NCBI GenBank assembly: GCA_017744365.1
Contig: JAGIBL010000001.1
Span: 558,001-622,000 of the forward strand
Length of the DNA: 64,000 nucleotides
DNA from: Nocardioidaceae bacterium
GTDB taxonomy: Bacteria; Actinomycetota; Actinomycetes; Propionibacteriales; Nocardioidaceae
Direction of reading: 5' to 3'
A model generated the notes under the pieces. It saw only the letters and a program-made list of their open reading frames with translations, ran no database searches and was not told the DNA's origin. This document shows, in pieces, positions 1 through 64,000 of the stretch (the first letter of the stretch is position 1; each line of letters opens with the position of its first letter). The position numbers and the translations under genes are program-made.

Positions 1-292
1 CGATGGAGACCACCAGGCGCAGGTTCGCGTTGATGAACTGCTGCACGGCGCGGTCGCCCTCCTCGGCGAGCCAGCGCAGCTCGGCCTCGGTGGCGTAGCC
101 GGGGGCGCCGCCCTTGCGACGACCGACCCGGCCCTCCTCGAGCAGCCGGCGGGCCATCAGGCCGGCCTCGATGGTCTTGGACAGCTCGACCTCGGTGATC
201 GCGTCGAGCAGCGGGGTCCGCGCGATCTCGTCGAGGTACATGCCGACGCTGTCGCGTCCCTCGATCTCGCGCTCCATGCGGCGAACCGTCAC
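1..292 (-). CDS. Sigma-70 family RNA polymerase sigma factor, group 2 type (partial)
   Basis: This is the N-terminal 97 codons of a sigma factor that runs off the left edge. Residues 14-43 contain a region 1.2-like block (SVGMYLDEIARTPLL), and the last visible residues ([10 protein letters not shown]) are the start of region 2.1. The protein would bind core RNA polymerase and select promoters. The start is a GTG at 292 preceded on the minus strand by a strong GGAGGAAGGGAGG; the ATG at 277 has no such site at proper distance. It has no long Lys/Ala-rich N-terminus, unlike the primary sigma factor at 11195, so a SigB/HrdD-like alternative factor is likely. It is divergent from pxpA. Confidence 0.85.
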   Translation of the reverse strand, partial: MTVRRMEREIEGRDSVGMYLDEIARTPLLDAITEVELSKTIEAGLMARRLLEEGRVGRRKGGAPGYATEAELRWLAEEGDRAVQQFINANLRLVVSI

Positions 293-481
293 TTCTGCCC
301 CTCCCTTCCTCCAGGTCCTACGGGGGAACCGGTGCTTCTGGCTCCGGTTTGTCCAACGTTCAACCCAGGGCGAGGATTCCCCGTCTCGGGCAGTGCCTTC
401 GTGTTCTAAGACGTGCAGGAGGTACCCGAAGTTGCGCCCTGGACGCGTTCTCAGCGACTTCTCAGACGGCAGACTGGGGGC

Positions 482-1192
482 ATGCCTTCCGCCGGCCCCT
501 CCCGCATCGACCTGAACGCCGACCTGGGGGAGGGTGTGACCGACGATCCGGCCCTCCTGGAGGTCGTCACCAGCGCCAACGTGGCCTGCGGGTTCCACGC
601 CGGGGACGCGGTCACGATGCGCCGGGTCTGCGACCTGGCGGCCGAGCGCGGGGTGCGGGTCGGGGCCCAGGTCTCCTACGACGACCGCGAGGGCTTCGGG
701 CGTCGGGCGATGTCCCCGGCTGCCGACGTCCTGACCGGCTGGGTGGCCGTCCAGGTCGGGCTGCTGAGCGAGATCGCGGCCACGGCCGGCGCCGAGGTCT
801 CCTACGTCAAGCCGCACGGCGCGCTCTACAACCGGGTCGCCGACGACGAGGAGCAGGCCGGTGCGGTCCTGGCCGGCAGCGGCGACCTGCCGGTGCTGGG
901 GCTCCCGGGCTCGGCGCTGCTCCGGCTCGCGGCCGGGTCCGGCCGCGGGGTGGTCTCCGAGGGCTTCCCGGACCGCGGCTACACCGCCGAGGGACGGCTG
1001 GTCCCACGCGACCAGCCAGGTGCCCTGGTCACCGAGCCCGACCGGATCGCGGCCAACGCGGTCGAGCTGGCCAGGTCCGGGGTGGTCCAGACCGTCTGCG
1101 TGCACGGCGACTCCCCGGGGGCGGTCGTGGCCGCCCACGCCGTACGACGAGCGCTGGCCGCGGCCGGGTTCGAGGTACGTCCCTGGGCGTGA
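482..1192 (+). CDS. pxpA: 5-oxoprolinase subunit A (LamB/YcsF family)
   Basis: This 236-residue protein has the full LamB/YcsF signature: DLNADLGE near residue 12, NVACGFHAGD near 37, VKPHGALYN near 103 and CVHGDSPGAV near 205. In the PxpABC complex, subunit A acts with B and C in ATP-dependent cleavage of 5-oxoproline to glutamate, a damage-repair reaction. The usual family length is about 250 residues. The ATG at 482 is chosen because the family begins directly with the DLNADLGE strand; the longer frame from 413 adds unrelated residues. Its partners pxpB and pxpC lie downstream but are separated by a 435-base non-coding gap, so they may be transcribed separately. Confidence 0.93.
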   Translation: MPSAGPSRIDLNADLGEGVTDDPALLEVVTSANVACGFHAGDAVTMRRVCDLAAERGVRVGAQVSYDDREGFGRRAMSPAADVLTGWVAVQVGLLSEIAATAGAEVSYVKPHGALYNRVADDEEQAGAVLAGSGDLPVLGLPGSALLRLAAGSGRGVVSEGFPDRGYTAEGRLVPRDQPGALVTEPDRIAANAVELARSGVVQTVCVHGDSPGAVVAAHAVRRALAAAGFEVRPWA

Positions 1193-1208
1193 GTTTTCCA
1201 CCGCTGGC

Positions 1209-1279
1209 TGTGGACGAGACTGTGGAGAACTCCGTCGGCCTGTGGATGGAATGGCCGCTCCTGTGGACGCTCCTGTGGA
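1209..1279 (-). repeat. Cluster of five TGTGGA (DnaA-box-core-like) words
   Basis: TGTGGA occurs at 1209, 1221, 1241, 1262 and 1274, giving the near-symmetrical spacing 12, 20, 21, 12. TGTGGAC at 1209 and 1262 is the core of the reverse complement of the actinobacterial DnaA box (TTGTCCACA). GTTTTCCAC just upstream at 1193 is a further loose match. No dnaA or dnaN is nearby, so this is not an origin. It could be DnaA titration or regulatory sites, or chance in a non-coding stretch. Confidence 0.35.
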
Positions 1280-1498
1280 GCGAAAAAAACTTCGAGAAAT
1301 CTCTTGGAAAACCCTTGCGCAGCGTGGCGGAGGTCACGTAGAAATCTCTCACCGCAGCCCGCAAGGGCAGCGGGGGACAGGCTGAAGCCGAGGTTCCACC
1401 CGGTGGGGCAACTCGCCGGAAGACCGCCAGGTGATGGGGCGGTCGGGACTTGGGACGGCAGTCGGTTCCGGATCGGAGCATCACCGCCGAGCCACCTC

Positions 1499-1602
1499 GC
1501 AGGGCCCGTGGAACTCATACTTTCGCGGGCCCTGCACCTATTTCCGGGCATTTTCTCGGTGACCCTCGCGCGCGCCCGGAAATGACCGGGAAATGCATTT
1601 CC
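1499..1602. promoter_or_regulatory. Nested inverted repeats upstream of pxpB
   Basis: Three symmetrical elements lie in the 130 bases before pxpB. GCAGGGCCCG at 1499-1508 is repeated inverted at 1526-1535. ATTTCCGGGC at 1540-1549 is repeated inverted at 1574-1583. GGAAATGCATTTCC at 1589-1602 is a perfect 14-base palindrome ending 26 bases before the pxpB start. There is no T-run, so an intrinsic terminator is unlikely for the last one; an operator for a dimeric regulator of pxpBC is plausible. Confidence 0.4.
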
Positions 1603-1627
1603 GACGGCCCTGCGCCACCATGGGGAC

Positions 1628-2230
1628 ATGCGGGCGCACCGGGTCGGGGAGCATGCGGTCCTCGTGGAGTGCGCCGGCACCGACGAGGTCCAGGACACCT
1701 ACGCGCTGCTCGCCGCCCGGCGTGAGGAGCTGGGGGCGGTGGAGGTGGTCCCGGCCGCGCGCACGGTGCTGCTCGACGGGCTCGCCGACCCCGGTCTCGT
1801 GGCGGCACGGCTCGCCGCCTGGACCGCGCCCCCGGCGCCGGCGGCGGTCTCCGCGCGGGTCGAGGTGCCGGTCCGCTACGACGGCGCCGACCTGGAGGAG
1901 GTCGCCGGTCAGTGGCAGGTCGGGGTCGAGGAGGTGGTCGCGATCCACACCGGCACCGAGTTCACCGTCGCCTTCTGCGGGTTCGCGCCCGGCTTCGCCT
2001 ACTGCACCGGGCTGCCCGTCGACCGCGCGGTGCGGCGCCGGGCCTCGCCGCGCACCGCGGTGCCGGCCGGATCGGTGGCGCTGGCAGGCGAGTACACCGG
2101 GGTCTACCCGACCTCCTCGCCCGGTGGCTGGCAGCTCCTCGGGCGCACCGAGCTGGAGCTCTGGCGCGCGGACGCGGAGCAGCCGGCACTGCTGGTCCCC
2201 GGGACGCGGGTGCGGTTCCGTGCGCTCTGA
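1628..2230 (+). CDS. pxpB: 5-oxoprolinase subunit B (KipI/allophanate hydrolase subunit 1 family)
   Basis: This 200-residue protein matches the carboxyltransferase/KipI domain. Diagnostic segments are the VRYDGADLEEVA block near residue 78, IHTGTEFTVAFCGFAPGFAY near 105-125, and GVYPTSSPGGWQLLGRTE near 155. It forms the B part of the PxpABC 5-oxoprolinase complex together with PxpC. The ATG at 1628 is preceded by GGGGA at short spacing. It overlaps pxpC by 11 bases, so the two are translationally coupled. Length agrees with the family (about 210-240). Confidence 0.92.
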   Translation: MRAHRVGEHAVLVECAGTDEVQDTYALLAARREELGAVEVVPAARTVLLDGLADPGLVAARLAAWTAPPAPAAVSARVEVPVRYDGADLEEVAGQWQVGVEEVVAIHTGTEFTVAFCGFAPGFAYCTGLPVDRAVRRRASPRTAVPAGSVALAGEYTGVYPTSSPGGWQLLGRTELELWRADAEQPALLVPGTRVRFRAL

Positions 2231-3077
2231 CCGGGTGCTCGAGGTCCTCGACGCCGGGGCGCTCTCCACGATCCAGGACCTGGGCCGGCCCGGGTTCGCC
2301 CATCTCGGGGTGCCCCGCTCGGGTGCGGTCGACCAGCCCGCGCTGCGGCTGGCGAACCGGTTGGTCGGGAACCCGGAGGAAGCGGCGGCGCTGGAGACGA
2401 CCGCCACCGGCCTGCGGCTCCGGTTCGGCCACGCCGGGGCGCTCGCGGTGACCGGCGCGCGCAGCGCGGTCAGGGTCGGGGGCCGGGCCGTCGGCTGGGG
2501 CACGGCCGTCGCGGCGGCTGCCGGTGCCGAGGTCGAGGTGGGTCCGGCCACCGACGGCCTGCGCTCGTACGTCGCCGTGGCCGGCGGAATCGCGGTCCCG
2601 GCCGTGCTCGGCTCGCGCGCGACCGACCTGCTCTCCGGACTCGGACCGTCCCCGCTCCGTGCCGGTGACGTGCTGCCCGTGGGCCCGGCCGTGGCCGAGC
2701 CGTCCGGGTCCGAGGCGGTGCCGCGTGAGCGGGGAAGCGAGCTGGGCCTCTGGCTCGGTCCCCGGCAGGACTGGCTCACCCCGGCGGCGCTGGCCCGGCT
2801 CGGCGCGGCGTCGTACGAGGTGGAGCCGGCGTCGAACCGGATCGGCGTGCGGCTGCGCGGGCCGGTGCTCGAACGGGCCCGCGACGAGGAGCTGCCGAGC
2901 GAGCCGATGGTGCTCGGCGCGGTCCAGGTGCCGCCGAGCGGCCAGCCGGTGGTGTTCCTGGCCGACCACCCGACCACCGGCGGCTACCCGGTGGTCGGCG
3001 TCGTCCGGGAGGCCGACCTGCCGGTGTGCGCGCAGGCGCGACCCGGAGACCGGCTCAGCTTCCGGATCCTGGGCTGA
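2220..3077 (+). CDS. pxpC: 5-oxoprolinase subunit C (KipA/allophanate hydrolase subunit 2 family)
   Basis: A 285-residue biotin-dependent-carboxylase-like (KipA/AHS2) protein. The diagnostic N-terminus VLDAGALSTIQDLGRPGFAHLGVPRSGAVD is followed by LETTATGLRLRF, and near the C-terminus by DHPTTGGYPVVGVV. It completes the 5-oxoprolinase complex. The GTG at 2220 is used because it places the conserved V-L-x-x-G-x-x-T-x-x-QD motif at residue 6; a GTG at 2235 is an equally possible start. Its end overlaps the convergent dinB gene by 23 bases, so both C-termini are read from opposite strands of the same DNA. Confidence 0.92.
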   Translation: MRSDRVLEVLDAGALSTIQDLGRPGFAHLGVPRSGAVDQPALRLANRLVGNPEEAAALETTATGLRLRFGHAGALAVTGARSAVRVGGRAVGWGTAVAAAAGAEVEVGPATDGLRSYVAVAGGIAVPAVLGSRATDLLSGLGPSPLRAGDVLPVGPAVAEPSGSEAVPRERGSELGLWLGPRQDWLTPAALARLGAASYEVEPASNRIGVRLRGPVLERARDEELPSEPMVLGAVQVPPSGQPVVFLADHPTTGGYPVVGVVREADLPVCAQARPGDRLSFRILG

Positions 3078-4407
3078 CGTCGGCGGCGTCGGGTGGTGCC
3101 GGCCGCCACGGTCGCAGCGCCGGGTCGTCCGTGGGCAGGCTGAGCACCCGGCCCGGCGGCGTACCGGCCGTCTCGAACCGGACCGTGACCACGCCGCGAC
3201 CCGACCCCCAGACCCAGCCGCGGCCGTGCTCGTCGTGCTCGACGTCCATCCCGGGCGACCAGTCCTGGCGTCGGCCGAGCGACGCCAGGGTGGCGCTGGT
3301 CTCCTCGTCGAACTCGGTCGGTGCCGCCTCCGGGGAGTCGGCGAACAGGTCCTCCTGGATCCAGTCGGCCAGCCCGCTCACCCCGACCCCGAGGAGGCGG
3401 ACGCCCCCGGAGGTGTCCACCTCGGTGAGCAGCGTGCGCGCGATCCGGGTGATCGTGCGGGCGTCGTCGGTCGGCCCGGGCAGGGTGGCCGACCGGGTGT
3501 GCGTGGAGAAGTCGTGCAGCCGGACCTTCAGGGTGACGGTCCGCCCCGACACCTTCGACCGCCGGAGCCGTTCGGCGAGCTTGACGGCCTGCCGGTCGAC
3601 CAGCGCGGCCAGGATCCGCCGGTCGACGTGGTCGGTGTCGTAGGTGTCCTCGACGCTGATCGACTTCGCCTCGCGCTCGGCCACCACCAGGCGGTCGTCC
3701 TCGGCGCGGGCCAGCTGGTACAGGGTGCTCCCGTGCGCGCGCCCGGCGACGCGGACCAGCTCCTCGGCGCTGACCTCCTCGAGCTCGGCGACGGTGTGCA
3801 CCCCGATCCGGCGCAGCGCCTCGGCGGTGGACGGCCCGACGCCCGGGATCACGGTCACCTGCATCGGCCGGATCAGGTCGCGCTCCATCCCGGGGGCGAC
3901 CACGACCAGCCCGTCCGGCTTGTCCAGGTCGCTGGCGATCTTCGCGATGAACTTGGAGGTGCCGATGCCGACCGAGCCGGTCAGCCCGTCGGTGACCTCG
4001 GTGACCCGGTCCTTGAGCTCGCGGGCGAACGCGCTCACCCCACGCACCGAGGTGTCCGCGAGACCGGCCGCAGCCAGGTCCACGAACGCCTCGTCCAGGG
4101 AGAGCGGCTCGACCAGCGGCGAGATCCCGCGCAGCAGGCCCATCACCCGCTCGCTGGACTCCCGGTAGGCGTGGAACCGGCCGGAGAGGAAGGCGGCGTT
4201 CGGGCAGCGGCGGCGGGCCTCGGCCATCGACATCGCCGAGTGCACCCCGAAGGCGCGAGCCTCGTACGACGCCGTGGAGACGACCCCGCGGCCACCGACG
4301 CCGCCCACGACGACCGGCTTGCCGCGCAGCGAGGGCTTGTCGCGCTGCTCGACCGAGGCGAAGAAGGCGTCGAGGTCGACGTGCAGGATCGTCGGCTCGT
4401 CACGCAC
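3055..4407 (-). CDS. dinB: DNA polymerase IV (Y-family)
   Basis: This 450-residue enzyme begins with ILHVDLDAFFASVEQ (metal-binding Asp11 and Asp13) and has SLDEAFVD (second catalytic acidic pair) near residue 102. Palm, fingers, HhH-containing thumb (VIPGVGPSTAEALRRIG) and little-finger regions follow in order. It performs translesion, error-prone DNA synthesis. It is longer than the 350-residue E. coli protein because of a C-terminal extension (GMDVEHDEHGRGWVWGSG), which is common in actinobacterial DinB. The start is GTG at 4407. No LexA-like palindrome was recognised upstream. Confidence 0.95.
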   Translation of the reverse strand: MRDEPTILHVDLDAFFASVEQRDKPSLRGKPVVVGGVGGRGVVSTASYEARAFGVHSAMSMAEARRRCPNAAFLSGRFHAYRESSERVMGLLRGISPLVEPLSLDEAFVDLAAAGLADTSVRGVSAFARELKDRVTEVTDGLTGSVGIGTSKFIAKIASDLDKPDGLVVVAPGMERDLIRPMQVTVIPGVGPSTAEALRRIGVHTVAELEEVSAEELVRVAGRAHGSTLYQLARAEDDRLVVAEREAKSISVEDTYDTDHVDRRILAALVDRQAVKLAERLRRSKVSGRTVTLKVRLHDFSTHTRSATLPGPTDDARTITRIARTLLTEVDTSGGVRLLGVGVSGLADWIQEDLFADSPEAAPTEFDEETSATLASLGRRQDWSPGMDVEHDEHGRGWVWGSGRGVVTVRFETAGTPPGRVLSLPTDDPALRPWRPAPPDAADVSPGSGS

Positions 4408-4452
4408 GCCGGCATCGTACGGCGGCGCACCGACGCGTACGCGCGGGCCGAG

Positions 4453-4488
4453 TTGTCCACAGGGCCGTTCCGGGCCCGGTTGTCCACA
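4453..4488 (+). promoter_or_regulatory. Pair of perfect DnaA-box-like sites, 27 bases apart
   Basis: TTGTCCACA, the actinobacterial DnaA-box consensus, occurs at 4453-4461 and 4480-4488, each followed by GG. The pair ends 53 bases before the DUF4192 start. The same arrangement with the same 27-base period and nearly the same distance to the start codon recurs at 28500-28535 upstream of an unrelated gene, which argues for a defined element. The bound protein is not known from the sequence. Confidence 0.5.
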
Positions 4489-4541
4489 GGCGCTGAGGTT
4501 CGTGCTCGTCGTGGGCGGAGGTCCGGGCCACGCTCACCGGC

Positions 4542-5567
4542 ATGACGACCTTCATCGCCCGGACTCCGCTGGACCTGCTCGCGGTGGTGCCGCCCGCGCT
4601 CGGCTTCCACCCCGAGCAGTCGGTGGTGCTGCTGACCTTCGGCGCGGAGCCTGCCTGCCACGTCCGGCTGGACCTGCCGGTCACCGACGACGACCGGGCC
4701 GGGGTGACCGGCCTGCTGCGCACGCTGGTCGCCCGGCGCGGTGCTCGCCAGGTCGCCGTGGTGCTCTACACCGACGACGCCGGGGCCGCGGTCGCGCTGG
4801 CCGAGGTGCTGGTCCCGGCGGTGCTCGAGGTCGGCGCCGACGTGGTCGACGTGCTCCGGGTCGACGACGGGACGTACTTCGCGGTGGACGACAGCGAGGA
4901 TCCGGGCACCGCCTTCGACCTCGACGAGCACCCCTTCACGCAGCGCTACGCGCGCACCGGCCGGGAGGTGCTCGACACCCGGGAGGCGCTGGCCGAGACG
5001 CTGGTCTGCCGCGATCTCGCCGACGTCGAGGAGGTGGCGGCCGCCGGGCACCGGATCGCCGACGGGCTCCTGGCGGCCGGCGCGCGCGCCGCGGCTACCG
5101 ACCCGGACAAGCGCTGCTCGCTGGACGAGGTGCTCGGCGTCGAGCTGGCCGAGCAGGGACGGTGGCTGCAGCAGCGGATCCGCTCGGCGCTGGCCGCGCC
5201 CGACGAGCTCGGGCCGAGCGACGCCGGGCGGATGCTGGTGCTCGTCGCCCTGGACCGCCTGCGCGAGGTCGCTCTGGCCGAGATGGACCGTGCCGGTGCG
5301 CTCGGGCATCTCGAGCTGTGGCGCAGCCTGGTGCGGCGCTCGCCCGACGACCTGCGCGCCGGTCCGGCCGGCCTGCTCGCGTTCGCGGCCTGGCTCGACG
5401 GGCAGGGAGCGCTCGCCTGGTGCGCCCTGGAGCGCTGCTTCGGGCACGACCCCGACGACGTGCTCGGCCAGCACGTGGCGGCCCTGCTCGAGTCGGCCAC
5501 CCCGCCCACCGTGTGGACGCCGATCCCGGAGCGCGAGCTGCGGGTCTTCGAGGAGGAGGCCTCGTGA
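4542..5567 (+). CDS. DUF4192 domain-containing protein
   Basis: A 341-residue actinobacterial protein of unknown function. The family-defining N-terminus is LDLLAVVPPALGFHPEQSVVLLTF, followed by RQVAVVLYTDDAG and a long helical C-terminal half with WCALERCFGHDP. There are no transmembrane segments and no recognised catalytic motif. DUF4192 proteins are widespread single-copy genes in actinobacteria. The neighbours (dinB divergent, a glutamate-cysteine ligase-like gene downstream) do not suggest a role. The ATG at 4542 directly precedes the family block. Paired DnaA-box-like sites lie 53 bases upstream. Confidence 0.85.
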   Translation: MTTFIARTPLDLLAVVPPALGFHPEQSVVLLTFGAEPACHVRLDLPVTDDDRAGVTGLLRTLVARRGARQVAVVLYTDDAGAAVALAEVLVPAVLEVGADVVDVLRVDDGTYFAVDDSEDPGTAFDLDEHPFTQRYARTGREVLDTREALAETLVCRDLADVEEVAAAGHRIADGLLAAGARAAATDPDKRCSLDEVLGVELAEQGRWLQQRIRSALAAPDELGPSDAGRMLVLVALDRLREVALAEMDRAGALGHLELWRSLVRRSPDDLRAGPAGLLAFAAWLDGQGALAWCALERCFGHDPDDVLGQHVAALLESATPPTVWTPIPERELRVFEEEAS

Positions 5568-5661
5568 GGTCCGGCGGGCGGGGCTGCGGACGGGTGAGTT
5601 TTCGGGGGCGTGCGCCGCCCGAGCCCTGTCCGCGCGCCGCAGACTTCTCTAGGGTCGGTCC

Positions 5662-7137
5662 ATGGGCCAGGAAGTGGACTCCCAAGAGTTCAGCCGGTCG
5701 GACCGGACCGCGCACCGCGAGAAGGTACGGCGCTGCCTCGACGTGTTCGCGCTGATGCTGCGCGAGGCGCAGTTCGACGCCGACGACCCGATGACGGGCC
5801 TCGAGATCGAGTTCAACCTGGTCGACGACGAGGGGCACCCGGCACTGAAGAACGCCGAGGCACTGGCGTCGATCGCGAACCCGGACTTCCAGACCGAGCT
5901 GGGCCAGTTCAACATCGAGATCAACGTCGCGCCGCGCCGGCTGGGCAGCGGGGGAGTGGCCGCGTTCGAGCAGGAGCTGCGGGACAGCCTCAACGACGCC
6001 GAGCTGCGGGCCAGCGACGTCGGTGCGCACCTGGTGATGATCGGCATCCTGCCCACCCTGGAGGCCGGCCACCTGGGTCCGCACACGATCAGCCCGAACC
6101 CGCGGTACCGGCTGCTCAGCGACCAGATCCTCAACGCACGCGGCGAGGACATCGCGATCGCGATCTCGGGGGTCGAGCGGCTGGAGACGACCTCGGAGTC
6201 GATCATGCCGGAGGCGGCCTGCACCAGCACGCAGCTGCACATCCAGGTGAGCCCGGAGGACTTCGCGCCGTACTGGAACGCCTCGCAGGCGATCGCGGGG
6301 ATGCAGCTGGCGGTCGGGGCCAACTCGCCCTACCTGCTTGGCAAGGAGCTGTGGCGCGAGACCCGGATCCCGCTGTTCGAGCAGGCCACCGACACCCGGT
6401 CCGAGGAGCTCAAGGCCCAGGGCGTCCGGCCCCGGGTCTGGTTCGGCGAGCGCTGGGTGACCTCGATCTTCGACCTGTTCGAGGAGAACGTCCGCTACTT
6501 CCCCGCGCTGCTGCCGATCACCGAGGACGAGGACCCGCTGGAGGTCTTCCAGGCCGGCGGGACCCCTCAGCTGCACGAGCTGCGCCTGCACAACGGCACC
6601 ATCTACCGCTGGAACCGGCCGGTCTACGACGTCTCCGGAGGCAGGCCGCACCTGCGGGTGGAGAACCGGGTGCTCGCGGCCGGGCCGACGGTCGCGGACA
6701 CGATGGCGAACGCCGCGTTCTACTTCGGGCTGACCCGGGCACTGGCCGAGGACGAGCGGCCGCTGTGGTCGCAGATGTCTTTCTCCGCGGCCGAGGAGAA
6801 CTTCCACGTCGCGGCGCGTGACGGCATCGAGGCGCAGGTGTACTGGCCCGGGATCGGCCAGGTCGCGGCCACCGAGCTGACCCTGCGCCGGCTGCTGCCG
6901 ATGGCCCGGACCGGCCTGGAGCGCTGGGGCGTGGACGAGTCCGAGTCGAGCCGGCTGCTCGGCATCATCGAGGCGCGGTGCAGCACCGGCCGCAACGGCG
7001 CGAGCTGGTTCCGCGAGCGCGTGCACGCCCGCGAGGCGACCGGCGAGAGCCGGGCGGAGGCGCTCCGCCTGACCCTGCTCGACTACCGGCTGCGGATGCA
7101 CAGCAACGCGCCCTGCCACACCTGGGACCAGGACTAG
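5662..7137 (+). CDS. Glutamate-cysteine ligase family protein (GCS2-like)
   Basis: This 491-residue protein belongs to the GCS2 / carboxylate-amine ligase superfamily. It shows GLEIEFNLVDDEG (about residues 48-60), ELGQFNIEINVAPRRLG (about 80-96), the CTSTQLHIQ strand near 192 and NSPYLLGKELWRETRIPLFEQ near 218. These Glu-rich strands bind Mg-ATP in the family. The substrate is uncertain: gamma-glutamylcysteine synthesis or another glutamate-amine ligation. It is probably leaderless, since a -10-like TAGGGT at 5650-5655 sits six bases before the ATG. Its stop overlaps the convergent small gene at 7134 by four bases (CTAG). Confidence 0.82.
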   Translation: MGQEVDSQEFSRSDRTAHREKVRRCLDVFALMLREAQFDADDPMTGLEIEFNLVDDEGHPALKNAEALASIANPDFQTELGQFNIEINVAPRRLGSGGVAAFEQELRDSLNDAELRASDVGAHLVMIGILPTLEAGHLGPHTISPNPRYRLLSDQILNARGEDIAIAISGVERLETTSESIMPEAACTSTQLHIQVSPEDFAPYWNASQAIAGMQLAVGANSPYLLGKELWRETRIPLFEQATDTRSEELKAQGVRPRVWFGERWVTSIFDLFEENVRYFPALLPITEDEDPLEVFQAGGTPQLHELRLHNGTIYRWNRPVYDVSGGRPHLRVENRVLAAGPTVADTMANAAFYFGLTRALAEDERPLWSQMSFSAAEENFHVAARDGIEAQVYWPGIGQVAATELTLRRLLPMARTGLERWGVDESESSRLLGIIEARCSTGRNGASWFRERVHAREATGESRAEALRLTLLDYRLRMHSNAPCHTWDQD

Positions 7138-7604
7138 CGAGCCGGCCGGGTGCGCCGCCGGCGGCGCGGGATCACCGGCGCCGGATCGTCGGCGGCCAGG
7201 TTGAGCCAGCCCCTCCGGGTGACCACGAAGAATCCTGGCATGGTCAGGCCGAGCCGCCCGTAGGCCAGCCGCGCGGCCCGGTGCCAGACCCGGTCGACCT
7301 CGGCAGGGACCAGGTCACCCCCTCGCGTCAGCCACGGGCACGGGTCCTCGAGGGCGAGCGCGTCCAGCCCGCGCGCGACCAGGTCGGCGCGGAACGCGAC
7401 GTCGTACGCGCTGTCGTCGACCACCGCCCAGCGCTGCTCCGGGCGCCCGCCGGGACGACCGACGTGGAACACCGCGGGCAGCACCCGCCGGGAGCCGGCC
7501 GCGTCCAAGAACGAGTGCAGCGCGGTGCGCAGGCCGCGGGCCAGGGCAGCGGGATCGGGCTCGGGGTCGGGTTCGGGGTCGGGGTCGGGGTCGGGTTCGC
7601 GCAT
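7134..7604 (-). CDS. Hypothetical protein with an acidic Asp/Glu-Pro repeat N-terminus
   Basis: A 156-residue protein not assigned to a family. Residues 3-18 are an alternating acidic-proline repeat (EPDPDPDPEPDPEPDP) encoded by a hexamer-like DNA repeat. The remainder looks globular: FHVGRPGGRPEQRWAVVDD, CPWLTRGGDLVPAEVDRVWHRAARLAY, PGFFVVTRRGWLNL, and a very basic tail (PRRRRRTRPAR). There are no membrane segments. The ATG at 7604 is taken because it precedes the repeat; the frame stays open far upstream but without protein-like sequence. Its stop and that of the convergent gene share the palindrome CTAG. Confidence 0.65.
   Translation of the reverse strand: MREPDPDPDPEPDPEPDPAALARGLRTALHSFLDAAGSRRVLPAVFHVGRPGGRPEQRWAVVDDSAYDVAFRADLVARGLDALALEDPCPWLTRGGDLVPAEVDRVWHRAARLAYGRLGLTMPGFFVVTRRGWLNLAADDPAPVIPRRRRRTRPAR
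7551..7599. repeat. Short tandem repeat (TCGGGG/TCGGGT units)
   Basis: About eight degenerate copies of a six-base unit, TCGGGG or TCGGGT with CTCGGGG variants, run through 7551-7599. They encode the Asp/Glu-Pro repeat at the start of the minus-strand hypothetical protein. Such a run can change length by slippage in steps of two codons, varying the acidic-proline linker. Confidence 0.7.
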
Positions 7605-7710
7605 CCGTCGAGCATGGGTCACAGGGTTCGAGCCCGCACCTCGTCGTCCACAGGTACGGTACGGGCGACCCGGTCGCAGCGTGCGGCCCCGACCCGAGGT
7701 GGAACCGCCC

Positions 7711-8667
7711 GTGCCCAGCCTGCTCGTCCTTGCCGTCCTCCTGCTGATCGGCGCCGTCGGGCTCGCCTCGCTCCGGCTGTTCGGCGGATCCGGCTCGGGC
7801 AGCGGCGCGGCCAGCGGCTTGCAGGTGCGCGGGCTGGCCAAGCTGGCCGTGGTCCCGGCCCTGCTCGCGGTGCTCTGCGTGGTGCTGTCGATGTTCACCG
7901 TGGTCGGCACCCGCAACGTCGGGGTGGTGACCACCTTCGGCAAGCCGTCCGGCCGCACCCTCGGCAACGGGCTGCACCTCAAGGCGCCGTGGCAGAAGGT
8001 CACCGACATCGACGGCACCATCACCACGCAGAAGTTCATCGGCAAGGGCGACTGCGTGGACGTGCGCATCGGCGACGGCTCGACCGCCTGCGTCTCGGTG
8101 GTGATCCGCTCGCGGATCAACCAGGCCAGCGCCGACGACATCTACGCCGACTACCGCAACAGCGACAAGGACATCAACGACAACGTCAACGACGCCCTGG
8201 TGCGCACCCAGCTGATCTCGGCGATGGGGTCGGTGTTCCGCGAGTTCAACCCGCTGCTCAAGGTCGGCGACGACATCGGCGCGAACACCGCCCCGGACCT
8301 GCAGAGCTTCTCGGACAAGGTCGCCCAGCAGATGAACACGCTGCTCTCGAGCGTCTCCGACGACGGCCGGCCGCAGGTCTCGGTCAAGTCGATCACGATC
8401 TCCTTCATCCGGCTCAGCCCGAGCACGCAGGAGAAGATCAACGACCTGCAGACCGAGGTCGCCAAGACCCGGATCGCCGAGCAGCAGAAGAAGACCGCCG
8501 AGAACGTCGCCGCGGCCAACCGGATCCTGGCCGCCTCGGTCAGCAAGGACCCGAACGTGCTGGTCTCCAAGTGCCTCGACATCGTGGCCACCAAGGAGAA
8601 CCTGCCGGCCGGGTTCAACTGCTGGCCGGGCAGCGGCGGCAGCGTCGTGGTCCCCGGCACCCGCTGA
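7711..8667 (+). CDS. SPFH/Band 7 domain membrane protein
   Basis: A 318-residue protein with two N-terminal hydrophobic segments (PSLLVLAVLLLIGAVGLASL and LAVVPALLAVLCVVLSMFTVV) followed by a Band 7 domain: VGTRNVGVVTTFGKPSGRTLGNGLHLKAPWQ, then VVIRSRINQ and a helical segment rich in Gln/Lys (EVAKTRIAEQQKKTAENVAAANRI). SPFH proteins assemble membrane-associated oligomers (stomatin, prohibitin, HflK/C). The specific role is unknown. The GTG at 7711 is preceded by AGGTGG eight bases upstream and starts right before the first membrane segment; in-frame upstream sequence is low-complexity Gly-Ser and not conserved-looking. Confidence 0.85.
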   Translation: MPSLLVLAVLLLIGAVGLASLRLFGGSGSGSGAASGLQVRGLAKLAVVPALLAVLCVVLSMFTVVGTRNVGVVTTFGKPSGRTLGNGLHLKAPWQKVTDIDGTITTQKFIGKGDCVDVRIGDGSTACVSVVIRSRINQASADDIYADYRNSDKDINDNVNDALVRTQLISAMGSVFREFNPLLKVGDDIGANTAPDLQSFSDKVAQQMNTLLSSVSDDGRPQVSVKSITISFIRLSPSTQEKINDLQTEVAKTRIAEQQKKTAENVAAANRILAASVSKDPNVLVSKCLDIVATKENLPAGFNCWPGSGGSVVVPGTR

Positions 8668-8681
8668 GCCGTTCGCAAGGC

Positions 8682-8719
8682 TTGACAGGGCGCGTGCATG
8701 CAGCGTGCAATATATTGCA
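8682..8719 (+). promoter_or_regulatory. Promoter and palindromic operator of the gntR-acdS operon
   Basis: A consensus -35 TTGACA at 8682-8687 is followed 18 bases later by TGCAAT (8706-8711) as -10. The perfect 14-base palindrome TGCAATATATTGCA at 8706-8719 overlaps that -10 and the start codon. Transcription from this promoter would begin at about 8718-8719, on the ATG itself, giving a leaderless mRNA. A GntR-family dimer binding here would block its own promoter, so autoregulation of gntR-acdS is likely. Confidence 0.65.
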
Positions 8720-9399
8720 TGCCGATCCCGGTGGCCGAGCCGTCCCTCCCGCGGTCCCTCCTGCGCGACGACGTGTACACGCGTCTGCGCGACGCCATCG
8801 TCGACGGGACGCTGGTCCCGGGCGAGCGCCTGCGGGACCAGGAGCTCGCCTCCTGGCTCGGCGTGAGTCGCACGCCGGTCCGGGAGGCGCTGCTGCGGCT
8901 CGGCCAGGCCGGCCTCGTCCAGGCCTCGCCGGGCCGCTCGACGACAGTGGCGACCCTGGATGCCCGGGCGATCCACGACGCGCAGTCGGTGGTGGCGGTG
9001 ATGCACCGGCTCGCCGTCGAGCAGGCGGTGCCGCAGCTGCGCGCCGAGGACCTGGCGGCGATGCGTGCCGCCAACAAGCGGTTCGCCACCGCCCTGCGGC
9101 GCGGCGATGCCGAGGCGGCGATCGCCGCGGACGACGAGTTCCACGCGATCCCCGTCCGCGCGGCCGCGAACACGGCGCTCGAGTCGGTCCTGGAGCAGTA
9201 CACCCCCGTGCTGCGGCGGCTCGAGCGTCTTCGCTTCTCGTCCCTGGCCGGGCGGGACTCGGTGGCGCTGCACAACACGCTCGTCGACCTCTGCGAGGCC
9301 GGCGACACCGAAGGTGCGGCCGCCGTCTCGCACGCCACCTGGGAGACGTTGAAGCCCCTGCTGGCGAGCCTCGCCGAGGCTTCCGAGCAGACGAACTAG
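8719..9399 (+). CDS. GntR family (FCD-type) transcriptional regulator
   Basis: A 226-residue regulator. The N-terminal winged HTH spans about residues 15-75 ([53 protein letters not shown]), the standard GntR signature. The helical C-terminal ligand domain has FCD-type acidic and His residues (ADDEFH near 138, [11 protein letters not shown] near 187). It lies 16 bases upstream of ACC deaminase, so it probably senses ACC or a related amino acid and controls that gene. The ATG at 8719 is preferred over 8698 because 8698 lies between the -35 and -10 elements. Confidence 0.85.
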
Positions 9400-9415
9400 T
9401 TCCGAGGAGAACCCG

Positions 9416-10435
9416 ATGTCGATCCACGATTTCGAGCGCTACCAGCTCACGTTCGGGCCCAGCCCGGTCCATCCCCTCGAGCGCCTGACCCGGCACCTCG
9501 GCGGTGCCCGGGTCTGGGCCAAGCGGGAGGACTGCAACAGCGGTCTCGCCTTCGGTGGCAACAAGGTGCGCAAGCTCGAGTACATCGTTCCCGACGTGCT
9601 CGCCCAGGGCGCGGACACGCTGGTCTCGATCGGCGGCTACCAGTCCAACCACACCCGACAGGTGGCGGCGGTCGCCGCGAAGCTCGGGCTCAAGTGCCGG
9701 CTGGTGCAGGAGAAGTGGGTGGACTGGGACGACCCGGTCAACGACAAGGTCGGCAACATCCTGCTGTCCCGGATCATGGGCGCCGACGTGCGCCTCGACC
9801 CGGCCGGCTTCGACATCGGCATCCGCTCGTCCTGGGAGGACGCGATCGCCGAGATCGAGAAGGAGGGCGGCAAGCCGTACGGCATCCCGGCCGGCGCGTC
9901 CGAGCACCATCTCGGCGGACTCGGCTTCGCCCACTGGGCCTCCGAGGTGGCCGAGCAGGAGCGCGAGCTCGGTGTCTTCTTCGACACCATCGTCGTCTGC
10001 ACCGTGACCGGCTCGACCCACGCCGGCATGATCGCGGGTTTCGCGGCGCTGGAGGACGCCGGCGGCCGGCCGCGCCGGGTGCTCGGCATCGACGCGTCGG
10101 CGACGCTGGCGAAGACCCGCGACCAGGTCGGCCGGATCGCCCGGCACTCCGCCGCCCTCATCGGCCTCGAGCGCGACCTGCGCGACGACGAGGTCAGCGT
10201 TCTCGAGGGCTGGGCCGGCGACCTGTACGGGATCCCGGTGGAGTCGACGATCGAGGCGATCCGGCTGAGCGGCCGTCTCGAGGCGATGATCATCGACCCC
10301 GTCTACGAGGGGAAGTCGATGGCCGGGCTCATCGACCTGGTGACCTCGGGGGAGATCGGACCCGACTCGACGGTCCTGTTCGCCCACCTGGGCGGGCAGC
10401 CGGCGCTCAACGCCTACAGCGCCGTCTTCGACTGA
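9416..10435 (+). CDS. acdS: 1-aminocyclopropane-1-carboxylate deaminase
   Basis: A 339-residue PLP enzyme converting ACC to 2-oxobutyrate and ammonia, which lowers plant ethylene when bacteria live on roots. It shows the PLP-Lys motif [10 protein letters not shown] near residue 50 and [18 protein letters not shown] near 77. The Glu in VYEGKSM (about 298) and the Leu in HLGGQPAL near 325 separate true ACC deaminases from D-cysteine desulfhydrase relatives. Length matches the family (338). AGGAG lies before the ATG. It forms an operon with the upstream GntR gene; GntR linkage of acdS is reported in other actinobacteria. Confidence 0.93.
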
Positions 10436-10501
10436 CCCGTCTCGGACGGCGCCGCGGATCTCGCTGGCTCGCCCGTGCCGGGCTGGGGCAGGATGACCGG
10501 C

Positions 10502-11071
10502 ATGAGCCTGACGATCAACATCACCGGCGACCCGGCGGCCGACAAGGTGCTGAGCGAGGACCCGTTCGCCCTGCTCACCGGGATGCTGCTGGATCAGCAG
10601 TTCCCCATGGAGTCCGCGTTCCTGGGCCCGGCCAAGATCCTCGACCGGTTCGGGACGCTGGACCCGGCCAAGATCGCCGAGGCCGACCCCGAGGCGTTCG
10701 CGGCGATGTGCGCGACGCCGCCGGCGGTGCACCGGTTCCCGGGCTCGATGGCCACCCGCATCCAGGCGGTGGCCCGCGAGGTGGCCGACACCTACGACGG
10801 CGACGCCGCCCGGATCTGGACCGAGGCGAGCAGCGGTGCCGACCTGGTCAAGCGGATGATGGCGCTGCCCGGCTTCGGCAAGCAGAAGGCCCAGATCTTC
10901 ACCGCGCTGGTCGCCAAGCAGCTGGGCGTGACGCCGGCCGGCTGGGAGAAGGCGGTCGGCGACTACGCGCTGGACGGGTACCGCTCGGTGGCCGATGTGG
11001 TCGACCCGGCGTCGCTGCAGAAGGTGCGTGCCTACAAGAAGGAGAAGAAGGCCGCCGCCAAGGCGGGCTGA
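10502..11071 (+). CDS. HhH-GPD-type base excision DNA repair protein
   Basis: A 189-residue small glycosylase-like protein. It has LLDQQFPMESAFLGPAKIL near residue 23 and the helix-hairpin-helix segment MALPGFGKQKAQIFTALVAKQLGV near 120, and ends in a Lys/Ala-rich tail (KKEKKAAAKAG). The family is thought to remove damaged bases, but no substrate is established and the catalytic Asp is not clearly identifiable. The ATG at 10502 has GGGGCAGGA upstream at proper distance; the ATG at 10493 would have no spacing. It lies just upstream of the primary sigma factor gene. Confidence 0.8.
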   Translation: MSLTINITGDPAADKVLSEDPFALLTGMLLDQQFPMESAFLGPAKILDRFGTLDPAKIAEADPEAFAAMCATPPAVHRFPGSMATRIQAVAREVADTYDGDAARIWTEASSGADLVKRMMALPGFGKQKAQIFTALVAKQLGVTPAGWEKAVGDYALDGYRSVADVVDPASLQKVRAYKKEKKAAAKAG

Positions 11072-11194
11072 TTCTCAGCCCCGGCGTGGGTTTTGTTCAT
11101 CGTCGTGTCAGAATGGCTCTCGCGGCTGTTGACAGGTACGGGCCTTGCCGCGCCCGAGAAGCACCACATCTTGTACTGACCGAGAGGGAACTCG

Positions 11195-12449
<1,255 letters not shown>

Positions 12450-12460
<11 letters not shown>

Positions 12461-12542
12461 GCGAGCGTCCGACTCGAGCTTGCTCGTAGTCGGACCGAGC
12501 GAGGGAAGGTGGGAGGGCGAAGCCCGATCACCTGGACTGAGC
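12450..12542. repeat. 13-base direct repeat at the sigA 3' end
   Basis: ACCTGGACTGAGC occurs at 12450-12462, covering the last codons and stop of sigA, and again at 12530-12542, covering the end of the convergent MFS gene. The copies are exactly 80 bases apart. This may be the scar of a short duplication. Confidence 0.5.
12469..12493. terminator. Hairpin after sigA
   Basis: CCGACT-CGAGC at 12469-12479 pairs with GCTCG-(T)-AGTCGG at 12482-12493 around a TT loop. There is no T-run, but the position nine bases after the sigA stop and between convergent genes suggests a transcription end signal for sigA. Confidence 0.5.
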
Positions 12543-13760
12543 CCCGCTCGTCAACGTCAAGCCGGCGTCCGCCTGCGTGGTGGGCGCCGGCTTCGTCGTA
12601 CGGCGGCGCAGCGACTGCACCAGCAGCCCGGCGACCGCCATGGCCAGGCCGAGGAACCCGGCCAGCTCGAAGCCGCCCTGCCAGCCACCGTGGTCGATGG
12701 CCCAGCCGACCACCGGTGCGCCGGCGGCGCCGCCGAGGGTCAGCGCGGAGCCGTGCCAGCCCATCGCCTCACCGCGCACGGAGGCCGGCACCGCCCGCGA
12801 CAGGTCGTCGATGGTGGCGGTGATCGTCGGCGCGCAGAACAGGCCCGAGACGAACAGCAGCACGGTGAAGGTGGCACGGTCGTCGGTCACCGCGACCAGC
12901 GCGGTCGAGGCGGCGAGCAGGACCAGCAGCACCCCCGCCGGCGGGTGCCGGTGCAGGGCGCCGTACACGATGCCGCCCACCGCCGAGCCGAAGCCCCACA
13001 GCGCCAGCACCCAGCCGATCGAGCTGGGGTGGCCCATGTCGCGCATCGCCGCGATGATGCCGAGGTCCTCGCCGGTGAGGATCAGCACCGCGGTCGCCGA
13101 GACCGCCAGGATCGCGACGACGCTGGGGGAGAGCCAGTCGCGCACCCGCGGTTTCGCGCTGCCCTCGGCGGCGGTGGGGTCCACGCCCATCGACGGGTTC
13201 TGCCACCACAGCAGCAGGCCGCCGGCGACGGTGACCAGCTGGAAGCCGAGCAGGGTGTACGTCGTGGGCAGCGAGACCGCGGCCAGCACGCCGAGCACCG
13301 GGCCGATCATGAACGAGACCTCGGTGACCACCGAGTCGACCGAGAGCGCGGCGGTGCGCTGGCTCTCCGGCACCGCGCCGATGAGCACCTGCCGGACGAT
13401 CGAGAAGATCGGCATCATGAACACCCCGGCGACGCCGACCAGCACCAGCAGCGGCCAGTAGCCGAGCCAGGGGGCGATGCTCCAGCAGGCGGTGAGCACC
13501 ACCAGCGAAGGGACCAGGGCGGCACGCAGGCCGACCCGGTCCAGCCGCCGGCCGCGCCACGGGCCGCTGACCGCGAGGGCCAGCGAGTACACCATCTCGA
13601 CCGCGCCGGCCGCGGTGTAGGAGCGATCCAGGTGGGTCACCACGTGCAGGGTGAGCACGATCGCGGCCGCCCAGATCGGGATCCGGACCACCAGCCCGAG
13701 CACCAGGATCCGACGTACGAGCCGGTTGCGGAACAGGTCCGCGTACGTCGTGAAGCGCAT
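12528..13760 (-). CDS. MFS transporter
   Basis: A 410-residue membrane protein with about 12 hydrophobic segments, beginning MRFTTYADLFRNRLVRRILVLGLVVRIPIW. MFS features include the conserved basic cytoplasmic loop GPWRGRRLDRVGLRAALVP between TM2 and TM3, and repeated GAAGAPVVGWAIDHGG-type turns. The substrate cannot be read from the sequence; the closest style is the drug or metabolite exporter group found next to hrdB in other actinobacteria. The ATG at 13760 is used because it matches the typical N-terminus; a TTG at 13829 would add 23 residues. Confidence 0.82.
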   Translation of the reverse strand: MRFTTYADLFRNRLVRRILVLGLVVRIPIWAAAIVLTLHVVTHLDRSYTAAGAVEMVYSLALAVSGPWRGRRLDRVGLRAALVPSLVVLTACWSIAPWLGYWPLLVLVGVAGVFMMPIFSIVRQVLIGAVPESQRTAALSVDSVVTEVSFMIGPVLGVLAAVSLPTTYTLLGFQLVTVAGGLLLWWQNPSMGVDPTAAEGSAKPRVRDWLSPSVVAILAVSATAVLILTGEDLGIIAAMRDMGHPSSIGWVLALWGFGSAVGGIVYGALHRHPPAGVLLVLLAASTALVAVTDDRATFTVLLFVSGLFCAPTITATIDDLSRAVPASVRGEAMGWHGSALTLGGAAGAPVVGWAIDHGGWQGGFELAGFLGLAMAVAGLLVQSLRRRTTKPAPTTQADAGLTLTSGAQSR

Positions 13761-13987
13761 CGGGAAAACCAATCGGGGAGCCGGAACGAGCCGGTACTGA
13801 TTTTCCGGTACGAGGGGTTGTCCAGACAATTTGTTTCGGCCGCGTTCACCGCGTAGCCAAGTGGGCGTCCGCGCGTTCTCCTGGATAGAGCACCTGACTC
13901 CCCAAAGGCAGGTGTGCCGGCGCCGGGTCTCGCGAGAGCGGCCGGCGTCTCCCGGGCTGAACTCCCAGACGGTCCGGGAACCGCGGC

Positions 13988-14011
13988 GGTGGGGACCGCG
14001 AGGTCCCCACC
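13988..14011 (-). terminator. Hairpin terminator after DUF2231
   Basis: GGTGGGGACC (13988-13997) and GGTCCCCACC (14002-14011) form a perfect 10-base stem with a GCGA loop, 17 bases beyond the stop of the echA-fadD-DUF2231 operon on the minus strand. GC-rich hairpins without a T-run are common terminators in actinobacteria. Confidence 0.7.
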
Positions 14012-14027
14012 GCTGTCGGCTACTCGG

Positions 14028-14486
14028 CTACCGGGACGAGATCGTCTGGTCGGTCTTGCCGTCCCAGACCGCGTGCGAGCCGGCCTCGCCGACCCGGTAC
14101 ACCTGCACCCCGGTCGCGACCGCGGCCACCACCGCCAGGCCCGCCACCACGTTCACCGCGGCCGTTGCCGAGGGGCGCCTGTCCAGCACCACGAGCACGA
14201 CCACCAGCACGAGCATCGGCAGCGCGAACCAGATCAGCTGCTGGCCGAGCTGCTTGTGGTGCTCCGGCGTGCCGACGTGGGTGGCCAGCTTGAGCCCGCT
14301 CTGGGTGGCGACCGGGACCAGCGCGGTGGCGACCACCGTGATCGAGGCCACGAGCAGCCCGTAGGAACGCCGCCACGCCGGCCTGGCGGCGATCGCCAGG
14401 GTGCCGAGCACGGCCAGCGGCAGCAGCACCACCACGCCGTGGACCACCAGGGCGTGCACCGGCAGTCCGTTGATGGTGTCGAACAT
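14028..14486 (-). CDS. DUF2231 family membrane protein
   Basis: A 152-residue integral membrane protein with four predicted hydrophobic segments. The DUF2231 signature N-terminus is INGLPVHALVVHGVVVLLPLAVLG, with two His residues in or near the first helix that could bind metal or heme (inference). The C-terminus is VYRVGEAGSHAVWDGKTDQ. The function is unknown; an electron-transport or heme-related role has been suggested for the family. GGAGG lies five bases before the ATG at 14486. It follows fadD by 14 bases and is the last gene of a three-gene operon. Confidence 0.82.
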   Translation of the reverse strand: MFDTINGLPVHALVVHGVVVLLPLAVLGTLAIAARPAWRRSYGLLVASITVVATALVPVATQSGLKLATHVGTPEHHKQLGQQLIWFALPMLVLVVVLVVLDRRPSATAAVNVVAGLAVVAAVATGVQVYRVGEAGSHAVWDGKTDQTISSR

Positions 14487-14500
14487 GGGACCTCCTCGGT

Positions 14501-16144
<1,644 letters not shown>

Positions 16145-16151
16145 CCCCGCC

Positions 16152-16937
16152 TCACCACCCGGCGGGCAGGGTGGTGAAGTCCGGCTCGCGGCCCTCCGCG
16201 AACGCGGTCAGCGCCTCCAGGTTGGCCGGGCCGCCCATGAGCTCGGCGAACGCGGCGTTCTCGCGCGCCCGGGCGGCGGCGATCTCGGCGCGCACCGGTT
16301 CGACCATGGTCCGCTTGACCGCCTTGAGGCTGGAGATCGGCCGGGCGGCCAGCACCTCCGCGTGCCGGCGCGCGGTCGGCAGCAGGTCGTCGGGCTCGCA
16401 CAGCTTCCAGACCAGGCCCATCTCGTGCGCCTCGGTGGCGCTGACCCACTCGGCGGAGAGCAGCATCCAGGCGGCGTTCTGGCGGCCGAGCAGCTGCGGG
16501 AAAAGGTACGACGACGCCGCCTCCGGAGCCACGCCGAGGCTCGTGAACGGGCACTTGAGCTTGGCTGTGGTGGACATGAAGGCGAGGTCCGCGAAGCCGA
16601 GCACGGTCGCCCCGATGCCGAGCCCGAGCCCGTTGACCGCGCAGACCAGCGGCTTGTCGAAGGCGACCAGGGCGTCGAGCAGGCCCAGGAAGCCGTGCTT
16701 GCCGCGCTGGAAGGCCGGGTCGGTGGCGAGCTGGTGCATCTCCAGCAGGTCGGTGCCCGCGCTGAAGGCCCGGCCGGCACCGGTGAGCAGGACGACCGCG
16801 ACCGCGTCGTCGGCGGAGGCCTCCAGCAGCGCCTCCGCGGTGGCGTCGTACAGGGCCTCGTTGAAGGCGTTGAGAGCGTCGGGCCGGTTCAGCGTCAGGA
16901 TGCGCACCCGGTTCTCGTCGTGCACCAGCAGGGTCAT
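16152..16937 (-). CDS. Enoyl-CoA hydratase/isomerase family protein
   Basis: A 261-residue crotonase. The oxyanion-hole segments are GAGRAFSAGTDLLEM (about residues 53-67) and AVNGLGLGIGATVLGFADLAFM (about 99-120). One putative catalytic Glu is in FTSLGVAPEAASSYLFPQLLG near 138, a layout typical of delta3-delta2-enoyl-CoA isomerases and related hydratases. It is the first gene of the echA-fadD-DUF2231 operon, seven bases before fadD, and so probably acts in the same beta-oxidation branch. A KstR-like operator lies 11 bases upstream of its start. Confidence 0.87.
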   Translation of the reverse strand: MTLLVHDENRVRILTLNRPDALNAFNEALYDATAEALLEASADDAVAVVLLTGAGRAFSAGTDLLEMHQLATDPAFQRGKHGFLGLLDALVAFDKPLVCAVNGLGLGIGATVLGFADLAFMSTTAKLKCPFTSLGVAPEAASSYLFPQLLGRQNAAWMLLSAEWVSATEAHEMGLVWKLCEPDDLLPTARRHAEVLAARPISSLKAVKRTMVEPVRAEIAAARARENAAFAELMGGPANLEALTAFAEGREPDFTTLPAGW

Positions 16938-16947
16938 GCGCCGACTC

Positions 16948-16961
16948 TAGAACATGTTCCA
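16948..16961 (-). promoter_or_regulatory. KstR-type operator upstream of the echA-fadD operon
   Basis: TAGAACATGTTCCA at 16948-16961 matches every fixed position of the published KstR palindrome TNNAACNNGTTNNA. A second imperfect palindrome, GTTCTGGGAAC, abuts it at 16962-16972. KstR is a TetR repressor of cholesterol catabolism that is released by sterol-CoA intermediates. Placement between the start codon and the promoter area fits repression of echA-fadD-DUF2231. No kstR gene is in this window. Confidence 0.65.
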
Positions 16962-17166
16962 GTTCTGGGAACGGTCCGTCCTGGCTAGACCGGGCCATTG
17001 CCGTCCGGGAGTTCCGGGGTTCTGATGGAGACCTGATGACGGGGGACTCGGCAGAGGGAGCCGAGAACGTCAACCGCCACCGGGCCGCGCGCTCGGGTGG
17101 CCGACTCGGAGACCAGCGGCTGTGACGAGTGCGCCCGCACTCGCCGACAACGCGAGGGAACTTCCG

Positions 17167-19098
17167 ATGTTGGCTCTTTCAAACACACCACGCATGCAGA
17201 AGTCATGCCGCCGCGGCGTCGTACGTCGTCGGATCGGCATTGCCGCCGCTCTCGTGCTCGGGCTGGCCACCGCTCTGGTGCCAGCCGGACCCGCACTGGC
17301 CGCGGACGGCCCGTTCACCATCGACGGCACCGTGCCGGACACGTCTCCGGCGCCGGCCGAGCTGCCGGACCCGTTCGGCAACGTCAAGGAGCTCGGGCCC
17401 AAGAACGCGAGCACGACCAAGATCGGCGTGATCCACAGCGCCGCGGTGCCGATGCTCGACCTCACCAACCCGAACGCCCAGGTCGACCTGCGCCGGGCCT
17501 GGCTCGCGACCGCACGCGACTCCGGCACCCAGCACGACTGGCTCTACTTCGCCTGGGAGCGGGACAAGAACACCGGCAGCGGCTTCATCGCCTACGAGTT
17601 CATGCAGGACCCGGCCCCCGCGGCGTGCGACTACGCCAGCGCGACCGACGCGCAGCTGATCGCGAGCTGCAACCCGTGGGCCAACCGGCGTGCCGGCGAC
17701 TTCATGATCCTGTGGGACCAGCAGGGCAACAGCCTCGACCTGTTCCTGCGCACCTGGACCGGGACGGCTCCGAACCTGACCCTGGGCGCGCCGGTGCAGC
17801 TCAACGCCTCGGTCTCGCAGGCGGCGTACAGCGCGGACGGCTTCCGGGGTGAGGCTGCCGTCGACCTGACGGCGACCATCTTCGGGGGCAGCACCGCCTG
17901 CCGCTCGTTCGCGAACACGATCCCGAGCACGGTGACCGGCAACTCCGACACCGCCGACTACAAGGACACGATCCTGCAGCAGGCACCGCCGATCACCAAC
18001 TGCACCTCGACCACGGTGACCACGCCGAAGACCGGCGCGGGCGCGAACGTCCCCGGGACCGGGCTCTCGATCGGCACCGGCGTGGTGGCGGTCAAGGACC
18101 AGGCCGTCGTCAGCCTGACCGGTGGCACCGCCACCCCGGCCGGCTCGGTGGCGTTCTTCCTGTGCAAGGTGGACGCGCCGGGAACCTGCTCCTCGGGAGG
18201 CACCTCGGTCGGCTCGGTCAGCCTGTCCGGCGCCAGCTACCCCGCGACGGTCACCTCCGCCACGGCGTACGTGACCTCGGCAGGGCGCTACTGCTGGCGG
18301 GGCGTGTTCAGCGGCGACAGCGCCAACGGCATCCCCGGCTCGAGCGACTCGAACACGGGCGAGTGCTTCCTGGTGAACGCGGTCACGCCGACGCTGAGCA
18401 CCTCGGCCGGTGCCGACAAGCTGCTCGGGCAGGCCGTCACCGACTCCGCGACGCTCTCCGGTACGGCGACCCAGCCGGCCAACCCGGTCATCAACCTGAC
18501 CGGCACCGGAGGGGCTCCGGCGGGCGGCACGATCACGTTCAAGCTGTACGGGCCGAGTGACTCCGGCTGTGGCTCGCTGGTCTACACCTCACCGGCGGTG
18601 ACGGTCTCCGGCGACAACACCTACGACAGCCCGGCGCCGCAGTTCGTCCCGGCCGCGACCGGCAACTACCACTGGGTGGCGGTCTACAGCGGGTCCTCGC
18701 CGAACACCAACGGCACCGACCACAACACCGCCTGCGACGACACCGGCGAGGACGTGACCGTGTCGAGCGTGCCGTCGACGATGACGACCGCGCAGCGGTG
18801 GGTGCCCAACGACTCGGCGACGATCTCGGCCTCGGCCGGTGGCGCCCTGTCCGGGACGGCGTCCTTCACGCTCTACCCGACCAGCGACTGCACCGGGACA
18901 CCGGTGCTCCCGACCGAGACCCGGCCTGTCTCCGGGGCGTCGCCGCAGACGGTGAGCACCACCAACACCACCGCGATCACGGCCTCCGGGTCGTTCTCGT
19001 GGTCGGTCGGCTACGACAGCGACAACCCGGCGCAGGACGACATCCCGGCCGGCTGCCACGAGACCTCGTCGCTGACCATCGACAACAACGTCCCGTGA
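17167..19098 (+). CDS. Secreted Ig-like repeat protein (paralogue 1)
   Basis: A 643-residue exported protein. A signal peptide (basic RRGVVRRR, then IGIAAALVLGLATALVPAG, cut after ALA) is followed by an N-terminal domain with DWLYFAWERDKNTGSGFIAYEFMQ, and then by three Ig-like or bacterial beta-sandwich repeats. Each repeat has a Cys pair and turns such as GRYCWRGVFSGD and GNYHWVAVYSGSSPNTNGTDHNTACDD. It ends without a membrane anchor or sortase motif. The function is unknown; surface adhesion or matrix is an inference. The ATG at 17167 has GAGGGA upstream; a GTG at 17122 is less likely. It is a tandem duplicate of the next gene. Confidence 0.8.
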   Translation: MLALSNTPRMQKSCRRGVVRRRIGIAAALVLGLATALVPAGPALAADGPFTIDGTVPDTSPAPAELPDPFGNVKELGPKNASTTKIGVIHSAAVPMLDLTNPNAQVDLRRAWLATARDSGTQHDWLYFAWERDKNTGSGFIAYEFMQDPAPAACDYASATDAQLIASCNPWANRRAGDFMILWDQQGNSLDLFLRTWTGTAPNLTLGAPVQLNASVSQAAYSADGFRGEAAVDLTATIFGGSTACRSFANTIPSTVTGNSDTADYKDTILQQAPPITNCTSTTVTTPKTGAGANVPGTGLSIGTGVVAVKDQAVVSLTGGTATPAGSVAFFLCKVDAPGTCSSGGTSVGSVSLSGASYPATVTSATAYVTSAGRYCWRGVFSGDSANGIPGSSDSNTGECFLVNAVTPTLSTSAGADKLLGQAVTDSATLSGTATQPANPVINLTGTGGAPAGGTITFKLYGPSDSGCGSLVYTSPAVTVSGDNTYDSPAPQFVPAATGNYHWVAVYSGSSPNTNGTDHNTACDDTGEDVTVSSVPSTMTTAQRWVPNDSATISASAGGALSGTASFTLYPTSDCTGTPVLPTETRPVSGASPQTVSTTNTTAITASGSFSWSVGYDSDNPAQDDIPAGCHETSSLTIDNNVP

Positions 19099-19436
19099 GG
19101 TAGGGGGACGCCCGCCCGGGAGGTGCCCCCTCCTGGGCGGGCCTTTCTCCGGCTCCTTTCTCCGCGTTCATCACGGAGTGCCGGGTTTGTCATGGCCCGA
19201 TCGCACCAGCCCGTCGGGGTGGGGTGCGCTGGCCGATCGGGGCGGGCCCGATGGTGCCATTGCCCTAGGCGCGTGCGCTGACGTGTGCTGGGGGCCTGGC
19301 AGGCCGGGTCGGTCTCGGGCGTGGGGGACACCTGCCGACCGCACTCTCGGGGTGACGGCATCGGGGCGTGGCGCGGGTGAGACCGACGGGCGCGTGGGGC
19401 GTCCGTCCGACGCACGATGTTGGGGGCCACACGCAC
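19099..19436. other. 338-base intergenic region between the Ig-like paralogues
   Basis: Apart from the terminator at 19110-19147, no gene is seen here. The rest is GC-rich sequence with several GGGGTG and CGGGG runs that probably carries the promoter of the second paralogue. The 9-base word GCCATTGCC occurs here at about 19256 and also about 175 bases upstream of the first paralogue, a possible remnant of a duplicated promoter region. Confidence 0.4.
19110..19147 (+). terminator. Intrinsic terminator after Ig-like paralogue 1
   Basis: GCCCGCCC-GGGAGG (19110-19123) pairs with CCTCC-T-GGGCGGGC (19129-19142), with a short T-rich tail CTTTCT after it. It starts 11 bases past the stop codon. Confidence 0.75.
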
Positions 19437-21362
19437 ATGAACTCGTCCACTCTGCCTACCCGCGCGCCGAGGCGCGCCCGCCGTACGACGTCACGCCGTG
19501 CTCTCGGCCTCGCCGCCGCGATCGCGCTCGGCATCGCCACGGCGCTCGTTCCGACCGGTCCCGCGCTCGCGGCCGACGGACCCTTCACCGTCGACGGCAC
19601 CGTGCCCGACGTGTCGCCGGCGCCGGCCGAGCTGCCGGACGTCTTCGGCAACGTCAAGGAGCTCGGGCCCAAGAACGCGAGCACGACCAAGATCGGCGTG
19701 ATCCACAGCGCCGCGACCCCGATGCTGGACAACACCAACCCGAACGCCCAGGTCGACCTGCGGCGGGCCTGGCTGACCACGGCGCGCGACTCCGGCACCC
19801 AGCACGACTGGCTGTACTTCGCCTGGGAGCGCGACAGCAACTCCGGCAGCGGCTTCATCGCCTACGAGTTCATGCAGAACCCCGCACCGGCCGGCTGTGC
19901 CTACGGCACGGCGACCCCCGCGCAGCTGATCGCGAGCTGCAACCCGTGGGCCAACCGCAAGGCCGGCGACTTCATGATCCTCTGGGACCAGAACGGCAGC
20001 AGCCTGAACCTCTCGCTGCGCACCTGGACCGGGACCGCGCCGAACCTGACCCTGGGCGCCCCGGTCCCGCTCAACGCGGCGGTCTCGCAGGCGCAGTACA
20101 GCGCGGACGGCTTCCGCGGTGAGGCGGCGGTCGACCTGACCGCGACCGTCTTCGGGGGCAGCTCGGCCTGCAAGGCGTTCACCAACACGATCCCGAGCAC
20201 GGTGACCGGCAACTCCGACACCGCCGACTACAAGGACACGATCCTGCAGACGGCGCCGCCCATCACCAACTGCAGCACCGGCATCACCACCACGCCCAAG
20301 ACCGGCGCGGGCGCGAGCATCCCGGCGAGCGGCCTGTCCATCGGCACCGGTGCCGTGGCGGTCAAGGACCGAGCGGTGGTCACCCTCACCGGCGGCAACA
20401 ACGTGCCGGCAGGATCGGTGACGTTCTCGCTGTGCAAGCTGGTCTCCGGCACCTGCTCGTCCGGCGGGACCACGATCAGCACGAACAACCTCACCGGTTT
20501 GAGCTACCCGGCCACGGTCGACTCGGACGTCGTCTACGTGACTTCGGCCGGCCGGTACTGCTGGCGCTCGGAGTTCAGCGGCGTCGTCGCCGACGGCATC
20601 CCGCCGGCCTCGGAGTCGGCGGCGAACGAGTGCTTCACCGTCAACGCGACCACGCCGACGCTGAGCACCGACGCCGGCGCCGACAGCGTGGTCCTGGGCA
20701 GCGCGATCAGTGACTCGGCGACCCTGACGGGCACCGTGCCGCAGCCGACGAACCCGGTCATCAACACCAACGGCGCCACCGGTTCGCCGGCGGGCGGGAC
20801 GATCACGTTCCGGCTGTACGGGCCGAGCAACACCGGCTGTGGCGACCTGCGGTTCACCTCGAGCGCGGTCCCGGTCACCGGGGACGGCACGTACCAGTCG
20901 CCGACCTTCACGCCGGGCGCGTCGGGGAACTACCACTGGGTGGCGACCTACAGCGGGTCCTCGCCGAACACGAACGGCACCGACCACAACACCGCCTGCG
21001 ACGACACCGCCGAGGACGTGACCGTGACGACGGTGCCGTCGACGATGACGACCGCGCAGCGCTGGGTGCCGAACGACTCGGCGACCATCTCCGCCTCCGC
21101 GGGAGGCGCCCTGGCAGGGACGGTGTCCTTCACGCTCTACCCGAGCAGCGACTGCACCGGCACGCCGGTGTTCCCGGCGGAGACCCAGTCGGTCACCGGG
21201 ACGTCGCCACAGACGGTGAGCACCACCAACACCACCGCGGTCACCGCGTCCGGCGACTTCTCCTGGTCGGTCTCCTACGACAGCACCAACACGGCGCAGG
21301 ACGACATCGGCGCGAGCTGCCACGAGGTGTCGTCGCTGACCGTGGACAACAACGCACCGTGA
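19437..21362 (+). CDS. Secreted Ig-like repeat protein (paralogue 2)
   Basis: A 641-residue protein with the same architecture as the one at 17167: signal peptide (RRALGLAAAIALGIATALVPTG, cut after ALA), the ADGPFTVDGTVPD domain with DWLYFAWERDSNSGSGFIAYEFMQN, then three Cys-paired Ig-like repeats. Most of the two proteins align without gaps and with high identity, so they are a recent tandem duplication. Differences concentrate in the middle repeats. The ATG at 19437 begins the signal peptide; the in-frame extension to 19368 is not peptide-like. The function is unknown. Confidence 0.8.
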   Translation: MNSSTLPTRAPRRARRTTSRRALGLAAAIALGIATALVPTGPALAADGPFTVDGTVPDVSPAPAELPDVFGNVKELGPKNASTTKIGVIHSAATPMLDNTNPNAQVDLRRAWLTTARDSGTQHDWLYFAWERDSNSGSGFIAYEFMQNPAPAGCAYGTATPAQLIASCNPWANRKAGDFMILWDQNGSSLNLSLRTWTGTAPNLTLGAPVPLNAAVSQAQYSADGFRGEAAVDLTATVFGGSSACKAFTNTIPSTVTGNSDTADYKDTILQTAPPITNCSTGITTTPKTGAGASIPASGLSIGTGAVAVKDRAVVTLTGGNNVPAGSVTFSLCKLVSGTCSSGGTTISTNNLTGLSYPATVDSDVVYVTSAGRYCWRSEFSGVVADGIPPASESAANECFTVNATTPTLSTDAGADSVVLGSAISDSATLTGTVPQPTNPVINTNGATGSPAGGTITFRLYGPSNTGCGDLRFTSSAVPVTGDGTYQSPTFTPGASGNYHWVATYSGSSPNTNGTDHNTACDDTAEDVTVTTVPSTMTTAQRWVPNDSATISASAGGALAGTVSFTLYPSSDCTGTPVFPAETQSVTGTSPQTVSTTNTTAVTASGDFSWSVSYDSTNTAQDDIGASCHEVSSLTVDNNAP

Positions 21363-21370
21363 CGGGGGAA

Positions 21371-21390
21371 CGGCCCGCTCGGGCGGGCCG
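21371..21390. terminator. Bidirectional hairpin between convergent genes
   Basis: CGGCCCGC (21371-21378) and GCGGGCCG (21383-21390) form a perfect 8-base stem with a TCGG loop. It lies eight bases after the Ig-like gene and 24 bases beyond the convergent EamA gene. Confidence 0.65.
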
Positions 21391-21414
21391 CCACATCACC
21401 CGTCACGCCAGTCG

Positions 21415-22242
21415 TCACGCCAGCGAGACGAACACCACCGCGGTGGCGCACAGCACCAGGCCGACCGCCTGGACGCGGTGCACCTGCTCGCGCAGCACCA
21501 CGATCGCCAGCAGCACGGTGAACGCGGGGTAGAGCGAGGTGATGACCGCGGCGATGCTGAGCAGGCCGTGGCTGGTGGCGAGCAGGAAGAACAGGACCGC
21601 CAGGCTCGCCAGCAGCCCGGCGACCAGCCCCCACAGGTCGACCCGGCGGCGGGGGACCGGGCTGCCTCCGAGGGCGAGCGCGGCCACGGCCAGGGTGAGC
21701 ACGGAGACCGCCTGGGTGCCCACCAGCGGCCAGTAGCCGGCCTCGTCGGGCACCTGGCCCAGGGCCGCGAAGAGCAGCCCGAAGCCGAGACCGGCGAGAA
21801 CGCCGTCGACCAGGCCAGTGCCTCCGGGGTCGGTGGGGCCGTCCTCCCGGGAGACGAACCAGATGCCCGGCAGGGCGAGCAGGATGCCCAGCCAGCCGAC
21901 CGGCGCGGGGCGCTCGCCGCCGAGCACGCCGACCGCCAGCGGGACCAGCACCGCGCCGACCGCCGAGACGGGCGCGACCACGCCCATCCGGCCACCGGCC
22001 AGGCCGCGGTAGAGGAACGCGGTGCCCGAGCCGCTGCCGACCCCGGCGAGCAGGCCCCAGACCACGTCGGCCGTGGTCGGGTCGCCGGTCTCGAAGGCCG
22101 CGATCAGCAGGGAGCCGAGGAAGGCGCCGGTGCAGGCGAGCAGGCCCACCGGCCACACCGACGTACGCCGGGAGACGACGCCGCCGAGGAAGTCGGAGAA
22201 CCCGTAGAACCCGGCCGCGACCAGGGCGAGCAGCACGGTCAC
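21415..22242 (-). CDS. EamA/DMT-family transporter
   Basis: A 275-residue membrane protein with ten hydrophobic helices arranged as two EamA repeats: GFYGFSDFLGGVVSRRTS and VVAPVSAVGAVLVPLAVGVLGGERP in the first half, SLYPAFTVLLAIVVLREQVHRVQAVGLVLC in the second. DMT transporters export or import small metabolites; the substrate is unknown. The start is GTG at 22242, which overlaps the stop of the upstream DUF456 gene by four bases (GTGA), so the two are translationally coupled. Confidence 0.82.
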   Translation of the reverse strand: MTVLLALVAAGFYGFSDFLGGVVSRRTSVWPVGLLACTGAFLGSLLIAAFETGDPTTADVVWGLLAGVGSGSGTAFLYRGLAGGRMGVVAPVSAVGAVLVPLAVGVLGGERPAPVGWLGILLALPGIWFVSREDGPTDPGGTGLVDGVLAGLGFGLLFAALGQVPDEAGYWPLVGTQAVSVLTLAVAALALGGSPVPRRRVDLWGLVAGLLASLAVLFFLLATSHGLLSIAAVITSLYPAFTVLLAIVVLREQVHRVQAVGLVLCATAVVFVSLA

Positions 22243-22715
22243 GCGACCACGACTCCGACGGCCCAGACCGCGGCGGCCGCGGTCGCGAAGGCGAGCTCGA
22301 CGAGGATGCCCAGGCCGACCGCCTTGAGCGCGGAGACCGTCGCGGGCCAGGCCTCGCGGTGCGTCGTACGGTGCCACTCGGCGAGGTAGACGCCGAGCAC
22401 GAAGCCGAGCGGCAGCCCGACCACGGGCACCACGAAGAAGCCGGCCACCCCGAGCAGGCCGCCGGCCAGGAGCGTCCGGTTCGGCACCCCGCTGCGCTGC
22501 AGGCGTCGTCCGGGGACCAGGTACCTGACCACCGCGCCGGCCACGAGCAGGGCGGCCGCGACGGCGAAGACGACCCATCCCGAGGCCTCGGCGCGCTCGG
22601 CCGCCCAGACGCCGATGGCGGCGCCGACGAGCAGGCTGCCGGGCAGCATCGGGACCAGGATGCCGACCAGCCCGAGGGCGATCAGCAGCCCGACCAGGAC
22701 GTCGAGACCGGACAT
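22239..22715 (-). CDS. DUF456 family membrane protein
   Basis: A 158-residue membrane protein. The DUF456 signature is GLVGILVPMLPGSLLVGAAIGVWA near residues 14-37, followed by hydrophobic segments and VGLPLGFVLGVYLAEW. The function is unknown. The ATG at 22715 is chosen because the alternative GTG at 22739 lies next to the terminator stem of the upstream gene. It is coupled by GTGA to the EamA gene. Confidence 0.8.
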   Translation of the reverse strand: MSGLDVLVGLLIALGLVGILVPMLPGSLLVGAAIGVWAAERAEASGWVVFAVAAALLVAGAVVRYLVPGRRLQRSGVPNRTLLAGGLLGVAGFFVVPVVGLPLGFVLGVYLAEWHRTTHREAWPATVSALKAVGLGILVELAFATAAAAVWAVGVVVA

Positions 22716-22737
22716 GGGGGATGAGCCTCTCGAAAGC

Positions 22738-22768
22738 ACGACGCCCCGGTCGTGGACCGGGGCGTCGT
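22738..22768 (-). terminator. Strong intrinsic terminator after the DUF7455 gene
   Basis: ACGACGCCCCGGTC (22738-22751) and GACCGGGGCGTCGT (22755-22768) form a perfect 14-base stem around a three-base loop, 17 bases past the stop of the minus-strand gene. Confidence 0.85.
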
Positions 22769-22784
22769 CACGAAGTCTGGGGGA

Positions 22785-23018
22785 TCAGTGCTCGTCCTCG
22801 GGCGCGATCGCCGGGGTGTCCGCAAGCTTGTCGGTCTCGTCGTGGACGTACGCCGCGATCTCGCGGAGCTTGTCGCCGTGCTCACGGGCGTGGTGGGCGC
22901 AGAAGAGGAGCTCGCCGCCGCCCTGGAGGGAGACGCGCAGGTATGCCTGGGCACCGCAGCGGTCGCATCGGTCGACCGCGGTGAGCGGGGTCGAGCTAGG
23001 TGCTGTCGCAGTGGTCAC
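22785..23018 (-). CDS. DUF7455-type small zinc-binding protein
   Basis: A 77-residue protein. DRCDRCGAQAYLRVSLQGGGELLFCAHHAREH supplies a CxxC and CxxH set that should bind zinc, followed by a helix (LREIAAYVHDETDKL). Such proteins are common next to gyrB/parE-type genes in actinobacteria, but the function is unknown. The start is GTG at 23018 with AGAGG five bases upstream; upstream in-frame sequence is not protein-like. It has its own strong terminator and is divergent from the topoisomerase gene. Confidence 0.82.
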   Translation of the reverse strand: MTTATAPSSTPLTAVDRCDRCGAQAYLRVSLQGGGELLFCAHHAREHGDKLREIAAYVHDETDKLADTPAIAPEDEH

Positions 23019-23313
23019 GAGGGCCTCTCTTTCCGGGTGTCGCTGCCTGGTGAACTCGACAGGGGAGCGAATGGTTCCCCCGTGCCCGAGCTCATCGGGC
23101 TCAACATCCAATCACGCGGATCTCTTCCCGCCCGCGTCATTTCTCTGGCAGTGAGACGGCCAGTGTGCGCAGTCGTGACGCGAACCGTGGAACGAGTGTG
23201 ACTGACTCCACCAAGAATCATCGGCAACCCGGCCCCGGTGTTGCGGGGATTTTGCGACATCGTGACCTAGTAGATTCGCCGGGTAGTCCATGTGAGCAAA
23301 GAGAGATAGTCCG
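23019..23313. promoter_or_regulatory. Divergent promoter region of the DUF7455 and ParE-type genes
   Basis: This 295-base stretch holds no gene. A TAGATT at 23271-23276 could be a -10 for the topoisomerase, but no good -35 at 17 bases was found. Just before the topoisomerase frame are an ATG at 23290 followed at once by TGA, and a GTG at 23292 whose frame stops after five codons. Confidence 0.4.
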
Positions 23314-25361
<2,048 letters not shown>

Positions 25362-25365
<4 letters not shown>

Positions 25366-26771
25366 GTCACGGCGCGGACTGCTTCCTGGAGGATGCGCGC
25401 GGCCTCGGGGAACCGGTCCGGGTGCTCGCCGCCGAAGTTGAGGCGGAGGAACGGCCCGGACGGCTCCGCGGGGAACCACTCGGTCCCCGGCGCCACGACC
25501 ACGCCGCGCGCCTCGGCCTCGCGGGCGACCTGCTCGGGGTCGAGGCCGTCGGGCAGCCGGGCCCACAGGTTCAGGCCGCCGGCGGGCACGTGCTCGACGT
25601 GCAGCGCGGGTGCCTCGGCGCGCAGGCTGTCCAGCAGCAGGTCGCGGCGGGCGCGCAGCTGGGCCCGGAGCGCGCGCAGGTGCGTGGACCAGCCGGGCTG
25701 GGTGACCACGTCCAGCGCGGCGGCCTGGAGCAGGCCGCTCACGTACGTCGTCTCGGCGCCGCGGTCCGCGAGGATCCGGTGCCGGGCCGGACCGCGGGCG
25801 ACGACGGCGGCCACCCGCAGCGCGGGGGAGACGTTCTTGGTCAGCGACCGCAGGTAGATCACGTGGCCGTCGTCGTCCTGGCCGACGAGGGGACGTGGGT
25901 CTGCGTCGATGGCCAGGTCGTGCGCCCAGTCGTCCTCGACCAGGAACGCGCCGTGCTCGCGGACCACCTCGAGCACCGCGTGGCCGGTCTCCGCCGACCA
26001 CTGCACGCCGCTGGGGTTGGCGAAGGTGGGCTGGGCGTAGAGGGCCCGGGCACCGCTGCTGCGGAAGGCCCGGTCGACGTCGTCCGGGTCGGGTCCGCCA
26101 GGACCGGAGGGCACCGGGACCAGCGTGATCCCGGTCTGCTCGGCGGCGAGGATGGCACCCCAGTACGTCGGTGACTCGACCAGGAGCGGGCGGCCCGGGC
26201 CGACCAGCGCGCGGAAGACCGAGCTGAGCCCACCCTGGCTGCCGGCGATGACGAGCACGTCGCGCGCCGAGGGCGGGGTGACGTCGACCGGAGCGGACGC
26301 GGCGATCTCGCTGGCGAACCAGGCCTGCAGCTCGGGCAGCCCGGCGGCCGGCGGCGTGGCGACGGCCGCCTCGGTGCGAGCGGCCCGGATCAGGGCGGCG
26401 CGCACCAGGCGCTCGGGGAGCAGGTCGCGCGCGGGATAGCCGGCATGCAGCCGGATCGCGTCCGGCGCGGCGGCCCGCTGGGTCGAGGAGACCCGCGCGC
26501 CGCGGGCCGGGGTGGCGCCGAGTGCCGCCGTCTGCCAGCCGTAGTCGGCGGGACGAGCAGCGCGGACCGTGCGCACGAACGTGCCCACCCCGGGACGGCT
26601 CTCCACCAGGCCGAGCGCGGCGAGCTGGCGGATCGCCTTCTGCACGGTCACCGGGCTGGCGCCGTGCTCGGCGGTCAGTGCGCGGGTCGGCGGCAGCTGG
26701 GCGCCCGGGGGCGAGGCGGCGATCCAGGTCCGCAGCGCGCTCACGATACGCGCTGCGCTATCGTTGTTCAT
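25362..26771 (-). CDS. MocR-type regulator (GntR HTH fused to aminotransferase fold)
   Basis: A 469-residue fusion. The winged HTH (residues 5-70, SAARIVSALRTWIAASPPGAQLPPTRALTAEHGASPVTVQKAIRQLAALGLV) is followed by a fold-type I aminotransferase domain with NPSGVQ near 260 and the PLP-Lys segment SLTKNVSPALRVA near 330. Such proteins usually sense an amino acid or PLP and control an adjacent, divergent gene, here an EamA exporter. The two start codons overlap at CATG (26769-26772), and repeated GCGCTATC words flank them. The stop shares CTAG with parE. Confidence 0.87.
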
Positions 26772-26817
26772 GACAGGACAGAGTAGCGCTATCGTCTCTG
26801 CTGCCCCCGCGCTATCC
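26743..26817. promoter_or_regulatory. MocR operator: repeated GCGCTATC sites in the divergent promoter
   Basis: GCGCTATCG occurs at 26755-26763 and 26786-26794 (31 bases apart, about three helical turns), and GCGCTATCC at 26809-26817. An inverted copy, ACGATA at 26743-26748, pairs with TATCGT at 26759-26764. MocR regulators bind direct repeats in divergent promoters. TATCGT at 26759 also sits five bases before the EamA start and could serve as a -10. Confidence 0.6.
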
Positions 26818-27687
26818 CACCGCTCCGGCCTCGGCTGGGGCCTGGTCGGGGTGACCGCCTTCTCCCTCACGGTGCCGCTGACCCGCCTGGCCGCCGACGA
26901 CGGCTTCCCGGCGCTGCTCATCGGGTCGGGCCGCGCGGTCGTCGCCGCTGGGCTCGCCGTGGCCGTGCTGCTTCTCACCCGGCAGGCCCGGCCGAGCCGG
27001 CGTCAGTGGGCCCGGATCGCCGTGGTGGCGGCCGGGGTGGTGGCCGGGTTCCCGTTGCTCACGTCGTACGCGCTGGTGACCGCGCCGGCCAGCCACGGCG
27101 CGGTCGTGATCGGGCTGCTCCCGGCGGCCACCGCGGTGATGGCGGTGCTGGGCGGCCACGAGCGGGTGCCTGGCTCGTTCTGGCTGTTCGCGACGCTGGG
27201 CGCGGTGGCGGTGGTGGCGTTCGCCGCGCTGCAGAACGGCGGGCTCGGCGCGCTGCACGGGTCCGACCTGCTGCTGTTCGGAGCGGTCCTGGCCGCCGCG
27301 ATCGGCTACGCCGAGGGCGGCCTGCTCGCCCGCGAGCTGGGTGCCTGGCAGACGATCTCCTGGGCGCTGGTGATCTCTGCCCCCGTGATGTTCGTGCTCG
27401 CCACGGTCTCGTTCGTGAGGACGCCGCCCGCGGCGGGCGCGGTCGCCTGGCTGGCGTTCGGCTACCTGGCGCTGGTGAGCGCGTACCTCGGCTTCTTCGC
27501 CTGGTACCGCGGGCTGGCCGTCGGTCCGATGGCGCGGGTCAGCCAGGTCCAGCTGGTGCAGCCGGTGCTGAGCATCGGCTGGGCGACGCTGCTGCTCGGC
27601 GAGGACCTGACCTGGACGACCGTGCTGGGCGGACTCGCGGTGATCGGCTGCGCCGGGTTCGCAGTGCGCGCGCGGCTGGCGGGCTAA
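26770..27687 (+). CDS. EamA/DMT-family transporter under MocR control
   Basis: A 305-residue membrane protein with ten hydrophobic helices in two EamA repeats: GVTAFSLTVPLTRLAADDGFPALLIGSGRAVVAA and TAPASHGAVVIGLLPAATAVMAVLGGHERVPG, then VSQVQLVQPVLSIGWATLLLGEDL. It probably exports an amino acid or vitamin-like compound sensed by the adjacent MocR protein (inference from the divergent pair). The ATG at 26770 overlaps the opposite start codon, so the transcript is probably leaderless; two of the operator repeats fall within its first codons. Confidence 0.83.
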   Translation: MTGQSSAIVSAAPALSHRSGLGWGLVGVTAFSLTVPLTRLAADDGFPALLIGSGRAVVAAGLAVAVLLLTRQARPSRRQWARIAVVAAGVVAGFPLLTSYALVTAPASHGAVVIGLLPAATAVMAVLGGHERVPGSFWLFATLGAVAVVAFAALQNGGLGALHGSDLLLFGAVLAAAIGYAEGGLLARELGAWQTISWALVISAPVMFVLATVSFVRTPPAAGAVAWLAFGYLALVSAYLGFFAWYRGLAVGPMARVSQVQLVQPVLSIGWATLLLGEDLTWTTVLGGLAVIGCAGFAVRARLAG

Positions 27688-27697
27688 CGTCGCACCC

Positions 27698-28489
27698 GTG
27701 CTCGTCTCCCGCCGCTCGGTGCTGCTAGGGGCGGCCGGGCTGCTCGCCGGGTGTGGCGCCGCGCCGTCGGCTCCCGGCCCTCGTGCCGCGGTCTCGCACG
27801 CATCGGGCTCCTTCGCGTCCGAGGCACTGCGGACGACGGTGCGCTGGCGGGTCGCCGCGCCTGCCGGGCACGACCTCGAGGGACTGCCGGTGGTGCTCGC
27901 GCTGCACGGTCGCGGTGGCTCGGCACGCACCGCGTTCTCCTCGCTGCACCTGGACGAGCTGCTGGCCGGGGCCGGCGGCATCGTCGCGCTCGCCAGCGTC
28001 GACGGCGGTGACCACTCCTACTACCACCGGCGCGCCGACGGGACCGACGCCGGCGCGATGATCGCCGGCGAGCTGCTGCCCGTGCTGGCGGGCCGGGGCC
28101 TCGACACCGGGCGGCTGGGTCTCTACGGCTGGTCCATGGGCGGGTACGGCGCGCTGCTGCTGACCGGGCAGCAGCGGCTGCGCCCCCGCGCGGTGGCAGT
28201 CTCCAGCCCGGCCCTGTTCACCTCCGCGGGCAGCACGCCGGCCGGGGCGTACGACGACGCCGCGGACTTCGCGCGCAACGACGTCTACGACCGACCCGAG
28301 CGGCTGGCCGGCGTGCCGGTCCGGCTGGACTGCGGCACCGGCGACCCGTTCTACGCGGCGACCCGGGACTTCGCCGCACGGCTCCCCGGGGCAACCTCGT
28401 CGTTCCGCCGGGGCGGGCACGACGCCACCTACTGGCGCCGGGCAGCGCCGGCCGCGCTGGCCTTCCTGGCCGGTCGCCTCGCGAACTGA
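27698..28489 (+). CDS. Alpha/beta-hydrolase esterase, lipoprotein
   Basis: A 263-residue exported esterase. The N-terminus has a twin-Arg (SRRSVLLGAAGLLAGC) with a lipobox LLAGC, so it is probably Tat-exported and lipid-anchored. The hydrolase fold shows LALHGRGGSARTAFSS (oxyanion loop), nucleophile Ser in GWSMGGYGALLL near residue 145, Asp in LDCGTGDPFY near 213 and His in GGHDATYW near 238. It resembles the esterase D / antigen 85 group. The GTG at 27698 lies seven bases after a TAACGT, which overlaps the EamA stop, so it may have a leaderless promoter of its own. Confidence 0.84.
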   Translation: MLVSRRSVLLGAAGLLAGCGAAPSAPGPRAAVSHASGSFASEALRTTVRWRVAAPAGHDLEGLPVVLALHGRGGSARTAFSSLHLDELLAGAGGIVALASVDGGDHSYYHRRADGTDAGAMIAGELLPVLAGRGLDTGRLGLYGWSMGGYGALLLTGQQRLRPRAVAVSSPALFTSAGSTPAGAYDDAADFARNDVYDRPERLAGVPVRLDCGTGDPFYAATRDFAARLPGATSSFRRGGHDATYWRRAAPAALAFLAGRLAN

Positions 28490-28499
28490 GCGTGCCGGG

Positions 28500-28535
28500 T
28501 TCTCCACAGGCGCCGTCTCAGGGCCGTTGTCCACA
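28500..28535 (+). promoter_or_regulatory. Pair of DnaA-box-like sites, 27 bases apart
   Basis: TTCTCCACA at 28500-28508 and TTGTCCACA at 28527-28535, each followed by GG, repeat the layout seen at 4453-4488. The second box ends 52 bases before the next start codon, compared with 53 in the other copy. Confidence 0.45.
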
Positions 28536-28587
28536 GGCGGCCCCGGCACGTCTGGCCGGCGTCGTCCGCCCACGCTGTGCTGGACCC

Positions 28588-29361
28588 ATGCGTCTCGTCG
28601 TTCTCGTGCTGCTGTTGCTGGTCGTCGCGGTTCCCGGTGCCCGGGCGGACCCTGCCTCCTACGTCGCCCTGGGGGACTCCTACTCCTCGGGGGTCGGTGC
28701 CGGGCCCTACGTCCGGGACGGGACCGCCTGCCGGCGCTCGCGCGCGGCCTACCCGGCCCTCGTCGCCCGGTCGCGCGGGCTGCGCCTGGACCTGCGGGCC
28801 TGCTCGGGCGCGACCATCGGCGACGTGCGCCGCTCGCAGCTCGCCGGGCTGTCCCGGTCGACGCGGTACCTGACCATCTCGGTCGGCGGCAACGACGCCG
28901 GCTTCACCCGGGTGCTCACCGCGTGCGCGAAGCCGTGGTGGCTCGCGCACTGCGGCCGGGAGATCGACCGGGCCCGCGCGGTCATCGACCAGGCCCTGCC
29001 GGGCGCGCTGCACCGCCTCTACGACGACCTCCGGACCCGGGCCCCGAACGCCCGCGTGGTCGTGGTCGGCTACCCGCGGCTGTTCGCGGGCGAGGACTGC
29101 GACGCCGGCACCTTCTTCTCCCCGGGGGAGCAGGCCCGGCTCAACCGCACCGCGGACCGGCTCGACCAGGTGCTCGCCGCCGCGGCCCGGGCGCAGGGGT
29201 TCGCCTTCGCCGACCCGACCCGGACCTTCCTCGGGCACGCGCTGTGCGAGCCGGCGCCGTGGCTGCACGGGCTGTCCCGTCCGCTCGCCGAGAGCTTCCA
29301 CCCGAACCGCGCCGGGCACGCGCAGGGGCTGGCCCCGCTGGTGGGTTCGCTGCTGCGGTGA
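28588..29361 (+). CDS. Secreted SGNH/GDSL hydrolase (paralogue 1)
   Basis: A 257-residue secreted hydrolase. The signal peptide MRLVVLVLLLLVVAVPGARA is followed by block I YVALGDSYSSGVGAG (nucleophile Ser), block III SVGGNDAGF and block V ESFHPNRAGH (catalytic His; the Asp lies three residues away in classical members and is Ser here, as in the two-residue-triad Streptomyces lipase type). Six Cys probably make disulfides. Likely an esterase or lipase of the SGNH superfamily acting outside the cell. It is followed by a tandem paralogue with about half of its residues identical. Confidence 0.87.
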   Translation: MRLVVLVLLLLVVAVPGARADPASYVALGDSYSSGVGAGPYVRDGTACRRSRAAYPALVARSRGLRLDLRACSGATIGDVRRSQLAGLSRSTRYLTISVGGNDAGFTRVLTACAKPWWLAHCGREIDRARAVIDQALPGALHRLYDDLRTRAPNARVVVVGYPRLFAGEDCDAGTFFSPGEQARLNRTADRLDQVLAAAARAQGFAFADPTRTFLGHALCEPAPWLHGLSRPLAESFHPNRAGHAQGLAPLVGSLLR

Positions 29362-29391
29362 TCTGGACAGGACGGCTCCGGCGCGCTTCGA

Positions 29392-29407
29392 TGTGATCCA
29401 GGTCACG
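29392..29407 (+). promoter_or_regulatory. CRP/GlxR-like site upstream of the second SGNH hydrolase
   Basis: TGTGATCCAGGTCACG at 29392-29407 matches the cAMP-receptor consensus TGTGA-N6-TCACA at nine of ten fixed positions. It ends 35 bases before the start codon, with the ribosome binding site AAGGAG at 29431 between. It would make the second SGNH gene responsive to carbon status. Confidence 0.5.
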
Positions 29408-29442
29408 TGGGGTGGCCTCCCTCCCAGCACAAGGAGTCTCGG

Positions 29443-30246
29443 ATGACTCACCGCCTCCGCATCGCCCTGGCCGCCTCGCTGGCCGCCGTCCTCGCCCTCC
29501 TCGGCACCGTCCTGGCACTGACCCCGGCCCAGGCGGCGGGTCCGTCGTACGTGGCCTTGGGGGACTCCTACTCCTCGGGAGTCGGCACCCGGACCTACAT
29601 CAGCGACGGCACCTCCTGCCAGCGCTCGACGTACGCCTACCCGTACCTGATCGCCCAGGCGCGCGGCTTCTCGCTGAGCTTCCAGGCGTGCTCGGGCGCC
29701 AAGGTCTCCGACGTGACCAGCAAGCAGCTCGGCACGCTGACCTCGGGCACGGCCTACGTGACGCTGTCGGTCGGCGGCAACGACGCCGGGTTCTCCTCGG
29801 TCATCACCGAGTGCGCGAAGCCGGGCTGGATGAGCAACTGCGACGGCGCGATCAACACCGCGCAGGGCTACATCAACAACACCCTGCCCGGGTCGCTCGC
29901 GACCCTGTACGCGACGATCCGGTCGAAGGCGCCGAACGCGAAGGTCGTCATCGTCGGCTACCCGCGGATCTTCAACGGCGAGGACTGCAACGCCGGCACG
30001 TTCTTCTCCCCGAGCGAGGAGACCCGGCTCAACCAGACCGCGGACCTGCTCAACTCCAAGCTGTCCGCCGCGGCCTCGGCGAAGGGGTTCTCCTTCGCCA
30101 ACCCGACCAGCAGGTTCGTCGGGCACGCCGTCTGCGACAGCGTCGAGTGGATCAACGGGCTGTCCAACCCGATCTCGGAGAGCTACCACCCGAACCGGAC
30201 CGGGCAGGCTTCGGGCTACCTGCCGCTGGTCAACGGCCTGCTGTAG
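29443..30246 (+). CDS. Secreted SGNH/GDSL hydrolase (paralogue 2)
   Basis: A 267-residue secreted hydrolase with the same order as the preceding gene: signal peptide MTHRLRIALAASLAAVLALLGTVLALTPAQA, then YVALGDSYSSGVG (Ser), LSVGGNDAGFSS and ESYHPNRTGQ (His), with six conserved Cys. The ATG at 29443 is preceded by AAGGAG at six-base spacing. Its own CRP-like site upstream suggests regulation separate from its paralogue. Substrate unknown; short-chain esters or lipids are typical of the family. Confidence 0.87.
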   Translation: MTHRLRIALAASLAAVLALLGTVLALTPAQAAGPSYVALGDSYSSGVGTRTYISDGTSCQRSTYAYPYLIAQARGFSLSFQACSGAKVSDVTSKQLGTLTSGTAYVTLSVGGNDAGFSSVITECAKPGWMSNCDGAINTAQGYINNTLPGSLATLYATIRSKAPNAKVVIVGYPRIFNGEDCNAGTFFSPSEETRLNQTADLLNSKLSAAASAKGFSFANPTSRFVGHAVCDSVEWINGLSNPISESYHPNRTGQASGYLPLVNGLL

Positions 30247-30249
30247 CCG

Positions 30250-30747
30250 CTAGACGACCTGGTCGAGCAGCCCGGTGTCGACGTCGTAGATGAAGCCCCC
30301 GACCGCGACCGAGTCGGGGATCAGCGGGTGGCTGCGCACCTTGTGCACGTCCCGCTTGAGGCTGCCGACCTGGTCGGAGATCACGTGGAAGGGCTGCCAG
30401 GTCGCGTCCTGGCCGGTGGCCTGTCCGATGCGCTCCTGGAGCTCCTCCTCGGTGCTCGAGGTCATCGCGCAGCGGGTGTGCGGGACCACCAGGATCCGGT
30501 TGACCCGGAGCAGGTGCACGCCGAGGACCATCGCCTCCAGGGCCGCCTCGGTGACCCGGCCGCCCGGGTTGCGGAAGATCTTGGCGTCGCCCGGCTTGAG
30601 GCCGAGCATGCCGAGCGGGTCGATCCGCGAGTCCATGCAGGTCACCAGCGCCACGCCGGCGTGGGCCACGCCGTCGAAGCCGGAGAGGCTGAAGTCGCGG
30701 GCGAACTCGCGGTTCGCGTCCAGGAGGTCGTCGAAGTCGCCGGTCAC
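30250..30747 (-). CDS. Beta-class carbonic anhydrase
   Basis: A 165-residue beta carbonic anhydrase interconverting CO2 and bicarbonate. The zinc ligands are Cys37 in VTCMDSRIDP, and His90 and Cys93 in PHTRCAM; Asp39-Arg41 form the usual catalytic dyad. The length and the FIYDVDTGLLDQV C-terminus resemble the mycobacterial Rv1284 type. The start is GTG at 30747. It stands alone, convergent with the SGNH gene, with only three bases between the stops. Confidence 0.9.
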   Translation of the reverse strand: MTGDFDDLLDANREFARDFSLSGFDGVAHAGVALVTCMDSRIDPLGMLGLKPGDAKIFRNPGGRVTEAALEAMVLGVHLLRVNRILVVPHTRCAMTSSTEEELQERIGQATGQDATWQPFHVISDQVGSLKRDVHKVRSHPLIPDSVAVGGFIYDVDTGLLDQVV

Positions 30748-30848
30748 GCAGCCGAGGCTAGTGCGTCCGGCGTACGACGCGAGGGTGAGGTTCGGCACAG
30801 GGCCCAAGGCGGAGGACCCGGCGCCGAACCTCACCCCGTCGGTCTCCG

Positions 30849-32282
30849 TCAGGAGACCCCGGACGTCTCCACCACCTCGGGGGCGACCGCGTCGCGGGTG
30901 CGAGCGGCGACCGACCGGCGAGCCAGCACGGCGTACAGCAGCCCTGCCGTGAGGCTGCCGGCCAGCCAGGAGACGTCCACGTTGCCGAGCCACTTGGCCC
31001 CGGGGCCCTGCAGGGCGGCCGGGATGCCGTACTCGAAGCACCAGGTGGCGGCGATGCCCACCACGAACGCGATCATCGCGTCCCAGCGCACGTCGCCGAG
31101 GCGGGAGCGGCCGGGCTCGTCGTACAGGGCGTCGACGTCGACCTGCCCACGCCGTACGACGTAGAAGTGCACGCCCATGATCGACGCCCACGGCGCCACC
31201 CAGACCACCAGGCTGGCCAGCCAGCCGTCCAGGGCGTGCGCGAAGCTCTCCTGGTAGATCAGCACGATCGTGAACACCGTGGCGAACGCGCCGGTCAGGT
31301 AGGCGACCGTGCGCCGGGAGAGCTTGAGGTCGACCGTCAGCGCGCAGAGCGCGCAGCTGTAGATGTTGAGGATGTTCGTGGCGATCGGCCCGTGCAGCAC
31401 CAGCAGCAGCACCGGGATGGAGAGCGCCCCGAAGACGCTGACGATCAGCTCGCCCGGGTCGGCCTGCTTGCCGATGGTGGCCACCGAGGCGCCGAGCACG
31501 CCGAGCCAGACCACTGGCACGAACTGGCCGAGCACGCTGGCGGCGTAGAGCGTGCGTCGTGGCATCGAGCGCGGCACGAACCGGGAGTAGTCCGAGGCGT
31601 AGGCCAGCCAGGTGATGCCCCAGCCGATGCCGATCGCGGTCATCACCGTGCTCATCGCGCTGAGCCGGTCGCCGCCCTGCAGCCCGGCGCCGGAGTAGCC
31701 CCAGTCGATGTCGAGCTTGGTCCAGGCGACGATGCTCATGCCGAGCAGCACCACCAGCGTGACCGGGACGGTGTACTTCTCGAACGCGGCGATCCAGCGG
31801 AACCCGTTCGCCGCGATCCAGGTCTGCAGCGCCATCACCACCAGCACCACCACGACCTTGAGGCCGGTGCTGCCGTCGATGCCGAGCTCGCCGAGCAGCG
31901 CCATCACCAGGTCCAGCACGATCCAGGTGTTGATCGCGCACCAGCCGGCCGAGGTGATGCCCTGGATCAGGGCAGGCAGATAGGCACCGCGGCGGCCGAA
32001 GGCGCTGCGCGCGAGCACCATCTGGCTGACCCCGGTGCGCTGGCCCATCAGCACGAAGAACCCGAAGATCGCCATCCCGATCAGGTTGCCGAGCACCAGC
32101 ACCAGCACGGTGTCGGCGAAGCTCAGCCCGAGCACGATGCCCAGCGCGCCGAGCACCCAGTTGATCGGCGCGATGTTGGCACCGGCCCAGATCCAGAACT
32201 GGTGCATCGCCGTCGACTCGCGGGCCTCGTCGGGCACCGGGTCGAGCGCGTGGCCGAGAGCGGCGTCGTCGATCGTGCTCAT
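30849..32282 (-). CDS. codB: Cytosine/purine permease (NCS1 family, CodB-like)
   Basis: A 477-residue NCS1 transporter with about 12 membrane segments. Typical blocks are MHQFWIWAGANIAPINWVLGALG (TM1), RSAFGRRGAYLPALIQGITSAGWCAINTW (TM3), and VVWVAPWASIMGVHFYVVRRG. It imports cytosine or a related base. It overlaps the upstream cytosine deaminase gene by ATGA, so uptake and deamination are made together. It is longer than E. coli CodB (419) because of extended N- and C-termini. The operon is divergent from a PucR regulator, its probable controller. Confidence 0.87.
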   Translation of the reverse strand: MSTIDDAALGHALDPVPDEARESTAMHQFWIWAGANIAPINWVLGALGIVLGLSFADTVLVLVLGNLIGMAIFGFFVLMGQRTGVSQMVLARSAFGRRGAYLPALIQGITSAGWCAINTWIVLDLVMALLGELGIDGSTGLKVVVVLVVMALQTWIAANGFRWIAAFEKYTVPVTLVVLLGMSIVAWTKLDIDWGYSGAGLQGGDRLSAMSTVMTAIGIGWGITWLAYASDYSRFVPRSMPRRTLYAASVLGQFVPVVWLGVLGASVATIGKQADPGELIVSVFGALSIPVLLLVLHGPIATNILNIYSCALCALTVDLKLSRRTVAYLTGAFATVFTIVLIYQESFAHALDGWLASLVVWVAPWASIMGVHFYVVRRGQVDVDALYDEPGRSRLGDVRWDAMIAFVVGIAATWCFEYGIPAALQGPGAKWLGNVDVSWLAGSLTAGLLYAVLARRSVAARTRDAVAPEVVETSGVS

Positions 32283-32737
32283 CGGCCCTCCACCTCCCCG
32301 ATGTCCTCGTTCCAGATCTCCGGGTACCGCGCGATGAACGTGTCCATCAGGTCGACGCACTCGGCCAGGTCGAGGACGTCGACCTTGACGCCGTGCGAGC
32401 GCAGCCAGTCCTCGCTGGCCTCGAAGGTCCGGTTCTCGCCGACGACGACCCGCGGGATCTTGTAGAGCAGGATCGTCCCGGCGCACATCGTGCAGGGGGA
32501 GAGGGTCGTGTAGAGGGTCGTCTCCCGGTAGACGGTCGCGGGCTGCCGGCCGGCGTTCTCCAGGCAGTCGGTCTCGCCGTGCCGGATCACGCTGCCCTGC
32601 TGCACCCGGCGGTTGCGGCCGGCGCCGAGGACGGTGCCGTCGCCGCCGACGAGCACGGCGCCGATCGGCACCCCGCCCTCGTCGAGGCCGGCACGGGCCT
32701 GGTCGACGGCCTGTCTCATCAGCGCGAGATCGTCCAT
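32279..32737 (-). CDS. Cytosine deaminase, yeast Fcy1-like (CDA fold)
   Basis: A 152-residue zinc deaminase of the cytidine-deaminase fold. The zinc and proton-shuttle motif is HGE (His53, Glu55), with PCTMC (Cys82, Cys85). It closely resembles the yeast Fcy1 enzyme over its length: EGGVPIGAVL, HGETDCLENAGR, YRETTLYTTLSPCTMCAGTILLYKIPRVVVGEN and the terminal WNEDIGE. Bacterial CodA by contrast is a 426-residue amidohydrolase. It converts cytosine to uracil. The ATG at 32737 has GGAG upstream; it heads the deaminase-permease operon. Confidence 0.9.
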   Translation of the reverse strand: MDDLALMRQAVDQARAGLDEGGVPIGAVLVGGDGTVLGAGRNRRVQQGSVIRHGETDCLENAGRQPATVYRETTLYTTLSPCTMCAGTILLYKIPRVVVGENRTFEASEDWLRSHGVKVDVLDLAECVDLMDTFIARYPEIWNEDIGEVEGR

Positions 32738-32865
32738 GCGAGGGGCTCCTTCGTGGTCGGAATAGAGCGAGTGTTCTGCGTCACAGCCAGACCCGACGAG
32801 GGACAGGACGTCTCTTTGTGAGTCCACCTTCTTGACGCAACGTCCAGGCAGCGGGACCGTCGAGC

Positions 32866-34404
32866 ATGCTCATCCCGCTTGACGAGGTGCTCGCGCTCCC
32901 GGTGCTGGCCGACGCCGCACCCGAGGTGGTCCACCCGGGCCGCCAGCCCTGCCTGGTGCGCTGGGTGCACTCCTCGGAGGTCTTCGAGATGGGCCCGCTG
33001 CTGAGCGGCCAGGAGCTGCTGCTGACCACCGGCCTGGGCCTGCGCGGGGTGCGCCCGGCCGAGCTCGAGGAGTACGTCGACGCTCTCGCCGACGCCGGCC
33101 TCTCCGCGCTCGCCCTCGAGCTGGGCCGTACCTTCGCGGAGGTGCCGCCGGCGATCGTGCGCGCGGCGCGCCGTCGCGACGTGACGCTGCTGGCGTGGCG
33201 GCGGGTGGTGCCGTTCGAGGCCATCGTCGAAGGCTTCCACCACCTGGTGATGGAACGCGAGCGCAGCGGCCTGCGCGTCGCCGACCAGGCCTGGCGCGAG
33301 CTGGTCGAGGTGGTCACCCGGGGTGACGGGCTGCACGCCCTGGTCCGCCGGATCGCCGAGCTGGCCGGGTCGGCGGCCTTCCTGCTCGGGCGCGACGGCC
33401 GGGTGGTCGCCGCCAGCGATCCGTCCCTGACCCCGCCGGAGCCGACCCTGGCGAACAGCCGGATCGTCGAGGTCGACGGTGCCGGCTGGGGAACGCTCGT
33501 GGTGGCCACGCGGCGGCAGTCGGGGACGTCGGTCGTCGAGCGGGCCGCGAAGGTGGTCGGGCTGGAGCTGCTGCGCACCGGGACCACCGAGCAGGCCGCC
33601 GCGCAGGCGAGCCGGCTGCTCCGCGACATCGCCGAGGGACGGCTGCCCTCGGCCGACGACCTCCGCTCCCGGCTCGGGCTGGCCGGCTTCCCGGTCGAGC
33701 CGGGCCGGCCGATGGTCGGGCTCTGCGTCAGCGCGGACCGCCGGGTCCCGGCCACGATCCTGACCGCGGCGGCGCGCCGGGCCTGCCGCGAGACGTTCGG
33801 CGCTCACGTCGCCGGCAGCCTCGGGGAGGACGTGGTGCTGGTGACCGGTGCGCCGCGAGGCGGGTCGCGGCTGCGTGCCCAGCTGGCCGACATGACCGCG
33901 ACGCTGGCCACGGCGATCGAGAGCACCACCGGCCACGGGCTGGTCACCGTCGCCGCCGGCTACCCGGTCGCCGAGGTGGACGGCCTGGCCGGCTCGCTCG
34001 AGCAGAGCCGCGAGGTGGCCGCGATCGCCCGCCGGCTCGGCACCCGGCGCCAGCCACTGCTGGCCCGGGACGTGAGCGTGTACCGGCTGCTGGCCCGGTT
34101 CGGCGGCGAACCCGAAGCGGCCGACTTCGTCCGCGAGCAGATCGGTCCGCTGCTCGATCACGACGCCGCGCACGCGGGCAGCCTGGTGCAGACGCTCGAC
34201 ACCTACCTGCGGCACGGCCTGGCCAAGACCGAGACCGCGGCCGCGCTCGGCATCCGCCGGCAGACGCTCTACAACCGGCTGGACCGGATCGGCGCGGTCC
34301 TCGGCGAGGACGTGCTCGCCGGCTACGAGAGCCGGACCGCGCTCGGACTCGCCCTGCACGCCTGGCGGCTCAGCACCGGGTTGAACCTAGGCTCGGGCTC
34401 ATGA
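32866..34404 (+). CDS. PucR family transcriptional regulator
   Basis: A 512-residue regulator. The N-terminal PucR domain (residues 5-120, LDEVLALPVLADAAPEVVHPGR, LLSGQELLLTTGLGL) is followed by a GGDEF-like/CdaR central region and the C-terminal HTH_30 with VQTLDTYLRHGLAKTETAAALGIRRQTLYNRLDRI. Relatives control purine and pyrimidine catabolism. It is divergent from the cytosine operon and, through an ATGA overlap, begins the operon of molybdenum-enzyme maturation genes, so it probably controls both. Confidence 0.88.
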   Translation: MLIPLDEVLALPVLADAAPEVVHPGRQPCLVRWVHSSEVFEMGPLLSGQELLLTTGLGLRGVRPAELEEYVDALADAGLSALALELGRTFAEVPPAIVRAARRRDVTLLAWRRVVPFEAIVEGFHHLVMERERSGLRVADQAWRELVEVVTRGDGLHALVRRIAELAGSAAFLLGRDGRVVAASDPSLTPPEPTLANSRIVEVDGAGWGTLVVATRRQSGTSVVERAAKVVGLELLRTGTTEQAAAQASRLLRDIAEGRLPSADDLRSRLGLAGFPVEPGRPMVGLCVSADRRVPATILTAAARRACRETFGAHVAGSLGEDVVLVTGAPRGGSRLRAQLADMTATLATAIESTTGHGLVTVAAGYPVAEVDGLAGSLEQSREVAAIARRLGTRRQPLLARDVSVYRLLARFGGEPEAADFVREQIGPLLDHDAAHAGSLVQTLDTYLRHGLAKTETAAALGIRRQTLYNRLDRIGAVLGEDVLAGYESRTALGLALHAWRLSTGLNLGSGS

Positions 34405-34943
34405 CCGTCGCCGGACTGCTCCTCGCGGCCGGTGCCGGGACCCGGTACGGCAAGCCGAAGGCGCTCGTCGACGGCTGGCTCGCCGGCGCGGTCGCGGCGC
34501 TGCGCGACGGTGGCTGCTCCTCGGTCACGGTCGTGCTCGGCGCGGCGGCCGACGAGACGAGACGTCTCGTCCCGTCCGGCGCCTCGATCGTCGTCGCGCC
34601 GGACTGGGACGAGGGCATGGGGGCCTCGCTGCGTGCGGGGCTCTCGTCGCTGGGTGACGCCTCCTTCGAGGCTGTCGTGGTGCACCTGGTGGACCTGCCC
34701 GATGTCGGGCCCTTCGTCGTACGACGGCTGCTCGGCGGCGCGTCCGCGGGGGCGCTGGCGCGAGCGACGTACGGGGGGAGGCCGGGGCACCCGGTGCTGA
34801 TCGGCCGCGACCACTGGGCCGGAGTGATCGCCGGCGCGGTGGGCGACCAGGGTGCGCGGGACTACCTGCGTAGGCACCAGGTCGACGAGATCGAGTGCGG
34901 GGACCTGGCAGAAGGTGACGACGTCGACGTCCAGGATCGGTGA
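34401..34943 (+). CDS. MobA-like NTP transferase (molybdenum cofactor cytidylyl/guanylyltransferase)
   Basis: A 180-residue nucleotidyltransferase with the signature LLLAAGAGTRYGKPKAL at residues 6-22, PDWDEGMGASLRAGL near 73 and HLVDLPDVGPF near 95 (metal-binding Asp). The GRPGHPVLIGRDHW segment is typical of MocA/MobA-like proteins that load CMP or GMP onto the molybdopterin cofactor. Here it most likely matures the cofactor for the Mo hydroxylase at 46906 (CoxL family enzymes use the cytosine dinucleotide). ATGA overlap with pucR; a TAGGCT seven bases before the start could drive a leaderless transcript. Confidence 0.87.
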   Translation: MTVAGLLLAAGAGTRYGKPKALVDGWLAGAVAALRDGGCSSVTVVLGAAADETRRLVPSGASIVVAPDWDEGMGASLRAGLSSLGDASFEAVVVHLVDLPDVGPFVVRRLLGGASAGALARATYGGRPGHPVLIGRDHWAGVIAGAVGDQGARDYLRRHQVDEIECGDLAEGDDVDVQDR

Positions 34944-34956
34944 GTAGCCTCTCTTT

Positions 34957-35829
34957 GTGGAGGAGATCACGGCTGTCCAGGAGACGCTGGCGCGGACCGG
35001 CTACCTGGCCGACGCCGACCTCGCCACGGTGCTGCACCTGGCCACCACGATGAACCGGCCGCTGCTGCTCGAAGGGGAGCCTGGGACCGGCAAGACCGCG
35101 CTGGCCGAGGCGCTCGCGCAGGTGCACGAGGTGCCGCTGATCCGGCTGCAGTGCTACGAGGGCATCGACGCCAGCCAGGCCCTCTACGACTGGGACTTCT
35201 CCCGCCAGATCCTGCACCTGCGCGCGCTCGAGGCGACCGCGGCGGCCGGGACGCTGGACCCGGTCGAGGCCGAGAAGTCCTTGTACGACGAGCGCTTCCT
35301 GCTCGCCCGGCCGGTGCTGCGGGCGCTGCGGGAGAGCCCGGCCGTGCTGCTCGTCGACGAGGTCGACCGCGCCGACGACGAGTTCGAGGCGTTCCTGCTC
35401 GAGGTGCTCTCCACCTGGTCGGTGACGGTGCCCGAGCTCGGCACGGTGACCGCGGCGCGGCCGCCGTACGTGGTGCTGACCTCGAACCGGACCCGCGAGC
35501 TGCACGACGCGCTCAAGCGGCGCTGCCTCTACCACTGGATCGACCACCCCGGCCTCGAGCGGGAGGTCGCGATCGTGCGCGCCCGGCTGCCCGAGGTGGC
35601 GCCGATGCTGGCCGAGCAGGTGGCCGCGGCGGTGCAGCGGATGCGGGCCGCCGACCTGGTCAAGCCGCCGGGTGTCGCCGAGACGCTGGACTGGGCGCAG
35701 GCGCTGCACCGGCTCGGTGCCTCGGAGATCGACCTGGAGAGCGCGGCCCGGACGCTGGGTGCGGTGGTCAAGTACCGCGAGGACGCCGACCGGGTGCGGG
35801 CCTTGCTGGACCGGATGCTCACGTCGTGA
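34957..35829 (+). CDS. MoxR-type AAA+ ATPase (CoxD-like)
   Basis: A 290-residue AAA+ protein. Walker A is GEPGTGKTALAEAL near residue 40, Walker B VLLVDEVDRADDEFEAFLLEVL near 131, sensor 1 VLTSNRTRELHDALKRRC near 172. MoxR proteins pair with VWA-domain partners to insert metals or mature oxidoreductases; CoxD does this for the Mo-Cu CO dehydrogenase. The VWA partner follows with a GTGA overlap. It starts with GTG, and a TAGCCT six bases upstream suggests a leaderless transcript. Confidence 0.88.
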   Translation: MEEITAVQETLARTGYLADADLATVLHLATTMNRPLLLEGEPGTGKTALAEALAQVHEVPLIRLQCYEGIDASQALYDWDFSRQILHLRALEATAAAGTLDPVEAEKSLYDERFLLARPVLRALRESPAVLLVDEVDRADDEFEAFLLEVLSTWSVTVPELGTVTAARPPYVVLTSNRTRELHDALKRRCLYHWIDHPGLEREVAIVRARLPEVAPMLAEQVAAAVQRMRAADLVKPPGVAETLDWAQALHRLGASEIDLESAARTLGAVVKYREDADRVRALLDRMLTS

Positions 35830-36896
35830 ACGAGACGGACGAGATCCTGCTCGGCTTCACCCGGGCGCTGCGGGCGGCCGGGGTGCCGCTGTCCCATGAC
35901 CGGTCCGCCACCTACCTGGCCGCGGTCGCCGCCCTCGACGCCGGCGACCCGGCCGCGGTACGGACTGCCGGACGAGCGACCCTGTGCGGCAGCCGCGAGG
36001 ACCAGGCCCGGCACGATGCGGTGTTCGCGGCCTGGTTCGGGGGCTCCTCTCCCCGAGACTCCCAGCCGGCCGCCGCTTCGGTGACCTCCGCGCCGCTGTC
36101 GGGCGAGGGCGAGGGCGGCTCCGAGGACCTCGCGGTCGCGGCCAGTGAGGTCGAGGTGCTCCGGGAGCGCGACGTGGCCACGATGACCGAGGCCGAGCGG
36201 GCCCGGCTGGACGGGCTGCTGCGGACCTTGCGGCCCCGCCCGCCCGTCCGGCGTACGGCGCGACGGACCACCTGGCGCCGCGGCGAGATCGACCTGCACC
36301 GCACCTTGCGCACCTGGCTCCGCCACCACGGCGAGCCGGTCGGCGTGCGGCACCGGCGGCGCGGCACCCGCCCGCGCCGGGTGGTGCTGCTCGTCGACGT
36401 CTCCGCCTCGATGCGCCCGTACGCCGACGCGCTGCTCCGGCTGGCCCACCTGCTGGTCCGGGCGCCCGGCTCACGGGTGGAGGTGTTCACGCTCGGCACC
36501 CGGCTGACCCGGGTGACCGCCGCGCTGCGCACCGCGGATCCGCAGCGCGCGCTGGCTGACGCCGGCCGGCACGTGCCCGACTGGGCCGGGGGGACCCGGC
36601 TCGGCGAGACGCTGCGTTCCTTCGTGGCCGGGTGGCAGTCGCTGGCCCGCGGGGCGGTCGTGGTGGTGCTCAGCGATGGCTGGGAGCGCGGCTCGACCGA
36701 CGACCTCGCCGACCAGACCGCGCGGCTGCACCGGCTCGCGCACCGGGTGGTGTGGGTGAACCCGCACCGCGGCAAGGAGGGCTACGAGCCGGTCCAGCGG
36801 GGGATCGTTGCGGTGCTGCCGCACGTGGACGATCTGGTGGCCGGGCACTCGGTGGCGGCGTTTGCTGAGGTGCTGGAGGTGGTCGGGCGTGCGTGA
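35826..36896 (+). CDS. VWA domain protein (CoxE-like)
   Basis: A 356-residue protein. A helical N-terminal part with a basic middle (RRTARRTTWRRGEIDLHRTLRTWLRHHGEPV) leads into a von Willebrand A domain with the metal site DVSASMRPYADALLRL near residue 190, and a Thr/Asp pair in GGTRLGETL and VLSDGWERGS. It is the usual partner of the MoxR ATPase for maturing molybdenum hydroxylases. The start is GTG at 35826, overlapping the previous stop. Confidence 0.87.
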   Translation: MNETDEILLGFTRALRAAGVPLSHDRSATYLAAVAALDAGDPAAVRTAGRATLCGSREDQARHDAVFAAWFGGSSPRDSQPAAASVTSAPLSGEGEGGSEDLAVAASEVEVLRERDVATMTEAERARLDGLLRTLRPRPPVRRTARRTTWRRGEIDLHRTLRTWLRHHGEPVGVRHRRRGTRPRRVVLLVDVSASMRPYADALLRLAHLLVRAPGSRVEVFTLGTRLTRVTAALRTADPQRALADAGRHVPDWAGGTRLGETLRSFVAGWQSLARGAVVVVLSDGWERGSTDDLADQTARLHRLAHRVVWVNPHRGKEGYEPVQRGIVAVLPHVDDLVAGHSVAAFAEVLEVVGRA

Positions 36897-38013
36897 GGTG
36901 CTGCCTGAGCTGCTGGCGTGGTGGCGTCGTGGTGAGTCGGTGGGGATGGGCACCGTGGTGGCTACCTTCCGGTCCGCGCCGCGCCCGCCGGGTGCCTCGA
37001 TGCTGGTCGGTCCGGACGGCAGCGCGGTCGGCTCGGTCTCGGGTGGGTGCGTCGAGGGGGCTGTTTTCGAGCTCGGCCAGGAGGTGGTGGAGTCCGGGAC
37101 GCCGGTGCTGCAGCGCTACGGGGTCTCTGATGAGAGCGCCTTCGAGGTCGGCCTGACCTGTGGCGGGATCCTGGACGTCTACGTCGAGAAGGTCAGCTTG
37201 GAGACGTTCCCCGAGCTTGGCGAGATCGCCGATGATGTGCAGGCGGGCCGTCCGGTCGCGGTGGCGACTGTGGTGGCGCACCCCGACTCGTCGCGTATCG
37301 GACGACGCGCGATCATCCGGCCGGGGGCTCCGCTGTCGGCCTCGCTGGGCAGCGAGCGGATCGACGACGCGGTGCGCGATGACGCGCTCGGTCTGCTCGC
37401 GCACGGCAGCAGCGCCACTCTCGAGTACGGGCCTGACGGCGAGCGTCGTGGCGAGGGGCAGCGGGTCTTCGTCTGGGCGTTCGCGCCGAAGCCGCGGATG
37501 CTGGTCTTCGGGGCCATCGACTTCGCGGCCGCGGTCGCCCGGGTCGGCTCGTTCCTCGGCTACCAGGTGACGGTGTGCGACGCCCGGCCGGTGTTCGCGA
37601 CCGCGACCCGCTTCCCCGAGGCCGACGAGGTCGTGGTCGCCTGGCCGCACAAGTACCTGGCCGCCGAGGCCGCGGAGGGACGGGTCGACGGCCGGACCGT
37701 GATCTGCGTGCTGACCCACGACCCGAAGTTCGACGTCCCGGTCCTCGAGGTCGCGCTGCGGCTGCCCTCGGTCGGCTACATCGGGGCGATGGGCTCACGC
37801 CGTACCCACGAGGACCGCTTCGACCGCCTCCGAGACGCCGGTCTGACTCCGGAGGAGCTGCAGCGTCTCTCCTCACCCATCGGCCTCGACCTCGGCGCCC
37901 GCACCCCCGAGGAGACCGCGGTCAGCATCGCCGCCGAGATCATCGCCCGGCGCTGGGGAGGCACCGGCCGCCCCTTGCTGAACGAGACCGGCCGCATCCA
38001 CCACGACGACTGA
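36889..38013 (+). CDS. XdhC/CoxI family Mo-enzyme maturation protein
   Basis: A 374-residue protein. The N-terminal CoxI domain has MGTVVATFRSAPRPPGASMLVGPDGSAVGSVSGGCVEGAVF (about residues 17-56) and LTCGGILDVYVE; the C-terminal XdhC Rossmann domain has PRMLVFGAIDFAAAVARVGSFLGYQVTVCD and VGYIGAMGSRRTHEDR. XdhC binds and sulfurates the molybdenum cofactor before insertion in xanthine dehydrogenase-type enzymes. The GTG at 36889 overlaps the VWA gene. It is the last gene of the maturation operon; a large inverted repeat follows. Confidence 0.9.
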   Translation: MREVLPELLAWWRRGESVGMGTVVATFRSAPRPPGASMLVGPDGSAVGSVSGGCVEGAVFELGQEVVESGTPVLQRYGVSDESAFEVGLTCGGILDVYVEKVSLETFPELGEIADDVQAGRPVAVATVVAHPDSSRIGRRAIIRPGAPLSASLGSERIDDAVRDDALGLLAHGSSATLEYGPDGERRGEGQRVFVWAFAPKPRMLVFGAIDFAAAVARVGSFLGYQVTVCDARPVFATATRFPEADEVVVAWPHKYLAAEAAEGRVDGRTVICVLTHDPKFDVPVLEVALRLPSVGYIGAMGSRRTHEDRFDRLRDAGLTPEELQRLSSPIGLDLGARTPEETAVSIAAEIIARRWGGTGRPLLNETGRIHHDD

Positions 38014-38017
38014 CGCC

Positions 38018-38126
38018 GACCCGGCGCAAAGGTGCACGTGTTGACGCTGACCTGGCGCAAAAGTGCACGTACACGTGCACTTTTGCGCCAGGTCAGCGCA
38101 ATTACGTGCACTTCTAAGCCGGGTCG
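38018..38126. repeat. Four-copy inverted-repeat cluster between convergent genes
   Basis: A 23-base unit, roughly GACCYGGCGCAAARGTGCACGT, occurs four times: direct at 38018-38040 and 38047-38070, inverted at 38073-38097 and 38104-38126. The two inner copies form a perfect palindrome with 26-base arms (38045-38070 and 38073-38098) around AC. The outermost right copy covers the last codons of the minus-strand DUF1116 gene. It can fold as a long nested cruciform and could end transcription from both sides. Confidence 0.85.
38045..38098. terminator. Long perfect hairpin between convergent operons
   Basis: The inner palindrome of the repeat cluster gives a 26-base stem with a two-base centre and a TTTT in one arm. 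Its position 31 bases after xdhC and 15 bases beyond the DUF1116 stop fits a bidirectional terminator, though the stem is far longer than usual. Confidence 0.6.
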
Positions 38127-39544
38127 CGGTCCTTCGCGCGGCGGGCGAGCTCGGCCAGGGCGGCGGGGAAGATCGAGGCGGGGGGAGTGACGAGGCCGGC
38201 GCCGACCTGACCCACGCCGGCGACCTTCCCGGCCATGCCGGTGTTGATCTGCGGGAGGATCCCGGTCCGGCAGACCGCGGTGACGTCGATGCCGGTGGCC
38301 GCACCCGCGAAGTCGAGGACCGGGATCGGCCAGCGGTTGTTCTCGCCCAGGGTGATCTCGCGCATCCGCCGCGAGGTGGCGAGCGCGTCCGGGACGGTAC
38401 CGCCGACGAAGCGGACGATCGCCGGCGCCGCGGCCATCGCGAAGCCGCCGATACCCGCGGTCTCCGTGATCGCCGAGTCCCCGATGTCCGGGTTGGCATC
38501 GTCCGGGCCGTAGTCGCCGAGGAAGAGCCCGTCGGCCAGCTGCGCCGGGCCGGTGAACCACTGGTCGCCGGTGCCGGAGACCTGGATGCCGAAGTCGGTG
38601 CCGTTGCGGGCCATCGCGACCACCATCGTGCTACCGGGGATGTCCCGGGCGGCGTCGAGGGCCAGCTTGCACGCGGGCATCGCCACGTTGAGGAAGAAGT
38701 GGTCGTTGCCGCCCACGAACGCGAGCGCCTCGGCCACCTCCTCCGAGCTCCGTGACGAGCGCACCAGCGAGGGACCCAGGTCGCGCAGCAGCATCAGCGT
38801 GCCGGCCCGGTTCCGGTTGTGGGCCTCGTCGCCCATCTGCAGCATCTGCCCGAGGATCGCGGTGGCGTCGACCGGGCCCGCTGCCTGCACTGCCTCGCCG
38901 AGCAGCGGGCCGAGCACGTCGCGCATCCAGCGCAGCCGCTCGAGCACCTCCGGCGAATACGCGCCGTAGCGCAGCACCTTGCCGAGACCCTCGTTGAGCG
39001 AGCAGTACGTGCGCCGCCCGGTGGCCGGGTCCTCCAGCACGAACATCCACATCGACGGCGACACCACGCCCGCCATCGGGCCGACCGCGCGGCGGTGGTG
39101 GCACGGTTCCAGGGACACCTCGGTGCCGGACTCGAAGAGCGCGACCGCGTCCTCCGGGTCCTCGACGAGACCCTCGAAGGCGGCGGCGCCCATCAGCGCC
39201 CCGCGAAGCGGGCCCGACGTACGGGACCACTCGATCGGCGGCCCGGCGTGCAGGAACTCGCCCTTCTGCAGGCCGAGCAGCTCCGAGGCCGGGGCCACGC
39301 CGACGAGCATCGCCTGCACGCCGAGCATCCGGGAGAGGGCCAGGTCGTTGGCCTGCTTGCGCCGCGGGTCCGCGGCGACGGTGGCCAGGTCGTCGACGGT
39401 GCCGTCCATCGGCGGCTTCCAGTCGACGCGCTCGACCGGCACAGCCTGCGCGGCGACCGCGGTGGCGAACATGTCCGCGCCGGCGGTGGCAACGGCGGTC
39501 GGGGCCTGGCTGGGCAATGTCGAGGTGGGGAGCGTGGTGGTCAT
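38114..39544 (-). CDS. DUF1116 family protein (YlbE-like; carbamoyltransferase component)
   Basis: A 476-residue DUF1116 protein. Recognisable blocks are RMLGVQAMLVGVAPASELLGL, FLHAGPPIEWSRTSGPLRGALMGAA, AVGPMAGVVSPSMWMFVLED, LQMGDEAHNRNRAGTLMLLRDL and NDHFFLNVAMPACKLALDAA. In E. coli the relative YlbE is reported to act with FdrA and YlbF as an oxamate carbamoyltransferase that phosphorolyses oxalurate. Here the three genes are coupled by ATGA overlaps in the order DUF2877, fdrA, DUF1116. The substrate in this pyrimidine locus is proposed to be ureidomalonate (inference). Confidence 0.85.
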   Translation of the reverse strand: MTTTLPTSTLPSQAPTAVATAGADMFATAVAAQAVPVERVDWKPPMDGTVDDLATVAADPRRKQANDLALSRMLGVQAMLVGVAPASELLGLQKGEFLHAGPPIEWSRTSGPLRGALMGAAAFEGLVEDPEDAVALFESGTEVSLEPCHHRRAVGPMAGVVSPSMWMFVLEDPATGRRTYCSLNEGLGKVLRYGAYSPEVLERLRWMRDVLGPLLGEAVQAAGPVDATAILGQMLQMGDEAHNRNRAGTLMLLRDLGPSLVRSSRSSEEVAEALAFVGGNDHFFLNVAMPACKLALDAARDIPGSTMVVAMARNGTDFGIQVSGTGDQWFTGPAQLADGLFLGDYGPDDANPDIGDSAITETAGIGGFAMAAAPAIVRFVGGTVPDALATSRRMREITLGENNRWPIPVLDFAGAATGIDVTAVCRTGILPQINTGMAGKVAGVGQVGAGLVTPPASIFPAALAELARRAKDRDPA

Positions 39545-41010
39545 CGGGCACCTCCGGTGACGAGAGCGAGCGCGCGGCGGGTGGCCGCGGCGTTGGACAG
39601 GTGGACCTCGGCGCCGGCGGACGCCAGCGTCTCGGCCTGACGGGTCAGGCCCTGGGCATCGGCGGAGGTGCCGACGCAGGCGACCACGACGGGCACCTCC
39701 CGTACGGCGCGCGCGGCCACGATGGCCGGGGCCAGGTCGGCCGCCGGGTCCTCCTGGGCGCCGTAGCCGAGGACGACGTCGAGCAGGATCACCGCCGTGT
39801 CCGCGTCGGCCGCCACCTTCGCCAGGTGCTCGAGCCGCAGCGTCGGGTCGATCATCGGGTGCGCCCGGCCACGGGTGAGGCCGTCGTCGCCGAAGTCGAT
39901 CATCAGGTGTCCCGGGGCGAGCAGGCCGGCGTCGAGCGCGAGCTCGGGGGAGAGCGGGATGTTGCTGCGGATCGGGCCCAGCGTCTCGGCGGCGAGCAGC
40001 ATCGCCTCGTCGCAGAGGGTGCCGCCGACGAACAAGCCACGAAGTGCACTGCCCCCGGTGGCGGCGCCGGGCGAGCCCCAGGTCGGCCAGGCCGGCACCG
40101 TGACACCGAGGTCGGCAAGCAGGCCCTCGACCTGGCTGGTGATGTCCGGCTGTCCGGCGCCCAGCAGCGCGAACCGGACCGGGGTGCCGAGGCCGGCCGC
40201 GTACTTCTCCACCTCGGCGGCCACCTCGGGTGCCGGCGGCTTGGAGACCACCACGATGTGCTCGACGGAGGGGTCCGCGTCGAGCCGGTCCAGCGCGGTC
40301 TTCGTGGAGATGCCGCCGATGGCCGAGGACAGGTCGCGCCCGCCCACGCCGAGGGCTGCGGCCACGCCGACGCCGGCCGCGTCCAGCAGCGCGAGCACCT
40401 GCTGGCAGCCGGTGCCCGAGGCGGCCACGATGCCGACCCGGCCGGGGGTGACGGTGTTCGCGAAGCCGAGCCCGACGCCGCCGACGACCGCGGTGCCGCA
40501 GTCGGGTCCCATCACCAGCAGACCGCGGTCGCGGGCGATGTTCTTGAGGGCGAGCTCCTGCTCGACGGGCACGTTGTCGCTGAAGATCATCACGTCGGTG
40601 CCGGCGTCGAGGGCGTCCATCGCCTCGACCAGCGCGGAGGCACCGGGGACCGAGACGAGCGCGATGCCACCGCCGGCACGGCGCAGTGCCGAGGCCGTCG
40701 TACGTGGGGGCTCGGTGACCTCCTCGCCGCTGCTTCCGCGACGCGCGGCGGCCAGGGCGGCGTCGACCGCGGCCAGGGCGGCCGGGAGCGCGGACTCCCC
40801 CTCGAGCCGGAGCGCGACCACCATGTCGTTGGGAGAGGCGGCCGGCAGCGTGAAGCCCATGCCGGCGAGCACCTCGACGTTGAGCTCGGTCGCCATCGCG
40901 ACCTGTGCGGCGGTGACGCCGGGCGTCGCGGCGACGTCGCGGCTGACCTGCAGCAGGGCGACGCTGTCGGCGTACGCGCCGGGTCGGATCTCGACGTGCT
41001 CGTGCGTCAT
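39541..41010 (-). CDS. fdrA: FdrA-type acyl-CoA synthetase-like protein
   Basis: A 489-residue FdrA protein, distantly related to the succinyl-CoA synthetase alpha chain. It has MVVALRLEGESALPAALAAVDAAL near residue 62, DVMIFSDNVPVEQELALK near 138, VMGPDCGTAVVGGVGLGFANTVTPGRVGIVAASGTGCQQV near 163-202, and C-terminal HPMIDPTLRLEHL. E. coli FdrA is required for the oxalurate-phosphorolysing carbamoyltransferase. Both ends overlap neighbours by four bases. A carbamate kinase, the usual next enzyme, is encoded 20 kb away at 61704 rather than in this operon. Confidence 0.9.
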   Translation of the reverse strand: MTHEHVEIRPGAYADSVALLQVSRDVAATPGVTAAQVAMATELNVEVLAGMGFTLPAASPNDMVVALRLEGESALPAALAAVDAALAAARRGSSGEEVTEPPRTTASALRRAGGGIALVSVPGASALVEAMDALDAGTDVMIFSDNVPVEQELALKNIARDRGLLVMGPDCGTAVVGGVGLGFANTVTPGRVGIVAASGTGCQQVLALLDAAGVGVAAALGVGGRDLSSAIGGISTKTALDRLDADPSVEHIVVVSKPPAPEVAAEVEKYAAGLGTPVRFALLGAGQPDITSQVEGLLADLGVTVPAWPTWGSPGAATGGSALRGLFVGGTLCDEAMLLAAETLGPIRSNIPLSPELALDAGLLAPGHLMIDFGDDGLTRGRAHPMIDPTLRLEHLAKVAADADTAVILLDVVLGYGAQEDPAADLAPAIVAARAVREVPVVVACVGTSADAQGLTRQAETLASAGAEVHLSNAAATRRALALVTGGAR

Positions 41011-41771
41011 CGAGGGGTCCTTTCAGGGTTGCTGGAGAGGGCGAGGTGGGCGCCGAGGAGCATCCCGGCGCCGGAGGTGTGACCGATGGCGAGGAGGCGG
41101 CTGACGGCCTCGTCGGTGCCGCGATCCGCGGCGAGCGCGAGCAGCAGCGCCCGGAACTCCGGGATGGCCTCGCCCTCGATCGCGTCGGCGAGCAGGGTCG
41201 CGGAGAGTGTGGTGGTCCGGTGCGCGTGCTCCCGTACGGCGGCGGCGACCGCCTCGACGGGACGACCCAGCGCGAGACGGGTGACCAGCCAGCCGGAGAC
41301 GACGTCGTCGCCGACCGGGGTCAGCCCGTCGCCGCGGCCGAGGAGCTCCCTCACGGCGGCCGGGTCTCCGGCGGCGAGGGCGAGCAGCGCGGACCCGGGG
41401 AGCTGGTCGCGCACCTGGCCGAGGTCGTGCGTGGGCAGGGTCACCGGCTCGGTCAGGCGGGGGAGGTCGGTCGGGACCAGCCGGTCCACCGTGACGGCGA
41501 GCCCGGCGACGTACAGGGTGCCGTCGCGGAGCTCGGCCGGACTGCCGACGGCGACCGCCGGCAGGACGGGCAGCGCGGTCGCGATGGTGGCCGGGACCTG
41601 GACCGCTCCCCGGGCGGCCACACCGACGACCCGGTCACCGAACCGGGCGTAGATCGCCTGGGCACCCGCGTGCAGGACGTGGCCGGTACCGGTGAGCTCG
41701 CGCACCCGGCGCCGCAGCGCGGCGCTCCCGGCCCCGGGGACCGTGATGGGCGAAACAGTCGGGATCGGCAC
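41007..41771 (-). CDS. DUF2877 domain protein (YlbF-like)
   Basis: A 254-residue DUF2877 protein. The hallmark is LLGRGDGLTPVGDDVVSGWLVTR near residues 144-166, with LSATLLADAIEGEAIPEF near 192 and the Gly-rich end GHTSGAGMLLGAHLAL. It is the third component reported for the E. coli oxamate carbamoyltransferase. First gene of the operon; the start is GTG at 41771, 36 bases from the divergent regulator start, which leaves a minimal shared promoter. No clear ribosome site is visible. Confidence 0.83.
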   Translation of the reverse strand: MPIPTVSPITVPGAGSAALRRRVRELTGTGHVLHAGAQAIYARFGDRVVGVAARGAVQVPATIATALPVLPAVAVGSPAELRDGTLYVAGLAVTVDRLVPTDLPRLTEPVTLPTHDLGQVRDQLPGSALLALAAGDPAAVRELLGRGDGLTPVGDDVVSGWLVTRLALGRPVEAVAAAVREHAHRTTTLSATLLADAIEGEAIPEFRALLLALAADRGTDEAVSRLLAIGHTSGAGMLLGAHLALSSNPERTPR

Positions 41772-41807
41772 TCATCGGACGCTAACGGCTGGGCTATCGT
41801 GGATCGA

Positions 41808-43121
41808 ATGGTGAGCATTGCCAACGTAGGCGCGGAAGCGGGGCAAGAGTTGATAACCCCTGCCGCCGGTCCCGTCGCTGACCATGTCTCTGTGCATGTC
41901 GACGAGCTCGCCGAGGCCCTGGCCCAGCTGGTGCTGGCCGGTGCCGACCTGGGCGACCTCGTCGGGACGATCGGCGAGGTGCTGAAGGCCGAGGTCGCGG
42001 TCACCACGACCGACGGCCGCGAGCGGGCCGCGCGGGTCTCCGAGCCAATGCGTGCGCGGCTCACCCAGGCGGCCCTGTTCGACGAGACGGGCCGGCTCCG
42101 GGTGGAGTGGCTCGGTGACTGGTCCGGCGGGGAGAACCAGCCCGTCGAGGGCGCTCACATCCACCGGCTGCCGGTGGCGACGCCCGCGCAGGCGCTTGGC
42201 CACCTGGTCGCCGTCGTCGAGCGGGACCTGGACGAGATCGAGCTGACCGCGCTGCAGCGGGCCGCCACCGCGGTCGCGCTCTCCATCACCCGGGACCAGG
42301 CGGTCTCGGCGGTGGAGAACAAGTACCGCGGCGACTTCCTGCGTGACATCTTCCTCAACCGGGCGGGCTCCGAGGAGTTCGTCCGCGAGCACGTCGTCGG
42401 GTTCGGCTGGGAGATGAGCGGGCCGATGGTCGTGGTCGTGGCGCAGATCGACCCGGCCCCGCCGTACCAGCCGGCCGCCAGCGTCGAGGACCAGCGCGGC
42501 TGGCAGGAGCGGTTCGCCAACGCCTGGCGGCAGGTGGCCAGCGCCGTCGACCGGTCGATCCCGATCGCGGACTTCGGCTCCGAGGTGGTCGCGGTGCTGT
42601 CCTCGGAGGACCCGGAGGTGACCGCGACGACCGTACGGCGGATGGTGCACGCGGTCGCGGGGGACAAGGGCGGCGGGAGGCGTCCGTTCTCGGCCGGCGT
42701 GGGCCGGGTCGCCGCCGGTGTCGGTGGGCTGCCGGAGAGCTATGCGCAGGCCCGCCGTGCGGTCGAGGTCGGCCGCCGGGTCCGCGGGGGCAGCACCACC
42801 ACCTGGTTCGACGAGCTCGGCCTGCACCGGCTGATCGCGATGGTGCCGGACAACGACGAGCTCCGCGCCTTCGCGTACGACGTCCTCGGCGAGCTGGCGC
42901 AGCCCACCGAGGAGGCGGCGACCCTGCGGGAGACCCTCCAGGTGCTGCTGAACACGAACTTCAACGTGGCCGAGGCCGCGCGCACGCAGTTCTTCCACTA
43001 CAACACCATGCGGTACCGGGTCGGGAAGCTGGAGCGGCTCCTCGGGCCGATCGCCTCGGACCAGAACCTGCGGCTCGACGTCGCGGTGGCGTTGAAGGTG
43101 CTGGAGGTCGTGGAGGGCTGA
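41808..43121 (+). CDS. PucR/CdaR-type helix-turn-helix regulator
   Basis: A 437-residue regulator without the classical PucR N-terminal domain. The first 200 residues are GAF-like (LVGTIGEVLKAEVAVTTTDGRERA, PAQALGHLVAVVERDLDEIELTALQRAA), followed by a CdaR GGDEF-like region (FSAGVGRVAAGVGGLPESYAQARRAVEVGRRV) and the PucR HTH_30 (LRETLQVLLNTNFNVAEAARTQFFHYNTMRYRVGKLERLLG). It is divergent from DUF2877-fdrA-DUF1116 and lies upstream of the uracil permease operon, so it probably controls both. TATCGT at 41795-41800 lies seven bases before the ATG, suggesting a leaderless mRNA. Confidence 0.86.
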   Translation: MVSIANVGAEAGQELITPAAGPVADHVSVHVDELAEALAQLVLAGADLGDLVGTIGEVLKAEVAVTTTDGRERAARVSEPMRARLTQAALFDETGRLRVEWLGDWSGGENQPVEGAHIHRLPVATPAQALGHLVAVVERDLDEIELTALQRAATAVALSITRDQAVSAVENKYRGDFLRDIFLNRAGSEEFVREHVVGFGWEMSGPMVVVVAQIDPAPPYQPAASVEDQRGWQERFANAWRQVASAVDRSIPIADFGSEVVAVLSSEDPEVTATTVRRMVHAVAGDKGGGRRPFSAGVGRVAAGVGGLPESYAQARRAVEVGRRVRGGSTTTWFDELGLHRLIAMVPDNDELRAFAYDVLGELAQPTEEAATLRETLQVLLNTNFNVAEAARTQFFHYNTMRYRVGKLERLLGPIASDQNLRLDVAVALKVLEVVEG

Positions 43122-43190
43122 GGCCCTAGTCATCCGAGGTGCACGATCACCTCGAACGCGTCCGGAGGCACTCGTCGTAGGTCCGAGGCA

Positions 43191-43991
43191 TCAGTGCCGG
43201 CATACCTTGCCGGTCAGCAGGCTCGGGTCCGGAACGCCGTCGAGATCCTGCCAGGTCGTGAACAGAGACGATCCGAACGTGACGCCCAGTCCCACGCCCC
43301 ACGGGTAGCCGACGCCCCACGTGAGGCCCTGCGTCGACCAAGTGTGGGTGTAGCCGCCGCTGACCCTCAGATGGTCATAGCAACTGCCCTGGGTGGGGTC
43401 GGGATTGATCCAGACGTCATAGCTGAAGTGCTGGGCCTTGAGGTCGGTCAGGTTCGTGTATCCGTAGGAGCCCGCTGCGCCAGTCGTCGACGGCAGGCTC
43501 GACTTCCAGCAAGATCCTCCCGACGAGATGCTGCTGCCCGTCAGAGTGTTGGTCGTTGAGGTCCAACTCACGAATGCTCTGTCATCGACTCCTGCATAGG
43601 CGTTGAAGAAGGAGCCCGAGTTTCGTGTCGTGGTGTTGTCGTAGGTTTTGTGATCACAGGCGTCGTAGGCGCGGATCCGAAACCGCTTGAACACGACCGC
43701 TCCGTTGAACTTGATCCGCACAGCGTCGTTGGTTCCGATGTCGAAGGATGCGCCCGAGATCGACGGAGGCCAGCAGTACTTGCCCCCGCTGCAGGCCGCA
43801 CGCCATCGGCCCGTCACTTGGAAGTGATACGCACGCAGTGTCGAGTCGTAGCCGATGTAGTGAGGTGTGTCGACGTCGACCATCTGCGGGCTCTTGTGGC
43901 TGATTGCAGCGTTGCTGGCCACTGGGCTCAACAGTGTCCAGAGGACCGCCAACGCCAGTGAGATGCAGGAATGTTTCCAGTATCGCCTCAT
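43191..43991 (-). CDS. Secreted hypothetical protein, lower-GC
   Basis: A 266-residue secreted protein of unknown family. Signal peptide MRRYWKHSCISLALAVLWTLLSPVASNA; mature chain rich in Ser, Thr, Trp, Tyr and Gly with eight Cys, for example CSGGKYCWPPSISGASFDIGTNDAVRIKF, RAYDACDHKTYDNTTTRNSGSFFNAYAG and GYTHTWSTQGLTWGVGYPWGVGLGV, pointing to a beta-rich extracellular fold. GGAGGGAG precedes the ATG. Its codon use is clearly less GC-biased than that of its neighbours, which suggests recent acquisition. It has no evident link to the pyrimidine genes around it. Confidence 0.72.
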   Translation of the reverse strand: MRRYWKHSCISLALAVLWTLLSPVASNAAISHKSPQMVDVDTPHYIGYDSTLRAYHFQVTGRWRAACSGGKYCWPPSISGASFDIGTNDAVRIKFNGAVVFKRFRIRAYDACDHKTYDNTTTRNSGSFFNAYAGVDDRAFVSWTSTTNTLTGSSISSGGSCWKSSLPSTTGAAGSYGYTNLTDLKAQHFSYDVWINPDPTQGSCYDHLRVSGGYTHTWSTQGLTWGVGYPWGVGLGVTFGSSLFTTWQDLDGVPDPSLLTGKVCRH

Positions 43992-44149
43992 GGTTTCTCC
44001 CTCCCTCTGCGATCCATCGAGGGTTGACCGGGCGCCTTGGCAACTTCAAGCAAGTGCCGCAAGAGCACCCCGAAAATTTTCTGGTGGGCGGACGAAACGC
44101 GGGCAACTTCCGCCAGCGTGTCGCGTCCACCTTTCGGCGAAAAGCGCCA

Positions 44150-44179
44150 GTGAGGGTGTGACCTGGGCCTCACTAGGTT
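44150..44179 (+). promoter_or_regulatory. Putative promoter/operator of the uracil permease operon
   Basis: GTGAGGG at 44150-44156 and a GTGA at 44158-44161 are followed by TCAC (44170-44173) directly joined to a -10-like TAGGTT (44174-44179). The same string TCACTAGGTT preceded by GTGAGGG occurs before the carbamate kinase gene (61677-61696), suggesting common control. Confidence 0.45.
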
Positions 44180-44214
44180 GGTGCCTCTCGGCAGCCCATC
44201 GAGGAGGAGTCAGT

Positions 44215-45576
44215 ATGTCGATGTTCACCTGGGAGGTCGTCGAACCGGCCCCCGGTCAGCCCGTAGGTCCCCGGCAGAGACTGCCCTGGGGCAAGACCAT
44301 CGGGCTCGGCGCTCAGCACGTCGTCGCGATGTTCGGAGCCACGTTTGTGTTCCCGCTCGTCATGGGGCTGGATCCGAACCTGGCGATCCTGTTTTCCGGC
44401 ATCTGCACGATCGGCTTCCTGATTGCTTGCAACAACCGCGTCCCGAGCTATCTCGGAACCAGTGCCTCGTTCGTCGCCGGCGTGGCGGCGATCCGCGCCC
44501 AGGGTGGTGATTCCGCGGATGTCACCGGCGCCATCCTGGTCGCCGGCCTGGTGCTCGCAGCCGTTGGCGTCCTGGTGCACTTCGCCGGCGCCGGCCTGAT
44601 CCACAAGGTGCTGCCGCCGGCGGTCACCGGTGCTGTGGTCATGCTGATCGGCTTCAACCTGGCCCCGGTCGTGGCTGGCATCTACTGGCCGCAGGACCAG
44701 TGGATCGCCCTCATCACGGCGGGCTTCATGGTGTGCGCCGCCGTACTGCTGCCTGGATTCTGGTCACGGATTGCCGTCTTCCTCGCGTTGATCTTCGGCT
44801 ACTTGATCTCGTGGATCAGCGACTTGCTCTTCGGCGACATTCACTCGATCGTCCCCAAGCTCGGCAAGGTCGTCGACCACTCCCGCGTCAGCTGGCACGA
44901 CGTCCGCAAGGCCGATTGGCTCGGCTTCCCGAGCGGTCACCTGGACGACGGCGTCTCGGTCGTCCACGGCCCGTCGTTCTCGATGACCTTCATCCTCCTC
45001 GTCCTCCCGGGCGTCATCGCGCTGATCGCGGAGAACACTGGTCACGTGAAGGCGGTCGCGGAGATGACCGGTGACGACCTGGACCCGTACATGGGCCGGG
45101 CCATCGCCGCGGACGGTGCCGCCACCGCGGTGGCCAGCCTCTTCGGCGGCTCGCCGACCACCACGTACGCCGAGAACATCGGCGTCATGGGTGCCACCAA
45201 GGTCTACTCGACGGCCGCGTACTACGTCGCCGGCGCGGTGGCGATCCTGCTCGGTCTCTGCCCGAAGTTCGGCGCGATCGTCAACGCCACCCCGGGCGGT
45301 GTGCTCGGCGGCATCACGGTCGTCCTCTACGGGATGATCGGCCTGGTGGGCGCGAAGATCTGGGTGGAGAACGGCGTCGACTTCGGCAACCCGGTCAACA
45401 TGGTCGGCCTCGCCGGCGGCCTGATCGCGGGCATCGGCGGCGTCACCCTCAAGATCACCGACGACTTCGAGCTCAGCGGCATCGCCCTGGGCACGATCCT
45501 CGTGATCGTCTTCTACCACCTGGTGAAGGGACGTCGCGTGGAGCTCGGCGCAGGTGAGGTGACCAAGAGGCTGTGA
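44215..45576 (+). CDS. Uracil permease (NCS2/UraA type)
   Basis: A 453-residue NCS2 transporter with about 14 helices. The substrate-binding segment FGGSPTTTYAENIGVMGATKVYS near residue 318 is of the UraA type (GENIG Glu and the NIGVM motif), not the QNVG form of xanthine permeases, so uracil or thymine is the likely substrate. GLGAQHVVAMFGATFVFPLVMGL (TM1) and the NNRVPSYLGTSASFVAGV block agree. GAGGAGGAG lies five bases before the ATG. It overlaps the following Mo-hydroxylase FAD subunit by GTGA, linking uracil import to that enzyme. Confidence 0.9.
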   Translation: MSMFTWEVVEPAPGQPVGPRQRLPWGKTIGLGAQHVVAMFGATFVFPLVMGLDPNLAILFSGICTIGFLIACNNRVPSYLGTSASFVAGVAAIRAQGGDSADVTGAILVAGLVLAAVGVLVHFAGAGLIHKVLPPAVTGAVVMLIGFNLAPVVAGIYWPQDQWIALITAGFMVCAAVLLPGFWSRIAVFLALIFGYLISWISDLLFGDIHSIVPKLGKVVDHSRVSWHDVRKADWLGFPSGHLDDGVSVVHGPSFSMTFILLVLPGVIALIAENTGHVKAVAEMTGDDLDPYMGRAIAADGAATAVASLFGGSPTTTYAENIGVMGATKVYSTAAYYVAGAVAILLGLCPKFGAIVNATPGGVLGGITVVLYGMIGLVGAKIWVENGVDFGNPVNMVGLAGGLIAGIGGVTLKITDDFELSGIALGTILVIVFYHLVKGRRVELGAGEVTKRL

Positions 45577-46418
45577 AGCCCGCACCCTTCGACTACGTCC
45601 GGCCGGGGTCCCTGGGGGAAGCCCTCCAGGCCCTGGCCGGGCACGCCGAGGCCAAGGTCCTCGCCGGCGGCCAGAGCCTCGTGCCCTTGCTGTCGATGCG
45701 CCTGGCCGCGCCGGCGGTGCTGGTCGACATCAACGCCCTGCCTGACCTCGACCACGTCCGGGTCGACGCGGCCGGTGTCCGGATCGGTGCACTCGCGCGG
45801 CACGCGCGGGTGCTCGCCGACCCGGACGTCGCCCGGGTCCAGCCGCTGGTGACCCAGGCCCTGGCCAACGTCGCGCACGCCACTATCCGCAACCGCGGCA
45901 CCACGGTCGGCTCACTGGTGCACGCCGATGCCGCCGCCGAGATGCCGATGATCCTGCGGCTCCTTGAGGGCTCGGTCGACGTCGTGGGTCCGAGCGGCCG
46001 GCGCACCATCGCCGCCGAGGACCTGTACGTCGGACCGCTCGAATCGAGCCTGCACCACGACGAGATCGCGGTCGAAGCGTTCTTCCCGGCGCTGCCGGCC
46101 AACACCGGTGTCGCCTTCGCGGAGATCGCTCGCCGGCACGGGGACTACGCGATGGTCGGTGTCGCGGCGGTCGTCACGGTCGAGGGCGACCAGATCACGT
46201 CCGCGAAGGCGGGCTACCTGAGTGTCTCGGACGTCCCGGTCGTGGTGGACCTGACCGAGACGCTGCAGCAGGGAGGGGACCCGGGCGAGACAGCCCTGGC
46301 GCTCCTCGAACCCGAGACCGACATCCATGCCACCGCCGAGTACCGCGCCCACCTGGTCAGGGTGCTGACCGCGCGGGTGCTGACCGCGGCCGTCGAGAAC
46401 GCGCAGGAGAGGGTATGA
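45573..46418 (+). CDS. Molybdenum hydroxylase FAD-binding subunit (CoxM-like)
   Basis: A 281-residue FAD subunit of the xanthine dehydrogenase/CO dehydrogenase family. FAD motifs: KVLAGGQSLVPLLSMRLAAP near residue 28 and ATIRNRGTTVGSLVHADAAAEMP near 104 (pyrophosphate-binding TIGGN-like loop), then RRHGDYAMVGVAA. It passes electrons from the 2Fe-2S subunit to its acceptor. It is second in the operon, with GTGA and ATGA overlaps on each side. Confidence 0.92.
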   Translation: MKPAPFDYVRPGSLGEALQALAGHAEAKVLAGGQSLVPLLSMRLAAPAVLVDINALPDLDHVRVDAAGVRIGALARHARVLADPDVARVQPLVTQALANVAHATIRNRGTTVGSLVHADAAAEMPMILRLLEGSVDVVGPSGRRTIAAEDLYVGPLESSLHHDEIAVEAFFPALPANTGVAFAEIARRHGDYAMVGVAAVVTVEGDQITSAKAGYLSVSDVPVVVDLTETLQQGGDPGETALALLEPETDIHATAEYRAHLVRVLTARVLTAAVENAQERV

Positions 46419-46909
46419 CCGAGAAGACCCACGAGCTCCGGCTGACCGTCAACGGCGTCACCCACGAGCTGACCGTGCCCGCCCGGCGACTGCTCTCCGA
46501 CGCGCTGCGCCACGACCTCGGCCTCACCGGCACCCACGTCGGCTGCGAGCACGGCGTCTGCGGCGCCTGCACGGTGCTGGTCGACGGCAAGCCGATGCGC
46601 TCCTGCCTGATGTTCGCGGTCTCTGCGGTCGATGTCGAGATCACGACCGTCGAGGGTCTCGCTCACCAGGACGGCTCGCTCGGCCCGGTGCAGCAGGCGT
46701 TCCGCGAGTGCCACGGGCTGCAGTGCGGCTTCTGCACCCCCGGCTTCCTCACCACGATCACTGCCGGCATCGAGGAGAACCCCGACCCCACCGAGGACGA
46801 GGCCCGCGACATGATCGCCGGCAACCTCTGCCGGTGCACCGGCTACCAGAACATCGTCAAGGCCGTCTGCCGCGCCGCCGAGCTCAAGGCGCAGGGAGCA
46901 GACCGATGA
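46415..46909 (+). CDS. Molybdenum hydroxylase 2Fe-2S subunit (CoxS-like)
   Basis: A 164-residue iron-sulfur subunit. The plant-type cluster ligands are in THVGCEHGVCGACTVLVDGKPMRSC (about residues 40-64), the second cluster in LQCGFCTPGFL and LCRCTGYQNIVKAV (about 102-145). It carries electrons from the Mo site to FAD. Typical length for the family. ATGA overlaps with both neighbours. Confidence 0.94.
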   Translation: MTEKTHELRLTVNGVTHELTVPARRLLSDALRHDLGLTGTHVGCEHGVCGACTVLVDGKPMRSCLMFAVSAVDVEITTVEGLAHQDGSLGPVQQAFRECHGLQCGFCTPGFLTTITAGIEENPDPTEDEARDMIAGNLCRCTGYQNIVKAVCRAAELKAQGADR

Positions 46910-49296
46910 CGACCAAGCTGATGGGCACCAAGGTCCAGCGCGTCGAGGACGACCGTCTGGTCCGCGGCACCGGCCGCTACGTCGACGACGTCGCCCCGGA
47001 CGCCCTTCACGTCGCCGTTCTGCGCAGCCCGCACGCGCACGCGCGCATCCTGTCCATCGACGTGGAGGCCGTCCTCGACATCGAGGGCGTGCACGCCGTC
47101 TGGACGTACGAGGATCTCGACGGCGCCATGGCCGAGCCGCTGCCGCTGCTGATCCCGCACCCGACCCTGACCCACGGCCGGACCCAGTACGCCCTGGCCA
47201 AGGACGAGGTGAACTACGTCGGCGAGGCCATCGCGATGGTCGTCGCCGACAACCGCTACCTCGCCGAGGACGCGCTCGCGAGCATCGTCGTCGACTACGA
47301 GCTGCTGCCCGCCGTGGTCGGCATCGAGACCGCGCGCGCGGCTGAGCGGCTCGTCCACGACGACGTGCCCGGCAACGTGGCCGCGCGGATGGAGCAGTCC
47401 AACGGCGACGCGGCGGCCGCCATCGCGGCCGCGCCGCACACGCTGTCGCTGGACCTCGCGATCGAGCGCAGTGCCTGCATGCCGATGGAGGGCCGCGGCG
47501 TCGTCGCCAAGTGGGACGCCGACAACGGCCGTCTCCAGGTCTGGTCCTCGACGCAGACCTCCACCGGCGTCCGTGCCGCGGTGGCCGCCAAGCTGGGCCT
47601 GGACCTGCTCAAGGTCGACGTGATCACCCCCGACGTCGGCGGTGGCTTCGGCGTGAAGATCAACCACCCCTGGCCCGAGGAGGTGCTGGTCCCGCTGGCC
47701 GCGATGCGGCTCGGCCGGCCGGTGAAGTTCACCGAGGACCGGCGCGAGCACTTCATCTCCTCCGCGCACGAGCGCGCCCAGCTGCACCACGTCGAGGTCG
47801 GCTTCGACGACGACGGCCGGGTGCTCGGGCTCGACGTGCGGTTCTGGCACGACCACGGTGCCTACACGCCGTACGGGCTGATCGTCCCGATCATCACCTC
47901 CACCCAGCTGCTCGGGCCTTACAAGCCGGGCGCCTACCACGTGCAGTTCGACTCGCTCTACACCAACACCGTGATCGTCACGCCGTACCGCGGCGCCGGC
48001 CGGCCGCAGGGCTGCTTCGTCATGGAGCGGACCATGGACGCGATCGCCGCGTCGCTGGGCAAGGACCGGGCCGAGGTGCGGGCGGTCAACTTCATCCAGC
48101 CCGACGAGTTCCCCTACGACCACGGTCTGATCTTCCAGGACGGCCGCGAGCTCGAGTACGACTCCGGCGACTACCCGGCGATGCTGACCAAGATCAAGGA
48201 CCTGGTCGGCTGGGACGAGTTCGAGCAGTTCCGCGCCGAGATGGCCGGGCAGGGGCGTCGCGTCGGCATCGGGCTGGCCTGCTACGTCGAGGGCACCGGC
48301 GTCGGTCCCTACGAAGGCGCGCACGTGCACATCGAGACCTCCGGCAAGGTCAAGGTCGCCACCGGCCTGACCTCCCAGGGGCAGGGCCACCAGACCGCGT
48401 TCGCGCAGATCGTCGCCGACGAGCTCGGCGTGCGCTTCGAGGACGTCGAGGTCACCACCGGCGACACCCGCCGGATGCCGTACGCCGTCGGCACGTTCGC
48501 CTCGCGCGCGGCGGTGATGAGCGGCTCGGCGATCCACAAGGCCGCCAAGAAGGCCAAGGAGAAGGCGCTGCGGATCGCGGCCGAGGCGCTGGAGGCGGAC
48601 GTCGAGGACCTGGAGATCGCCGACGGCGTGGTCAGCGTCCGCGGCACCGACGCGAGCATCCCGCTCGGCACCGTCGCGGTGCTCTCCAACCCGCTGCGCT
48701 ACGCCTTCGACGAGGCGTCCAAGGCAGCCACCCAGTTCAGCGTCGGCGACCCCGGCAAGCCGCCGGTGGCCGAGGGCGACGAGCCCGGCCTGGAGGGCAA
48801 GGACTTCTACTCCCCGCCGCGCTCGACCTTCGCCTCCGGCATGCACGCGGTCATCGTGGAGACCGACCCGGACACGTGCGAGATCAAGATCCTCAAGTAC
48901 GCCGTGGTGCACGACTGCGGCCACCTCATCAACCCGATGATCGTCGAGGGCCAGATCCACGGCGGCGTCGCGCAGGGCGTCGGCGGCGCTCTCTACGAGC
49001 GGATGGCCTACGACGAGTCCGGGCAGCTGCTCAACGCCTCGTTCATGGACTTCCTGATGCCCTACGTCACCGAGGTGCCCACGAGCATCGACATCGACCA
49101 CCTGGAGACGCCGTCGCCGCTGAACCCGCTCGGCATCAAGGGTGCGGGCGAGGCCGGCGTGATCCCGGGTTCGGCCGCGTTCGCCGCGGCCATCGAGGAC
49201 GCCGAGCGACTGTCCATCACCGCCATGCCCATCTCGCCGTCGGAGCTGTTCGCGCTCCGGCAGGCGGCTTCGACGAACGCAGGGGAGACCCCATGA
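46906..49296 (+). CDS. Molybdenum hydroxylase large subunit (CoxL form II-like; proposed uracil dehydrogenase)
   Basis: A 796-residue molybdopterin subunit. It begins GTKVQRVEDDRLVRGTGRYVDD, has DVGGGFGVKINHPWPEE (cofactor dithiolene contact), the active-site loop PYRGAGRPQG near residue 360 and the base-catalyst KGAGEAGVIPGSAAF near 748. True Cu-containing CO dehydrogenase has AYRCSFR in that loop, so this is a form II hydroxylase of an organic or heterocyclic substrate. Coupling to a uracil permease and nearby barbiturase points to uracil/thymine hydroxylation to (methyl)barbiturate (inference). Purine or other heterocycle substrates are not excluded. Confidence 0.88.
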   Translation: MTTKLMGTKVQRVEDDRLVRGTGRYVDDVAPDALHVAVLRSPHAHARILSIDVEAVLDIEGVHAVWTYEDLDGAMAEPLPLLIPHPTLTHGRTQYALAKDEVNYVGEAIAMVVADNRYLAEDALASIVVDYELLPAVVGIETARAAERLVHDDVPGNVAARMEQSNGDAAAAIAAAPHTLSLDLAIERSACMPMEGRGVVAKWDADNGRLQVWSSTQTSTGVRAAVAAKLGLDLLKVDVITPDVGGGFGVKINHPWPEEVLVPLAAMRLGRPVKFTEDRREHFISSAHERAQLHHVEVGFDDDGRVLGLDVRFWHDHGAYTPYGLIVPIITSTQLLGPYKPGAYHVQFDSLYTNTVIVTPYRGAGRPQGCFVMERTMDAIAASLGKDRAEVRAVNFIQPDEFPYDHGLIFQDGRELEYDSGDYPAMLTKIKDLVGWDEFEQFRAEMAGQGRRVGIGLACYVEGTGVGPYEGAHVHIETSGKVKVATGLTSQGQGHQTAFAQIVADELGVRFEDVEVTTGDTRRMPYAVGTFASRAAVMSGSAIHKAAKKAKEKALRIAAEALEADVEDLEIADGVVSVRGTDASIPLGTVAVLSNPLRYAFDEASKAATQFSVGDPGKPPVAEGDEPGLEGKDFYSPPRSTFASGMHAVIVETDPDTCEIKILKYAVVHDCGHLINPMIVEGQIHGGVAQGVGGALYERMAYDESGQLLNASFMDFLMPYVTEVPTSIDIDHLETPSPLNPLGIKGAGEAGVIPGSAAFAAAIEDAERLSITAMPISPSELFALRQAASTNAGETP

Positions 49297-49910
49297 AGAT
49301 CAGCGGCCAGAACACCATCAACGCACCCGTCGACAAGGTCTGGGAGGCCCTGCTCGACCCGCGCGTGCTGGTGGCCACCATCCCCGGCTGCGAGCAGCTC
49401 GAGGCGACCGGTGAGAACGCCTACGCGATGACCGTCAGCGCCGGGGTCGCGGCGATCCGCGGCACCTACTCCGGCTCGTGCACGCTGAGCGACCTGAAGG
49501 AGCACGAGTCGCTGACCATGCACCTCAAGGGCGCCGGGGCGCCGGGCACCATCGACGCGACCGTCGCCGTGCGCTTCGCGGGCGAAGGTGACGAGACGTC
49601 GCTGGGCTACGACGCCGACGCGGTCGTCGGCGGGATGATCGGCGGGGTCGGCCAGCGGATGCTCACCAGCGTCTCGCGCCGGATGGCCGCGGAGTTCTTC
49701 GGCAACGTCGAGAAGGTCATCGCCGGCGGCATCCCGGCGGCTGCTGCTCCGGCCGCGGTGTCGGCCGAGGGCGCGCCGGTCTACGCCGCGGCGCCGAAGC
49801 CGTCGCGGGTGCCGGTGGGCGACAGCTCGTTCCTGGCCGGAGTCGCCGCGGGTGGCGCGCTGGTCCTGGCCGGCGTGATCGTCGGCGGGATCTTGGGACG
49901 TCGTCGATGA
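49293..49910 (+). CDS. CoxG-type SRPBCC protein
   Basis: A 205-residue protein with the CoxG/SRPBCC fold: MKISGQNTINAPVDKVWEALLDPRVLVATIPGCEQLEATGENAYAM, then GTYSGSC and DADAVVGGMIGGVGQRML. An Ala/Pro linker and a C-terminal membrane helix (FLAGVAAGGALVLAGVIVGGILGRRR) would anchor it. In CO-oxidising bacteria CoxG tethers the Mo enzyme to the membrane near the quinone pool. Overlaps both neighbours by ATGA, fifth gene in the operon. Confidence 0.9.
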   Translation: MKISGQNTINAPVDKVWEALLDPRVLVATIPGCEQLEATGENAYAMTVSAGVAAIRGTYSGSCTLSDLKEHESLTMHLKGAGAPGTIDATVAVRFAGEGDETSLGYDADAVVGGMIGGVGQRMLTSVSRRMAAEFFGNVEKVIAGGIPAAAAPAAVSAEGAPVYAAAPKPSRVPVGDSSFLAGVAAGGALVLAGVIVGGILGRRR

Positions 49911-51289
49911 CGACCGTCGACTCCACCGCGCGCGACCAGGCCGACGCCGTACGGCGCAAGGAGATCTCGGCGCGCGAGCTGATGGACCTGCACCTGGACC
50001 GGATCGCCGAGCGGAACCCGCGGCTCAACGCGATCGTCTCGCTCGATCCCGAGCGCGCCCGGGCCGGCGCGGCCGCGGCCGACGAGGCGCTCGCGCGGGG
50101 TGCGCAGGTCGGCCCGCTGCACGGGCTGCCGTTCGCGTTCAAGGACACCCACGCCGTGAAGGGCTGGCGCACGACGTACGGGTCGACGCTGTTCGCCGAC
50201 CACGTGCCGGACCACGACGAGCTGCTCGTCGAGCGCGTCCGCAACGCGGGCGCGGTGACGATCGGCAAGACCAACGTGCCCGAGTTCGCGGCCGGGTCGC
50301 ACACCTTCAACAAGGTCTTCGGCACCACCCTCAACCCGGTCGACCCGACGCGCTCGGCGGGTGGGTCCAGCGGGGGAGCGGCGTGCGCGCTCGCGGCCGG
50401 GATGGTGCCGCTCGCGGACGGCTCCGACATGGGCGGCTCGCTGCGCAACCCGGCCTCGTTCTGCGGGGTGGTCGGGATGCGGCCGAGCCTGGGCCGGGTC
50501 CCCGAGTGGCCGCTGTACAACCAGTGGGAGACCACCTCGGTCGGCGGCCCGATGGCCCGCAACGTCGGCGACCTGGCGCTGCTGCTCAGCGTGCTCGCCG
50601 GCCCGGACCCGCGCGCGCCGCAAGCGCTGGGCGACCCGGGCTGGTACTTCGCCGATCCCCGGCCGGCCGCGCTGGAGGGACTGCGGGTCGCGCTGAGCGT
50701 GGACCTCGGCGGCGCCTTCGACGTCGACCACGAGGTGGCCGGTGTGGTCGAGTCGGCGGCCGCGCTGCTCGGCAAGGCCGGGGCCCAGGTCGAGGACCGG
50801 CACCCGGACCTGAGCCTGGCCGAGGACACGTTCCGGACCCTGCGCGCGTGGCACTTCCAGGCCAAGCTGGGCCGGATGCTCGCGGCCAACCCGGACGCGT
50901 TCAAGCCCTCGCTGGCCGACAACATCCGCGCGGGGGAGTCGCTCACCGGTGCCGACGTGGCCCGGGCCTACACCCAGCGGACCGCGCTGTCGGAGACCAT
51001 GCGCAGCTTCTTCACGTCGTACGACGTGCTGGTGCTGCCCGTCTCGCAGGTGCCCCCGTTCCCGGCGGACCAGGAGTTCCCGACGGCCATCAACGGAAGA
51101 CCGATGGCGACGTACCTGGACTGGATGCGCTCGGCGTACTTCATCACCGTCACCGGCTGCCCGGCGATCTCGCTGCCTGCCGGAACGACGAAGGACGGCC
51201 TCCCGGTGGGCGTGCAGATCGTCACCGCGCACGGCGCCGACAAGCGCCTGCTGGAGATCGCCGCCGCCTTCGAAGCGCTGGCCAGCTGA
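49907..51289 (+). CDS. Amidase signature enzyme (proposed malonamate or ureidomalonate hydrolase)
   Basis: A 460-residue amidase-signature protein. The Ser-cisSer-Lys triad is visible: Lys79 in LPFAFKD, cis-Ser in AGGSSGG (about 154) and nucleophile Ser178 in SDMGGSLRNPA. It cuts a small amide. In this operon it could hydrolyse malonamate (as malonamidase E2, same family) or ureidomalonate (as ureidomalonase); both are pathway intermediates after barbituric acid. The ATGA overlap with coxG makes it part of the uracil permease-Mo hydroxylase operon. The substrate is inference. Confidence 0.87.
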   Translation: MTTVDSTARDQADAVRRKEISARELMDLHLDRIAERNPRLNAIVSLDPERARAGAAAADEALARGAQVGPLHGLPFAFKDTHAVKGWRTTYGSTLFADHVPDHDELLVERVRNAGAVTIGKTNVPEFAAGSHTFNKVFGTTLNPVDPTRSAGGSSGGAACALAAGMVPLADGSDMGGSLRNPASFCGVVGMRPSLGRVPEWPLYNQWETTSVGGPMARNVGDLALLLSVLAGPDPRAPQALGDPGWYFADPRPAALEGLRVALSVDLGGAFDVDHEVAGVVESAAALLGKAGAQVEDRHPDLSLAEDTFRTLRAWHFQAKLGRMLAANPDAFKPSLADNIRAGESLTGADVARAYTQRTALSETMRSFFTSYDVLVLPVSQVPPFPADQEFPTAINGRPMATYLDWMRSAYFITVTGCPAISLPAGTTKDGLPVGVQIVTAHGADKRLLEIAAAFEALAS

Positions 51290-51297
51290 AGCTCGCC

Positions 51298-51431
51298 GAG
51301 GCGGCTCAGCTGAAACTCCCCAGCCCCCTGAGGCGTCGCAGATGAAACTTTCATCTGCGACGCCTCAGCGCGTTTCTAGCTTTCATCTCGGACGCCTCGG
51401 CGGGGCTGAGCTTTTCATCTGGGACGCCTCG
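51298..51431. repeat. Cluster of inverted and direct repeats after the amidase gene
   Basis: CTGAGGCGTCGCAGATGAAA (51328-51347) and its exact inverse TTTCATCTGCGACGCCTCAG (51349-51368) form a 20-base-arm palindrome around one C. Two further degenerate copies of the right arm follow at 51381-51400 and 51413-51431, and a degenerate left-arm copy (GAGGCGGCTCAGCTGAAA) lies before it near 51299-51316. It may act as a terminator; its design mirrors the unrelated cluster at 38018. Confidence 0.8.
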
Positions 51432-51471
51432 CGGGTGGGCCTAGCAACATCTGCCGGAGATCTTCAAGGCA

Positions 51472-51506
51472 GACGGCAGATCGTGCCGTCGTGCGGAATC
51501 TTTCCG
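51472..51506 (+). promoter_or_regulatory. Short inverted repeats upstream of hyuA
   Basis: GACGGCA (51472-51478) and TGCCGTC (51484-51490) flank GATCG, and CGGAA-TCT-TTCCG follows at 51494-51506. TTGAAT at 51512-51517 sits seven bases before the hyuA ATG and could be a weak -10 of a leaderless transcript. Operator function is inference. Confidence 0.4.
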
Positions 51507-51524
51507 CTGACTTGAATGTGACCC

Positions 51525-53594
51525 ATGACAAGGCGGATCAGGATCGGCATCGACACCGGAGGCACGTTCACCGACGTCGTCGCCTTCGACGAGGACAGCG
51601 GCGCGGTGGTCACCACCAAGACGCCGAGCACTCCGGCGAACCCGGCGGACGGGTTCCTCGCCGGCATCGACAAGGTGCTCGGCATCGCGGAGGCGGACTT
51701 CGCGGACGTGGTGGCGGTCAGCCACGGCACCACGGTCGCGACCAACCAGCTCCTCGAGGGCAAGGTGGACGCGCTCGGCTTCGTCACCACCGAGGGCTAC
51801 GAGGCGATGCTCGAGATCGCCCGGCAGTCGGTGCCGGACGGCTACGGCAACTCCTACTTCTGGGTGAAGCCGGACCGGATCGTTCCCCGCGACCTGGTCA
51901 AGGGCGTGGGCGGCCGGCTCGACTTCACCGGCGCGGAGATCCGTCCCTTCGACGAGGACGGCGCCCGCGCGGTCGCCCGCTGGTTCAAGGCCAAGGGCAT
52001 CGACACTCTCGGCGTCTGCTTCCTGCACGCGTACGCCAACCCGGCGCACGAGGAGCGGATGCGGGACATCATCGCCGAGGAGCACCCGGACGCGGTCGTC
52101 TCCATCTCCAGCGAGGTGCTGCGCGAGTACCGCGAGTACGAGCGCTCGATGACCACGCTGGTCGACGCCGCCGTGAAGCCGAAGCTCTCCCGCTACGTCA
52201 ACAACATCAAGGACCGGCTCGCGCAGGGCAGCGGCCGGACGATCCCGTTCTACGTGATGAAGTCGAACGGCGGTGTGCTCTCGGCCGACGAGGTCGTGCA
52301 CCAGCCGATTACCACGGTCCTCTCCGGTCCCGCCGCGGGCGCGCTCGGCGCCGCGCTGATCGCGAAGGTGGCCGGCTTCGACAAGGTGCTCACCTCCGAC
52401 GGCGGCGGCACCTCGACCGACGTCTCGGTCGTCATCGACGGCGAGCCGACGCTGACCACCGAGGGCAGCGTGGGCGTCTACCCGTCGAAGATCCCGATGA
52501 TCGACGTGGTGACCGTCGGTGCCGGCGGCGGCTCGATCGCCTGGCTCTCGCCCGAGGGCACCCTCAAGGTCGGCCCGCACTCGGCCGGCGCGGACCCGGG
52601 CCCGATCTGCTACCGCAAGGGCGGGAGCGAGGTCACCATCACCGACGCGCACGTCTTCCTGGGCCGGATCCCTCCGCACCTGCTCGGTGGCGAGATCCCG
52701 CTCGACGTGGACGCGGCGACCGCGGCGATCCAGCAGCTGGCCGGCAAGCTGGGCATCAGCCCCGAGGCCTGCGCCAACGGGATCCTCGAGATCTCTGCCT
52801 GGAACCAGGCCAACGCGCTGCGCCAGGTCACCGTCAAGCGCGGCCTCGACGTCCGCGACTTCACGCTGACCACCTTCGGCGGCTCGGGCTCGCTGCTGCT
52901 GTGCCGGCTCATGGACATCCTCGGCATCCCGACCGTGCTGGTCCCGCCGAACCCCGGCAACGTCTCCGCCTTCGGGCTGCTCACCGTGGACGTGAAGAAC
53001 GACTACGTGCAGACCCACGTCGCGCTCCAGTCCTCGCTGGACCCGGCGGTGCTGCAGACCGAGTACGACGCGCTCACCGCGCGTGCCGCCGCGGCGCTCG
53101 CCAAGGAGGGCTTCACGGAGGCCGACCACGTCTTCGTGCGGACCGCCGACGTGCGCTACTTCGGCCAGGCCTTCGAGGTCCGGGTCGCGGTGCCGGACGG
53201 TCCGGTCACCGACGAGACGCTGCGTCTCGTGGCCGACCGGTTCCACGCCGAGCACCGGGTCCTCTACGGCTACGACTTCTCCGGCGACGACTCCCAGCAG
53301 GTCGAGGTGGTGAACCTGCGCGTCTCCGGCGTCGGCCCGATCAAGCGGCCGGAGATCCTGAAGACGGCCGGGGGCTCGGCCCCGCAGCCCACCGGCACCC
53401 GCCGGATCTGCTTCGAGGCCGAGGCCGGGTACGTCGAGACGCCGATCTACTGGCGCGCCGACCTGCCCGCGGGCCACGTGCTCACCGGCCCGGTCATCGT
53501 CGAGGAGTTCGGCTCGACCGTGCCCATCCACCCCGGCTTCACCGCCCGGGTCGACGACTACGCCAACATCGTGGTGACGAGGAGCAACGCATGA
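51525..53594 (+). CDS. Hydantoinase/oxoprolinase family protein, HyuA subunit
   Basis: A 689-residue HyuA protein. It begins RIRIGIDTGGTFTDVVAFDEDSG (phosphate-binding actin-like fold), with AVSHGTTVATNQLLEGK near residue 64, TSDGGGTSTDVSVVIDGEP near 288 and YFGQAFEVRV near 545. With HyuB it forms ATP-dependent N-methylhydantoinase- or acetophenone/acetone carboxylase-type enzymes. Here it may handle a cyclic or ureido intermediate of base catabolism (inference). No ribosome site is seen. Overlaps hyuB by ATGA. Confidence 0.9.
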   Translation: MTRRIRIGIDTGGTFTDVVAFDEDSGAVVTTKTPSTPANPADGFLAGIDKVLGIAEADFADVVAVSHGTTVATNQLLEGKVDALGFVTTEGYEAMLEIARQSVPDGYGNSYFWVKPDRIVPRDLVKGVGGRLDFTGAEIRPFDEDGARAVARWFKAKGIDTLGVCFLHAYANPAHEERMRDIIAEEHPDAVVSISSEVLREYREYERSMTTLVDAAVKPKLSRYVNNIKDRLAQGSGRTIPFYVMKSNGGVLSADEVVHQPITTVLSGPAAGALGAALIAKVAGFDKVLTSDGGGTSTDVSVVIDGEPTLTTEGSVGVYPSKIPMIDVVTVGAGGGSIAWLSPEGTLKVGPHSAGADPGPICYRKGGSEVTITDAHVFLGRIPPHLLGGEIPLDVDAATAAIQQLAGKLGISPEACANGILEISAWNQANALRQVTVKRGLDVRDFTLTTFGGSGSLLLCRLMDILGIPTVLVPPNPGNVSAFGLLTVDVKNDYVQTHVALQSSLDPAVLQTEYDALTARAAAALAKEGFTEADHVFVRTADVRYFGQAFEVRVAVPDGPVTDETLRLVADRFHAEHRVLYGYDFSGDDSQQVEVVNLRVSGVGPIKRPEILKTAGGSAPQPTGTRRICFEAEAGYVETPIYWRADLPAGHVLTGPVIVEEFGSTVPIHPGFTARVDDYANIVVTRSNA

Positions 53595-55528
53595 GTGTGA
53601 ACACCGAGAGCCGTCGCGCTCCCACCCAGTTCCCCTTCGAGTCGCTGACGCCGGACGCCGGACGTAGCGCCGACCCCGTGCTCGTCGAGATCGTGCAGGG
53701 TTCCCTGGCCGCGGTCGAGCACGAGGTCGAGACCGCCATCGCGCGGACCTCGCGCAGCCCGATGATCCGCGACGCCCACGACTTCCGCGCGGGCATCCAC
53801 GACCGCAAGCTGCGCAAGCTCACCGGCCGGTCCTACTCGGCGCTGGTGCACCCGGTCGCGCGGGACTTCCCGATCGACGAGATGAACGAGGGCGACGTCT
53901 TCTTCCACAACGACGTCTACCTCTCCGAGGGCGGCATCGGCCACCTGCCCGATCTCTGCGTGACCGTGCCCGTGTTCGCGGGTCCGGCGGACGACCGTCG
54001 CGTGGTCGCGTTCGTGCAGGCCTTCGGGCACCACGACGACATCGGCGGCGCGGTGCCGGGCTCGATGCCCTCGCACGCCACCACCGTCTTCGAGGAGGGC
54101 CTCGCGGTCCCGCCGATCAAGCTCTGGGACGCCGGCGTGCCCAACCGCGCCGCGCTCACGATCATGACCCGCAACTCCCGGATGCCGGAGTCGCTGGCCG
54201 CCGACCTCGACGCCGAGTGCTCGGCCTGCCTCATGGGCGCGCGCCGGCTCGGCGAGCTCTTCGACCGCTACGGCATCGAGACCGTCGAGGCCTGCTTCGA
54301 CGCGGTCATCGAGCGGTCCACGCAGACCTACCGGCGCGAGATCCTCTCCAAGATCCCGGTCGGTACCTGGACCTGGGAGGACTACGCCGAGCACGACGGC
54401 GTCGACGACCCGAAGCTGCACACCCAGCGGATCACCCTGACGCGGACGGCTGCCGACGACCCCGAGGGGGAGCGGCTGGTCCTGGACTTCGGCGGCACCA
54501 GCCCGCAGGCCAAGGGGCCGATCAACCACTGCGGCGACTACAGCGACGGCGTCTTCCTCAAGAAGTGGCTTGCGCCGATCCTGCGCAACCTCGCCGACAC
54601 CCCCGAGCGAATGGCCGAGCTCGACGTCAACGAGGGCGTGGTGCCGCTGATCGAGATGCGCTTCCCGCCCCCGGGCACGCTGCTCACCCCGGTGTTCCCG
54701 GCGCCGACCAACGCCCGCACGTTCGTGATCCTGCGGCTGCTCGGCGTGCTGGCCGGCGTGCTCGCCAAGGCGGTCGACGGGCGGATGCCGGCCGACCAGG
54801 AGACCATCCGCTACACGGGCGTGTACGGCGAGGACCTCGATGGTCGCTCGTACCTGATGCGCGAGGTGCTCGGCGGCGGCTCCGGCGGGCGCTACTACGC
54901 CGACGGCGAGGACACCATCCACGTGGTGCCGGACTCGCGGAACCTGCCGACCGAGTTCACCGAGTCGCGGTTCCCGTTCGTGGTCGAGTCGCTGTCCCTG
55001 GCCAAGGACTCAGGCGGGGCCGGCCAGTTCCGCGGCGGCCTGGGCTACGAGAAGCACATCCGGATGCTCAAGGACGCGCATTTCATGTCCATCGCGGACC
55101 GCTCGATCCTCGCCTGCTGGGGTGTCAAGGGCGGCAAGGCCGGCAAGCCGTTCGAGGTCGTCATCGACCCGGGCGGGTCGAACGAGCGTGAGGTCGACGC
55201 GCTGGCGGATGCGGAGGCGGTCCAGGCCGGCGAGGTGATCCGGATCCGGACGACGGGCGGCGGCGGCTGGGGGAACCCGCTCGAGCGCGATCCGGCTCTC
55301 GTCGTACGGGACGTGGTGTGGGAGAAGGTCTCCGCCGAGGCCGCGCTCGCCGACTACGGCGTGGTGCTGACCGGCTCGCTGGAGGACGACTCGCTCGCGT
55401 ACGACGCCGAGGCCACCGCCGCCGAGCGGGCCGCCCGGCCGGCTCCGGACGAGGCGTTCTTCGACCGGGGGCCGGGCTACGGCGTGCTGGCCGGGGGAGC
55501 CACGTCGGCGAGCGTCGACCACCTCTGA
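53591..55528 (+). CDS. Hydantoinase B/oxoprolinase family protein, HyuB subunit
   Basis: A 645-residue HyuB protein. Typical blocks are DPVLVEIVQGSLAAVEHEVETAIARTSRSPMIRDAHDFRAGIHD, EGDVFFHNDVYLSEGGIGHLPDLCVTVPVF, VQAFGHHDDIGGAVPGSMPSHATTVFEEGL (metal-binding His/Asp) and GGGGWGNPLERDP near the end. It acts with HyuA. The C-terminus overlaps the next start (TGATG). Confidence 0.9.
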   Translation: MSVNTESRRAPTQFPFESLTPDAGRSADPVLVEIVQGSLAAVEHEVETAIARTSRSPMIRDAHDFRAGIHDRKLRKLTGRSYSALVHPVARDFPIDEMNEGDVFFHNDVYLSEGGIGHLPDLCVTVPVFAGPADDRRVVAFVQAFGHHDDIGGAVPGSMPSHATTVFEEGLAVPPIKLWDAGVPNRAALTIMTRNSRMPESLAADLDAECSACLMGARRLGELFDRYGIETVEACFDAVIERSTQTYRREILSKIPVGTWTWEDYAEHDGVDDPKLHTQRITLTRTAADDPEGERLVLDFGGTSPQAKGPINHCGDYSDGVFLKKWLAPILRNLADTPERMAELDVNEGVVPLIEMRFPPPGTLLTPVFPAPTNARTFVILRLLGVLAGVLAKAVDGRMPADQETIRYTGVYGEDLDGRSYLMREVLGGGSGGRYYADGEDTIHVVPDSRNLPTEFTESRFPFVVESLSLAKDSGGAGQFRGGLGYEKHIRMLKDAHFMSIADRSILACWGVKGGKAGKPFEVVIDPGGSNEREVDALADAEAVQAGEVIRIRTTGGGGWGNPLERDPALVVRDVVWEKVSAEAALADYGVVLTGSLEDDSLAYDAEATAAERAARPAPDEAFFDRGPGYGVLAGGATSASVDHL

Positions 55529-56265
55529 TGAAGGTCGCGATCGTCGGCGGGACCGGCAAGACCGGTCGTGCCGTGGGCGCGGCGCTGGCCCAGGCGGGTG
55601 TAGACGCACACCCCCTGGGCCGGGCCGCGTTCGACGACCTGGACACGGCCTTCGCGGGGGTCGACGCGGTCCACCTGATCGCGCCGAACCTGCACCCCGA
55701 CGAGCCCGGGTACGTCGGCCAGGTGCTGGCCGCGATGGGCGTCGCCGGTGTGCGCCGGCTCAGCTACCACTCGGTGGCGTCGCCGTACGCGCCGTCGATG
55801 CCGCACCACTTGGGCAAGGCGGTCTCCGAGGACCTGATCCGGCGCTCCGGACTGGCCTGGACGATCCTGCAGCCCTGCGCCTACGTGCAGAACCTGCTCC
55901 CCGCGCTGGCCCAGGCTCTCGAACGGGGTGAGCTCGCGGTGCCCTACTCCGTGGGCACGCCCTTCGGCCTGGTCGACCTCGACGACGTCGGCGAGGCGAC
56001 GGCAGTGGTGCTCACCGAGCCGGGTCATGTCGGGGCGACGTACGAGCTCGGCGGGCCGGCGCTGGTCAGCGTCGCGGACGTCGCGGCCGCTGCCGGTGTC
56101 CGGGCACGGCGCACCGAGCCCGAGGACGGCACCCACCCGTGGCTGCTGGCGATGTTCGCCTACTACGACGAGCACGGCCTGCCCACCGGCTCGGTGCCGC
56201 TGACGTCCCTGCTCGGCCGGCCCCCGACCTCGGTCGAGGACGTACTGGCGCGCGAGCACGGGTGA
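55528..56265 (+). CDS. NmrA-like NAD(P)-binding protein
   Basis: A 245-residue Rossmann protein with the nucleotide loop MKVAIVGGTGKTGRAVGAAL and the NmrA-like features AVHLIAPNLHPDEPGYVGQVLAAM and WTILQPCAYVQNLLPALAQ. NmrA/TMR-like members can be redox sensors or reductases; the canonical Tyr-Lys catalytic pair is not evident. It is last in the hyuA-hyuB operon with a TGATG overlap. Role in the pathway unknown. Confidence 0.82.
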   Translation: MKVAIVGGTGKTGRAVGAALAQAGVDAHPLGRAAFDDLDTAFAGVDAVHLIAPNLHPDEPGYVGQVLAAMGVAGVRRLSYHSVASPYAPSMPHHLGKAVSEDLIRRSGLAWTILQPCAYVQNLLPALAQALERGELAVPYSVGTPFGLVDLDDVGEATAVVLTEPGHVGATYELGGPALVSVADVAAAAGVRARRTEPEDGTHPWLLAMFAYYDEHGLPTGSVPLTSLLGRPPTSVEDVLAREHG

Positions 56266-56271
56266 CCGCGC

Positions 56272-56916
56272 TCAGTCGATCAGCCCGAGCGCCTGCGCCT
56301 TCTGGACCGCGTGCAGGCGTGTGTGGCACTCCAGCTTGGCGTAGATCGTGGCCAGGTGACGCTTGACGGTGGCGTCGGCCAGGTGCAGCCGGCGTGCGAT
56401 CTCCTTGTTGGTGAGGCCGGTCGCGAGGATCGCCAGCAGTTCCCGTTCGCGCACGGAGAGCGGGCTCAGCGGTGGGGACGTGCCTGCGGAGAGCGCGGCG
56501 GCTGTGTCGCGTGACACGTTCAGCGTCACCGTGTCGTCGGCGCGCGCCGCGGCGACGATCGCGGCGTGCAGCTCCTCGCGACCGATGCTCTTGATCAGGT
56601 AGGCGCTCGCCCCGGCGCGGATCAGCGACCGGACCAGATCGGGTTGGTCGTGCATCGTGACGACCACGACCGCGGTCTCGGGGCTCTCGGCGCGCACCGC
56701 TTTCGTGATCGCCTCGCCGCACGTCCCCACGGTCGTCGTGTCGGGCAGGTCGAGCTCGAGGAGCATCACGTCGGGGCGCTGGGACCGAGCGAGGGCCACC
56801 GCCTCGGTGCCGGTCCCCGCCTCGCCGACCACGGTGACACCCTCGAAGGTGTTCAGGAGCTGGATGATGCCGCTCCGGAAGAGCCGGTGGTCGTCGGCCA
56901 CCACGACACGGACCAT
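56272..56916 (-). CDS. LuxR/NarL-type response regulator with Glu at the phospho-acceptor site
   Basis: A 214-residue regulator: receiver (1-120) plus LuxR HTH (about 145-205, LSVRERELLAILATGLTNKEIARRLHLADATVKRHLATIYAKL). The receiver has the acidic pair Asp8-Asp9, Thr87 and Lys109, but the acceptor position in VMLLELDLPD is Glu54 instead of Asp, which often mimics phosphorylation. No histidine kinase is adjacent. The ATG at 56916 starts the receiver; the longer frame is not protein-like. It is divergent from the I36-exporter operon and may control it. Confidence 0.86.
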   Translation of the reverse strand: MVRVVVADDHRLFRSGIIQLLNTFEGVTVVGEAGTGTEAVALARSQRPDVMLLELDLPDTTTVGTCGEAITKAVRAESPETAVVVVTMHDQPDLVRSLIRAGASAYLIKSIGREELHAAIVAAARADDTVTLNVSRDTAAALSAGTSPPLSPLSVRERELLAILATGLTNKEIARRLHLADATVKRHLATIYAKLECHTRLHAVQKAQALGLID

Positions 56917-57105
56917 GATGACAATCTGGACCAGTCGCCGGCCGGTGCGGGGAAAACGTCTTCTCGACCAGGCCGAATTCCAGCATGTGGTCATCTGTCG
57001 TGTCGGCTCACGGCGGCCCATGAAAAGGCTCCCAGGGTTGTAGGGCCGCGTGCACCGTTCGGTCCAACTTCGGGATCGACCCGAGGCGGCGCGCGGCCGA
57101 TCCCG

Positions 57106-57171
57106 TTGTCGCGCTCCTGCCCGCGACCTAGCGTGCGACGGCATCAGGCCCGGGCGACCTCGGTCCGGGCC
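57106..57171 (+). promoter_or_regulatory. Promoter and 5' leader hairpin of the I36-like gene
   Basis: TTGTCG (57106-57111) and TAGCGT (57129-57134) are separated by 17 bases, a good sigma-A-type promoter. The predicted leader contains the stem GGCCCGG (57147-57153) / CCGGGCC (57165-57171) before the GAGGAG ribosome site at 57181. Confidence 0.55.
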
Positions 57172-57191
57172 ACGACGCTCGAGGAGTCAAG

Positions 57192-57617
57192 ATGAGAAAG
57201 ATGATGACGGTCCTGGCGACCGTAGCGGTGTTGGCGGGCGGCAGTCTGACGATGGCGGGACCGGCGTCGGCCGCGGTGCAGAGCAACTGCGGGAGCGGCG
57301 CGCAGATGTGCCTGTTCTACCACTCGCAAGCGTACGGGTATGGCGCCGAGTACGGCACCAGCAACAACGTGAGGAGCTTCAACCCGAACGTCAACGGCGG
57401 CACGACGTACGCGTTCAAGGCCGGCCGGTACGGCTCGGCCGGCGCCGGCCAGTCGGTGTGGAACAACGCCGGCGCAGCCGGCGACTATTCGAGCTACCGG
57501 AACTTCGCGGTCTGGTACAGCTCGGGGTGGACGGGGGTCTACGACGTCGTCCCCTACGGCAAGAGGATCGACCTGACGAAGACCTACAACAACGACGCCT
57601 CGATGGGCTGGATTTGA
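57192..57617 (+). CDS. Small secreted protein, peptidase inhibitor I36-like
   Basis: A 141-residue secreted protein. Signal peptide MRKMMTVLATVAVLAGGSLTMAGPASA; the mature part has NCGSGAQMCLFYHSQAYGYGAEYG with a Cys pair, then many Gly, Asn, Tyr and Trp residues, the pattern of family I36 (SMI-like, beta/gamma-crystallin-fold) protease inhibitors of actinomycetes. The ATG has GAGGAG upstream. It precedes a lipoprotein and a MacAB-like exporter. Inhibitor activity is inference; a bacteriocin- or toxin-like role is possible. Confidence 0.7.
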   Translation: MRKMMTVLATVAVLAGGSLTMAGPASAAVQSNCGSGAQMCLFYHSQAYGYGAEYGTSNNVRSFNPNVNGGTTYAFKAGRYGSAGAGQSVWNNAGAAGDYSSYRNFAVWYSSGWTGVYDVVPYGKRIDLTKTYNNDASMGWI

Positions 57618-57634
57618 TCAACGCGGTCTCACGC

Positions 57635-58576
57635 GTGGGGGCGGCGACGGGCCGTCGTCGCCCCCTCTGCCTGCTCGGGGTGCTGGTGAGTGTGGCGATC
57701 CTGCTCGCCGGGTGCGGAGGCGGAAGCTCGCCGAGGTCCCGGCCCTCGCTGAGCCCCTACGAACCGCCGGCGGTGTCGTCCTCGGCCGGATCGCCCTCCG
57801 GGCTGCTCCCGATCCAGCAGTACATGCTGCTCGGGCGGGATTACGACGTCGTCATGCGAGCCGTGGTCGTCCTGGCGCAGCAGTGCATGGACAAGCAGGG
57901 GTTCAAGGTCACGCTCCCGCCCCCGGTGCCAGCCCGCGGCGCAATATCCGACCTGAGTTATGGCCGTTACGGGCTGGACAGCTTGGCGGAAGCAGAGGGA
58001 TACGGCTACGGATTCGCGCCGGAGCATCGTCCGCGTCCTGATCCCGCCGGCGAGGAGTTCGAGCGCTCGATCACCGCGACCGAACGGAGCGCGCTCGTGG
58101 GGGCCGATCTCGCCGAGATGGACGCCCGGTACCGGAACGGCTGCGTCGGGCAGGCCGACCAGCGGCTCATGGCCGGGACCTCGGCCATCTGGGCTGACGG
58201 CATCCAAGCCTCGCCTCTGGTTCGGCAGGTCAATCTGGACCCACGCGCGAAGGATTCGCCTGCCACGGAGTCTTCGATGAAGAACTTCGCCGGTTGCATG
58301 GCTGCGGCCGGCTACCCGGACACCCCGGATCCGCGAGAGCCGCCGCCTCAGTTTCGCCGGTCGTCTCCTGCCAGCGAGGCCACCGCGGCCGAGAAGCGTG
58401 CCGCGGTCACACAGTTCAAGTGCCAGCAATCGAGCGGCGTCTCCGCGGCGATGCGGTCTGCGGAGATCGCCTTCCAGCTCAAGGCGATCGACGCCAACCC
58501 GGAGGCGTTCGCGCAGATCAAGTCCGACATCCAGGCGGTGGTCCGCAGGGCGACGACGATCGTGGGGGATCGATGA
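57635..58576 (+). CDS. Lipoprotein of unknown function
   Basis: A 313-residue lipoprotein with lipobox LLAGC after RRRPLCLLGVLVSVAI, then a Ser/Pro-rich linker. The body contains conserved-looking Cys residues (AQQCMDKQGFKV, YRNGCVGQADQ, NFAGCMAAAGYPDTPDP, QFKCQQSSGV) and YGRYGLDS. No family was recognised. The start may be GTG 57635 or TTG 57614, the latter overlapping the previous stop. ATGA overlap with the adaptor gene indicates it belongs to the exporter operon, perhaps as a chaperone, sensor or immunity protein (inference). Confidence 0.72.
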   Translation: MGAATGRRRPLCLLGVLVSVAILLAGCGGGSSPRSRPSLSPYEPPAVSSSAGSPSGLLPIQQYMLLGRDYDVVMRAVVVLAQQCMDKQGFKVTLPPPVPARGAISDLSYGRYGLDSLAEAEGYGYGFAPEHRPRPDPAGEEFERSITATERSALVGADLAEMDARYRNGCVGQADQRLMAGTSAIWADGIQASPLVRQVNLDPRAKDSPATESSMKNFAGCMAAAGYPDTPDPREPPPQFRRSSPASEATAAEKRAAVTQFKCQQSSGVSAAMRSAEIAFQLKAIDANPEAFAQIKSDIQAVVRRATTIVGDR

Positions 58577-59688
58577 GATGGCGAGCACCTCAGCCCGGTC
58601 CGGCACGCTCCTTCGGGATCCTGGTCTCTGTCGCCGTCGCTGCCATGGTCGTGGGCCTGCTGCTCGCCGGCGCGGTTCGCTCACCTGCCCAGCAGGCCCT
58701 CGACACCCGGGCACCCGCCCGGTTGCTCATCACCGCGCCCGTGACCACGCAGAAGGCGACGGCGCCGTTGACAGTGCGCGGCACGGTGGACGTCGGCCAG
58801 GAGGTGGCGGTGGGCCCGATCCAGGCCTCGACCGCGTTGTCGATCGTCACCGGCGTGTTCGTGAAACCCGGCACCGTGGTGAAGCCGGGCGATCGCCTGA
58901 TCGAGGTCTCCGGCCGGCCGGTGCTCCTGCTGCGAGGCAGGTTCGGCGCGTACCGGGACCTCCGCGTCGGCGACCGCGGCCCTGATGCGGCCCAGGTGAA
59001 CAGGGCACTCGTCGGCCTCGGGCTGCCGGCGCCGCGTGGCGCGAGCTTCACCGCTGCTTCCGCGGCGGCGCTCACCCTGCTGTACGCCCGGTACGGGTAC
59101 GCACCTCCGGCCGGCGGCCGTCTCGACCGCAGGGAGGTGGCCTTCGTCCCGGACAAGACCGCGCTGGTCACGGCGGTGGCGGCGGCAGTCGGTGGGAACG
59201 CGAAGGCGCCGAACCTGGTGGCGCTCTCCTCCGGAACGACGCTGGTCACCGCGAACCTGGACCCGAGCTCGGCGCGGACCATCCGGCGGGGGAACAAGGC
59301 CACGATCGACCTCGACGACGCCGAGGACCCGGTGCCGGCGGTCGTCTCCGCGGTCGTGATCGGCGCGGACCTGTCCTCGACGAGGATCGAGCTCACTCCG
59401 AGCACGCCGATCTCCGCGGCCCACAACGGAGTCGACGTCCGCGTCGAGATCGAGGCCAGCCTGGGCGGGCAGGGCATGCTCGCCGTGCCGGTCACCGCGA
59501 TCTTCTCCCAGGCCGATGGCCGGACGGTCGTGGTCAAGGTCGACGGCTCGGCCCGGCGCACGATCCCGGTGCGCGTCGGCAGCACCATCGGCGGCTTCGC
59601 CGCCGTCGTCCCGACCGACCCAGCAGGGCGGGCGGAGCCGTTGCGGGCCGGGGACCAGGTGGAAGTCAGTGGCCCCGGAGTCGGCTGA
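58573..59688 (+). CDS. Peptidoglycan-binding/HlyD-like periplasmic adaptor
   Basis: A 371-residue membrane-anchored adaptor. An N-terminal helix (SFGILVSVAVAAMVVGLLLAGAV) is followed by a biotinyl-lipoyl/HlyD part (VGQEVAVGPIQ, GVFVKPGTVVKPGDRLIEVSGRP), a peptidoglycan-binding-1 insert (RVGDRGPDAAQVNRALVGLGL) and a beta-barrel region ending VGSTIGGFAAVVP. This layout is the actinobacterial equivalent of MacA partners of MacB-type ABC systems. Overlaps upstream by ATGA and downstream by 20 bases. Confidence 0.85.
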   Translation: MRWRAPQPGPARSFGILVSVAVAAMVVGLLLAGAVRSPAQQALDTRAPARLLITAPVTTQKATAPLTVRGTVDVGQEVAVGPIQASTALSIVTGVFVKPGTVVKPGDRLIEVSGRPVLLLRGRFGAYRDLRVGDRGPDAAQVNRALVGLGLPAPRGASFTAASAAALTLLYARYGYAPPAGGRLDRREVAFVPDKTALVTAVAAAVGGNAKAPNLVALSSGTTLVTANLDPSSARTIRRGNKATIDLDDAEDPVPAVVSAVVIGADLSSTRIELTPSTPISAAHNGVDVRVEIEASLGGQGMLAVPVTAIFSQADGRTVVVKVDGSARRTIPVRVGSTIGGFAAVVPTDPAGRAEPLRAGDQVEVSGPGVG

Positions 59689-60373
59689 GGCTCGAGCGGG
59701 CTCGCTCATCGAGATGCGCGGCGTCGAGCGCCGCTACCCGGGTCCGCCGGAGGTGCTCGCCCTGCGCGACGCGACCTTCGAGGTCGCCCCTGGCGAGTAC
59801 GTCGCGATGATGGGTCCCTCGGGATCGGGAAAGTCGACGCTCCTCAACGTGATCGGGCTCCTCGTCCAGCCCACCGGCGGCACCTACCGGCTCGACGGCG
59901 TCGACGTCGGCAACCTCAGCGAGCCCGAGCTCGCCGGCATCCGGGCCCAGTGGCTCGGCATCGTCTTCCAGGCGTTCCACCTGCTCTCCGACAGGACCGC
60001 CGAGGCCAACGTCGCTGTCGGAGCCCTGTACGGCGGCGCGCAGCTGAGCCGGGCCGAGGTCCGCGACCGGGCCCGTGCGGCCCTGGAGGGCGTGGGGCTC
60101 GCGCACCGCGTGACCGCGTTCCCGTCGACGATGTCCGGCGGGGAGCGCCAGCGCGTCGCCATCGCACGGGCACTCCTGATGCGACCCCGGCTGCTGCTGT
60201 GCGACGAGCCGACCGGAAACCTGGACTCCGGCTCGGCCGCCGGTGTGCTGGACCTGTTCAGCGAGCTTCACGCGCAGGGGCAGACGATCGTGACGATCAC
60301 CCACTCCGCGGAGGTGGCATCGCGGGCCGGGCGGACGCTGTGGATGCTCGACGGGACCGTGAGCGAGCGATGA
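59669..60373 (+). CDS. ABC transporter ATP-binding protein (MacB/LolD type)
   Basis: A 234-residue ATPase: Walker A GPSGSGKST, signature MSGGERQRVAIARAL, Walker B LLLCDEPTGNLD, and H-loop THS. It powers the FtsX-like permease encoded next. The GTG at 59669, with AGGTGGA six bases upstream, gives the usual short N-terminus before IEMRGVERRYPG; longer in-frame starts read through the preceding gene and are not family-like. ATGA overlap with the permease. Confidence 0.92.
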   Translation: MAPESAEARAGSLIEMRGVERRYPGPPEVLALRDATFEVAPGEYVAMMGPSGSGKSTLLNVIGLLVQPTGGTYRLDGVDVGNLSEPELAGIRAQWLGIVFQAFHLLSDRTAEANVAVGALYGGAQLSRAEVRDRARAALEGVGLAHRVTAFPSTMSGGERQRVAIARALLMRPRLLLCDEPTGNLDSGSAAGVLDLFSELHAQGQTIVTITHSAEVASRAGRTLWMLDGTVSER

Positions 60374-61608
60374 GGCCGGACAGCCGCCCGCAGGCCGGTG
60401 CGATCCCGCGGTCGCGGTTGCCGTTCAGCCGCTTCCTCAACGAAGTCGTCCACGGGATCGGCGCGCGCCCCCTGCGGGTCGCGCTCACGATCGCGGGCAC
60501 CGTCCTCGGCACGGCGACCCTGGTGGCGGTCCTCGGGCTCACGACCTCGACCCAGGGGCAGGTCTCGGAGCGGTTCTCGTTCCTGCGCGCCACCGAGATC
60601 GAGCTCGTCCCGAACGGAGGTGCCTTCGGTGTGGGCGGGTTTCCTCCCGACGCCGACGAGCGGATGAGCCGCCTGAACGGCGTCAACGCGGCCGGGATCG
60701 CCTGGCAGGTGGACGCCGTCGACTGGAACTCGGTGTCGAAGACCCTGGTGCCCGGTCAGGCCGGCACCCCTCCCACGGGGATCTCCGTCTTCGCGGCCTC
60801 ACCAGGCTTGCTCCGGGCGAGCCGGGCGACGTTCGGCCAAGGCCGCAACGTGGATCCCTTCTGCGCCGAGCATCGCTGTCGTGTCGCGCTGCTGGGCTCG
60901 GTGGCGGCCCAGAGGCTCGGGATCGGGCGGCTGCAACCGGGGTTGTCGATCTTCATCGGCGGCACCCCGTTCCTGGTGCAGGGCATCGTCGATGACATGA
61001 AGCGCAACACGCAGATGCTCGGTGGGGTTCTGGTGCCCGACACGACGGCGGCCGAGCTGTGGGGGCCACCGGCGAGCAGTCCCGCCTGGATGACCGTCGA
61101 CACACGCATCGGCGCCGCCGGGGTGGTCGGGTCGCAGGCACCTCTCGCGCTCCGCCCCGACAACGTCAACGCCTACCAGGTGAACCTGCCTCCGGATCCG
61201 AGGTCCTTGCAGAACAGCGTGGGCGGTGACCTCTCGGGTCTGTTCCTCGCGCTCGGTGCGATCACGCTCGTCGTCGGTGCCTTCGGCATCGCGAACCTGA
61301 CCACCGTCTCGGTGATGGAGCGCGTTCCCGAGATCGGGCTCCGTCGCGCCCTGGGTGCCCGCGCGATCCACGTCGGCCTCCAGTTCGTCGGTGAGTCGGG
61401 GACGCTCGGCCTGATCGGCGGCCTGATCGGGACGCCGGTGGGCATCGCCGTCGTCCTGCTCGTGTGCGTGCAACGGGAGTGGACGGCGCTGCTGCCACCG
61501 GCGCTGCTGGCGACCCCGCTCCTCGGCTTGAGCGTCGGTGTCGTCGCCGGCATCTACCCCGCCTGGCGTGCTGCTCGGATCGAGCCGGTCACCGCTCTCC
61601 AGCGTTGA
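60370..61608 (+). CDS. FtsX/MacB-like ABC transporter permease
   Basis: A 412-residue permease with four membrane segments: one after residue 35 (RVALTIAGTVLGTATLVAVLG), a large extracytoplasmic domain (about residues 60-290), then three at the C-terminus including LALGAITLVVGAFGIANLTTVSVMERVPEIGLRRALGAR, the FtsX-family hallmark, and the end YPAWRAARIEPVTALQR. Such systems work by mechanotransmission, moving periplasmic or outside substrates rather than importing. Its operon partners suggest handling of the I36-like protein or a related peptide. Confidence 0.88.
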   Translation: MRPDSRPQAGAIPRSRLPFSRFLNEVVHGIGARPLRVALTIAGTVLGTATLVAVLGLTTSTQGQVSERFSFLRATEIELVPNGGAFGVGGFPPDADERMSRLNGVNAAGIAWQVDAVDWNSVSKTLVPGQAGTPPTGISVFAASPGLLRASRATFGQGRNVDPFCAEHRCRVALLGSVAAQRLGIGRLQPGLSIFIGGTPFLVQGIVDDMKRNTQMLGGVLVPDTTAAELWGPPASSPAWMTVDTRIGAAGVVGSQAPLALRPDNVNAYQVNLPPDPRSLQNSVGGDLSGLFLALGAITLVVGAFGIANLTTVSVMERVPEIGLRRALGARAIHVGLQFVGESGTLGLIGGLIGTPVGIAVVLLVCVQREWTALLPPALLATPLLGLSVGVVAGIYPAWRAARIEPVTALQR

Positions 61609-61676
61609 CCGGGCACCGCTGGCAGTAGTTGCCAGGGATGGCGCCCCGCGTTGGCTGATCCGCACGATGAACGCAC

Positions 61677-61696
61677 GTGAGGGCGGTCACTAGGTT
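61677..61696 (+). promoter_or_regulatory. Putative promoter/operator of the carbamate kinase-barbiturase operon
   Basis: GTGA-GGGCGG-TCAC (61677-61690) is an inverted repeat of CRP/GlxR style, directly joined to a -10-like TAGGTT (61691-61696) that ends seven bases before the ATG at 61704, so the mRNA is probably leaderless. The words GTGAGGG and TCACTAGGTT are shared with the uracil permease promoter. Confidence 0.5.
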
Positions 61697-61703
61697 CGGC
61701 GTC

Positions 61704-62651
61704 ATGAGAATCCTGCTGGCCCTGGGCGGCAACGCGATGACGTCGCCCGACGGGAAGGCCCGTCCCGAGGACCAGATCGCCGCCGCGAAGCAGGCCATGG
61801 AGGCCGTCGCCGACCTCGTCGCCGAGGGCATCGAGGTGGTCATCACCCATGGCAACGGCCCGCAGGTCGGCAACATCCTGGTCAAGAACGAGATCGCAGC
61901 TCACGTCGTACCGCCGGTGCCGCTGGACTGGTGCGGTGCCCAGACCCAGGGCACCCTCGGCGACATCCTGATGAACGCGCTGGACGCGGCGCTCGCCGCG
62001 CGCGGGATCGACCGGCCCTCCGCGGCGCTGGTCACCCGGACTCGGGTCGACCCCGACGACCCCGCGTTCGCCACGCCCAGCAAGCCCGTCGGCCGGTACC
62101 TGCCCGAGGACGAGGCCCGGAAGATGATGGACCACGGCGAGACCTGGGAGGACCGGGGCGAGCGCGGCTGGCGCCGGGTGGTGGCCTCGCCGGAGCCGCT
62201 GGAGGTGCTCGACGCCCGCGCGGTCGCGACCCTGGTCGACGCCGGCTACGTGGTGATCGCCAACGGTGGCGGCGGCATCCCGACCGTGCGCGAGGCCGAC
62301 GGCACCCTGGCCGGTATCGAGGCCGTCATCGACAAGGACCTCGGCGCCGCGCTGCTCGCGCACAGCGTCGAGGTCGACATGCTCGTGATCGCCACCGACG
62401 TGGCGCACGCGGTGCTCGGCTTCGGCACGCCGCAGGCCCAGGACATCGGCGAGGTCACCCTCGACCAGATGCGCGAGTACGCCGAGGCCGGCCACTTCGC
62501 CGGCGGCTCGATGGGCCCGAAGGTCGAGGCGCTGCTGCGCTACGTGGAGCAGTCCGGCCGGCGCGGTGTCATCACCGACCTCAGCAGCATCCTCCTGGCC
62601 GCCGCCGGCCAGGCCGGAACGATCGTCGTCCCCAACCGAAAGGAATCCTGA
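61704..62651 (+). CDS. Carbamate kinase
   Basis: A 315-residue amino acid kinase family protein with carbamate-kinase motifs: [10 protein letters not shown] at the N-terminus, [14 protein letters not shown] near residue 50, [14 protein letters not shown] near 190, [25 protein letters not shown] near 212 and [17 protein letters not shown] near 267. It makes ATP from carbamoyl phosphate and ADP (or the reverse). No arginine deiminase genes are near; pairing with a ring-opening hydrolase two bases downstream places it in base catabolism, where carbamoyl phosphate would come from the FdrA system. Probably leaderless. Confidence 0.92.
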
Positions 62652-62653
62652 CC

Positions 62654-63760
62654 ATGCCCGCAGCCATCGAAGTCCGCAAGGTGCCGATCCACTCCGTGGC
62701 CGACGCCTCGGAGCTCGCGAAGCTGATCGACGACGGCGTCTTCAAGGCCGACCGCGTCATCGCGATCATCGGCAAGACCGAGGGGAACGGCGGCGTCAAC
62801 GACTACACCCGGATCATCGCCGACCGCGCCTTCCGCGAGGTGCTGATGGACAAGGGCGCCCCGGCGGACCAGGTCAAGGGCGTGCCGATCGTCTGGTCCG
62901 GTGGCACCGACGGCGTCATCAGCCCGCACGCGACGATCTTCGCGACCACCGACGTGGCCGAGGACGACCCGAGCAAGGCCGAGCCGCGGCTGACCGTCGG
63001 CTTCGCGATGAGCGAGCCGATCCTGCCCGAGGAGATCGGCTACACCGCGATGATCAAGAAGGTCGCGGACGGCGTGAAGGTCGCCATGGAGCGGGCCGGC
63101 ATCACCGACCCGAAGGACGTGCACTACGTCCAGACCAAGACCCCGCTGCTCACCATCCACACCATCCGCGACGCGCACAGCCGCGGCAAGGAGGTCTGGA
63201 CCGAGCACACCCACGAGTCGATGGACCTGTCCAACGGCGTCACCGGCCTCGGCATCGCCGTCGCCCTCGGCGAGATCGAGATGCCGACCGACGCGGACGT
63301 CATGAACAACCGCGACCTGTACTCCTCGGTGGCCTCCTGCTCCTCGGGCGTCGAGCTCGACCAGGCCCAGATCGTCGTGGTCGGCAACGCCACCGGCGTG
63401 GGCGGCCGCTACCGGATCGGCCACTCGGTGATGAAGGACGCCCTGGACCAGGACGGCATCTGGGAGGCCATCAAGTCGGCCGGCCTGGACCTGCCCGAGC
63501 GCCCGCACCACACCGACCTGGACGGCAAGCTGGTCAACGTCTTCCTCAAGTGCGAGGCCTCGCAGAACGGCGAGGTCCGTGGTCGCCGCAACGCCATGCT
63601 CGACGACTCCGACGTGCACTGGCACCGGCAGATCAAGTCCTGCGTGGGCGGCGTGACCGCCTCGGTCACCGGTGACCCCGCGGTCTTCGTGTCGGTCTCC
63701 GCGGCCCACCAGGGTCCCGAGGGCGGCGGCCCGGTCGCCGCGATCGTCGACCTCGGCTGA
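62654..63760 (+). CDS. Ring-opening amidohydrolase (barbiturase/cyanuric acid hydrolase family)
   Basis: A 368-residue member of the barbiturase/AtzD family. The three-repeat fold carries the Ser-Lys dyads typical of the family; visible blocks are [85 protein letters not shown] and [21 protein letters not shown]. Barbiturase opens barbituric acid to ureidomalonate; cyanuric acid hydrolase opens cyanurate. The uracil permease, Mo hydroxylase and cytosine genes favour barbiturase (inference). AAAGGA precedes the ATG; followed by a strong terminator. Confidence 0.9.
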
Positions 63761-63775
63761 TATCTCGGACACCAG

Positions 63776-63803
63776 GAAGGGCCCGGCTTCGGCCGGGCCC
63801 TTC
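63776..63803 (+). terminator. Intrinsic terminator after the barbiturase gene
   Basis: GAAGGGCCCGGC (63776-63787) and GCCGGGCCCTTC (63792-63803) form a perfect 12-base stem with a stable TTCG loop, 15 bases after the stop. Confidence 0.88.
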
Positions 63804-63853
63804 GTCTACCCGTGTGATCTTGACGCTGGGTGAGTGATGTTTCGCTCGGGTAG

Positions 63854-63887
63854 GGGCGAATTCCCATGTTGACCAGAAATTTCGCCC
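63854..63887 (-). terminator. Hairpin after the CoA-transferase gene
   Basis: GGGCGAA (63854-63860) and TTCGCCC (63881-63887) are inverted; allowing one bulged A the stem extends to nine pairs with a long loop. It lies eight bases beyond the minus-strand stop and may end that transcript. Confidence 0.45.
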
Positions 63888-63894
63888 GCGTGCG

Positions 63895-64000
63895 CTACTC
63901 CTCGAGCCAGGCGCGGATCGACTCGTTGTGCTGCCCGAGGGTCGGGGGAGCGGCGTGCTGCTCGCGTCCACCGGCGTACGCGTTGTCGTCGAAGCGCAGC
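63895..64000 (-). CDS. CaiB/BaiF-type CoA-transferase, C-terminal fragment (partial)
   Basis: The last 34 codons of a gene entering from the right edge: LRFDDNAYAGGREQHAAPPTLGQHNESIRAWLEE. The AAPPTLGQHNESI ending is typical of the C-terminus of family III (CaiB/BaiF, Frc-like) CoA-transferases, which move CoA between carboxylates. Too little is visible for a substrate; if it belongs to the neighbouring locus it could activate an organic acid product such as malonate (speculative). Confidence 0.6.
   Translation of the reverse strand, partial: LRFDDNAYAGGREQHAAPPTLGQHNESIRAWLEE

Follow-up and report, generated by a model that had tools for sequence, protein, structure and literature searches.

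We identified a six-gene operon in the genome of a soil bacterium (Nocardioidaceae bacterium, GCA_017744365.1) whose molybdenum hydroxylase is named a carbon monoxide dehydrogenase in public databases but is probably a uracil (perhaps also thymine) dehydrogenase, the enzyme opening the oxidative pyrimidine pathway. The support for this assignment is genomic and not biochemical and we estimate its probability at about 0.85. The analysed window comprises 64,000 nucleotides of contig JAGIBL010000001.1 (positions 558,001 to 622,000 of the forward strand) and all coordinates below refer to this window. The original prediction proposed a uracil/thymine dehydrogenase based on the adjacent permease and sequence motifs alone and this interpretation is supported. 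However, it overlooked the strongest evidence, as a barbiturase gene is located in the same window, and its range (44215-51289) stopped at the amidase although HyuA/HyuB (to 55528), AllFGH-like genes (38114-41771), a carbamate kinase and the barbiturase (61704-63760) belong to the same conserved set.

All six genes of the operon lie on the plus strand and are chained by five overlaps of 4 bases each. The first gene (44215-45576) encodes an NCS2 nucleobase permease of the UraA/RutG type (PF00860, 230 bits). We observed 341 bits for the RutG model, 245 for uracil permease and 144 for xanthine permease, though all scores are below the equivalog cutoffs (759 for RutG and 477 for uracil permease). 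Among solved structures the uracil permease scored 185 bits compared to only 45 for the uric acid-xanthine permease. In the alignment with UraA, AENIGVM corresponds to GENIGVM and AENTGH to AEHVGH, which are probably the motifs around Glu290 and Glu241/His245, respectively. TTYAENIGVM was present in 92 of 92 permease loci examined, whereas the AENTGH-type pattern matched in 70 and was not found in 22. A motif search in the second NCS2 permease of this genome returned nothing. The permease stop overlaps the GTG start of the FAD subunit gene by four bases (45573-45576). Such a 4-base overlap was found in 50 of 80 named relatives; 23 have another spacing, 2 have no start nearby and 5 lack one of the genes in the stretch examined.

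The FAD subunit (45573-46418; PF00941, PF03450) overlaps the [2Fe-2S] subunit (46415-46909; PF01799, PF00111) at 46415-46418, and the latter overlaps the molybdopterin subunit (46906-49296), the candidate catalytic subunit of the uracil dehydrogenase, at 46906-46909. The Mo subunit carries the MoCo-binding domains (PF20256, PF02738, PF01315) and the motif GIKGAGEAG around the catalytic Glu; the pattern G[IV]KG.GE.G was matched in 104 of 110 loci and not found in 6. It has PYRGAGR where the CO dehydrogenase 1n5w has AYRCSFR, and PYRGAGR, which lacks the CO dehydrogenase Cys, was observed in 110 of 110 loci, own copy included. The 110 Mo loci and the 92 permease loci were drawn from named and unnamed sets which may contain the same species twice. 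The chain continues with a CoxG-like, accessory protein (49293-49910; PF06240, 88 bits; overlap 49293-49296) and an amidase-signature amidase (49907-51289; PF01425, 374 bits; overlap 49907-49910). The amidase is a candidate malonamate amidohydrolase or ureidomalonase. It is found near the Mo gene in the 17 genomes of one family (f1), while 30 other genomes have a CN-hydrolase near it instead.

Further downstream on the plus strand we found a HyuA-like subunit (51525-53594; PF01968, 312 bits), a HyuB-like subunit (53597-55528; PF02538, 460 bits) and an NmrA-like NAD(P)-binding protein (55528-56265; PF05368, 39 bits). The HyuA-like subunit was detected in 70 of 77 Mo-positive genomes at E 1e-250 or better and is a candidate ring opener for 5-methylbarbiturate. 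The carbamate kinase (61704-62651, plus strand) scored 305 bits for NF009007 (cutoff 266) and 336 bits for TIGR00746, which is below the cutoff of 358. It is followed by the barbiturase (62654-63760, plus strand; PF09663, 475 bits), which is 83.4% identical to the barbiturase PDB 5hwe and 48.4% identical to the cyanuric acid hydrolase 6bum. The corresponding scores were 656 bits for 5hwe and at most 312 bits for the cyanuric acid hydrolases, although NCBI's cyanuric acid amidohydrolase model was also passed (469 bits, cutoff 360). A carbamate kinase homologue was located directly upstream of barbiturase in 23 of 28 testable loci. These were taken from the 30 best-scoring of 84 matches after two truncated stretches had been dropped.

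Upstream of the operon an AllG-like subunit of a carbamoyltransferase (38114-39544; PF06545, 322 bits), an AllF/FdrA-like subunit (39541-41010; NF004760, 388 bits, below the cutoff of 433; PDB 3dmy FdrA, 228 bits) and an AllH-like subunit (41007-41771; PF11392, 83.6 bits) are encoded on the minus strand. Divergent from these is a PucR-type regulator (41772-43121, plus strand; PF17853 and PF13556), of which a homologue was present in 54 of 60 named stretches of 22 kb or more. The maturation genes for the Mo cofactor (34401-38013, plus strand) comprise a MobA-like gene (34401-34943), a CoxD/MoxR-like ATPase (34957-35829), a CoxE-like VWA protein (35826-36896) and an XdhC-like gene (36889-38013). 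Their family matches were all below the curated cutoffs, but they were found beside the cluster in several other genomes. They are preceded by a PucR/CdaR-like regulator (32866-34404, plus strand; NCBIfam PmfR-like, 60 bits, below cutoff). On the minus strand we also encountered an inferred yeast-type cytosine deaminase (32279-32737; 141 bits for the cytosine deaminases PDB 1ysd/1uaq compared to 63 bits for the best tRNA deaminase), which could feed uracil, and an NCS1-type permease of the cytosine/purine/uracil/allantoin family (30849-32282; PF02133, 171 bits), the two genes overlapping by 4 bases. The NCS1 permease was not found in the 10-kb flanks of the 60 full-length named relatives and is thus not shown to be a conserved part.

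In order to test the assignment independently we compared the occurrence of the Mo subunit and this type of barbiturase across 394 genomes of the class. The Mo subunit was detected in 77 and the barbiturase in 76 genomes; 75 have both, 2 only the Mo subunit, 1 only the barbiturase and 316 neither, so that the two agree in 391 genomes. For these counts we dropped two below-cutoff second NF040766 hits and kept one below-cutoff fragment at a contig edge (76 of the 77 genomes are over the cutoff). Both genes were on the same contig in 49 of 75 genomes, in 44 of them within 30 kb. We did not correct the co-occurrence for phylogeny beyond one genus (g3), in which all 11 Mo-positive genomes have barbiturase. 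AllG is present in 74 of the 77 Mo-positive genomes. In Pimelobacter simplex ATCC 6946 the order allGFH (minus strand), pucR, permease, FAD, FeS, Mo, coxG, amidase, hyuA, hyuB, nmrA, carbamate kinase and barbiturase lies in one 22-kb stretch. Among 72,556 plasmid records the only two with a barbiturase match at 60-80% identity (Embleya and Nonomuraea) are also the two best Mo records. Plasmid homologues from Serratia and Variovorax are more distant (43-46% identity) and for the Serratia one no pathway genes are annotated in the 18 kb inspected.

Some observations speak against the assignment. Two genomes, one 80% and one 100% complete, have the Mo subunit without a PF09663 match. A Rhodococcus plasmid has the Mo operon with no barbiturase annotated in the 42 kb around it and none at 60% identity or more in the plasmid collection; in that variant the product may have another fate or the substrate may differ. 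One genome has barbiturase without a detected Mo subunit, though AllG-, CoxG- and HyuAB-like genes are there. The Mo subunit also scored 648 bits for glyceraldehyde dehydrogenase alpha (cutoff 790). No RutA over the cutoff was found in this genome (best 62 bits, cutoff 498), but a dihydropyrimidinase/hydantoinase-like gene over the cutoff exists elsewhere in it, so a reductive route is not excluded.

Taken together, we infer that the FAD, FeS and Mo proteins form a molybdenum hydroxylase that oxidises uracil at C6 to barbiturate. Uracil would enter through the co-translated permease, or may arise from cytosine through the NCS1 permease and the cytosine deaminase. Barbiturase would then open the ring to ureidomalonate, which is the safest of the inferred reactions as it rests on 83% identity to a solved barbiturase. 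For the subsequent steps we favour an ending which we consider about as likely as not: the AllFGH-like complex splits ureidomalonate with phosphate into malonamate and carbamoyl phosphate, carbamate kinase makes ATP, NH3 and CO2 from the latter, and the amidase turns malonamate into malonate and NH3. In this form the pathway would conserve energy and no urea would be formed, with one of two unrelated amidases at the same place in the operon releasing the last nitrogen, and HyuAB may open the methylated ring from thymine or replace barbiturase where that gene is missing. Of the 74 AllG-bearing genomes, 43 show no urease alpha subunit or urea carboxylase at the thresholds used. The genome also holds a second AllFGH-like set with its own kinase elsewhere, so the set in the window looks dedicated. 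That CoA-transferase and carboxyltransferase-like genes beyond the window convert malonate to acetyl-CoA is only a guess, as the second is in 57 of 77 genomes but within 40 kb of Mo or barbiturase in only 26.

One alternative concerns only the ending and not the oxidation of uracil, and we consider it unlikely. Here the amidase (or CN-hydrolase) is the ureidomalonase, giving malonate and urea, and AllFGH plus carbamate kinase serve another pathway such as oxalurate. Ureidomalonase is the published step (PMC3758960) and AllFGH of E. coli acts on oxalurate (PMC11326118). In Haloechinothrix L125 an amidase stands beside barbiturase with no AllFG in the 22 kb examined, one genome lacking AllG has a urease and a 59%-identical amidase elsewhere, and 30 of 77 Mo-positive genomes do have urease. 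On the other hand, the association of AllG with the Mo subunit, the separate AllFGH-like set and the lack of a urease alpha or urea carboxylase match in 44 of 77 genomes, including the genome studied here, speak against it.

It is improbable that the enzyme acts on another nitrogen heterocycle (xanthine, hypoxanthine, nicotinate or a hydantoin), with the ring opener acting on a barbiturate analogue. The closest solved structure is quinoline 2-oxidoreductase (PDB 1t3q, 467 bits), which differs in context, and PucR-type regulators and AllFGH recall purine pathways. However, the identity of the ring opener to a solved barbiturase, the similarity of the permease to UraA and the co-occurrence with barbiturase in 75 of 77 genomes argue against this. 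An aldehyde oxidoreductase within the same pathway is more doubtful still: all three subunits score to the glyceraldehyde dehydrogenase models, but below cutoff, no aldehyde is expected in the barbiturate route and we saw no other uracil-oxidising candidate in the conserved cluster. An aerobic CO dehydrogenase is very unlikely despite 1527 bits for NF040766 (cutoff 950), which is described as its large subunit, and the CoxG/D/E-like genes, as the Cys of the AYXCSFR loop, the Cu ligand, is absent in 110 of 110 loci, the TIGR02416 score is 470 against a cutoff of 991 and the context is pyrimidine catabolism; the family name of NF040766 is probably wrong for this enzyme.

An oxidative route from pyrimidines to barbiturate was described in the 1950s (PMC3758960) and is known from Rhodococcus erythropolis JCM 3132, where it appears to comprise uracil/thymine dehydrogenase, barbiturase and ureidomalonase. 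In our literature searches, which did not cover most subscription journals, we found no gene assignment for its first step and no link of AllFGH to barbiturate (PMC4051656, PMC3758960, PMC4222082, PMC6794299, PMC12625717, PMC4016543, PMC3961730, PMC6219798, PMC7662398, PMC11898903, PMC11326118), which fits the claim of the original prediction that few genes are assigned. The main text of the M. smegmatis nitrogen-starvation study (PMC4222082) does not contain 'barbitur' and that species is reported to lack a form II enzyme (PMC6794299). Compared to the R. erythropolis pathway, an AllFGH-like set and a carbamate kinase accompany the route described here. Compared to the oxamic transcarbamylase AllFGH and carbamate kinase AllK of E. 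coli, all three subunit families and a kinase are present, but they are linked to barbiturase and the proposed substrate, ureidomalonate, is one CH2 longer than oxalurate. The analysis gives a definite, widespread gene set (77 of 394 genomes of the class) that public annotation names CO dehydrogenase. If this reading, including the inferred ending, is right, one clade of form II 'CO dehydrogenases' gets a function, CO-oxidation counts based on such names need correction, and pyrimidine nitrogen can be recovered by a phosphorolytic, ATP-yielding step without urease.

The window belongs to a 4.76-Mb assembly of 15 contigs. The best named relatives of its Mo subunit are found in Nocardioides and Pimelobacter (89-91% identity). 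Between 44215 and 51289, on the + strand, six genes are joined by five successive 4-base start/stop overlaps: an NCS2 permease, the FAD, FeS and Mo subunits, a CoxG-like protein and an amidase. The original prediction, which proposed a candidate uracil/thymine dehydrogenase coupled to a uracil permease, was correct in its observations, including the ENIGVM motif, which aligns with UraA, and PYRGAGR in place of the AYRCSFR of CO dehydrogenase 1n5w. The coupling is not a one-off. The same 4-base overlap between the permease and the FAD subunit was observed in 50 of 80 named relatives, whereas 23 have another spacing, 2 have no start nearby and 5 lack one gene in the stretch examined. The gap between the amidase and hyuA is rich in repeats: at 51325-51435 we found three units spaced by 32 bases and, at 51328-51368, a 41-base palindrome with 20-base arms, perhaps a terminator or REP-like element.

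The original prediction did not include several further genes of the same window. About 13 kb downstream of the Mo gene, 62654-63760 encodes a ring-opening amidohydrolase that matches PDB 5hwe (Barbiturase) at 656 bits, while the best cyanuric acid hydrolase scores 312. The identity is 83.4% to 5hwe and 48.4% to the cyanuric acid hydrolase 6bum, although the NCBI model would name the protein cyanuric acid amidohydrolase (469 bits, cutoff 360). A carbamate kinase lies immediately upstream of it. On the other strand AllG-, AllF- and AllH-like genes were found at 38114-41771. At 30849-32737 an NCS1 permease overlaps a yeast-type cytosine deaminase (141 bits to 1ysd compared to 63 for the best tRNA deaminase). 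The window thus holds candidate genes for the steps from cytosine to uracil to barbiturate to ureidomalonate and beyond. Elsewhere in the window, three genes at 482-3077 look like a PxpA/B/C-type 5-oxoprolinase set, judged by eye from the translations only. A second, divergent ring-opening amidohydrolase, 38% identical to the barbiturase of the window, is encoded in the same genome (positions 8819-9910 of the stretch L242 of contig C12), beside what look by eye like an aldehyde dehydrogenase and ABC transporter genes.

To test whether the Mo subunit and barbiturase belong together, we searched 394 genomes of the class for the Mo subunit family NF040766, for PF09663 and for AllG, with E limits of 1e-200, 1e-40 and 1e-40, respectively. 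NF040766 was detected in 77 genomes (76 over its cutoff), PF09663 in 81 and AllG in 88. Of the 14 control genomes none has NF040766 or PF09663, and one, E. coli, has AllG. For Mo and PF09663 we observed 75 genomes with both, 2 with Mo only (genomes G023 and G266), 6 with PF09663 only and 311 with neither. For Mo and AllG there were 74 with both, 3 with Mo only (G014, G206 and G266) and 14 with AllG only. Extracting the PF09663 proteins revealed a clean gap: 76 genomes carry a protein at least 71.7% identical to 5hwe, and the eight others found are below 40%. When only the barbiturase type is counted, 75 genomes have both, 2 have Mo only, 1 has barbiturase only (G020) and 316 have neither (Fisher p about 2e-77, not corrected for phylogeny). 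Within one genus all 11 Mo-positive genomes have barbiturase and the 8 Mo-negative genomes examined have none, so the pair is gained or lost together at a fine scale. Mo and PF09663 share a contig in 49 of 75 genomes and lie within 30 kb in 44 of them. For Mo and AllG the same contig was found in 65 of 74 genomes, in 58 within 15 kb.

We then compared the gene neighbourhoods. Maps of relatives from other families show a recurring set, which is not always complete: maturation genes, allG/allF on the opposite strand, pucR, permease, FAD, FeS, Mo, coxG, an amidase, hyuA, hyuB, nmrA, a CoA transferase, a carboxyltransferase-like gene, carbamate kinase and barbiturase. In Pimelobacter simplex ATCC 6946 and two Nocardioides allG to barbiturase lie in one 22-kb stretch. 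The place of the amidase is filled by an amidase-signature enzyme near Mo in 17 of 77 genomes, all from the family of the window, and two named Pseudonocardia also have it. In 30 others an unrelated CN-hydrolase is located near Mo or barbiturase. No genome has both nearby and 30 have neither nearby. HyuA was detected in 70 of 77 genomes, in 63 of them on the contig of Mo or barbiturase and within 40 kb. Among 72,556 plasmid records only Embleya and Nonomuraea have a barbiturase match at 60-80% identity, and these are also the two best Mo records. The third Mo record, plasmid pRZP2 of Rhodococcus sp. ZPP (60.6%), has the Mo operon with an amidase and HyuAB, but no barbiturase is annotated in the 42 kb examined.

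The Mo enzyme likely hydroxylates uracil next to a ring nitrogen, which is the usual chemistry of its superfamily, and the product is the substrate of barbiturase. For ureidomalonate the published route is ureidomalonase, yielding urea and malonate (PMC3758960). Here we favour the AllFGH-like complex, although this is inferred. E. coli AllFGH interconverts oxalurate + Pi and oxamate + carbamoyl phosphate (PMC11326118), and ureidomalonate is the homologue with one more CH2. Several observations support this reading. AllG accompanies Mo in 74 of 77 genomes, and a carbamate kinase lies directly upstream of barbiturase in 23 of 28 testable loci. Urease alpha was detected in only 30 of 77 genomes (E 1e-30 or better) and urea carboxylase in 7 of 77 (E 1e-200 or better; one of them under its cutoff), with neither in 44 of 77, the genome of the window included. 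Furthermore, the same genome holds a second AllF/AllG/AllH-like set with its own carbamate kinase, an amidase-like gene and, by eye, an isochorismatase-like protein (contig C8, 255000-272000), so the set in the window need not serve oxalurate. Malonamate would then need an amidase, which fits the two unrelated amidases in the same place.

The main alternative is that an amidase acts as ureidomalonase. Three observations speak for it: the Haloechinothrix locus L125, with an amidase beside barbiturase and no AllFG in the stretch examined; G206, which has urease and lacks AllG; and the 30 urease-bearing genomes. A reductive route may also coexist, as one dihydropyrimidinase/hydantoinase-like gene over cutoff is encoded elsewhere in the genome, whereas no RutA is over cutoff. 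A variant operon was encountered in G266 (contig C35) and on the Rhodococcus plasmid, with amidase, CoA transferase, xdhC, pucR, permease, FAD, FeS, Mo, coxG, hyuA, hyuB and nmrA but without barbiturase or AllFG in the stretches examined. For G266 no PF09663 or AllG match was found anywhere in the genome at our limits. HyuAB, which is conserved but unexplained, may thus open the ring itself, perhaps that of 5-methylbarbiturate from thymine. This is a guess, and these cases may also mean a different substrate. An aerobic CO dehydrogenase, as NCBI names NF040766, is the reading that fits least: the Mo subunit passes that model (1527 bits, cutoff 950), yet it fails TIGR02416 (470 of 991), and the Cu-ligand Cys is lacking in 110 of 110 loci.

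Taken together, the observation is confirmed and the original interpretation is supported for uracil on genomic, not biochemical, grounds, while for thymine it is untested. In a literature search that did not reach most subscription journals we found no paper assigning uracil dehydrogenase genes. The family name of NF040766, aerobic carbon-monoxide dehydrogenase large subunit, probably misleads the annotation of many actinobacterial genomes. The superfamily of the enzyme is known and the assignment of these genes within it is new, whereas the proposed phosphorolytic ending would set this pathway apart from the published route through ureidomalonase.
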